Origin: a virus
IMG/VR virus record: IMGVR_UViG_3300033153_004409
Span: 1-31,204 of that record
Reading direction: 5' to 3' (one strand)
DNA: 31,204 nt
In this document: piece after piece, positions 1 to 31,204 of the stretch
Layout of the letters: each line of letters starts with the position of its first letter
Numbering within the stretch: position 1 is the first letter of the stretch
The notes under the pieces: model-generated
The model's input: only the letters and a program-made list of their open reading frames with translations
Told to the model about the DNA's origin: nothing
The model's database searches: none
Program-made: the position numbers and the translations under genes

Positions 1-31
1 CGACCTTGATGATCCTGTCCTTGCCGCTCAT
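1..31 (-). CDS. 5' end of a head-region gene, cut by the window edge
   Basis: An ATG on the minus strand at 31 overlaps the stop of the preceding gene as ATGA, the same coupling seen elsewhere in this operon. Only ten residues (MSGKDRIIKV) are visible before the window ends, so no function can be given. It is the next gene in the leftward head operon, where head-completion or tail genes would be expected. Confidence 0.5.
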   Translation of the reverse strand, partial: MSGKDRIIKV

Positions 32-297
32 CTCAACGTCCTCCTCGAGCCGGTCTTCGGCCTGTCGTAGCAGAGCTTCTTGAGCGACCGCACCGCGCCG
101 TCGAACTTGCGACTCTCCGAGTTCAGGTAGTCGACCTGGAGCTGCTTGCCCTGCCCCTCCGGGTCCTGGAACATGAAGACGAACTGGCCGCGGTGCGACC
201 CCTGCCTGACGCCCAGGATCTCGAGGCCGCGCATGTGGACGTAGGCCGCGGTCCCGAGGTCGCTGGACTCGAACACGTCTTGGCCGTTGCCGGCCAC
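28..297 (-). CDS. Small DUF5659-like protein
   Basis: Encodes 89 residues from a GTG that shares one base with the stop of the upstream gene (TAGTG). I chose this start because the longer ATG-started frame runs antisense-like through the Pro/Lys-rich tail of its neighbour. The body begins DVFESSDLGTAAYV, then has alternating beta-type segments (GVRQGSHRGQFVFMFQD) and ends in a basic helix. This pattern, a short domain with an SSDLxxAAYL-type opening and an F-x-F-x-D strand, resembles the DUF5659 family of small phage and bacterial proteins, whose function is unknown. The assignment is by eye. Its place after the capsid genes suggests a virion or head-completion role, but that is only position-based. 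Confidence 0.65.
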   Translation of the reverse strand: MAGNGQDVFESSDLGTAAYVHMRGLEILGVRQGSHRGQFVFMFQDPEGQGKQLQVDYLNSESRKFDGAVRSLKKLCYDRPKTGSRRTLR

Positions 298-809
298 TAC
301 TTCCCCTTGGACTTCGTCTTCTTCCGCGGCTTCGCCTTGGCCTTCTTCCGCGGCGGCTTGGCGGCCGGCGGCGGGGGCGGAGGCGGCTCGTCGGCCCCGT
401 CGTCGGCGGTCTCCCGGTACTTGACCCCGTCCACGACGATCGAGTCGTCGGAGGCCTCGGGCTCCTCGGGCTCCGGCGGCGTGGCGGGCGCGGCCATGTC
501 GTCGGGCCACTCCACGTCGCGCTTCTTCTTCGGGGCCGGGATCGGGGCGTCCGCGACGGCGATGATCTCCTTCTCGGCCTCCTCGAGGGCCCTGGCCTCG
601 GCGACGGTGCAGATCTGGAACACGGGCCTCGAGTGCGGGTCGTCGGGGTTGTTGAGGAGCGGCCTGAGGGTCTTGTCGGCGAACCCGTCGTCGACCTCGT
701 ACCAGCCCTTCCTGGCCTCGAACTTGGGGTAGCCGCTCCCTGAGAGGAGGTAGGTGTGGGCGAAGAACCCCCTCGAGGTGTTCGGCGGGTGTATCCGTGC
801 GAGCTTCAT
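297..809 (-). CDS. Hypothetical head-region protein with Pro-rich and Lys-rich tail
   Basis: Encodes 170 residues from ATG at 809. The first 75 residues look globular (MKLARIHPPNTSRGFFAHTY onward). The rest is low complexity: an acidic Glu/Pro stretch, a run of seven prolines, then a very basic tail of repeated KPRKK-type segments. Residues around 99-108 read RDVEWPDDMA, a motif that recurs in two other head-region proteins of this window (see findings). The product could be a head-completion or connector-associated protein, or a nucleoid-like DNA-binding tail packaged in the head. I do not recognise the family. A strong hairpin lies just upstream of its start (845-892), so it may be separately transcribed or attenuated relative to the capsid gene. 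Confidence 0.7.
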   Translation of the reverse strand: MKLARIHPPNTSRGFFAHTYLLSGSGYPKFEARKGWYEVDDGFADKTLRPLLNNPDDPHSRPVFQICTVAEARALEEAEKEIIAVADAPIPAPKKKRDVEWPDDMAAPATPPEPEEPEASDDSIVVDGVKYRETADDGADEPPPPPPPAAKPPRKKAKAKPRKKTKSKGK

Positions 810-844
810 GCTGTTCTCCTGTCGTCTCTAATCGTTGATAGCGA

Positions 845-892
845 AGGAGGCGGGACCAGGCTTGGGACTAGCCCAGTCCGGTCCCGCCTCCT
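845..892 (-). terminator. Strong hairpin between two head genes
   Basis: A perfect 13-bp stem (845-857 paired with 880-892, arms AGGAGGCGGGACC and GGTCCCGCCTCCT) encloses a 22-nt loop that contains a smaller helix. It sits between the stop at 907 and the next start at 809 of the leftward operon. There is no T-tract after it, so it may be a pause or attenuator, or a stability element, rather than a classic intrinsic terminator. The strand is assigned from the operon direction. Confidence 0.5.
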
Positions 893-906
893 CCGGTTGG
901 TGGTTT

Positions 907-1242
907 CTACTTGGCGAGCACCAGCAGCTTCACGAGGCCCGGCGTGGTCGACAGGTCGACCGTGTTGGCGACCTCGGCCCCGGTCGAGACCAGGTAGAAG
1001 TGCAGGCTGTTGTCCGAGCGGTCCCACTGGGCGTAGTAGTCGCCCTTGGGCTCGGACAGCACCGACATGACCTCGGGGGCCTTGTCGTAGCCGGCGAGCG
1101 ACTGGAGCAGCGCACCCGGGTTGAACGGCCACCCCGCCGGGTTCGGGTACGAGGTATCGGACGTGAAGTCCAGGACGGTCGCGATCAGGGGCGCGGACGG
1201 CTGCTTGCCGCCGTGGTTCGAGAGGGCGATCGTGCTTGCCAT
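907..1242 (-). CDS. Small virion-type protein downstream of capsid gene
   Basis: Encodes 111 residues from ATG at 1242, with an AGGAAAC-like ribosome binding site just upstream. The sequence (MASTIALSNHGGKQPSAPLI onward) is rich in Ser, Thr, Leu and Val with no charged low-complexity region, and is predicted by eye to be mostly beta strand. A short beta-rich protein immediately after the major capsid protein often turns out to be a head decoration or stabilisation protein. That role is inferred from position and composition only; I do not recognise a family signature. It is flanked by hairpins at 1286-1305 and 845-892, which may set its expression separately from the capsid. Confidence 0.7.
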   Translation of the reverse strand: MASTIALSNHGGKQPSAPLIATVLDFTSDTSYPNPAGWPFNPGALLQSLAGYDKAPEVMSVLSEPKGDYYAQWDRSDNSLHFYLVSTGAEVANTVDLSTTPGLVKLLVLAK

Positions 1243-1285
1243 GGTGTTTCCTCCGTGTGCTTTCTGTGTGTCCTGGGGACGGGCG

Positions 1286-1305
1286 AGCTAGGCCGAAGCC
1301 TAGCT
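1286..1305 (-). terminator. Hairpin overlapping capsid gene stop codon
   Basis: A perfect 8-bp stem (AGCTAGGC / GCCTAGCT) closed by a CGAA tetraloop (TTCG on the minus-strand transcript, an exceptionally stable loop type). It includes the stop codon of the major capsid gene. No T-tract follows. It is probably a partial terminator or mRNA 3'-end stabiliser that reduces expression of the next genes relative to capsid. Confidence 0.5.
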
Positions 1306-2238
1306 GACCGTGACCTGGGTTCCCTTGACGGTGGCCCGCTTCTCGGCGAACTGGACGTCGAAGCGGAGGGTGGCGACGATGATCAACACGCCCGCGCTGA
1401 TGTCCTTGTCGGTCTCCATGGTGATCTTGCGGAGGATCCCCACGTTGATGTTCTTCGGGTCCGTGAGGAGCACCTGGCTCTCGTTCGAGCCCGAGCCGCC
1501 GTCCTCGGGGAACAGGGGCACGTCGACGATCGGGACGCCGCTGTAGGCGACCGGGACGTCGTTCTCGAGGTAGCGGTCCCCGAGGTTGGTCTCCCGCGCG
1601 TTGGTGGTGTCGCGGTAGTCGATCTCGGTGTCGACGCTGACCAGGAAGCGCATCTTGCGCTTGTTCCTGAGGAACTCGGTCGGCATCGACTTGAGCATGT
1701 TCTTGAACAGGGTCTTGTCGACCGGGGCGACGCCGTGCGGGACGACGTTGACCGAGGCCTGCTTGAGGATCCCGTCGAACTTGGCGAGGAACGGGTCGCC
1801 GACGGTGGCGGTGTCGCCGAGGATGATCACCTCATCCATGTCGAGCGCGATCCGCTCGGCCAGGGTCGCCATGATCGTCTGGCGGAGCTGCTGGCGCTCG
1901 ATCGAGTCCTCCAGCACCTCGTTGTTGAGGCGCACCTCAGCCTTGAAAAGCTGCGCGTTCAGCTCCTCCTTCTCGAGGTCGGGCTTGGCGCGGTCGCTGA
2001 CGCCGAGGGCCTGCCCCTCGGTGCCGGCGCGGAGCACCCTGGATCCGAAGCGGATCTTCTCCAGGAGCTTGGTCGGGTTCTTCATGGGCACGACGGTGCT
2101 CATGGGCATGATGACCGACTCCTCGATCAACGTGCGGATGAACCGCACCGCCTGCTCGGCGACCAGCGCGCCGCCATCGGTGAGAAGGTCGGACAGCGCG
2201 AGGTCCGCCTTTTGGATCAGAGAGCGATTCCCGATCAT
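1300..2238 (-). CDS. Major capsid protein (HK97-fold type)
   Basis: Encodes 312 residues from ATG at 2238, preceded by a GGAGG site. The N-terminal part is a helix (LIQKADLALSDLL) followed by an arm ending in VIMPMSTVVPM and KIRFGSRVL, typical of PBSX/XkdG-like capsid proteins. The mid part has the long spine-helix pattern (KAEVRLNNEVLEDSIERQQL then AERIALDMDEVIILGDTA). The C-terminal part holds the beta strands of the P and A domains and ends GTQVTVS. Length and order (protease, scaffold-like protein, this gene) fit the HK97-fold capsid of siphoviruses and myoviruses. It forms the icosahedral shell of the head. The assignment rests on these patterns and on synteny, without a structural comparison. 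Confidence 0.85.
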   Translation of the reverse strand: MIGNRSLIQKADLALSDLLTDGGALVAEQAVRFIRTLIEESVIMPMSTVVPMKNPTKLLEKIRFGSRVLRAGTEGQALGVSDRAKPDLEKEELNAQLFKAEVRLNNEVLEDSIERQQLRQTIMATLAERIALDMDEVIILGDTATVGDPFLAKFDGILKQASVNVVPHGVAPVDKTLFKNMLKSMPTEFLRNKRKMRFLVSVDTEIDYRDTTNARETNLGDRYLENDVPVAYSGVPIVDVPLFPEDGGSGSNESQVLLTDPKNINVGILRKITMETDKDISAGVLIIVATLRFDVQFAEKRATVKGTQVTVS

Positions 2239-2308
2239 GAGTGAGTTCCTCCTACTCTTACGGGTTCGGCCACGTCCCGCCGAGGCGGTTCGGCAGTCCT
2301 TGGTGGTT

Positions 2309-4174
2309 TCAGTCCTTCAGGGTGATGGTGTTCATGTCGGCGGGCCACGCGACCCGCTCGGACTTCTCGACCTTGCCCGCGACGACGCCGTCGTCCTCGG
2401 GGGGCGCGCTCGGCGCGGCCTTGGCCTTCTTGATCGTGGCGAGCTCGGTCTTGAGGCCGGCGATCGTCTCGTCCTTCTTCGTCGCCGCCTCGGAGACCTT
2501 CGCGACCTCGCCCTTGAGGTCCTCGAGCTGCTTGAGGATCTGCTTGAGCGAGTCGGGGGTGCCGTCGCCCACGACGGCGGTCGCGTCCGCGACGGACGCC
2601 GCGTCGGGCTGGACGCCGGAGCCCACGTTGGCGTTGCCGGGGGTGGTGTCGCGGACGTCGTCGACGCCGCCGGTCTGGCCCGACTGCTTCACCACGCCCA
2701 GCTCGTTGATCAGCGTCCCCAGGAGGTCGCCGACCTTGCGGAACTTCTCCATGCTGACGCTCCCGGACCGGAGGTCGCCCAGGGCCTCCTTGAGGAGCTT
2801 CACCGCCCCCTTGAGTCGGTTCAGGCGGTTGCTCTGCATGGGAGTCCCGACCTTCCCGGTCTGGGTCGTCTCGGTCCCCGTGGTCGCGGTGGCGGTGGCG
2901 GTCACGTCGTCCTCCTTGCCTGTGTCGTTCTTCTTCGCGCCGAAGTTCAGCTCCATCGCCTTCTTCTTCGCCGCTGCCTCGTCCGCGGTGTCGAGCACGA
3001 TCTTGCCCGAGTCGGCGTCGACGACCAGGTAGCCCTTGCCGCCCGGCTTGACCGTGAACCCCTTCTTGGTCGCGCCCTTGGCGATCTTGGCCACGGCCTC
3101 CATGTTCAGCTTCAGGGCCGCGTTCTTGGCCTCGATCCTCGACCCGTGCGAGCTGATCTTCTTGTCCGGCTCGGGGGCTGTGCGGAGGACCACGTAGTAC
3201 TTGTCCTCGCCCGGCTTGGCGTCCCAGTCGCACGCGGTCTCGTACATGGTCGCCGCCTTGGCGATCTCGACCACGGTGCCGCTCACCTCGGTCAAGGCCT
3301 CGCTGGCCTTGTCGCCGAGCGACTTCTCGATCTCCCTGATGGACTCGACCGCACGCTCGCCCGCGCTGCGGTGGTCCTCGCCACCCGAGAGGATCTCGGC
3401 GACGGACTTCTCGACCTCGCTCGCGGCGGCGTGAAGCACGGACCCGACGACGAACTGGTCGGCCACGTCGGCGCTCTTGGCGACCGTGTCAGTCTGGAGC
3501 GCGACGAACAGCGACGTCAGCTCTGCGACCGACTTCTGGATCGCGACAAAGACCTTGTCGGCCTGCGCGCCCGTCAGGGACGCCTTGGTGACGAATGGAC
3601 CCGCGGCCCCCATGGAGGGGATCGAGGCCAGCAGGTCGGCGGCCCCGTCGAGACTCCGGGCCTGGACCGCGTCGAGCATGGTCGCGGTCCCGATCGCGTC
3701 CTTGAGGGTCGAGACCCGGGTCGAGACCTCGTCGAGGATCTTGACCGCGGCGGTCTTCGCGACCTGCGTGATCGGGCCGATCCCGGAGAGGTCGGCCTGA
3801 GCCATGACGAGGGAGCCCTTGACAGTAACGCCCGCGATCCCCTTGAGCACGCACTGGGTGACCACGATCTCGGTCTTGACCGCCTCTGGGACGGAGCCCC
3901 CGCCCTCCTTGGCGGTCTCGGTCGCCTCGATCGCCGCCTTGATCGCGTCGACGCGGGTCAGGCCGTCCTCGAGCTGCTTCTTCACCGCGCCCGTCTCGGG
4001 CTCGGTCTTGGGCTTCTTGGTCTCGGTAGTCGTGGTCACGTCGCCGTCTCTCTTAATGATGAGGAAGACCTTCTTGTTCGCCGCCCGGTCCACGACCGAG
4101 ACCTCGCGCGTGTCCATGTCGGTCAGGCGACCAACATCCTCATCCTTCTCAGAAGCAAGCGCGTCGGTTGTCAT
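2309..4174 (-). CDS. Large scaffold-like head protein with coiled-coil C-terminus
   Basis: Encodes 621 residues from ATG at 4174. Residues about 14-45 (GRLTDMDTREVSVVDRAANK and following) match a short module common at the N-terminus of phage prohead protease or scaffold polyproteins, of the type 'evSlVdrPAN'. The middle is long, Ala/Val/Lys-rich and mostly helical. It includes a probable small DUF1508-like segment near YYVVLRTAPEPDKKISSHGS and a similar repeat near GKGYLVVDADSGKIVLD. The C-terminus carries a coiled coil (LKQILKQLEDLKGEVAKVSE) and ends with the motif ERVAWPADMNTITLKD. It lies between the protease and the capsid gene, where scaffolding proteins sit. Scaffold identity is an inference; an internal capsid protein is the alternative. 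Confidence 0.65.
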   Translation of the reverse strand: MTTDALASEKDEDVGRLTDMDTREVSVVDRAANKKVFLIIKRDGDVTTTTETKKPKTEPETGAVKKQLEDGLTRVDAIKAAIEATETAKEGGGSVPEAVKTEIVVTQCVLKGIAGVTVKGSLVMAQADLSGIGPITQVAKTAAVKILDEVSTRVSTLKDAIGTATMLDAVQARSLDGAADLLASIPSMGAAGPFVTKASLTGAQADKVFVAIQKSVAELTSLFVALQTDTVAKSADVADQFVVGSVLHAAASEVEKSVAEILSGGEDHRSAGERAVESIREIEKSLGDKASEALTEVSGTVVEIAKAATMYETACDWDAKPGEDKYYVVLRTAPEPDKKISSHGSRIEAKNAALKLNMEAVAKIAKGATKKGFTVKPGGKGYLVVDADSGKIVLDTADEAAAKKKAMELNFGAKKNDTGKEDDVTATATATTGTETTQTGKVGTPMQSNRLNRLKGAVKLLKEALGDLRSGSVSMEKFRKVGDLLGTLINELGVVKQSGQTGGVDDVRDTTPGNANVGSGVQPDAASVADATAVVGDGTPDSLKQILKQLEDLKGEVAKVSEAATKKDETIAGLKTELATIKKAKAAPSAPPEDDGVVAGKVEKSERVAWPADMNTITLKD

Positions 4175-4238
4175 GCTGCTGCCACTTCCAACACGCCTGA
4201 GCTTACTCGTTTCCGATCGTCGCGGTCAAGGTCTCTGG

Positions 4239-5318
4239 TCACGCCGCGGTAACCTTGACCTTGTCGGGAGTCCTGACGGCCGACCCACCGATCGAATACC
4301 CAGTCAACTCGCCCTTCTTGATCTTCTTCCAAATCGCGTCGTCAAGGATCCTGGTGCGGAGTAGCCAGGTCCCCTTCTTGATCGTTTGCTCACCGCTCTT
4401 GAACTCGACCGGGGCCAGGTAGGACTCGAGCGGGAGGATCGTCGAGACGATCTGCTGGTGCATGAGGCCGAACTGTTGGTAACGCTCGAGGAACTGATAC
4501 GCGGTCTTGCGGACCTCGTCCTCCGAGTAGACGTCCTTCTGGGAGTCGATCTCCTCAGGCTCGAGGACGATCCCAAAGACCGTGCGCTCCTCCTCGGACT
4601 CGATCTTGACGATCTTGACGTCGATCGGAGCGAACGTGGGCTCCTCAACCGTCCCCGGCTCCAACTCCCCCTGCTCGGGCTGTAGTGTCCCAGGATCGGT
4701 TTGGGATATCCCAAACTTCTCGGCCTTCCCCAGGACCCCGAGGACGCCCTCGATCCTCTTCTTGATAGCCTCATCCTTGACCTGAAGCAAGAGGATCTCG
4801 AGGTCGGCGACGGCGGTCCCGACCGGGACAGGCTCGTCGCGCTTCTGCGTCGGGTCGACCACCATGTCCCGCGCCAGGTCCCCGACGACCTTGGCGATCT
4901 CGGGGAGCGAGCCCGCGAGGCGGCTAAACGCCTCCTGACCGGCCTCGTCAAGCGAGAGGACGATTCCCTCGAGCTTCGTCGCCGGGATCTCGTCCACCTT
5001 GAGGACCTGGGGGAGCGCGGCCTGTTGACCCGCCTGACGGCGAGCCTTGAGCCAAGCCGCGGCGACCTTGCGCTTGACGGCGGCGCGGTCGGAGGCGGGG
5101 ATCTGGACCGGCTGTCCTCGAAACCCAGACGACGACAGGGCCATGACGGCCGCGGCGGTGATCCTGATCGACGGCTTGCCGGCCGCGACGTCGGCCGGGG
5201 TATCGAACAGGCGCAGCTTCCACGTGCTCGGCTTGGACCCGTCGGGCACGTGGGCGTAGGCAGCGGCGGGGAACTGCACGCCGGCCTCAGTCTTCTTCGG
5301 CTCCTGCTTGGCCGCCAT
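4239..5318 (-). CDS. XkdF-like prohead protease
   Basis: Encodes 359 residues from ATG at 5318; longer frames that begin upstream overlap the previous gene and are not credible. The C-terminal 150 residues read VFGIVLEPEEIDSQKDVYS, then helix, then GLMHQ, and later LTGYSIGG. This is the pattern of the putative phage serine protease XkdF family, where His and Ser are the expected catalytic pair. Such enzymes trim scaffold and capsid during prohead maturation. The N-terminal 80 residues (MAAKQEPKKTEAG, with KVAAAWLKA helix) look like a separate module ahead of a Glu-rich linker. The linker contains FGISQT, encoded by an exact copy of the palindromic operator-like repeat at 4699-4716. Downstream it is followed by the scaffold-like gene. 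Confidence 0.75.
   Translation of the reverse strand: MAAKQEPKKTEAGVQFPAAAYAHVPDGSKPSTWKLRLFDTPADVAAGKPSIRITAAAVMALSSSGFRGQPVQIPASDRAAVKRKVAAAWLKARRQAGQQAALPQVLKVDEIPATKLEGIVLSLDEAGQEAFSRLAGSLPEIAKVVGDLARDMVVDPTQKRDEPVPVGTAVADLEILLLQVKDEAIKKRIEGVLGVLGKAEKFGISQTDPGTLQPEQGELEPGTVEEPTFAPIDVKIVKIESEEERTVFGIVLEPEEIDSQKDVYSEDEVRKTAYQFLERYQQFGLMHQQIVSTILPLESYLAPVEFKSGEQTIKKGTWLLRTRILDDAIWKKIKKGELTGYSIGGSAVRTPDKVKVTAA
4699..4716. repeat. Palindrome copy 1 (inside protease gene)
   Basis: Exact GTTTGGGATATCCCAAAC. It lies within the coding sequence of the XkdF-like protease and is read in frame as FGISQT in a probably disordered linker. It is the only copy fully inside a confident gene. Confidence 0.9.
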
Positions 5319-5326
5319 CGATGAAC

Positions 5327-5959
5327 CTACTCCGTGCAGCGCTCGCTGCGACCCATGGCCCGGTCTCGGGCCTTCTCGTACTTGGCCATGGTCGCGCTGG
5401 CGCCGCGGCGGGCCGGGACGGGCCTTTCGTCCTTGGTCAGGCGCTCGCTGCGGGTCGTGGGGGGCTTGGCCGGGGCCAGGTCGTTGGCCCACTCGACGTC
5501 GTCGGAGAGGCCGTCGCCCTTCTCGGTCTCGGTCTTCCCACCCTCAGGGGCCGCCTTGGCCCCACCCTGGGCCTTGTCGCCCTCCGAGGTGGCTCCGGCC
5601 TCGGCCACCCCGCCAGTGCCCTCCTTGCCCTTCTCCGTGACCGGAGGGGGCGCGGCCGGGGCGGGCTTAGGGTCGGTCTTGACGATCGAGAACTCCTTGG
5701 CGATCTCGTTCGTCGGCAGGACGCTGACGAAGATCCCCCCGTCGTCCTCCTCGGCCTTCTCGAGGAGGGTGTCGATCCCGTCCACGCGGTCGCAGATCGC
5801 GTCGAGCTTCGACATGGGGTCGTCGGCGGAGACGAAGCTGGTCGTTTCGGCCACCAGGGCCTTGGCGACCTTGAGGGGGTCGAGGTCGACGCGCTCGGTC
5901 TTCTCGATCTCGGTGATCGGCGCGAGAGCCTTCTTGAGTTCGTCGGCGGTGATCGGCAT
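5327..5959 (-). CDS. Acidic head-region protein of unknown function
   Basis: Encodes 210 residues. I start it at ATG 5959 (MPITADELKKALAPI), which has a GGAGG nine bases upstream, rather than at the longer upstream option. The first 100 residues contain helices rich in Leu, Asp and Glu; the second half is a Pro/Gly/Lys/Glu-rich disordered linker. Around residue 160-175 is the segment SDDVEWANDLAPAKP, a variant of the W-P-x-D-M motif shared with the proteins at 297-809 and 2309-4174. It ends in a basic helix (ATMAKYEKARDRAMGRSERC). The position between MuF-associated genes and the protease suggests an assembly factor. No family was recognised. Confidence 0.7.
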   Translation of the reverse strand: MPITADELKKALAPITEIEKTERVDLDPLKVAKALVAETTSFVSADDPMSKLDAICDRVDGIDTLLEKAEEDDGGIFVSVLPTNEIAKEFSIVKTDPKPAPAAPPPVTEKGKEGTGGVAEAGATSEGDKAQGGAKAAPEGGKTETEKGDGLSDDVEWANDLAPAKPPTTRSERLTKDERPVPARRGASATMAKYEKARDRAMGRSERCTE

Positions 5960-6033
5960 TTCGGTGATCCTCCGGTGGTCTTCTTCTACGATCAAGAGTC
6001 TAAGCGTGCTCGGGGTGGGGAGTCAAGCTAGGG

Positions 6034-6051
6034 GTTTGCGATATCCCAAAC
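6034..6051. repeat. Palindrome copy 2 (one mismatch)
   Basis: GTTTGCGATATCCCAAAC, one base off the consensus in the left arm. It lies in the short gap between the stop at 6057 and the gene starting at 5959, about 75 bp upstream of that start on the transcribed strand. Confidence 0.85.
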
Positions 6052-6056
6052 CAGTC

Positions 6057-6386
6057 CTACCAGGATCCCCGCTTGGCGAGCGCGTCGAGGTCGACGACGA
6101 GACCCGACAGCTTCGTCCGCAGGGCCAGGGCCAGGTTGTCCTTGATCCTCACCTGGCTCCACCCGAGGTCGTTCCTCATGGTGTCGACGAGTTTCTTGCA
6201 GACGTCGGTCCGCTCCTTGATCTCGGCCTGAGTCGGGTCTGTCTTCATGCCCGTCGAGGGGTGCATGAAACTCGACTCCACCACGAGAGCCACGATCGGG
6301 TACATGACAGACCAGAATTCGCGGTAGGCTCGCCGCTGATCGCCTCGGTTGAAGTCCTCGTTGATCTTGATCAGTGGTCCCGTCAT
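6057..6386 (-). CDS. Hypothetical protein in head operon
   Basis: Encodes 109 residues from ATG at 6386, overlapping the stop of the previous gene as ATGA, so probably translated by coupling. The sequence (MTGPLIKINEDFNRGDQRRA onward) is mainly helical with a central hydrophobic helix (FWSVMYPIVALVVESSF) that is too polar around its ends to call a membrane segment with confidence. The C-terminal half is charged and helical. No known family was recognised. It and its overlapping partner at 6383-6769 lie directly downstream of the MuF-like gene. Confidence 0.65.
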   Translation of the reverse strand: MTGPLIKINEDFNRGDQRRAYREFWSVMYPIVALVVESSFMHPSTGMKTDPTQAEIKERTDVCKKLVDTMRNDLGWSQVRIKDNLALALRTKLSGLVVDLDALAKRGSW

Positions 6387-6769
6387 GGCTTCACCTTTTC
6401 GCTCGGATCTTCAACCTCCGGGTAGGGAGGTCGCACCTTCCAGCCCGCGTTGGGCCAGATCGCGCTCGCGACTGCAAACGCACCCGTCGCGGTCTTGTTC
6501 AGGTCTCGAGACAGAACCGCAATCTGCGAGAGACCCCCGTAGGGAGAGATCGTGTCTCTCGGTCCTCGCTCCTCACGGAGGAACTCGACTGCGGCCTTCC
6601 AGACAGGCTTGAACCTGGCTGGGACCTTGATCGAAGCGTCGACATCGTACCCCTTGTTCCAGGTCACCTCGATCTCGACGACTCGGTCACGATCCCACAC
6701 GGCCAAAACGGCCTTCTTCTCCTTAGAGGCCAACGAATCCTCCCCTGGCTTGGCGGGTGACTTCGCCAT
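6383..6769 (-). CDS. Hypothetical protein overlapping the MuF-like gene
   Basis: Encodes 128 residues from ATG at 6769. Its start lies 46 bp inside the end of the MuF-like gene. The body has alternating strands (KKAVLAVWDRDRVVEIEVTW) and a middle helix (FKPVWKAAVEFLREERG), ending in a Pro/Glu-rich tail. If the MuF C-terminal domain acts as a toxin or protease, a small gene overlapping its 3' end is the classic position for a cognate immunity or chaperone protein. That is speculation from layout only. Otherwise it is an unknown head-operon protein. Confidence 0.65.
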   Translation of the reverse strand: MAKSPAKPGEDSLASKEKKAVLAVWDRDRVVEIEVTWNKGYDVDASIKVPARFKPVWKAAVEFLREERGPRDTISPYGGLSQIAVLSRDLNKTATGAFAVASAIWPNAGWKVRPPYPEVEDPSEKVKP

Positions 6770-8933
6770 TGATCATCGAGACCATGTAGCCGAGAAACTC
6801 CTCGACCGCTGAGTGATCCTTGGCGATCTGTCGGCTCACGTTCGACAGGTTGCCGCCGAACATCTCGCTGAACATGGTGACGACTTCAGACCCCCCGTCG
6901 CTGTAGTCTTTGCCCATGTAGGGACTAGCCCACTTGTCCTCGCGACTCTTTTCACCCGGGCCGTAGCCGACCATCTGCTTTCTCGGTCCTGGATCGCGCG
7001 TCTTGATCCGCGCCGACCAGAACGAATCGTCGCGGGTCGAACTTGGATTCGACCCGCCGTGCCACCGCGGGACGATTGCGTGCGACTCGATCGAATGGGC
7101 AAACTCATGATGGAAGGCTTGGCGATCCGTGTAGCCGAAATATCGAAAATCATCTGAGTTGTGAGCCCTAACCGAGCTGGGCATTTTGTAGATGTTCCTA
7201 TTCCTCATCAGGGCTTGCTCGGCCATGGGTCCCCAAGAGTCGAACGCCTCGCCCGCCCACTTCCTCAGGTCCTTCTTGTCAGCCGCAGATACTTTCCCCT
7301 TAGCCCCAGTAAAGAGCTTCAGATGCTCCTTGCCGGGCTTGACCATGGCGACTACGTCCTTCTGGAACTTCTTCTTCCTCGCGGCGCGTTCGGCCTGGGG
7401 GATCGCCTTCGCGCCCAGGCGTCGAGCCACCCGCAGGATCTCCTTGCTCGCGTTGGCCCTGGCATCGAAGGCATCGAACGTAGTAGCCGTGCCGGGGTCC
7501 TTGCCGATCTTGACTGCCTTGTTCCAGGCCGCGCGGAGCTTCTTGTCGTTGGCGATCATGCCTCGGCCAATCTTCGCGAACGCCTCGGCGGTCTCGATCC
7601 CGAACTGGTCTACCTTGCCTTGCTTGTCGGAACCAGAGCCGAACAAGCGATGCTCGGCACTGAGTGGGCCCTTGTGCATCGCCCCCGGAGGAAGACCACG
7701 GCCATCACGAATCTGCCCAAGCACGGCCTTGCGCTTCTCCAATGCTGTCCCGACCGCGCTGATCGGATCCGGTCCTGGGTTGTAGGGATCGGTCGGCTTC
7801 GGCGTAGGCGCCTTGGGAGCGATGGTGGCGATAGGTGGACGAACACTCGTCGCGGGCAACGGAGGAGGAGTGGGGGCCTCGGTCGCCCCCACCGGGGGAG
7901 AGATCGGGGACGCCGACGACATGACCGGCACAACGGTCGTCCTGCAGCGCATGTGAAAAGGGGGCATATTGACTCCCTTCGCATTCATGCCAGCAGGAGA
8001 GACTCGGTTCCACCCGCCGCCCTGAGCGCGAGTCGCGATCGTCCCATGCTGATTGCTGATCGTCCCTCCCCTGACCTGCATGAACGGCGTCGCAGCCTTA
8101 ACCCCGTCGAGGTCCTCCGCGGCCTCCATGGAGTCAAAGGCGTTCAGGGCGGACTCTACGCTGAGGATCGTTCCATCGAGCATTCTGCACACCTCGGTCG
8201 TGCGTTTATCCATCACCGCGACGACCTCGAACTGCGTCACCCCGTTCGAGGCGTAGGTGGCCGCGGCCGAGAACGACCTGGCGCGGTTGACGTGGACGGC
8301 CGCGACCGTGTCCCAGTAGTTGCGATTGATGGCTGTGTTTCTGAACTCGGTCCTGAGTTGTGCTCCGATCTCCCTCGACCCGAGCCCCTCTGAGAGACCC
8401 CGTTGCATCACGTCCTGCGAGCGAGCCCGGAACCGACCGGCCTGCCGCTCGTACTCGGGAGAGAAGAAGATCGACGTCGAGTCGTTGATGGCCGCGATGG
8501 CCTGCTTGTTCTTCAACGCGAACACGGGGTCGACCCCAAACACCTTGTGCCTGGCCCCGAGCTTCTGATGAACGTCGTCGACGATCCTGTTCGTGTTCGT
8601 GTCCAGAATCCCCCTCACGCTCGGAGAGAACATCGAAGGGAGGCCAGCCATCAGGTTCGACATGGCCTTGACCGCGTCCCGGCGCTGACTCAGGCTCACT
8701 CCCCTCCAGTTGATGTTCGTGCTCGCAAGAAGCCCGTCCCGGACGGCCCTCGAGTTGAGTGCCTGACCAACCTGTCTCTGGATCAATCGAGACTCGCGCA
8801 GGATCTCCTGGATGAATCCGTCTTCGGTCAAGACCGAGGCAAGCCCGGGTTGCTTGGTCGCCTTCCCGACAAGCGCGTGGGCGAGCCAGTCAACGTGAGC
8901 GAGTGAGTCGAGGAGTGCGAGCGAAAGCGTCAC
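6723..8933 (-). CDS. MuF-like minor head protein fused to HExxH metallopeptidase-like domain
   Basis: Encodes 736 residues from a GTG at 8933 that overlaps the epimerase stop (GTGA); an in-frame ATG 48 bp upstream is inside that gene and less likely. The N-terminal half is helical. The Phage_Mu_F signature follows: AVHVNRARSFSAAATYASNG, then VMDKRTTEVCRMLDGTIL and MPPFHMRCRTTVVP. A long Pro-rich linker (about residues 335-390) leads to a second region. Near residue 608 this carries FHHEFAHSIE, a perfect HExxH zinc-binding motif, and about 75 residues on GGSEVVTMFSEMF, which could supply the third ligand glutamate. MuF proteins bind the portal and are packaged inside heads. Fusions of MuF to effector domains are known, so this domain may be delivered into the host or act in head maturation. 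The function of the peptidase domain is inferred. Confidence 0.8.
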   Translation of the reverse strand: MTLSLALLDSLAHVDWLAHALVGKATKQPGLASVLTEDGFIQEILRESRLIQRQVGQALNSRAVRDGLLASTNINWRGVSLSQRRDAVKAMSNLMAGLPSMFSPSVRGILDTNTNRIVDDVHQKLGARHKVFGVDPVFALKNKQAIAAINDSTSIFFSPEYERQAGRFRARSQDVMQRGLSEGLGSREIGAQLRTEFRNTAINRNYWDTVAAVHVNRARSFSAAATYASNGVTQFEVVAVMDKRTTEVCRMLDGTILSVESALNAFDSMEAAEDLDGVKAATPFMQVRGGTISNQHGTIATRAQGGGWNRVSPAGMNAKGVNMPPFHMRCRTTVVPVMSSASPISPPVGATEAPTPPPLPATSVRPPIATIAPKAPTPKPTDPYNPGPDPISAVGTALEKRKAVLGQIRDGRGLPPGAMHKGPLSAEHRLFGSGSDKQGKVDQFGIETAEAFAKIGRGMIANDKKLRAAWNKAVKIGKDPGTATTFDAFDARANASKEILRVARRLGAKAIPQAERAARKKKFQKDVVAMVKPGKEHLKLFTGAKGKVSAADKKDLRKWAGEAFDSWGPMAEQALMRNRNIYKMPSSVRAHNSDDFRYFGYTDRQAFHHEFAHSIESHAIVPRWHGGSNPSSTRDDSFWSARIKTRDPGPRKQMVGYGPGEKSREDKWASPYMGKDYSDGGSEVVTMFSEMFGGNLSNVSRQIAKDHSAVEEFLGYMVSMINGEVTRQARGGFVGL

Positions 8934-9793
8934 CGATTCAGAGCCTCGATCCCGGCCCTCACGTCCACCCGCGGACTCCACGGCAGGTCGTCGTTCAGGC
9001 TGACGAAGTACCTCTGATCGTGCAACCGCCAGGGGCCGAACGAGGCGATCTCTCCCCCCAGGAGGTCTATCACATCAGAGAACGACCGTGCGTTCTCGGA
9101 CCCTCCACCGACCACGTATGAACCCGGCTCGAGGTCGCCCCGGAGGGCCACCAGGTAGCACCTCACAAGATCGTCAACGTGAAGAAGGTCTCTCACCTGG
9201 GTGCCGTCACCGAAGCAGCAGATCGGCCGACCGAGGCGGATCTGACGAGCCACGAACGAGACCCAGCCCTGATCTATCGTGCCCTGTTGCTCGAGCCCGT
9301 AGATACAGCTCTGGTGGAACACGTAGCCCCGATCGACAAGCTCCCTCACATAGAGGGCACCGGTCGCCTTGCTGACCCCGTACGGGGTCCTGGGGTCGAT
9401 CGGATCGTGACGGCTCGTGGGCTCTCTCTTGTCCTCGAGGTCGCCGTAGACCTTGTTCGTGCTCGCGTAGATCACGCGCGCCCCACAGGACCGCGCCCAC
9501 AAGCAGACCTCGAACGTGCCCGCAGCGTTCGCGAGGAAGTCCGCACGGGGCGCGTCATAGGATCTGGTGACGGCGGTCTGGGCCGCCAAGTGGATGACAG
9601 CGTCACACGCCCGGATCGGCAGCTCGGGCAGGTCGCGCACGTCGGCCCTGTATCGCTCCTCGAATCCGCTGGGCCAGGCCGCCGAGGGCTTCACGAAACT
9701 GTCAAGACCTACGACCTCGTGGCCTTCCCCGACGAGACGACTGCACGCCGCTCTCCCGATGAATCCTGCCGCGCCAGTCACCAGGACCCTCAC
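8930..9793 (-). CDS. NAD-dependent sugar epimerase/dehydratase (SDR family)
   Basis: Encodes 287 residues from ATG at 9793, overlapping the glycosyltransferase stop as ATGA. It is an extended short-chain dehydrogenase: nucleotide-binding GAAGFIG at residues 7-13, HLAAQ near 68-72, STNKVYG at 111-117 and the catalytic YGVSK (Tyr138, Lys142). The S/T-N-K-V-Y-G variant is characteristic of CDP-paratose/CDP-tyvelose epimerase-like enzymes, though the substrate here is unknown. It lies between a glycosyltransferase and the MuF-like gene, so the pair probably makes and transfers a modified sugar. At 287 residues it is a little shorter than many family members (about 310-350). A role in decorating virions, DNA or the host surface is inferred. 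Confidence 0.85.
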   Translation of the reverse strand: MRVLVTGAAGFIGRAACSRLVGEGHEVVGLDSFVKPSAAWPSGFEERYRADVRDLPELPIRACDAVIHLAAQTAVTRSYDAPRADFLANAAGTFEVCLWARSCGARVIYASTNKVYGDLEDKREPTSRHDPIDPRTPYGVSKATGALYVRELVDRGYVFHQSCIYGLEQQGTIDQGWVSFVARQIRLGRPICCFGDGTQVRDLLHVDDLVRCYLVALRGDLEPGSYVVGGGSENARSFSDVIDLLGGEIASFGPWRLHDQRYFVSLNDDLPWSPRVDVRAGIEALNR

Positions 9794-11193
9794 CGACCCG
9801 ACCTCACGAACTGCTCGCCCTCGGCGAACAGGATCTCACCCCCGGCCTGGCGAGCCAGCCTGATCACCTTCGCCATGGGGAAACTCTGGTTACTCACCTT
9901 CTGTCGTCCGTTGACCCGCATGCGCGTGAGGTCGTTGTAGAAGGCCCTGGCCTTCTTCCCTCTCCTCGGATACGAGGTCAGAAGGTCGCCGACCTTGGCG
10001 ACGAACTTCTTGTCCGTGCTTGGCTGGTGTCGCGCACTTGCCTGCTCGAACAAGTCGGCGTATCGCTCGACCCACAGGGAGCGCGTGTAGTTCTCGTTGA
10101 CGTGCTTGCGGACCACGCCTCCCAACCTGCGACGCTCGAGAGGGCTGGCGAGGAGCTTCCGCAACATGACCTTCTGTTGGTCGACGTCTCGGAACAGGTA
10201 GGGATACCTGTTTCCTGCCGTCTTGCCCGTGATCTGAGGGAAGGTCACCCCGTCCGGGGCGATCAAGGGCTGACCGTGGGCCATGGACTCAATCGCGGAG
10301 ATGCAGAAGGTCTCGTGCAGGCTGTTCATGACGTTGAGGTGGCACCCGGATAGCGCCTCCAGGTAGTCCCTACGGTCCTTGCAGAGTCGAACCTCCACGA
10401 ACGGCATCGCCCGGATCGCAGACGAGTTCTCGGTCGTGTTGTTCATGTACCGGACCCGGAATCTCACTCCCTCGTCCCAGAGGTCCTTGAGGACGTCAAA
10501 GGTCGTGCGCCACTGCTTGTAGCCCTGTAGGCGATGGTTGTAGGCGATGATGGGCAGGTCGACCTTGTGCTGGACCATGGGAAGATCGGCCTCGAGGGGA
10601 CCGTAGTCGATCCTCACCGAGCTGTCCTCAATCTTCTTGCACGACTCCTCCGAGAGTCGATCTCGGGCCTCCTCGAGCAACATGAACTTGCAGTGGTCGC
10701 TGTTGAACACGTTGACGTCGGCGTTGACGGCCCCGACGAACTGCGCCCACAGGACATGCTCCATGGCGTGCATGGGGTAAGGCAGAGACCTGTGGATGGC
10801 GTAGTTGTGAGCCACGATCACGGCCGGTCGGCCCGCGTCCTCAAACGTGGAATCGCTGGAGTGCTTGATCTGCGCGGCGACCTCGACCAGGTTGCACCAG
10901 ACCAGGTCGAAACCGAACCGCCTCAGCAGGGTCGTGTACCAGGTCCCGTCGAACGTGACCGCGTTGACCATCTTCCGAGTGCTGATTCTCTGCGGGACGC
11001 GCGTCACGTTCGGTAGAGAGAAGAAGCCGTCTGGCGAGTAAGCGAATCCACTCTTGTCATCGGGAAAGACCACGACGAAATGGTGGGGGAGCCCGGCCTC
11101 GTGAAACCCCCTGATGAGCGAGGAGTAGATCACGTAGTTCGAATCCGCGTTCAGCTCCCGCTTCGAGTACATGGGCTGGACGAGAACGATCAC
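9790..11193 (-). CDS. GT-B glycosyltransferase (GT4-like)
   Basis: Encodes 467 residues from a GTG at 11193 that overlaps the previous stop (GTGA). The longer ATG-started reading adds 15 residues inside the ParB-like gene. The N-terminal domain begins VIVLVQPMYSKREL and has Rossmann-like strands. The C-terminal domain holds HETFCISAIESMAHGQPLIA, the E-x7-E nucleotide-sugar site of GT4-type retaining enzymes, near residues 295-305. A basic C-terminal extension of about 80 residues ends GGEILFAEGEQFVRSGR, and FAEGEQF also occurs near the end of the upstream ParB-like protein. It presumably transfers a sugar made with the adjacent epimerase. The acceptor is unknown: virion protein, modified DNA or host glycan are possible. 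Confidence 0.82.
   Translation of the reverse strand: MIVLVQPMYSKRELNADSNYVIYSSLIRGFHEAGLPHHFVVVFPDDKSGFAYSPDGFFSLPNVTRVPQRISTRKMVNAVTFDGTWYTTLLRRFGFDLVWCNLVEVAAQIKHSSDSTFEDAGRPAVIVAHNYAIHRSLPYPMHAMEHVLWAQFVGAVNADVNVFNSDHCKFMLLEEARDRLSEESCKKIEDSSVRIDYGPLEADLPMVQHKVDLPIIAYNHRLQGYKQWRTTFDVLKDLWDEGVRFRVRYMNNTTENSSAIRAMPFVEVRLCKDRRDYLEALSGCHLNVMNSLHETFCISAIESMAHGQPLIAPDGVTFPQITGKTAGNRYPYLFRDVDQQKVMLRKLLASPLERRRLGGVVRKHVNENYTRSLWVERYADLFEQASARHQPSTDKKFVAKVGDLLTSYPRRGKKARAFYNDLTRMRVNGRQKVSNQSFPMAKVIRLARQAGGEILFAEGEQFVRSGR
9807..9829. repeat. 23-bp direct repeat, copy A
   Basis: Matches 11318-11340 at 22 of 23 positions, in the same orientation. It encodes part of FAEGEQF at the 3' end of the glycosyltransferase gene. 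The two copies bracket almost the whole glycosyltransferase gene. Confidence 0.75.
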
Positions 11194-11810
11194 CGCTTGA
11201 CTCTCACCTTGAACGTGACATCCCTCTCCTTGCACCACTCGAGCATGTCCTGCTTGAACACCGAATCGAACTGGTTGGTCGGTACCGACACCTCAACCAC
11301 GACCACGTCGGCCCTCGCGAACTGCTCGCCCTCCGCGAACCCGGGCGACTCGTCATCAATGCCGAGATCCACGACCGATCCCCCCATGATGTCGTCGAAC
11401 CTGAGGTCATTCGAGAGATCGGGAATCTCGACCCGGATCTCCTCGAGGATCTCGAATAGATCGTCCGACCAGTCACCGGCTGCGTGGGGATTGTTGAGAG
11501 CCAGGTTGAGAGCCTTCTCCTTGACCTCGCCCAGATCAACCACGACCACGTCGGTCGTGGTCTCCGGGGGGAGCGTCTTGAGCCGCTGGTGTCCCCCGAC
11601 GATTCTCTTGGTCCTCTTGTTCCACACGATCGGCTGCGTGAGCCCGAACTCGTCCACGCTCGCCTGGAGTCCCCCGAGGGCCTTGTCGGTGATCTCCCTC
11701 GGGTTGTAGCCGGATGGAACGATCTCCGAGACCTTCATGCGGTAGATGGGGAATCCGTTGATCTCTCCGACGGCCTTCCCGTTAGCCCGCCTCCGCGGTT
11801 TCTTCTTCAC
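11190..11810 (-). CDS. Solitary ParB/Srx-like domain protein
   Basis: Encodes 206 residues from a GTG at 11810, ten bases after the portal stop. Residues about 15-140 form a ParB/sulfiredoxin-like nuclease domain: SGYNPREIT, FGLTQPIVWN, IVGGHQRLK and VDLGEVKEKALNLALN. This region is strikingly similar to the N-terminus of the methyltransferase fusion at 15574-16650, so the two are paralogues. Here the methyltransferase part is replaced by about 60 residues (FAEGEQFARADVVVVEVSVP and so on) with alternating strands and a helix that I do not recognise. In phages such domains are often attached to DNA methyltransferases; alone they may bind or nick DNA or hydrolyse nucleotides. The function here is unknown. 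Confidence 0.78.
   Translation of the reverse strand: MKKKPRRRANGKAVGEINGFPIYRMKVSEIVPSGYNPREITDKALGGLQASVDEFGLTQPIVWNKRTKRIVGGHQRLKTLPPETTTDVVVVDLGEVKEKALNLALNNPHAAGDWSDDLFEILEEIRVEIPDLSNDLRFDDIMGGSVVDLGIDDESPGFAEGEQFARADVVVVEVSVPTNQFDSVFKQDMLEWCKERDVTFKVRVKR
11318..11340. repeat. 23-bp direct repeat, copy B
   Basis: Partner of 9807-9829 with one difference. It lies within the 3' part of the solitary ParB-like gene, again encoding FAEGEQF. Confidence 0.75.
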
Positions 11811-11820
11811 CGTTCATCCT

Positions 11821-14064
11821 CTAATCGTCTTCGGGTTGCTCTAGCTTGGAGGCGTCGAAGAACTCGTCCTTGCCGGCCTCGACCTCCTCCTGGATCGAGC
11901 GGCGCAAGTAGGCGAGCGCGACGGCCGCGTTGTGGGCACGTTGGCGTCGCTTCGACATGGGGGCCGTGAAGGCGACCTCGTGCGCGTGCCCGCCCTCGCC
12001 CCCGTGGGGGGCCGTGGTGATCTCGAACTTACCCCCGTCCTTGAACGGGACCGGGGCGACCGAGTGCGAGTGACCGTCCTCGCCGCCCGGCATGACCATG
12101 ACTCGGATCTGGGCCCCCTCTCGAACGGCGGCGAACCCGTGGAGGTGTCCCTCGCTCTCGCTCGTCTTCCCCCTCCCGACAAGGTCTCCCACGGCGGACT
12201 CGACCTCGTCGGCCGCCCTCGATCCCTCGTCGCCCGGCTCCGCGCCCGGGAGCGCGCCTTGTCGGGCCGCGGCGACCGCCAGCTTGGGCGGGATCTTGGC
12301 CCAGTCCTCGTCCTTGTAGTCGAGGTCGGTCGAGAAGGCGTCTCCAAGGAGGACGCGAGCCTCGTTGGGGACGATCGCGCCGGCCTCGAGGGACTTCTTG
12401 ACGTTGTCGACAAGATCGTTGGGGAGTCGCTGGACAGGCGCGTTCGTGACGAATCGCCAGAAGTGGACCTTCAAGTTCGTGAGAAAGTGTCGATCCATGA
12501 CCTTGTCGAACTGATCCCGGACAGGCTGGTAGATTTGCTCCTCCGCGAGTGCCTTGGCAGTTTCGGCGGTTGACCGATTCATGTCCTTCGTGTCACCGGT
12601 CAGGATCGGTGGCTGGCGGAAGCTCCTCCCGATCTTCGTGGTGTTGTTGGCGTCGTACTCCTGGAACAGCGCATCCTGGATCTGGTTCCCCAGGAGAGGC
12701 TTCAGCTCGATCCTTGTTTTCCCCGAGTGCTCCAGGTCTCCCTCGGAGGCGTCGACACCCGCCGGGAGAGCCTCAAGGATCATGATCTTGTGGTAGTTGG
12801 CTCGTCCCTTGATGTGGTCCTCGATGTACGACTCGATCTTCGTCACCGACTCCTCGGAGACACGCCCGCCCGAGACGAGCATGACCATGGCCGGGATCGC
12901 CTTGTTGTCGAAGTACAAGAAGTTCACTTCCTCGGCAGCGCGTGAACCGATCACGGCCAGTAGCGCGCCGATCCACCTCGGAATCCCGTACGCGCTGACC
13001 TCGCTCGGAATCTCCCAGTGGAAGAACTCGTTCGCGGGCTTGGCCTTCTCGCCCTCGTTGGCGTCGCTCTGCAACTCCTTGACCGACTCGTAGTACCGGC
13101 CGGTGTCGCGAGAAACCACGCGCGGGTCACCGAACTCCTTGTAGTAGATCCGGGTCGATCCCGTCATCCGCATGAATCGCCGAAAGAACCGGTTGACCTT
13201 GATGGTCTCGAAATGGACCAGGTTCTTACGGATCACCATGCTGGCCTCGATGGGCTTCCTGTCGGCGCGCACGAGCCGCACATGCACGAACGGGACACCG
13301 TAGACCTGGCTGATCTTGGACTCGACATCAGCGGGGTCTTCGCGGATCACCTCCCACCCGGCGTTGCCGAGAAGCTCGCGGCTGCGCCGCATGGCCGTGC
13401 GTAGCTCGACGAACGTGTTGACCGGGTTGATGAACTCGAAGAACGGCTCGATCTTCGCCTTCTCGATCGTCGCGATCCTCTCCCAGAGGATCTTCCTCGC
13501 CTGGACCTCGTCGATGCTCGGGGTGTTGTCGTCGATCGTGGCCTGGTCGAGTTCCATGAGATCGTCAGGCATGCCCTTCTCGAGGGACTCGACGAGCATG
13601 ACGTCTCGGATCAGGTTGTCTGCCTCGGGACTCGTGAAGTCAATCACGGGCTCGAACCGGTGGCCGAACCCGTCCACGTTGGTCGCCATGGCGTCGATGT
13701 TCTGACGAAGCGACCCGCTGTTCTCCTCCAAGCTACACAGGACCTCGAAGTCGTAGGGCGACATCAGGGTGTCGTCGACCATGTCGGTCCGACCGTACTG
13801 GAGTAGGTCGTCATCGTCCTCGTGCGTGGTCGGGGCCTGAAGCTCCCCGGCCTTGGTAAGCCTGGTTCTGACCTGCTTCGAGGCGTCTTTCTTCGCGGAC
13901 TCGGTTAGGAGGCCCATGCGCTTCCCGACCGACACCACCGCCGTCCGCATCGAACTCCACCTGGCGTGCTTCTCAGCCTGCTCGGCGTCGAGGCGGTCGA
14001 GCATCTCGGCCGGCGCGGCGGGTCCTACGATCACGGCCTTCGCGGCCCCGTTGTCTCGACTCAC
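11821..14064 (-). CDS. Portal protein
   Basis: Encodes 747 residues. I take the GTG at 14064 as the start because an AGGAGG lies six bases before it. The longer upstream frame simply translates the palindrome as FGISQT and lacks a good ribosome binding site. Typical portal features follow: SPYDFEVLCSLEENSGSLRQ, WVIRED-type strand (GWEVIREDP), RIYYKEFGDPR, the FFHWEIPSEVSAYGIPRW segment, then NKAIPAMVMLVSGG and DRHFLTNLKVHFW. The dodecameric portal is the DNA channel and packaging motor dock. The last 120 residues contain three G-H-x-H motifs (EGHLHGF, DGHSHSV, GGHAHEV) that could bind metal. It is followed closely by the ParB-like gene rather than directly by MuF, which is unusual. Confidence 0.88.
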   Translation of the reverse strand: MSRDNGAAKAVIVGPAAPAEMLDRLDAEQAEKHARWSSMRTAVVSVGKRMGLLTESAKKDASKQVRTRLTKAGELQAPTTHEDDDDLLQYGRTDMVDDTLMSPYDFEVLCSLEENSGSLRQNIDAMATNVDGFGHRFEPVIDFTSPEADNLIRDVMLVESLEKGMPDDLMELDQATIDDNTPSIDEVQARKILWERIATIEKAKIEPFFEFINPVNTFVELRTAMRRSRELLGNAGWEVIREDPADVESKISQVYGVPFVHVRLVRADRKPIEASMVIRKNLVHFETIKVNRFFRRFMRMTGSTRIYYKEFGDPRVVSRDTGRYYESVKELQSDANEGEKAKPANEFFHWEIPSEVSAYGIPRWIGALLAVIGSRAAEEVNFLYFDNKAIPAMVMLVSGGRVSEESVTKIESYIEDHIKGRANYHKIMILEALPAGVDASEGDLEHSGKTRIELKPLLGNQIQDALFQEYDANNTTKIGRSFRQPPILTGDTKDMNRSTAETAKALAEEQIYQPVRDQFDKVMDRHFLTNLKVHFWRFVTNAPVQRLPNDLVDNVKKSLEAGAIVPNEARVLLGDAFSTDLDYKDEDWAKIPPKLAVAAARQGALPGAEPGDEGSRAADEVESAVGDLVGRGKTSESEGHLHGFAAVREGAQIRVMVMPGGEDGHSHSVAPVPFKDGGKFEITTAPHGGEGGHAHEVAFTAPMSKRRQRAHNAAVALAYLRRSIQEEVEAGKDEFFDASKLEQPEDD

Positions 14065-14077
14065 CTGAACCCTCCTG

Positions 14078-14095
14078 GTTTGGGATATCCCAAAC
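14078..14095. repeat. Palindrome copy 3 (upstream of portal gene)
   Basis: Exact GTTTGGGATATCCCAAAC, ending 14 bp upstream of the portal GTG start and immediately before its AGGAGG site. A protein bound here would block transcription or translation entry into the portal gene. Confidence 0.9.
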
Positions 14096-14126
14096 ATCCT
14101 ACCCCGTGGACACAGCGCCCCACCAC

Positions 14127-15092
14127 TCAATCAGTCACGCCCCCGTCGAGGATCCTCTGCCGCGCGAGCTGGATATATTCGGCGTTGGGCTCGACGCCGA
14201 TGTACCTGCACCCGAGACGCCGCGCCACCAGGCCGGTCGTCCCACTCCCGTTGAACGGATCCAGGACCGTGGGGGGCACGCGCCTCGCCTTGGTGTGCTT
14301 GCAGGTGGGACGCCAGCCGGTTGTGATGTGCTTGAACTCCCCGCTCGTCCACGCCTTCGCCGAGGCAGTAGCCGCTCCCGCGTTCTTGTTCGCTACGCCT
14401 TCTCCTTCAAGCGGTGGTCGCTTACCACTCCATGCCCCACCACCAACGGTCTCGACTACTCTCTCCCACGGCGCCCCACACTTGCCGCAGACCCCGTGCG
14501 CGGACGTGCCCGCCTTCAGACAGGGCTCCACGAGCCTCTCAGGAAATGTGGCGAAGTGGGCCGCCGCGTAGGGCTGTGGGTTGATGAGCCAGACCGTCCT
14601 CAAATTGCGGCCCGCGGGGTGAGTGAACGAGTCTCGCTTCGACCCGAATCCCGCGTTGATCCCCTCGGTGAGATCGCCTTTCGGCGCATCCCTCCCGTCC
14701 GCGTTCGCGTACTCCTCGGGAGTTGCTTCGCGACCGGTCCGTTCCCGCACAGCGTCCTGGTCGTAGAAATACCGAGGGGCCTTCGTGAGCAAGTAGAGCA
14801 TCTCGTGCCCGTCCGTGGGGCGGTCCCGCACCGACGCAGGCATCACGCTGCCCGAGTACTTGTCTGAGAGGCTGCACCCCTTGGCCCAGACGATCTCACT
14901 CCTCACCCACCACCCATCAGCCTGGAGGGCGAGCGCACAGCGGGCCGGCATAAGGAAGTTATCCTTCGGCTTCACGCCACATGGCCGGAAGAACTTCCGT
15001 AGGTGCTTCGGGATCTCCGTCTCTCGCAGTTGGAGCTTCATGGTAGAATGTCCCCAGATTGGAGCATTGAATGCCGAGCCCGAAAGTCCCAT
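14127..15092 (-). CDS. DNA methyltransferase, C-terminal half
   Basis: Encodes up to 321 residues from ATG at 15092; an alternative ATG at 15041 removes 17 residues that come from the inserted region. It carries KPKDNFLMPARCALALQADG and VRDRPTDGHEMLYLL, both standard in phage N4/N6 amino-methyltransferases. A CGKCGAPWERV zinc-like motif follows, and near the end DPFNGSGTTGLVARR, the AdoMet-binding motif I. It lacks the catalytic DPPY/SPPY motif, which is encoded in the other half at 15574-16650. Between the halves lies an antisense HNH gene. Motif order (IV before I) is that of beta-class enzymes. Whether the two pieces assemble or the enzyme is dead cannot be seen from sequence. Confidence 0.8.
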   Translation of the reverse strand: MGLSGSAFNAPIWGHSTMKLQLRETEIPKHLRKFFRPCGVKPKDNFLMPARCALALQADGWWVRSEIVWAKGCSLSDKYSGSVMPASVRDRPTDGHEMLYLLTKAPRYFYDQDAVRERTGREATPEEYANADGRDAPKGDLTEGINAGFGSKRDSFTHPAGRNLRTVWLINPQPYAAAHFATFPERLVEPCLKAGTSAHGVCGKCGAPWERVVETVGGGAWSGKRPPLEGEGVANKNAGAATASAKAWTSGEFKHITTGWRPTCKHTKARRVPPTVLDPFNGSGTTGLVARRLGCRYIGVEPNAEYIQLARQRILDGGVTD

Positions 15093-15613
15093 GCCCGTCT
15101 TGTGGGGAACCCAAGAGCAAGAAAGCGAAGACGTGTCGCTCGTGCTCGAAGCCCTACGCGCGAACCCCGGAACACAGAGCTAAGATGACCGAATCGACAA
15201 CCGGCATCGATCGACCATGGCTCAACGGGCGTAAGCGGTCGAAGGCATCGCGCACGAAAGCCGCCGCAGCGTGGACGCCGAAGATGCGGGCAGAGGCACG
15301 GAAGCGTGGCCTCGCGAATGCCGAAGACATGGAGTGGCTGGCGAAGGTCGCGGCAAGTGTAAGTGGGAAGAAGAACCCGAACCATCAGGACAAAGGGAAG
15401 GCGACGCCCTATGCTCCTGGGTTCGGTCGCGGTTGGCGGAAGCGTGTGCGGTCGCGGTCGAACACATGCGAGAGGTGCGGACGGGAGGTCGCGTACACGC
15501 TTCTGCTCCACCATCGCGACCACGGACACTCCGACCACAGCCCGGGAAACCTGGAGATTGTCTGCGCTCGCTGTCATCGACGTGAGCACTCCGCGAGTCC
15601 GCGCAAAACGTAG
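15071..15613 (+). CDS. HNH homing-type endonuclease inserted in methyltransferase gene
   Basis: Encodes 180 residues from ATG at 15071 on the strand opposite to its host gene. An N-terminal zinc-ribbon-like pair (CPSCG at 8-12, CRSC at 22-25) is followed by a basic helical region with NUMOD3-like repeats. The HNH core then has C133-x2-C136, HH at 147-148, N160 and C165-x2-C168-H169. Such enzymes cut intron-less or intron-containing target genes and spread by repair. Its start and stop both overlap the two methyltransferase fragments, so it sits exactly at the break. A TAGAAT box at 15044-15049 could be its own -10 element. Antisense orientation argues against a standard intron-encoded arrangement. 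Confidence 0.85.
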   Translation: MPSPKVPCPSCGEPKSKKAKTCRSCSKPYARTPEHRAKMTESTTGIDRPWLNGRKRSKASRTKAAAAWTPKMRAEARKRGLANAEDMEWLAKVAASVSGKKNPNHQDKGKATPYAPGFGRGWRKRVRSRSNTCERCGREVAYTLLLHHRDHGHSDHSPGNLEIVCARCHRREHSASPRKT

Positions 15614-16650
15614 GCTCGCTCCTTGTTGGTGAGATCCGCCCGCACTTCCATCATGTCGTCAGCCTGACTGGCGTAGCTCGATCCCATATTCAGCCAACAC
15701 GTGCCGTCCTGGCGGAGGACCCGCCGGACCTCGCGAAACACGTCGACCAGGTGAACGAGAAACAGCTCCGGCGTAGGCTCGAGCCCGAGGCAACCGCGCC
15801 AGGCATCGCAACGGAGACAGAACTGACCTGCATCCACTTCTCTCTGTCTGACGTGTTCTCTCTCCCTCTTAGAACCAGGGTCTACCCCGGACTGATCAAA
15901 GGGACCAGATCCATCGTCGTCCTCGCCCCGTATCGAGCTGTTATTGCCCACCCCTTTCAGCTTTTTCTTCTTCCCCCATTTGTGCTCGCACTCCGAGTCA
16001 CCGCCCCACACGGTGTCTTCGATTTTATAGTCCCGAAGTCCCCAGTAGGGGGGAGAACAGCAAATCGCGTGGATCGAGTTGTCGGGCAACTTCCTCAACG
16101 CCTCTGGGCACGAACCGTGGATGATCCAGACACCCTTCGGGTCCTTGAGGGGCTCGCGTTTCTCTGGTTCCTCGGGTCCCGTCCCCCCGGTGTCGAGTCC
16201 GAGATCAATGTCGAGCCCGTCGAAGAGAAGATCCTCGGCCAGGTCGGGAATCTCGACCCGAATCTCCTTGAGTAGCTCGTTCAGAGAATCGGTCCAGTCG
16301 CCGGCCGCGTGGGGATTGTTCAGGGCTATGTTAAGGGCCTTCTCTTTGACCTCGCCCAGGTCAACCACAATCACGTCGGTCTCGGAGTCCGGCTCGAGCG
16401 TCTTGAGTCGCTGGTGGCCCCCGACGACGCGACTCGTCCGCTTGTTCCACACGATCGGCTGTGGCAGCCCGAACTCCCCGACCGACGCCCTGAGTCCCCC
16501 GAGGGCACGCTCGGTAATCTCGCGCGGGTTATAGGCGGCGGGGTCGAGACTCGAGACCCTCATGCGGCGGATCGGAAACCCATTGATCTCGCCGACGGCC
16601 TCGCCCGGCAGGGGCTTCCTTCTCACCCGCCTCTTGGTCTTCTTGGCCAT
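15574..16650 (-). CDS. ParB-like domain/DNA methyltransferase fusion, N-terminal part
   Basis: Encodes 358 residues from ATG at 16650 (MAKKTKRR, with AGAGAGG upstream). The first 150 residues are the ParB/Srx-like domain (AAYNPREIT, VVGGHQRLK), paralogous to 11190-11810. The methyltransferase part then follows: IIHGSCPEALRKL, the catalytic motif IV CCSPPYWGLRDY, a Cys-pair (FCLRCDAWRG) and LRQDGTCWLNMGSSY. The frame runs into a stop at 15574, 40 bp inside the antisense HNH gene; the remaining motifs are in the fragment at 14127-15092. A phage methyltransferase of this type would protect phage DNA from host restriction or mark it for replication. The truncation is discussed in the findings. 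Confidence 0.82.
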   Translation of the reverse strand: MAKKTKRRVRRKPLPGEAVGEINGFPIRRMRVSSLDPAAYNPREITERALGGLRASVGEFGLPQPIVWNKRTSRVVGGHQRLKTLEPDSETDVIVVDLGEVKEKALNIALNNPHAAGDWTDSLNELLKEIRVEIPDLAEDLLFDGLDIDLGLDTGGTGPEEPEKREPLKDPKGVWIIHGSCPEALRKLPDNSIHAICCSPPYWGLRDYKIEDTVWGGDSECEHKWGKKKKLKGVGNNSSIRGEDDDGSGPFDQSGVDPGSKREREHVRQREVDAGQFCLRCDAWRGCLGLEPTPELFLVHLVDVFREVRRVLRQDGTCWLNMGSSYASQADDMMEVRADLTNKERAYVLRGLAECSRR

Positions 16651-16721
16651 GAGCAGCAGCCTCTCTAATCTAAGCAAACGATACCACCGGCCCGACTCAC
16701 GGACAAGCCGCGGGTCCCGCG

Positions 16722-17339
16722 CTAGAACCCCTCCTGCTGCATTTGAACCTGGGCCTGAACCCGGTTCGCGGCCTCCCTGATCCGCTCGTAGTCTCGGAGA
16801 CCGGGCCTCCTCCCGAGGCGCTTCTTCCACGCCTCCACGATCCTGCCGGGGAGCATCTCCTGCACCTGGTCTTGTTCCTGTTCCTGGGTCAGCGCCGTCT
16901 CCGGGGCGTCGTCGCCTTCGCCGCACACGCCTACGTCGACCTGCTCCTGCGACTGGACCTGCTCTTGTAGCTGCTCGATCAATCGGGGAATCACGCGCTC
17001 GCCCCGCACGAACAGCTCAGGCAACTGAGCCATGATCGCCGACGTCCCGACCGCAGCCGTCGTGGAGGCCGTCGTGATCTCCGCGACGCGCGCCCGCACG
17101 AAGTCAAGCACGGTAGCGTCGGCCGCCTCTCTCGCGTCCAGCTCCTCGCTCACCCCCTCCTTGACTCCGTCCTCGACGTCGGCCTGGACCTGGTCCTTGA
17201 TCTGCACAAAGTAGAGGCCAAACGTGGTGATCGTCGCCGTCAAGGCGGGGCCGATCACATACTGGAGCAGCACCGCCAGGATCTTCAGCTTCGGATTCTT
17301 GAAGTACTTTGCCGCGGGCTCGCCCTTGTCGTCACTCAT
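16722..17339 (-). CDS. Gln-rich protein with one membrane-spanning segment
   Basis: Encodes 205 residues from ATG at 17339, with a perfect AGGAGG seven bases upstream. A hydrophobic segment at about residues 20-45 (ILAVLLQYVIGPALTATITT) fits one transmembrane helix with a charged N-terminal side. The remainder is predicted soluble: an acidic helix (VQADVEDGVKEGVSEELDAR), then Gln/Glu-rich stretches (QLQEQVQSQEQ, QEQEQDQVQEM) of coiled-coil character, and a basic helix. It is the first gene of the leftward transcription unit. It could be a membrane-anchored accessory or a holin-like protein, but nothing identifies a family. Confidence 0.7.
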   Translation of the reverse strand: MSDDKGEPAAKYFKNPKLKILAVLLQYVIGPALTATITTFGLYFVQIKDQVQADVEDGVKEGVSEELDAREAADATVLDFVRARVAEITTASTTAAVGTSAIMAQLPELFVRGERVIPRLIEQLQEQVQSQEQVDVGVCGEGDDAPETALTQEQEQDQVQEMLPGRIVEAWKKRLGRRPGLRDYERIREAANRVQAQVQMQQEGF

Positions 17340-17441
17340 CTCTAATCCTCCTACGAGGAGAGCATACGGGGGCTCGGAGAGATTCTCAAGAAACCCTGGA
17401 GGGCCAGCCTGGTGAGAACCGATAGGAGACCAGGAGGACGC

Positions 17442-17567
17442 ATGAAACAGATCAGGATCGAGAAGGTGCGCGAGGCCCGGAGGAAGATCGTCCGCGGTCT
17501 CTACGGGGAACGCGAGTGGCGCGTCGTGGTCGAGCGCCTCCTGCGCGCCCTAAGGAAGGCCCGATAG
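17442..17567 (+). CDS. Short basic peptide
   Basis: Encodes 41 residues, rich in Arg and Lys (MKQIRIEKVREARRKIVRGL onward), with AGGAGGA four bases before the ATG at 17442. The peptide looks like one or two amphipathic basic helices and could bind nucleic acid. Its 3' end overlaps by 67 bp with the convergent Cys-rich gene at 17501-17815, so at least one of the two may be non-functional. No family is recognisable at this length. Confidence 0.5.
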   Translation: MKQIRIEKVREARRKIVRGLYGEREWRVVVERLLRALRKAR

Positions 17568-17815
17568 AGCTTGTCCACGAACCCGGGGTCGCGGAGCCGG
17601 CTCCCATAGCGGCGCAGGTTGATCCCGCCGCGTTTCATCTCGGCGAGCCGCGTCTTGAGCCCGCGGAGCGGGTGGTGGACGCAGTTGCCGGGCGCGCAGT
17701 GCTTGGCCCGCGCGGCGGGGCAGTACTCGACCACGGCGAGCCGGGCGACGATCTCTCGGCAGACTCCGCGCGAGGTCCGCTTGTCGCAGCTCCTCCTCTT
17801 TGTGGTCTTGCTCAT
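17501..17815 (-). CDS. Small Cys-rich basic protein downstream of HNH gene
   Basis: Encodes 104 residues from ATG at 17815, overlapping the HNH stop as ATGA, so it is probably translated by coupling. It has five Cys (C10, C19, then YCPAARAKHCAPGNCVHH) with two adjacent His, suggesting a zinc-binding patch. The C-terminal half is a strongly basic helix ending in an Arg/Ser/Thr tail. The spacing is not that of a named zinc finger I know. Cotranscription with an HNH endonuclease suggests an accessory cargo module. The 3' end runs antisense to the short basic peptide at 17442. Confidence 0.55.
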   Translation of the reverse strand: MSKTTKRRSCDKRTSRGVCREIVARLAVVEYCPAARAKHCAPGNCVHHPLRGLKTRLAEMKRGGINLRRYGSRLRDPGFVDKLYRAFLRARRRRSTTTRHSRSP

Positions 17816-18375
17816 GGAACATGCTTCCAGTTCTTCCGGTGGACTATGTGACTGATCACTGGCTGAGTAACTCCGAACTCGAGTGCCAAGCTCGTCTGGA
17901 ACTCACCGCTGGCTGCTCGCTCACGGATCTCGACCACGTCTGCCTTGGTGAGTTTGGTCCAACTTCGACCCCGGGCTACTCGGTCCCGAGCATTGTCCAG
18001 ATCCGTTCCTACATACAGGTGAGAAGGTCGGACGCAAGGCGGGTTATCACAACGATGTAGAACATGAAGACCCTCGGGCACGGGCCGATTCCTCGTGAGT
18101 TCCCAACTCACGCGATGAGTCCTCGCCATACGACCCTTCGATCCAATCTGTCCGTAGCCCCACTTCGACCTGCAGCCAGTCCAGACCCAGCAGCCGGGGC
18201 CGCGCTCAACCCTCGACCAGAGCCGATCCCAGAGAGGCCTCGAGAACCTGTGTCGGTTGGAGCATTTGCGCGAGCAGAACCGGGACCGCGCATATCTCTT
18301 CTCGGAGTAGTGACGTCGCTTGATTGGACCCCCGCAGTGCTCGCAAGATCGCGTGCTACGATCTCTCTCGGCCAT
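17812..18375 (-). CDS. HNH endonuclease (HNH_3 type) with C-terminal HTH
   Basis: Encodes 187 residues from ATG at 18375, with GAGGAGG six bases upstream. An N-terminal zinc ribbon (C11-x2-C14, C34-x3-C38) is followed by the HNH_3 core: GCWVWTGCRS, YGQIG, THRVSWEL, then HVLHRCDNPPCVRPSHLYVG with His104, His107, Asn111 and His119. The C-terminal 45 residues (KLTKADVVEIRERA then EFGVTQPVISHIV) form a helix-turn-helix, as is usual for phage HNH homing endonucleases that read a specific target. It lies directly upstream of, and divergent from, the terminase gene, a frequent site for free-standing homing endonucleases. Confidence 0.88.
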   Translation of the reverse strand: MAERDRSTRSCEHCGGPIKRRHYSEKRYARSRFCSRKCSNRHRFSRPLWDRLWSRVERGPGCWVWTGCRSKWGYGQIGSKGRMARTHRVSWELTRNRPVPEGLHVLHRCDNPPCVRPSHLYVGTDLDNARDRVARGRSWTKLTKADVVEIRERAASGEFQTSLALEFGVTQPVISHIVHRKNWKHVP

Positions 18376-18406
18376 GGTCGACCTCCTCTTCAGGTCCCGT
18401 GGTTGG

Positions 18407-18432
18407 CAGGCGGGTGTTCAAGCACCCGCCTG
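18407..18432 (+). promoter_or_regulatory. 10-bp perfect hairpin in the HNH/terminase divergent gap
   Basis: Arms CAGGCGGGTG and CACCCGCCTG enclose a 6-nt TTCAAG loop in the 90-bp gap between the divergent HNH and terminase starts. It could terminate antisense reads, shield the terminase mRNA leader or act as an operator. The terminase ATG is 33 bp downstream with GGAGG four bases before it. Confidence 0.5.
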
Positions 18433-18465
18433 TCGTATTGTAGGCTGTATAGGACCGGAGGCACC

Positions 18466-18789
18466 ATGGCTGTCGGTGGGATCGTGAAGCGCGACGAGTG
18501 GGAGTTCGGTCGCTGGCTGAAGAAACAGACCGGGCGGGCAGCAGGGATCCTCGAGGGCTGGGGCATGGACCCCAAGGACCTCCTCAGCACAGAGGTCGGG
18601 TGGCTGATCGCTCTTGGGTGTTTTGAAGGCAAGGGGCTCGAGTTCGACCCGTTCCAGCGCGCTGCCACCTCAAGGACCGGCACATGTCGGTCTGTGTCAG
18701 CTACAACCTCGACGACGCCAAGGAGAAGGTCGCGCTCGTCAAAGAACTACACGACGAGCTTCCGCTCGAGTTCCAGAAGAAGATGGTGA
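18466..18789 (+). pseudogene. Terminase large subunit, N-terminal fragment (frame disrupted)
   Basis: From ATG 18466 (GGAGG upstream) the frame encodes about 65 residues that look like a terminase N-terminus (KRDEWEFGRWLKKQTG, then GWLIALGCFEGKG and FDPFQR). After FQR at about 18660 the frame becomes nonsense rich in Ser/Thr/Arg and stops at 18789. The sense frame resumes two bases off phase as RCHLKDRHMSVCVSYNLDDA. Normally about 35-40 residues with the Walker A (KxRQxGxS type) sit between these points, and they are absent. This is consistent with an internal deletion of a non-multiple of three. Confidence 0.65.
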
Positions 18790-20219
18790 TCGACTCCAAG
18801 ACCGTCGTGGGATTCGAGAGCAACTCATCGAGGCGCCGGGTCAGCCGAGTCGTCTCCCACCCGGCCAAGCCTCCCCGGGGGAAGAGTGGCGACGTCTACC
18901 TGGACGAGCTTGGGCACTGCCAAAACGATCGCTTGATCTACGCGGGCGCGACGGCCCTGATCTCCCGCTCGGGCGGCCAGCTCACGGTCGGGTCAACCCC
19001 GCTTGGCAAGCGCGGCACGTTCCACGCCATCCACACCGACCCAGTCGAGTACGCGGGCTATTGGCGACAGCGCGTCCCGTGGTGGCTGTGCAAACACTTC
19101 TCGAAGATCGTAGACGACCCCAATCTCTGCGCCCTCGCCGAGACGCTCCCGACCGAGCTGCGCGTTGAGCGGTACGGGACAGGCGAACTCCAGGACCAGT
19201 TCAACGCGCTCCCGATCGAAGACTTCCGGCAGGAGTTCGAATGCGCGTGGCAGGACGAGCGCGTCTCGTTCTTCGCATACGATCTAATCCTCCCGTGCTG
19301 TCAGAAAGACGCGAGTAAGATCCCCATCTACGACAACCTCGACCAGCTCGTCCAGGTGGCCCCCAAGCTCGGCCGCCTGTTCGCCGGGTTCGACGTCGGG
19401 CGGAGCAAACACCCGAGCGAGCTGACGATCTTCGAGAAGCAGGGCGAGACCTACACGCTCCGCTACCAGGAGCAGTACCGGGAAACGCCGTTCCCGAAGC
19501 AACGCGCCCGCCTGATCCGAGTCGTCGAGGCCCTCGGGGAGAACCTACGCAGGTTCAGGATCGACTCCACCGGCATGGGGAAGAATCTCGCGGAGGATCT
19601 TCAGGAGCGATTCGGTCGGAAGATTGTCCAGATCGACTTCACCCGCCAGTCCAAGGAGGCCATGGCGAACAACGTCAAGATCCTACTCCAGGAACGGAAT
19701 CTGGTCCTACCCCGAGACCGATCCCTGATCGCCCAGATCCACTCGATCAAGCAGAAGATCACCTCGGCTGGTAACGCGATCTTCGACGCGGTTCGGAACC
19801 GGTTCCATCACGCAGACAAGTTCTGGGCCCTCGCGTTGGCCGTGTTCAAGAAGCGGAAGAAGCACGCGGCCCTGATTGAGGTCCGGGCGCGGGTCGTGGG
19901 AGAGAAGACTCAAGAGGATCCGATCCCTGACGCCCCGGCCCCGCCCAAGGGGATCGTGGAGGCCGTGTTCGTGCTCCCCGGCCAGAGCGTCCGGGGCTCG
20001 ACCGAGTGCCCGGCCGGGGAGGCGATCATCAAAGAGGCGTCCCGGCTCGCTCAGGTCCGGGCTGCTCCGCTCGACGCCCTCGAACAGAAGGGGCGGGCCC
20101 TCGTGACGGCCATGCGGGTCTGGGAGCGGTCCGGGGACCACGAGCGGGCCCTGGTGCTCTCGGCCGAGTACCAACGGGTCCGGCGAGAGATCCGCCGTCG
20201 CCAAGCTCTCGCCGGATAG
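18684..20219 (+). CDS. Terminase large subunit, C-terminal ATPase part and nuclease
   Basis: Encodes 511 residues from ATG 18684 in a frame different from the upstream fragment. It begins MSVCVSYNLDDAKEKV, the strand after Walker A. It has Walker B VYLDE (Asp74, Glu75), the coupling motif TVGSTPLGKRG (101-111), and an RNase H-like nuclease with Asp237 (FAGFDVGRS), Asp294 (FRIDSTGMGK) and Asp378 (HHADKFWALAL). About 115 extra residues follow, ending in a basic helix. The enzyme pumps DNA into proheads and cuts concatemers. Without Walker A the ATPase should be inactive, while the nuclease looks intact. The gene is on the strand opposite the other head genes. Confidence 0.85.
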   Translation: MSVCVSYNLDDAKEKVALVKELHDELPLEFQKKMVIDSKTVVGFESNSSRRRVSRVVSHPAKPPRGKSGDVYLDELGHCQNDRLIYAGATALISRSGGQLTVGSTPLGKRGTFHAIHTDPVEYAGYWRQRVPWWLCKHFSKIVDDPNLCALAETLPTELRVERYGTGELQDQFNALPIEDFRQEFECAWQDERVSFFAYDLILPCCQKDASKIPIYDNLDQLVQVAPKLGRLFAGFDVGRSKHPSELTIFEKQGETYTLRYQEQYRETPFPKQRARLIRVVEALGENLRRFRIDSTGMGKNLAEDLQERFGRKIVQIDFTRQSKEAMANNVKILLQERNLVLPRDRSLIAQIHSIKQKITSAGNAIFDAVRNRFHHADKFWALALAVFKKRKKHAALIEVRARVVGEKTQEDPIPDAPAPPKGIVEAVFVLPGQSVRGSTECPAGEAIIKEASRLAQVRAAPLDALEQKGRALVTAMRVWERSGDHERALVLSAEYQRVRREIRRRQALAG

Positions 20220-20316
20220 GTCCCAGACGCCCTCCGGGGCCCATGGCGGACCCCGGCTCGAGGACCCCGACCCAGGGAGCCTCTCGGGTCCCGGGGTCCT
20301 CCTGGGGCTCGGGCGG

Positions 20317-20334
20317 GTTTGGGATATCCCAAAC
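20317..20334. repeat. Palindrome copy 4 (upstream of promoter 1)
   Basis: Exact GTTTGGGATATCCCAAAC. It is followed 19 bp later by GGGTTATGAG, the left end of promoter unit 1, whose -35 hexamer begins 57 bp after the palindrome. Confidence 0.9.
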
Positions 20335-20390
20335 CCGAGTCTTAGCTGCAATAGGGTTATGAGAATCTCAGGAGAATCTGATTTGACCCA

Positions 20391-20419
20391 TTGCGAGGGG
20401 GCTACAACACGGCTATAAC
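20391..20419 (+). promoter_or_regulatory. Repeated promoter unit 1
   Basis: TTGCGA (20391-20396), 17-bp spacer, TATAAC (20414-20419), and an ATG beginning 7 bp after the -10 box. Thirty-seven bp (20401-20437) are identical to unit 2. The spacing matches a housekeeping-sigma promoter and would place transcription start at or next to the ATG. Confidence 0.65.
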
Positions 20420-20425
20420 GTGGGT

Positions 20426-20560
20426 ATGAGCAACGCGGTAACGAAGACGACAAAGACACTGATCACGGTCGAGACCTGGGTCCTCACTCACACGGTGACC
20501 GGGTCCCGGACGGCCCTGATGACCCTCGCCCGCATGGCCCTCACCACGATCGTAGGATAA
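20426..20560 (+). CDS. Short Thr-rich peptide, possibly leaderless
   Basis: Encodes 44 residues, MSNAVTKTTKTLITVETWVL onward, with no membrane or zinc signature. There is no ribosome binding site; the ATG sits where transcription from promoter unit 1 should start, so it would be a leaderless message. The first residues (MSNA) are shared with the reading frame after promoter unit 2 because the DNA repeat extends into it. It may be a real small gene or only the 5' leader of the next gene, which begins two bases after its stop. Confidence 0.45.
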   Translation: MSNAVTKTTKTLITVETWVLTHTVTGSRTALMTLARMALTTIVG

Positions 20561-20562
20561 GC

Positions 20563-20856
20563 ATGACTCTGACCGACGCCGACCTTGACCGGGTCCTCGC
20601 TGCCGCCGACACCGCCGACACCAAAGGCAACGCGGGCCACGCGGCCCGGCTCCGCGACCTCGTCGCCGACTTCCTCGACGAGGTCCACTTCGGCCGCAAG
20701 CAGGTCCATATCGAGACCCAAGACGGGACCACCATCTACGACCGCCTATGGGACGACGGCACCCACCTCTACCGGTTCGACAGCGAGGACGGCTTCGTCG
20801 ATACCGCCCTGATCCGAGCCTGGTCCTATGTGGTCAAGCCGGGCTGGGAGGGGTAG
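20563..20856 (+). CDS. Small hypothetical acidic protein
   Basis: Encodes 97 residues from ATG 20563, with AGGATAAG just upstream. The N-terminal part is a helix pair (LTDADLDRVLAAADTADTKG, then LRDLVADFLDEVHFG). The C-terminal part is beta-like (GTTIYDRLWDDGTHLYRFD). Small, acidic and soluble. No family was recognised. It is the main cistron served by promoter unit 1. Confidence 0.65.
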   Translation: MTLTDADLDRVLAAADTADTKGNAGHAARLRDLVADFLDEVHFGRKQVHIETQDGTTIYDRLWDDGTHLYRFDSEDGFVDTALIRAWSYVVKPGWEG

Positions 20857-20937
20857 GCCAATCGTGCCCGGTCTAGGATTCCGGGCCTTGGGTGCAATAG
20901 GGTTACGATCAATCTCAGAGGAATCCAAATTGACCCC

Positions 20938-20966
20938 TTGTGGGGTAGCTACAACACGGCTATAAC
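20938..20966 (+). promoter_or_regulatory. Repeated promoter unit 2
   Basis: TTGTGG (20938-20943), 17-bp spacer, TATAAC (20961-20966), ATG 7 bp later at 20973. The upstream GCAATAGGGTTA (20894-20905) and AATCTCAG words are shared with unit 1. This copy has no adjacent palindrome. Confidence 0.65.
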
Positions 20967-21009
20967 GTGGGTATGAGCAACGCGCGAGAGACCAACGAGG
21001 CAGGGACAA

Positions 21010-21135
21010 ATGGAGCACCTATCAGCTCCCCCGGCTCGCTCTCGGGCGCTCACACGGCTTCCTGTGGAGCAGCGGATGATAGCCCGCTACCTGGGTTCGA
21101 TTCCCAGGGCTGCCATGAGTCCCGAGACCCCCTGA
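21010..21135 (+). CDS. Possible 41-residue ORF after promoter 2
   Basis: From ATG 21010 (GAGGCAGGG five bases upstream) a frame encodes MEHLSAPPARSRALTRLPVE onward and stops at 21135. It overlaps the tRNA-like element at 21091-21115. A competing frame starting at 20973 runs through to 21446. I cannot tell whether any peptide is made here, and the region may be untranslated or an RNA. Confidence 0.25.
   Translation: MEHLSAPPARSRALTRLPVEQRMIARYLGSIPRAAMSPETP
21091..21115 (+). other. tRNA 3'-end-like sequence (T-arm plus acceptor strand)
   Basis: A perfect T-arm: CTGGG, loop TTCGATT, CCCAG, followed by seven bases GGCTGCC and A, as in a tRNA 3' end. Upstream, 21071-21090 can form an imperfect anticodon-like arm (AGCGG / CCGCT) with GAT in an 8-base loop. 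No matching 5' acceptor (GGCAGCC) lies at the right distance, so this is not a complete canonical tRNA. It could be a phage attachment core matching a host tRNA 3' end, a decayed tRNA, or chance. Confidence 0.4.
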
Positions 21136-21149
21136 AGAACGAGAAGACC

Positions 21150-21446
21150 ATGAAGATCCGCGAGACGAAGCATTCCCTAGTCAGGACCGCCCTACAGCTC
21201 GCAATGGAGCTGGGGGTCGAGGACCTGAGAAACGTCCCCCGCTGCGTTGCCTCCGGGGCCCTGCTCGACGCCGAGGAGTGGATGAACGAGGGGCTGGAGC
21301 CAAAGGGGGCCGTCGAGGACCTCCTCGGAGCCGAGTACCAGCTCGTCCGCAAGATCGACTGGCAGCGGGCCAACGAGACCATGCTCTACGCGATCAAAGC
21401 CCGGATCCGCCGCGCCGAGCGCAACGCCCAGCAGACGGGGAGGTAG
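21150..21446 (+). CDS. Small helical hypothetical protein
   Basis: Encodes 98 residues from ATG 21150 (MKIRETKHSLVRTALQLAME onward), with a weak GAGAAG site. The frame stays open back to the ATG at 20973 under promoter unit 2. The first 59 residues of that longer version look like translated regulatory or tRNA-like DNA, so I prefer the shorter start. The protein is nearly all helix and ends with a basic stretch (IKARIRRAERNAQQTGR), perhaps nucleic-acid binding. No family was recognised. It is followed three bases later by the next gene. Confidence 0.65.
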   Translation: MKIRETKHSLVRTALQLAMELGVEDLRNVPRCVASGALLDAEEWMNEGLEPKGAVEDLLGAEYQLVRKIDWQRANETMLYAIKARIRRAERNAQQTGR

Positions 21447-21448
21447 CC

Positions 21449-21877
21449 GTGGCCGACCCGAAGATCCTGAAGCGCGTCAAGTTCGGGAGCCTGAACGGCC
21501 TCGTCAGCAGGGGCGACGACCCCGAGGGCGAGATCCTCCTCGACGGGGTCGTGATCGGGAACTGGCGGCCCGACTACCAGGACGAGGACACCGGCTACGG
21601 GAACGACTACCGGGTCTTCGGCTACTCCGCGATCCTCGAGGTCGACCCGGCCGCGCTCGAGGACCTGAACAGCGACGACTACCTCGAGTTCGAGCTACTC
21701 CGGCCCGGCGTCAAGAAGTCCAACCGCAACGTCTTCTTCGAGACCGCCTACAACCTCTCCGGCATGACCGGCTCGGCCGTCTCGACCAAGGCGGCCCTCC
21801 GCCGCATGATCGCAGCCGAGGTCGCCCGTCGCGAGGTCGAGACCGTCGCGGCCTGGGCCGAGAAGGCGAGTAGGTAG
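21449..21877 (+). CDS. Hypothetical protein, mixed alpha/beta
   Basis: Encodes 142 residues from GTG 21449, with GGGGAGG seven bases upstream spanning the previous stop. The middle is beta-rich and acidic (GEILLDGVVIGNWRPDYQDE, then YRVFGYSAILEVD), and the C-terminus is helical (KAALRRMIAAEVARREVETV). I do not recognise a family. The same TAG-CC-GTGGCC junction is used at the next gene, hinting that these cistrons were built by duplication. Confidence 0.7.
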   Translation: MADPKILKRVKFGSLNGLVSRGDDPEGEILLDGVVIGNWRPDYQDEDTGYGNDYRVFGYSAILEVDPAALEDLNSDDYLEFELLRPGVKKSNRNVFFETAYNLSGMTGSAVSTKAALRRMIAAEVARREVETVAAWAEKASR

Positions 21878-21879
21878 CC

Positions 21880-21993
21880 GTGGCCGTCCTCGACGCCTTC
21901 TGCCTCTCGATCCTCATTCTCGTAATCGTCGGCCGCCTCGGCATGATCCCCAAGGGGATCGCCGAGTCCGACTCCCCGCAGACGGAGGGGTAG
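21880..21993 (+). CDS. Single-span membrane micro-protein, copy 1
   Basis: Encodes 37 residues from GTG 21880. Residues 2-23 (AVLDAFCLSILILVIVGRLG) form one hydrophobic helix, with a short polar tail. A clear paralogue lies at 23579-23686 (AVLDALCLSILLLVLVGRLA), and conserved codons show shared ancestry. Both follow a larger gene with the same TAG-CV-GTG junction. Likely inserted in the host inner membrane. The function is unknown; small phage membrane proteins may act in exclusion or lysis control. Confidence 0.6.
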   Translation: MAVLDAFCLSILILVIVGRLGMIPKGIAESDSPQTEG

Positions 21994-21995
21994 CG

Positions 21996-22349
21996 GTGGC
22001 CGAGCAGGCCCGGCGGGCCGCGGAGAAGGCTGAGGCCCTCGGGGCACTCCGGGAGCGGCTAACCCGCGAGCACCACCTCGAGTCGCTCTGGCTGACCCGG
22101 CTCCGCCGCGGAATCGTGGTGGAGCTGATCGTGGTGGAGTCTACCTGGCGCGGGAACGGGTGCGGGGCCCTGGCCATGCAAAGCCTCGTAGGGTGGGCGG
22201 ACCTGACCGGGACCCGACTCGGTCTCACCCCGAGCGACGAGTACGGGAGCAACCCCGAGCGACTGTCGAGCTGGTTCGGCTCGCTCGGATTCGAACCGCG
22301 AGAGAACAACCTGCGGACCACCCTGGTCCGAGAACCGAGGATCGCATGA
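21996..22349 (+). CDS. GNAT-type acetyltransferase-like protein, 1
   Basis: Encodes 117 residues from GTG 21996. After an Ala/Arg/Glu-rich N-terminal helix it has strands LRRGIVVELIVVES and the acetyl-CoA loop RGNGCG (52-57), a following helix (LAMQSLVGWADLTG), the strand TRLGLTPS, and WFGSLGFEPRENN. This is the core GNAT order, with the last strand short. GNATs transfer acetyl from acetyl-CoA to amines; the target is unknown. It is compact for the family (usually about 140-160). Its stop overlaps the next start (ATGA). Confidence 0.7.
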   Translation: MAEQARRAAEKAEALGALRERLTREHHLESLWLTRLRRGIVVELIVVESTWRGNGCGALAMQSLVGWADLTGTRLGLTPSDEYGSNPERLSSWFGSLGFEPRENNLRTTLVREPRIA

Positions 22350-22612
22350 GGGCCGACGACCAATTCGCCCCGGCAGACTGTCTCCCTCTGGCCCGGTGCG
22401 ACCTCGACGACCTCCAGCGGATCGTCGCGGGGATCAAGGCCGGTGCGGTCCGACTCGACACCCAGCTCTGGGTCACCGACCAGGAGACCGGGGGGGAGAT
22501 GAACGCGGGGCAGATCCTCACGGACATCGTCGAGTCCCTCACGGCGACGCCGGAGGAGAAGCGGGTCAAGGGCATGATCGCGGACTTCCGCGAGAAGGGA
22601 CTGGTCGAATGA
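22346..22612 (+). CDS. Small hypothetical protein
   Basis: Encodes 88 residues from ATG 22346, coupled to the GNAT stop. Begins MRADDQFAPADCLPLARCDL and continues as helices with an acidic bias (DDLQRIVAGIKAGAVRL, ILTDIVESLTATPEEKRVKG). No motifs for catalysis or metal binding. The palindrome copy 5 follows four bases after the stop, so it closes this cistron group. Confidence 0.6.
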   Translation: MRADDQFAPADCLPLARCDLDDLQRIVAGIKAGAVRLDTQLWVTDQETGGEMNAGQILTDIVESLTATPEEKRVKGMIADFREKGLVE

Positions 22613-22616
22613 GACG

Positions 22617-22634
22617 GTTTGGGATATCGCAAAC
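22617..22634. repeat. Palindrome copy 5 (one mismatch)
   Basis: GTTTGGGATATCGCAAAC, a single change in the right arm, mirror-related to the change in copy 2. It lies in the short gap between 22612 and the next ATG at 22647. Confidence 0.85.
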
Positions 22635-22646
22635 CCAGAGCACACC

Positions 22647-22844
22647 ATGAAGATCGAGCTGACCCACGAAGACGGCTCCAAGTCGGAGCACGACGCGCTC
22701 GAGGTCGCAACCACGTTCCCCGGGAAGAAGGGCGAGCGGCGCGTCTCGCTCCGCGTCGAGGGGAAGTACTTTCGAGTCAGACTGGACGGACACCAGGTGC
22801 TCGTCTTCAGCATCAAGGCTCCCAAAATGGATCACCGGCCCTGA
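22647..22844 (+). CDS. Small beta-rich hypothetical protein
   Basis: Encodes 65 residues from ATG 22647, 12 bp after palindrome copy 5. The sequence (MKIELTHEDGSKSEHDALEV, then SLRVEGKYFRVRLDGHQVLV) alternates charged and hydrophobic residues as in a small beta barrel. No clear ribosome binding site is present because the palindrome occupies the region. Unknown family. Confidence 0.55.
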   Translation: MKIELTHEDGSKSEHDALEVATTFPGKKGERRVSLRVEGKYFRVRLDGHQVLVFSIKAPKMDHRP

Positions 22845-23127
22845 GACGCCCGCGCGGAGACAAAACCCCCGGCGCGAGCAGATCCAAAATGGGGCCCCAC
22901 CCGGGGACCCGACCCAGGCCCACGGAGCTTCAAATTGCCCGCCCTCGAGCACGGTACTCGAGGGGTCCTCGGGGTCCCTCCGGGCCCGCTGGGGCTCTCC
23001 CGGGGGTCGGGTCGGGCACAGGGTCCGACTAGGATCCCGTGGCCCTCACGGGCCCGTGAGGGCGTCTCGCGGGCCGGGCTCGCCCGCAAGGGGTTGCGAC
23101 GATCTTGGAAGAATCTCAGAACGCCCC
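22845..23127 (+). other. Non-coding GC-rich region with inverted repeats
   Basis: No convincing gene in about 280 bp. It contains a hairpin with 8-bp arms (CCCTCGAG/CTCGAGGG, 22942-22964, 7-nt loop) and a perfect 22-bp palindrome at 23042-23063 (arms GCCCTCACGGG/CCCGTGAGGGC), plus repeated GGGTCC words similar to 20220-20310. No T-tracts follow. It may terminate upstream transcription and insulate promoter unit 3. Confidence 0.55.
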
Positions 23128-23156
23128 TTGTGGGGGAGTTACCATGCGGCTATAAC
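23128..23156 (+). promoter_or_regulatory. Repeated promoter unit 3
   Basis: TTGTGG (23128-23133), 17-bp spacer, TATAAC (23151-23156), ATG 7 bp later at 23163. Upstream word GAATCTCAGAACGCCCC matches unit 4. A GAGGAGA site at 23187-23193 lies before a second ATG at 23199, so the first ATG may be leader rather than the gene start. Confidence 0.65.
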
Positions 23157-23198
23157 CGGGGTATGAGTCGCGAACGAGACAACACCGAGGAGACCAGC

Positions 23199-23576
23199 AT
23201 GATCGCCACCCTCAACACGCTCAACCCCGAGACCGACCAGGTCCAGGTCATCGCGACCCGGATCCTGTGCTCGACCATGATCGTCTACTCGGCCTGGAGA
23301 CGGGTCGCAAGCATGGGTCAGGCCGGGCACTCGATCACAACGGGCCGCGACTCGACCGGCAAGGTCGTCCTCTTCGAGCGCCTCGGGACCGAGCGCCTCC
23401 CGCTTCACCTGGACATGCTCCCCCGGGGCCCCGAGCGGGCTTCGCGAGTCCGGGCCCACCAGGCGTGCCTGCGCGACGACGCCATCAAGGCGATCGAGGC
23501 CGCCCTCGGGCTCCTCCCCGCGGGGGCCCGGGTCGACCGCACCATGGGCGAGGTCACCGTCCACGAGGGGAGGTAG
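23199..23576 (+). CDS. Hypothetical protein under promoter unit 3
   Basis: Encodes 125 residues from ATG 23199, chosen because GAGGAGA lies five bases upstream. The in-frame ATG at 23163 would add MSRERDNTEETS, which resembles the leader at unit 4. Body: VQVIATRILCSTMIVYSAWR, HSITTGRDSTGKVVLFERLG, then helices ending EVTVHEGR. It is mixed alpha/beta and small, with no recognised domain. It is followed two bases after its stop by the second copy of the micro-membrane protein. Confidence 0.65.
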   Translation: MIATLNTLNPETDQVQVIATRILCSTMIVYSAWRRVASMGQAGHSITTGRDSTGKVVLFERLGTERLPLHLDMLPRGPERASRVRAHQACLRDDAIKAIEAALGLLPAGARVDRTMGEVTVHEGR

Positions 23577-23578
23577 CG

Positions 23579-23686
23579 GTGGCCGTTCTCGACGCCCTCT
23601 GCCTCTCAATCCTCCTCCTCGTCCTCGTCGGTCGCCTCGCCATGGTGCCCGGATGGATCACCGAGATCGTCCTCGAGGGCAGGTAG
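23579..23686 (+). CDS. Single-span membrane micro-protein, copy 2
   Basis: Encodes 35 residues from GTG 23579. Its first 24 residues align with copy 1 at 21880 with only conservative changes (Phe/Leu, Ile/Leu, Gly/Ala); the tail differs (PGWITEIVLEGR). The stop codon TAG shares its last base with palindrome copy 6, so the gene end is embedded in the 44-bp inverted repeat. Confidence 0.6.
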   Translation: MAVLDALCLSILLLVLVGRLAMVPGWITEIVLEGR

Positions 23687-23716
23687 TTTGGGATATCCCA
23701 AACTACCTGCCCTCGA
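23673..23716. repeat. Palindrome copy 6, extended to 44 bp
   Basis: The exact 18-bp core (23686-23703) is extended by 13 further complementary bases on each side (TCGAGGGCAGGTA and its complement) to a perfect 44-bp palindrome. The left arm encodes the last residues and stop of the micro-protein. As RNA it would form a 20-plus-bp hairpin and could act as a terminator. GGGTTATGAG follows the core after 15 bp. Confidence 0.9.
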
Positions 23717-23755
23717 TCGGGTTATGAGGATCCCAGGAGAATCTCAGAACACCCC

Positions 23756-23784
23756 TTGCGGGCAAGCTATCACGGAGCTATAAC
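23756..23784 (+). promoter_or_regulatory. Repeated promoter unit 4
   Basis: TTGCGG (23756-23761), 17-bp spacer, TATAAC (23779-23784), ATG 7 bp later at 23791. It lies just downstream of the 44-bp palindrome. GAGGAGA (23815-23821) precedes the likely true ATG at 23827. It appears to drive the long overlapping gene string to about 30354. Confidence 0.65.
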
Positions 23785-23826
23785 CGGGGTATGAGTCGCA
23801 AGCAGGAAAACGCCGAGGAGACCAAC

Positions 23827-23934
23827 ATGCCCAACATGATCGACATCACCGACCTGACCGAGGAGGAGCTGACCGCCCTCTTCGTCGCCCACGGGCTCGA
23901 GACCGAGACCGACGACACCGAGGAGGGGAACTAG
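23827..23934 (+). CDS. Short acidic peptide
   Basis: Encodes 35 residues from ATG 23827 with GAGGAGA five bases upstream. The ATG at 23791 in the same frame adds MSRKQENAEETN. The sequence MPNMIDITDLTEEELTALFV continues with a Glu/Thr/Asp-rich tail. It is very acidic; such peptides can mimic DNA or inhibit host enzymes, but there is no direct evidence here. The next gene starts two bases after the stop. Confidence 0.5.
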   Translation: MPNMIDITDLTEEELTALFVAHGLETETDDTEEGN

Positions 23935-23935
23935 C

Positions 23936-25420
23936 ATGAGCGACACGAGACTGAGACAGCTCGAGCGGGACGCGGCGAGCGGCGACGTCCACGCCCAGGC
24001 ACGGCTCCGCGCCGAGCGGGTCCGGCTCGGGCTCGAGCGCGCCCCGGGCGAGGCCTACTCGCTCCTCAACGTGAGCCTCTCCTCGCTCGAGAAGAAGGTC
24101 GCCACCTACGCCCGCCGGGCCAGCAAGATCGGCGCCTTCCCCCCCAGCGTCCGCGTCACCCGGGACCCCTACTGGCACCAGGATCCGGCCGGGTCGGACC
24201 GGAAGGTTCTCCTCGTCGACGTGGTCGTCGAGGGCGACCTCCCCAGCATGGGCGAGTGGGAGCTGATCGCAGTCCTCCAGCACCGCCCGACCGGGACCCT
24301 GATCGTCAACAACCCCTCCTCGACCGGCGTGGACGAGCGCGAGCTGGAGCAGTACCGGCTCCAGGCCACCGCAGTCTGCACCCACTGCAAGCTCAGTCGG
24401 CGCCGGAACCAGACCGCCGTCCTCCGGCACCTCCCGTGCCGCGGCAAGGGCTGCCCCGAGTGCCAGGCCTTGATCGACGACGGCACCATCGACTCCAAGG
24501 GCTACGCCCGGGTCGGGAGGAGCTGCCTGGACGAGTACACGAACGGAGCAGCCAAGGCCGCCCTCTACTCGTTCGACAAGCAGCAGGGGCTCCGCGAGCT
24601 GCTCGAGTCGGGCGAGCTTGACACGAACGCCTCCCCCGAGTGGGGCGTGGACCTGCTCCGCTTCTTCGCGGTCGCGTACCGGTTCGGACGCAGCTACGGG
24701 TGGGCGAACCGAGTCTGGCACAACGCGGCGCGGGCCGAGAGGACGATCCCCACCGAGGCCCTCACGTTCGCAACCCAGCTCCTCGCGGCGGCCCAGACCG
24801 AGCTGGTCGCGAACATCGACAAGGTCGACGACGAGGCCCGGCTGGTCCTCTCGGACCGCGCCCACAACCTGGCCGTCCTGATCGGCGAGGGCTACACGAG
24901 CCTCGAGCACGCCCGGATCGCCGCCACCGCCCTCGACTGGTACCGGCACCACCAGACCGAGAGCGTTCCCCTCCAGGCCCGGATCATGACCGCCATGAAC
25001 GGCCTCGACGGAACCGCCGCGCTCGAAGATCGGATCTCCTTCACCCCCGAGGCGCTCCTGGCCCTACTGGGCGACGGGGCCGCGGTCCAGCGGATCCTCG
25101 AGACCCGCCAGGTCGAGACCGGCCCCGGCCCCTACCTGGGCGACGAGGGCCAGGCCGGGACCTGGACCCTGCAGGTGACCCGGACCCATACCTGGATCAA
25201 CCGGGACAACCGCGAGCGGGCCCTGGTGGCGTTCGTAGACGCCGACAACCGCGAGGCGATCTGGTTCACCAGCCCCGACACGGCGCGGAACCTCCAGCGG
25301 GACTCGTGGTACTCGGTCCGGGGGACGGTCCGCCGGCAGGACACGAACACCTACCGGGGACGCGAGACCCCCCAGACGGTCCTGACCGGGTGCCGGACAC
25401 GCCTTCAGGCGGCGTCATGA
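23936..25420 (+). CDS. Large Cys-containing phage protein with OB-like C-terminus
   Basis: Encodes 494 residues from ATG 23936. It opens with MSDTRLRQLERDAASGDVHA, a module repeated at the start of two other genes here. Residues 40-190 resemble a widespread plasmid/phage family of unknown function: strands (VLLVDVVVEGDLPSMGEWEL), then CTHCKLSRRRNQTAVLR (C138, C141) and VGRSCLDEY (C187). Here an extra CRGKGCPEC pair is inserted (C158, C163, C166). A helical middle follows. The last 80 residues (TWTLQVTRTHTWIN, IWFTSPDTARNL, WYSVRGTVRRQ, PQTVLTGCRTRL) look like an OB-type fold used in nucleic-acid binding. Role unknown; DNA metabolism is plausible. Confidence 0.75.
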   Translation: MSDTRLRQLERDAASGDVHAQARLRAERVRLGLERAPGEAYSLLNVSLSSLEKKVATYARRASKIGAFPPSVRVTRDPYWHQDPAGSDRKVLLVDVVVEGDLPSMGEWELIAVLQHRPTGTLIVNNPSSTGVDERELEQYRLQATAVCTHCKLSRRRNQTAVLRHLPCRGKGCPECQALIDDGTIDSKGYARVGRSCLDEYTNGAAKAALYSFDKQQGLRELLESGELDTNASPEWGVDLLRFFAVAYRFGRSYGWANRVWHNAARAERTIPTEALTFATQLLAAAQTELVANIDKVDDEARLVLSDRAHNLAVLIGEGYTSLEHARIAATALDWYRHHQTESVPLQARIMTAMNGLDGTAALEDRISFTPEALLALLGDGAAVQRILETRQVETGPGPYLGDEGQAGTWTLQVTRTHTWINRDNRERALVAFVDADNREAIWFTSPDTARNLQRDSWYSVRGTVRRQDTNTYRGRETPQTVLTGCRTRLQAAS

Positions 25421-25710
25421 GCGGCCCCGACCAGGATGGGCAAGCCCAGAGCCACCCCGGGGGTCCCGGGACCCCTCAGCGGGCCCGGAGGGCGTCGAGG
25501 ACGGTGCGGCACGAGCACGGAGACATCCACGGGGTCGGGAGCGGCTACGCACCTCCCCAGTGCCCCGCCGATCGCCACGACGGCCGGTGCCAGGTCACGC
25601 TCATCACAGGCTGCCGGGTCCGACACAAGCACGACCACGGCGAGCCCTGCGGGGCCCGCGCCACCCACTGCGTCCGCCACGGCTGGCGCTGGAAGGAGAG
25701 ACCCGAGTGA
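25417..25710 (+). CDS. Small Cys/His-rich protein
   Basis: Encodes 97 residues from ATG 25417, coupled (ATGA) to the upstream gene. The first 40 residues are Gly/Pro/Arg-rich and probably disordered. The rest holds CPADRHDGRCQ, then TGCRVRHKHDHGEPCGARA and HCVRHGW: five Cys and at least six His with regular spacing, suggesting one or two zinc sites. No named finger fits. Overlaps the next start (GTGA). Confidence 0.6.
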   Translation: MSGPDQDGQAQSHPGGPGTPQRARRASRTVRHEHGDIHGVGSGYAPPQCPADRHDGRCQVTLITGCRVRHKHDHGEPCGARATHCVRHGWRWKERPE

Positions 25711-26051
25711 GGAAGCTGGGAACGAAGCAGAGGGACGTGCTGGACTCGCTCAAGCAGCACGGGTCCTGGTACGCGGGCTGCGGGTGGCTCTGGGATACCA
25801 CCTCCGGGACCCGGCGCGTCATGGAGTCGCTCGTCAAGCGCGGTCTGGTCGCCAAGACAAGCGGCCCCGGCCGCATCACCTACAGGCCCACGCGGTGCCC
25901 GGTGACCCTGAGCGACGAGGCCGCGCTCAACACGATCGCCGAGGTCTTCCGCCGCTACCCGCCCGAGCACTGGACCAGCTCGGAGGCGATCGACGACATC
26001 TACGAGGCGATCAAGCAGACCGGGCGAGCCCTGCCGAGACTGGAGGATTAG
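25707..26051 (+). CDS. Winged-helix-like DNA-binding protein
   Basis: Encodes 114 residues from GTG 25707, coupled to the previous stop. Residues 1-55 (LGTKQRDVLDSLKQHGSW, then TRRVMESLVKRGLVAKTSG, RITYRP) have the helix, helix, recognition-helix, wing order of small winged-helix proteins that judge 'one target per subunit'. The C-terminal half is helical (EAALNTIAEVFRRYP, SEAIDDIYEAIKQ) and may dimerise. It could be a transcription regulator in the phage; a palindromic operator would suit a dimer. Confidence 0.6.
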   Translation: MRKLGTKQRDVLDSLKQHGSWYAGCGWLWDTTSGTRRVMESLVKRGLVAKTSGPGRITYRPTRCPVTLSDEAALNTIAEVFRRYPPEHWTSSEAIDDIYEAIKQTGRALPRLED

Positions 26052-26052
26052 C

Positions 26053-26679
26053 GTGCCAAGAATAAACCAGGTCAAGAAGTCGAGGAAAGACCAGGGGCGG
26101 TGCGGTCGCTGTGGCGACCCGCTCCCGGAGGGCTCTCCCTACCGGTACTGGAAGTTCCGCTACGGGGGCAAGAGCAAGCGGTGCCTGAAGGCCTCGTGCA
26201 ATCCCAGGCAGAGCGAGCTAACTCAGAGCAAGCTCTCGGGAGCCTACGCGGCCCAGGAGAACTTCGAGGACTCAATCGCGGGCTGCGGCACCGTCGAGGA
26301 CGTCCAGGCCCTCCTGGAGGAGACCGCCGACTCGGTCGAGGAGGTCGCGGACGAGTATCAGGAGAGCGCGGACGCGATCAACGAGACCGCCGAGGGAAGT
26401 CCGGTCGCGGAAGAGTGCGAGGAGAAGGCAGAGCAGCTCCGCGAGTGGGTCGAGGAGATCCGCGGCGTGGACCTCCCGGAGGACGAGTGTCCCGGCGAGT
26501 GCGAGGACGGCAAGGTCGACTGTGCATGCCGGGACGGCGACAGCGAGGGAGACGACGAGTGCGAGGAGAAGGGGTGCGAGAAGGGCCTCGTCCCGTGCCC
26601 GGAATGCCAGGGCGATCACGATCCGGTCGAGGAGGCCCGCTCGGCCGCGTCGGACGTCGCGGGGGAGTGCCCGGTATGA
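26053..26679 (+). CDS. Zinc-finger/coiled-coil protein with Cys-rich tail
   Basis: Encodes 208 residues from GTG 26053. The N-terminal 50 residues contain C17-x2-C20 and C44-x4-C49 around YRYWKFRYGGKSK, a four-Cys zinc site. A long acidic helical region follows (TADSVEEVADEYQESADAIN). The tail has CPGECEDGKVDCACRDGDSE and later CEKGLVPCPECQG, resembling a DnaJ-type CxxCxGxG zinc repeat in outline. Actinophage-like genomes often carry related proteins of unknown function. Likely a nucleic-acid or protein-binding factor. The stop overlaps the next start (ATGA). Confidence 0.7.
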   Translation: MPRINQVKKSRKDQGRCGRCGDPLPEGSPYRYWKFRYGGKSKRCLKASCNPRQSELTQSKLSGAYAAQENFEDSIAGCGTVEDVQALLEETADSVEEVADEYQESADAINETAEGSPVAEECEEKAEQLREWVEEIRGVDLPEDECPGECEDGKVDCACRDGDSEGDDECEEKGCEKGLVPCPECQGDHDPVEEARSAASDVAGECPV

Positions 26680-26966
26680 GCGAGCAAGACATCAGGGACA
26701 GGGCGCTGCGACTCCTCAATCAGGTCGAGAAGCTCGTCCCGCTCCTCGGGGGGGAGTCGCTCGAGCAGGTCAGGACCCGCACCAAGGAGGTAGCGCACGG
26801 GATCGAGGTCAGGTTCAACGCAGAGGAGATGGGCGCGCTCGAGGTCGTGCTCGGCATGGTCGAGTTCCTTCTCGAGAGAAGCGGGGCCGGCGCAGATCGG
26901 GCCCAGGTCGAGAAGGAGAAGCGGGCCCTCGCGCTGCTCCGGCGAGTCCTCGAGGACAATAGATGA
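26676..26966 (+). CDS. Small helical hypothetical protein
   Basis: Encodes 96 residues from ATG 26676. Entirely helical by eye: RDRALRLLNQVEKLVPLLGG, a middle segment with RFNAEEMGALEVVLGMVEFL, and a basic amphipathic C-terminus (VEKEKRALALLRRVLEDNR). It may form a helical hairpin or dimer. No family recognised. Coupled on both sides by four-base overlaps. Confidence 0.65.
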   Translation: MSEQDIRDRALRLLNQVEKLVPLLGGESLEQVRTRTKEVAHGIEVRFNAEEMGALEVVLGMVEFLLERSGAGADRAQVEKEKRALALLRRVLEDNR

Positions 26967-27565
26967 TCGACCCCGCGCTGAGGCGGCGACTCGTCGACGA
27001 GGCCCGGTGCCTGCACCGCCGGCTCTGGCCCGACCTGGGCGCGGTGCGGGACACGCGCTCCTGTCTGTTCCTCGCCGTCTGCCTCCAGGGGGTGATCGCG
27101 CGCCGGGCCGGGGTCAGGACCATGCTCCAGGCCGGGACCGCCCAGTGGCCGTTCCGGCGCCCCCAGGACGACGACGGAGTCAGCGCTACCCACTACAGCT
27201 ATCACTGGCAGGGGCTCCGGGACCCGCTCACGCACGCCATGGTCGAGGCGGGCCGGCTCCCCGAGCTTCACGTGTGGCTCGCCCACCGGGACCCGGACAC
27301 GATCATAGACCCCACCTCGGGGACGTGGCCCGAGCGGGCCGCGGAGGGAGGACGCGAGTGGCTGACCCCGCGCCCGCCCGACTTCCTCTGGCACACCGTG
27401 GAGGAGATGGGCGACCTGGCCGAGAGCGACTTCGATCTAGGGATCACCTACGCGCCGGACCCGGCCGCGTGCGAGATCGCGGACGATCTGGCCTCGAGAG
27501 AGATATACCCGAGGGTCTTCGAAGTCTTCGGGTCTACGACGTCGCAAACAGGAGAGGAAGCGTAG
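26963..27565 (+). CDS. Putative Cys-His-Asp hydrolase (transglutaminase/papain-like)
   Basis: Encodes 200 residues from ATG 26963, coupled to the gene before. A buried-Cys helix (DTRSCLFLAVCLQGVI, Cys34), then strand LQAGTAQW, HYSYHW, then LPELHVWLAHRD (His103) and PDTIIDPTSGTW (Asp116). The order Cys, His, Asp with these spacings is that of the transglutaminase/papain-like fold. The substrate is unknown: peptide cross-links, amides or host proteins. The C-terminal 70 residues are acidic. I infer the enzyme class only from the motif order. Confidence 0.6.
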   Translation: MIDPALRRRLVDEARCLHRRLWPDLGAVRDTRSCLFLAVCLQGVIARRAGVRTMLQAGTAQWPFRRPQDDDGVSATHYSYHWQGLRDPLTHAMVEAGRLPELHVWLAHRDPDTIIDPTSGTWPERAAEGGREWLTPRPPDFLWHTVEEMGDLAESDFDLGITYAPDPAACEIADDLASREIYPRVFEVFGSTTSQTGEEA

Positions 27566-27949
27566 ATGGCCACCCTGCCTGAGGCCGTAAGTGAGCAACT
27601 AGACGAGTGGATCGCCGAGACCCCAGAGGACTCTCCGCTCGGGCGCATTGGCTGGATCCGGCGCAAGACCGGCGAGGTCTACGTGCGCTTCAACGCTCAC
27701 CTGGGCCGGATCGACCTGGCCAACTTCCAGATCGCGGAGCGGCACCAACGGAAGGGGCTGGCTCGCGCCGTCATCGAGATCGCGGTCGCCAAGCCGGTTC
27801 GGGTGATCCGGGTTGAGAACATCCTCAACCCGACCTGGGCCGATCGGGTCCGCCGCTACAGGTTCGAGGGCCGCGTCACCGAGACCACCATGGTCGTCGG
27901 GGGCCGGGCCGTCCAGGTCGACTTCATCCAAATCCAGGAAGAGGCGTAG
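27566..27949 (+). CDS. GNAT-like protein, 2
   Basis: Encodes 127 residues from ATG 27566. Contains strand LGRIDLANFQIAE, the acetyl-CoA loop RHQRKGLARAVIEIA, a further strand (PVRVIRVENI) and NPTWADRVRRYRFEG, the usual order of a GNAT's second half. The N-terminal strands are short. It differs clearly from the other GNAT-like gene at 21996, so it is not a recent duplicate. The acceptor is unknown. Confidence 0.65.
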   Translation: MATLPEAVSEQLDEWIAETPEDSPLGRIGWIRRKTGEVYVRFNAHLGRIDLANFQIAERHQRKGLARAVIEIAVAKPVRVIRVENILNPTWADRVRRYRFEGRVTETTMVVGGRAVQVDFIQIQEEA

Positions 27950-28360
27950 GTGCATCACAAGAACAGGCGATGGACGGTTCGGGTCGGGACCGCGGAGGAT
28001 GTCGCGCAAGACGTGAAGAAGTGCGTGGCCTGGACTAGCTGCACCGGCTTCTACGTCCCCGGGGGCGAGCACGGGCTACTGGTCCTGAACGACTCCACGG
28101 GCCCGGACGCGATCCAAGAGTACGCGATCATGCTCGTCTCGCCCCACCAGGGGGTCGGGCTGCTCGAGGCGGTCGCGTCCGACGCCTCGTTCGAGGCCGA
28201 GCTGGAGCAGGTCGAGTCCCTGACCGTGTCGTGGATCGACAAGGCGAAGCTCGCCGTGGCGCTCGAGGAGCAGCTCACCTGGGCGAGCCCGACCGGCTAC
28301 GGACGCCACCGGGTCAGGGTCGAGTCCTCGAAGACCCACCACGGAGAGTGCTGCGCGTGA
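27950..28360 (+). CDS. Hypothetical protein
   Basis: Encodes 136 residues from GTG 27950 directly after the previous stop. Contains RWTVRVGTAEDVAQDVKKCV, then GFYVPGGEHGLLVLNDST and helices (VGLLEAVASDASFEAELEQV), with two Cys at the C-terminal end (HHGECCA). Mixed alpha/beta. No family recognised. It overlaps the HTH gene start (GTGA). Confidence 0.6.
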   Translation: MHHKNRRWTVRVGTAEDVAQDVKKCVAWTSCTGFYVPGGEHGLLVLNDSTGPDAIQEYAIMLVSPHQGVGLLEAVASDASFEAELEQVESLTVSWIDKAKLAVALEEQLTWASPTGYGRHRVRVESSKTHHGECCA

Positions 28361-28680
28361 GCGAGAAGCGAAAACGGCTCGAGGTAATACAGCGGCTCGA
28401 GGAGCTGATCGAAGAGGAGTCTCTCACCAGGGCCGACGTTGGGAACGCGCTCGGGACGGGACCAAGTACGGTCACGAACTGGATCCGGGGTTGGCACGCC
28501 CCCCCGAAGAGGATGATCCGTCGTATCGAGAAGTTCATCGACTCCTTCGAGGACGGGGTCTACGAGGACCGCCGGGACTCGCTCGGTGACGCGCTCCGAC
28601 ACGTCGTCGACTGCGCCGACTACGAGTGCCGGACCTGCCGAGTGTTCTGGAACATCGTCGAGGAGATCGCCAACCTATGA
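28357..28680 (+). CDS. HTH (XRE-like) DNA-binding protein
   Basis: Encodes 107 residues from GTG 28357. Residues 22-45 (SLTRADVGNALGTGPSTVTN, then WIRG) are a helix-turn-helix with the spacing of Cro/CI-type proteins. A basic segment (HAPPKRMIRRIEKFI) follows, then a Cys-containing tail (DCADYECRTC). Small HTH proteins of this size often regulate phage lysogeny or early genes. It is a candidate, among several, for the protein that binds the palindrome, but nothing in the sequence proves it. Confidence 0.7.
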   Translation: MSEKRKRLEVIQRLEELIEEESLTRADVGNALGTGPSTVTNWIRGWHAPPKRMIRRIEKFIDSFEDGVYEDRRDSLGDALRHVVDCADYECRTCRVFWNIVEEIANL

Positions 28681-29696
28681 GCGACCACGACCGGAGGGAG
28701 CTGGAGCGCCTCTACGACCAGGGCGACTGGGACGCGGGGGGACAGCTTCAACGGCAAAACTGTCGGGCCGGAAAGCACCTGTGGTCTCGGTGGGGAAGGT
28801 GGGTGAGGGGAGTAAACGCCGAGCACGCTGGCGAGATCCTCCTCTCGCCCTGGACGGACTGGGACGAGGTCGCCGAACGACGTTGCTTCTACTGCGACGC
28901 CTGGGAGCGACTGGGGAGGACGGGGGACGAGGAGCGGATCTGGTCGCCGAGCCTGGGGTGGCGTTCGCCCGTACCGGGTGACGGCTTGTTGAGGATCGAA
29001 AGCACCCCGAGAAGTGAGACCATGCCCAGCATGGATCTGGGCTGCCACTACTGCCATGCCGAGTTCGACGAACCCTGCTGGACGGGCAGGGGAGGGACCG
29101 CGCGTCGCCCCCACCGGGGTAGGTCGATCGACCTGGACCACTACAGGGAGATCGTCGCCAGGTACGAGGGCGAGCCGGACGTGGAGGACGGGAGCGAGGT
29201 CGACTGCGGGCGCTGCGGGGCCGCGAGGAACGAGCCCTGTCGGAATCGGAGCGGTAACATCTGCCGAGAGCCCCACGCGGATCGTTCTATCACGGCGGAA
29301 CGACACCGAGCCCTACTAGCCCTGGCCAGGTTCGAGGCGACCGAGACCGGCCTGGCCCTGATCGACACGGGCCGCCTCATGGGGTCGGGACTCGACCGCC
29401 TCGGGGCCCGACGAGATCGGGCTCGGCGCGGACTCGGCCCCGGATCGGACGTGATGGCGGGCTCAGGTCTGAACCGGGTCTACGTCGGCACCGAGTGCTG
29501 GCTCACCACGGGCGACCTCACCCAGGACCTGACCTGGCACCGGGGGAGGATCGAGCACGTCGGGGAGAGGTGGGTGCGGGTCAGAACCAGGTGCGGGATC
29601 CACTGGGCGAAGCAGGCCGAGCAACTCCACCTGGGCCCGACCGTGGACAATCCGCTCGTACACGTTTGCGAGCGGTGCCGGAGATCGAATAGGTGA
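28677..29696 (+). CDS. Multi-zinc-finger protein with internal repeat
   Basis: Encodes 339 residues from ATG 28677, coupled to the HTH gene. Begins MSDHDRRELERLYDQGDWDA, the shared N-terminal module. A Cys pair (RRCFYC, 70-73) is followed by two zinc repeats with identical spacing C-x2-C-x7-C-x11-H: 123/126/134/146 and 177/180/188/200, each ending HxxRSI. These match the pattern of phage DNA-binding zinc domains. The C-terminal part (RVYVGTECWLTTGDLTQD onward) is beta-rich and ends with another Cys pair (HVCERCRRSNR). Likely a nucleic-acid-binding protein of unknown role. Confidence 0.7.
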   Translation: MSDHDRRELERLYDQGDWDAGGQLQRQNCRAGKHLWSRWGRWVRGVNAEHAGEILLSPWTDWDEVAERRCFYCDAWERLGRTGDEERIWSPSLGWRSPVPGDGLLRIESTPRSETMPSMDLGCHYCHAEFDEPCWTGRGGTARRPHRGRSIDLDHYREIVARYEGEPDVEDGSEVDCGRCGAARNEPCRNRSGNICREPHADRSITAERHRALLALARFEATETGLALIDTGRLMGSGLDRLGARRDRARRGLGPGSDVMAGSGLNRVYVGTECWLTTGDLTQDLTWHRGRIEHVGERWVRVRTRCGIHWAKQAEQLHLGPTVDNPLVHVCERCRRSNR

Positions 29697-29706
29697 CTCG
29701 ACTACT

Positions 29707-29724
29707 GTTTGGGATATCCCAAAC
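29707..29724. repeat. Palindrome copy 7 (abutting a start codon)
   Basis: Exact GTTTGGGATATCCCAAAC between the stop at 29696 and the TTG start at 29725. It fills the place where a ribosome binding site should be, so a bound protein or an RNA hairpin could block translation of the next gene. Confidence 0.9.
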
Positions 29725-30354
29725 TTGACCGACCACGACCTGAGACGCCTAGAACGTCTTGTCGCCCAGGGGGACACTCGTGCCGAGACCGACCTGTTCC
29801 ACGCACGGGTCCGGGCGGGTCACCTGACCCGCTACCGGATCGAGCTTGCCGCGTACTGCTCGCACGAACCAGCCCTGGAGCTGGAGGACGAGCAGTGGTG
29901 GCGGGACAGGTTCAACGGCCTCCCACGACTCATGAGCTTCGAGGACTGGATTGGGGGATTGGCCGCGTGGGGGCGAGGGATCCAAGTACGCGCGTGGGCG
30001 GCGGCGGCACTGGAGGCGGTACCGGTTTGGGAAGCGAACCCTGCACGGGCCTTGGAGGATGCGGGGCCCAGGTGGTTCCGAGATCGGCTCACTAATCCCC
30101 GCCAGGTCCTCAACGCGATCCTGGTCTGGCTCGAGGACCCGACCGGACCCAACCTGGACCAGTGGAGCCAGGCCTGGCACGCGGGGGTCAACGTGAGGCC
30201 GCCCTCGGGTCACTCGCTGTTCTGCCTGGGCCCGCGGGAGACGGGCGCGGAGATTACCTCTACCACACTCGCCGCGACCAGGCTCGTCCATGGGGGCACG
30301 ATCCGAGACACGATCCAGGTCTCGTTGATCGGGTGGGCTATTAGGGGGCTATGA
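29725..30354 (+). CDS. Hypothetical protein with the shared N-terminal module
   Basis: Encodes 209 residues from a TTG at 29725 directly after palindrome copy 7. The N-terminus MTDHDLRRLERLVAQGDTRA followed by ARVRAG is the third example of the MxDxxLRxLER...GD..A...R.G module. The rest is Trp-rich and mainly helical (WWRDRFNGLPRLMSFEDWIG, AWAAAALEAVPVWEANPARA, RQVLNAILVWLEDPTG). The TTG start is chosen because the module begins exactly there; no Shine-Dalgarno is visible. Function unknown. Confidence 0.65.
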   Translation: MTDHDLRRLERLVAQGDTRAETDLFHARVRAGHLTRYRIELAAYCSHEPALELEDEQWWRDRFNGLPRLMSFEDWIGGLAAWGRGIQVRAWAAAALEAVPVWEANPARALEDAGPRWFRDRLTNPRQVLNAILVWLEDPTGPNLDQWSQAWHAGVNVRPPSGHSLFCLGPRETGAEITSTTLAATRLVHGGTIRDTIQVSLIGWAIRGL

Positions 30355-30683
30355 GGGGGCTATAACCGGCTACACCGCTCCCACTAGCTCTGAGAACCAC
30401 CAGTGACGACCAAACGATCCCTACGCGGCCGGGTCAGATGGGGGATTGGGGTTTACGTCCATCTTGGTATAGGGCCCCCCGGGCCCCGATCGGGCACAGG
30501 GCGTGCTAGGGGGAGCGGGCCTACGAGGACTGCGTGTGGGACATGCGCCCGCATGTCCCGCATATGTGGCCGAGAGTGCCCTAAACGGCCTCATAACCCG
30601 AGAGCCCAAGCATGGCTTACAGCAAGGACACGTACGCGCCAGAGGGTTTGAATCCCAAACCGGTCTCATAACCCCACGAGTCG
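30355..30683 (+). other. Non-coding region with inverted repeats
   Basis: No convincing gene. It has a TATAAC at 30361 without a matching -35, a GC-rich hairpin GGGCCC/GGGCCC near 30472-30487, the word CTCATAACCC (inverse of GGGTTATGAG from the promoter units) at 30590-30599 and 30665-30674, and a partial palindrome GTTTGAATCCCAAAC at 30646-30660. It separates the rightward genes from the leftward gene at the right edge. Confidence 0.55.
30538..30559. repeat. 22-bp inverted repeat
   Basis: Perfect 10-bp arms GGGACATGCG / CGCATGTCCC around a CC centre. It is unrelated in sequence to the GTTTGGG palindrome. Could be an operator for a different dimer or a terminator stem. No T-tract follows. 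Confidence 0.6.
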
Positions 30684-30701
30684 GTTTGGGATATCCCAAA
30701 C
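30684..30701. repeat. Palindrome copy 8
   Basis: Exact GTTTGGGATATCCCAAAC. On the minus strand it is followed after 9 bp by GGGTTATGAG (30674-30665), mirroring the palindrome-then-GGGTTATGAG order of copies 4 and 6 on the plus strand. Confidence 0.9.
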
Positions 30702-30814
30702 CCCCCGCGTCCCTGGAGCGTGCTGGGGACGATCCGAACCCCCAGAGGGGCCCTCACCCACCCACGGGGTCGAACGTGGCCCTGACGGGCTCTGGTGGCG
30801 TCGAGCCAAGCCCC
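30702..30814. other. Short GC-rich non-coding stretch
   Basis: Between palindrome copy 8 and the stop of the minus-strand gene. It contains GGGGCCCTCACC and related G/C-run words like those at 23040-23064. No gene or clear signal seen. Confidence 0.4.
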
Positions 30815-31204
30815 CTACGGGGATTGCTCGGGCCCTTCCTGTCCGGGGGTCTCGGGCTCGGGCCTGGGATCCTTGACGGGCTCGGGGATCGTGAGCAACC
30901 TCGACGGGCTCGCCTCGGCCTCCACCACCTCCCCGGTGAGTCTCGGGTCCAGGGCCCGGGAGAGCGCTGCGGTCGCACGCTGGTACCCCTCCCCGATCGC
31001 GGTCAGGGTGACCGCGAACCCACTCTGGTCCTGCTCGCCCACGAGGCCGAACTCGCGGAGCAACCTGGCCAGGTCTCGCTGGATCGTCCAAGCCAGGCCG
31101 GGGTCCTTGCCCTTGTAGGCCAACGCGGTAGACTTCTCCGCCGCAAGCGTGAACTGACCCACCACCTCCTCCAACGTCCACTCCTTGACCTCGCGCCCCA
31201 CCTG
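30815..31204 (-). CDS. Hypothetical protein, possibly cut by the right edge
   Basis: A minus-strand frame open to the window edge, with a possible GTG start at 31201. It encodes about 128 residues: EWTLEEVVGQFTLAAEKSTA, a helical middle (GLAWTIQRDLARLLREFGLV), a strand (SGFAVTLTAIGEG), then a Pro/Glu-rich tail ending GQEGPEQSP. The true start may lie outside the window. It is transcribed towards the rightward gene block, so the two units converge in the non-coding region. No family recognised. Confidence 0.6.
   Translation of the reverse strand, partial: QVGREVKEWTLEEVVGQFTLAAEKSTALAYKGKDPGLAWTIQRDLARLLREFGLVGEQDQSGFAVTLTAIGEGYQRATAALSRALDPRLTGEVVEAEASPSRLLTIPEPVKDPRPEPETPGQEGPEQSP

Follow-up and report, generated by a model that had tools for sequence, protein, structure and literature searches.

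The window analyzed here is a complete IMG/VR viral record of 31,204 bases (IMGVR_UViG_3300033153_004409), which is classed as linear and contains no ambiguity letter (N) at any position. Its terminase large subunit gene, terL, occupies positions 18466-20216 of the plus strand and is divided between two reading frames, which join at 18657-18660. Its N-terminal part opens with the ATG at 18466 and reads MAVGGIVKRDEWEFGRWLKKQ...GLEFDPFQR in the frame of position 18466. From ARCHLKDRHMSVCVSYNL onward the sense follows the frame of position 18657, continuing as ARCHLKDRHMSVCVSYNLDDAKEKV... to the stop codon at 20217-20219; no single continuous reading frame covers the gene. Read past the junction, the first frame is out of phase and ends at 18787-18789. 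The codon-position GC content is strongly gene-like in both halves of terL (0.66/0.44/0.81 in the N-terminal one), suggesting that the change is either recent or did not happen in nature.

The C-terminal part scores 43.1 bits with the Pfam Terminase_6C profile (cut-off 22.6), and the match to the PHROGs profile phrog_22646 starts at profile position 82. The Terminase_6N score is 20.9 bits against a cut-off of 22, with the match beginning at profile position 90. The Walker B motif (VYLDE in GDVYLDELGH), the coupling motif (VGSTPLG) and the RNase H-like nuclease motifs (FDVG, IDSTG, HHADKFW) are all present and aligned with those of the relatives, and the nuclease acidic residues D237, D294 and D378 (numbered in the 511-residue frame) are invariant in the alignment. 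The initial annotation, made from the letters of the window, had described these elements as intact, and the alignment agrees with it. The Walker A P-loop (K/A-x-R-Q/R-x-G/A-x-S/T) is absent both from the terL site and from the rest of the window in six frames.

The closest relatives found are L125 (IMG/VR 3300009506_002692; 59% identity) and L005 of genome G001 (3300009702_000035; 57%). In the window, terL and the portal and head genes (1303-14130) lie on opposite strands. L125 has the same divergent order with the same small gene in between, while terL and portal are co-directional in L005, L006, L007 and most other relatives. Because of this majority arrangement it was suspected that misassembly had put terL on the wrong strand, but the order in L125 rules this out.

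Several further features of the window and its relatives were observed. A ParB-like/DNA methyltransferase gene (14130-16650, minus strand) is split by an insert of about 550 bp (approximately 15040-15590); an HNH endonuclease ORF of opposite orientation (15071-15613, plus strand; HNH 5.8e-6, weak NUMOD3) lies there, and the insert matches no intron family. Two ParB-like paralogues flank the portal gene (11393-11692 and 16218-16517; 78% identity over 300 nt). The portal of G001 (L087, 10967-14386, minus strand) carries a stretch of about 340 extra residues, probably an intein, that matches LAGLIDADG (7.4e-5) and is absent from the portal of the window. The perfect 18-bp palindrome GTTTGGGATATCCCAAAC occurs in eight copies with at most one mismatch (window positions 4699, 6034, 14078, 20317, 22617, 23686, 29707 and 30684). 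None is expected by chance, and among the 193 loci compared it was found only in the window's own copy; it is a candidate binding site, operator-like or otherwise phage-specific. A 111-nt repeat is present in four copies between the genes of the right half (20354, 20901, 23091 and 23719; 60-79% alike to the reference), which are perhaps promoter regions.

Table. Positions of terL parts and neighbouring features in the window, and of the frame-change sites in Myxococcus terL genes.
Feature	Position	Strand	Description
Small unknown gene	17501-17815	-	L005 and L125 likewise have a homologue next to terL and divergent from it
HNH endonuclease gene (homing type, HNH_3)	17812-18375	-	Directly upstream of terL, divergent; PF13392 1.1e-9, phrog_1872 2.5e-29
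terL, N-terminal part	18466-18660	+	Opens with MAVGGIVKRDEWEF, ends with FDPFQR; 63% identity to residues 7-66 of L125 terL
Deletion junction in terL	18657-18660	+	Frame shift -1/+2; about 91 nt gone relative to L005 and L125, Walker A included
terL, C-terminal part	18660-20219	+	Pfam Terminase_6C 5.5e-11; phrog_22646 1.2e-67; alignments
Possible restart site	18672-18686	+	AAGGA, 7 nt, ATG (18684); predicted 511-residue product without P-loop
Frame-change sites of Myxococcus terL	L118 983-1020; L119 3663; L120 3906; L121 3331; L165 8535		Further loci L122, L123, L154, L155, L156, L164

The relatives were gathered by alignment-based scans of viral contigs and genomes; protein scans that used the window terL alone as a query gave no matches. 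Those from named genomes belong mostly to Myxococcales and their kin, and the clade of the window terL is common in myxobacterial genomes. With the intact L125 terL as a tblastn query, residues 7-66 align at 18478-18657 and residues 97-594 at 18657-20174, so that residues 67-96, among them the Walker A motif (residues 81-88), are missing from the window. The spacing from FQ to RCHLKDRH is 31 residues in both L005 and L125 and two bases in the window. Compared with these two relatives the loss amounts to 30 residues and one base, or about 91 nt on the assumption that the spacing in the ancestor was the usual one. A terL without Walker A and with a change of frame at 18640-18690 had been proposed in the initial annotation, and the two-piece alignment bears this out. 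That annotation put the loss at 35-40 residues (100-120 bp); the loss itself is confirmed, at the shorter length given here.

Set against the relatives, the window is shown to have a deletion, one of three causes offered in the initial annotation; the other two were a defective prophage and an assembly error. Among the 175 relative loci, 165 cover the Walker A site (122 distinct sequences), and all 165 keep the motif; it is found by pattern in 164 of them and as the variant MSRQTGKT in L180. The window alone is without it. Nor does the segment lie elsewhere in the 31 kb, a check that the initial annotation had advised: no second Walker A of the KxRQxGxS type was found in six frames, and tblastn of the relatives' missing segments against the window recovered the right flank alone, apart from matches at the level of chance. 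The N-terminal half is uninterrupted in L005 and L125, and that of the window is 58% identical to L005. Its two halves are similarly identical to L125 (63% for the N-terminal and 60% for the C-terminal one), indicating one gene and ruling out a chimera of two terL genes.

These observations make it very likely that the locus holds an ordinary divergent terL gene of the Terminase_6 type that has lost about 91 nt in one out-of-frame deletion, be it an artefact or a real event. The deletion takes out the P-loop with the part of the ATPase domain around it and shifts the frame. Ribosomes starting at 18466 would be expected to run into the wrong frame and stop at 18787-18789; no P-loop could be made from the gene as written, and the packaging motor would be dead. 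Simple loss of terL function, rather than a new mode of DNA packaging, is the most likely meaning of the lesion, as judged from the deletion, the frame change and the intact homologues of both flanks. A point against the single-deletion reading is that a 91-nt loss without long repeats would normally require reads that carry it.

The deletion may have arisen in the assembly or in the phage. We consider it about an even chance that a chimeric read, bubble resolution or a merging step in metagenome assembly lost the 91 nt, the phage itself having an intact terL. None of the relatives shares the deleted state, the remainder of terL is intact and gene-like, and the source is a viral record, 31,204 bases long and linear. 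Exact-pattern scans found no second record of the window's population, within a collection from which near-identical records may be absent. The scan of records for breaks showed a deletion of this kind only in the window and in L115, another metagenome-assembled contig, where a singleton out-of-frame loss of about 25 residues affects the terL nuclease domain (approximately 8786-8791). Against an assembly error speak the lack of ambiguity letters, the absence of a repeat common to both flanks, on which an assembler might have gone astray at the junction, and the aligned structural genes of the window, which have no frame breaks elsewhere and so argue against generally poor contig quality. The last two points speak for a real deletion of recent date in a defective or minority phage or prophage genome, perhaps by microhomology-mediated joining, which we regard as quite possible. 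The junction sits in CAGCGCGCTGCC, a GC run that permits short GC microhomology, and the methyltransferase gene split by the HNH gene is a second interrupted gene in the contig. Against a real deletion, searches of the window recognised neither integrase nor tRNA nor host gene, and the other structural genes appear intact. The weights given to artefact and to real deletion are a matter of judgement and were not computed. It is improbable that the window terL is a remnant, with an intact copy in a part of the genome outside the contig. The linear contig has 31 kb as compared with 46 kb in the relative G001, so that a part may be missing, and terL and the genes for portal and head are on opposite strands; however, L125, the closest relative, has an intact terL here in the same divergent order, and G001 has a single terL match.

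Two readings in which the gene works as written fare worse. A reduced terminase in a viable phage, with translation restarting at the ATG at 18684, a P-loop-free nuclease protein and packaging driven by a separate ATPase, is highly improbable. It has in its favour the intact nuclease residues and the AAGGA ahead of this ATG, but AAGGAC encodes a Lys-Asp pair that is conserved in the relatives, and the apparent restart site is therefore probably coincidental. Moreover, the Walker A motif is retained in every covering relative, no other terminase-type Walker A occurs in the window, and the half-domain with Walker B and the coupling motif would be kept without use. The statement in the initial annotation that packaging would need another ATPase if the lesion were real would hold only for a correct sequence and a viable phage, and nothing found here supports it. 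The chance that a programmed frameshift or an intron restores the protein is negligible. Although a conserved +1 frame change exists in terL of Myxococcus prophages, it lies elsewhere in the gene and keeps the length, whereas here residues are missing rather than interrupted and the Walker A residues are not encoded at the site. The overlap of the two terL frames holds no slippery heptamer of the X XXY YYZ type, the RNA fold is no better than that of shuffled sequences (z -0.72), and there was no Rfam match. With 30 residues lost, no heptamer and no conserved junction in the relatives, a programmed frameshift gene was rejected; a self-splicing intron was ruled out by the lack of an Rfam match and by residues that are absent, not interrupted.

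If real and viable, the window terL would call into question whether tailed phages always need the terminase ATPase for packaging. The evidence does not lead that way, and an ATPase-free packaging system is not supported. A broken hallmark gene in a single uncultivated contig gives no ground for a new packaging mechanism.

The frame change in Myxococcus terL is a more interesting lead than the deletion in the window. Across several Myxococcus species, prophages and isolates carry a terL of the same family whose reading switches between two frames at one conserved place, TGCCTTTTACGT. This sequence (TGC CTT TTA CGT) is invariant in the ten Myxococcus sequences compared, and the wider site was recovered by exact matching in 10 of 10 records. 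A +1 slip (CTT, skip T, TAC) would give E-C-L-Y-V-D-E-S, exactly the length of E-C-R-F-V-D-E-S in the unshifted relatives, and would bring back the sequence of the homologues. The TTA codon that adjoins the CTT slip is very rare, accounting for 8 of the 22,367 codons in gene-like frames nearby. The frameshift site of release factor 2 is CUU-UGA-C. The Myxococcus site may be likened to it, a rare codon standing where the stop would be. We put the site forward as a candidate programmed +1 frameshift between the ATPase and nuclease domains; no report of it was found in the literature searched, the coverage of which was incomplete.

Literature searches gave no direct parallel to the lesion in the window terL. 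Known terminases of named phages are only distant relatives, with Brevibacillus phage Emery and Thermus phage MN1 at about 33-35% identity. The terminases of these two phages and of Pseudomonas phage B3 (Mu gp28-type) have the same domain order, Walker B, coupling motif and nuclease residues as the window terL, at approximately 29-35% identity, but they are encoded in a single frame and possess Walker A. The window shares its N-terminal extension and the divergent small upstream gene with both L125 and L005, and with L125 also the orientation of terL relative to portal. In contrast to the window, the frame is unbroken in both of these and includes Walker A (KARQIGFS in L125 and KSRQIGFS in L005). 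The terL genes of Myxococcus prophages (L118-L123, L154-L156, L164 and L165) belong to the family of the window terL and are likewise read in two frames; unlike it, they have the change, of the +1 type, between the ATPase and nuclease domains, lose no residues and retain Walker A.
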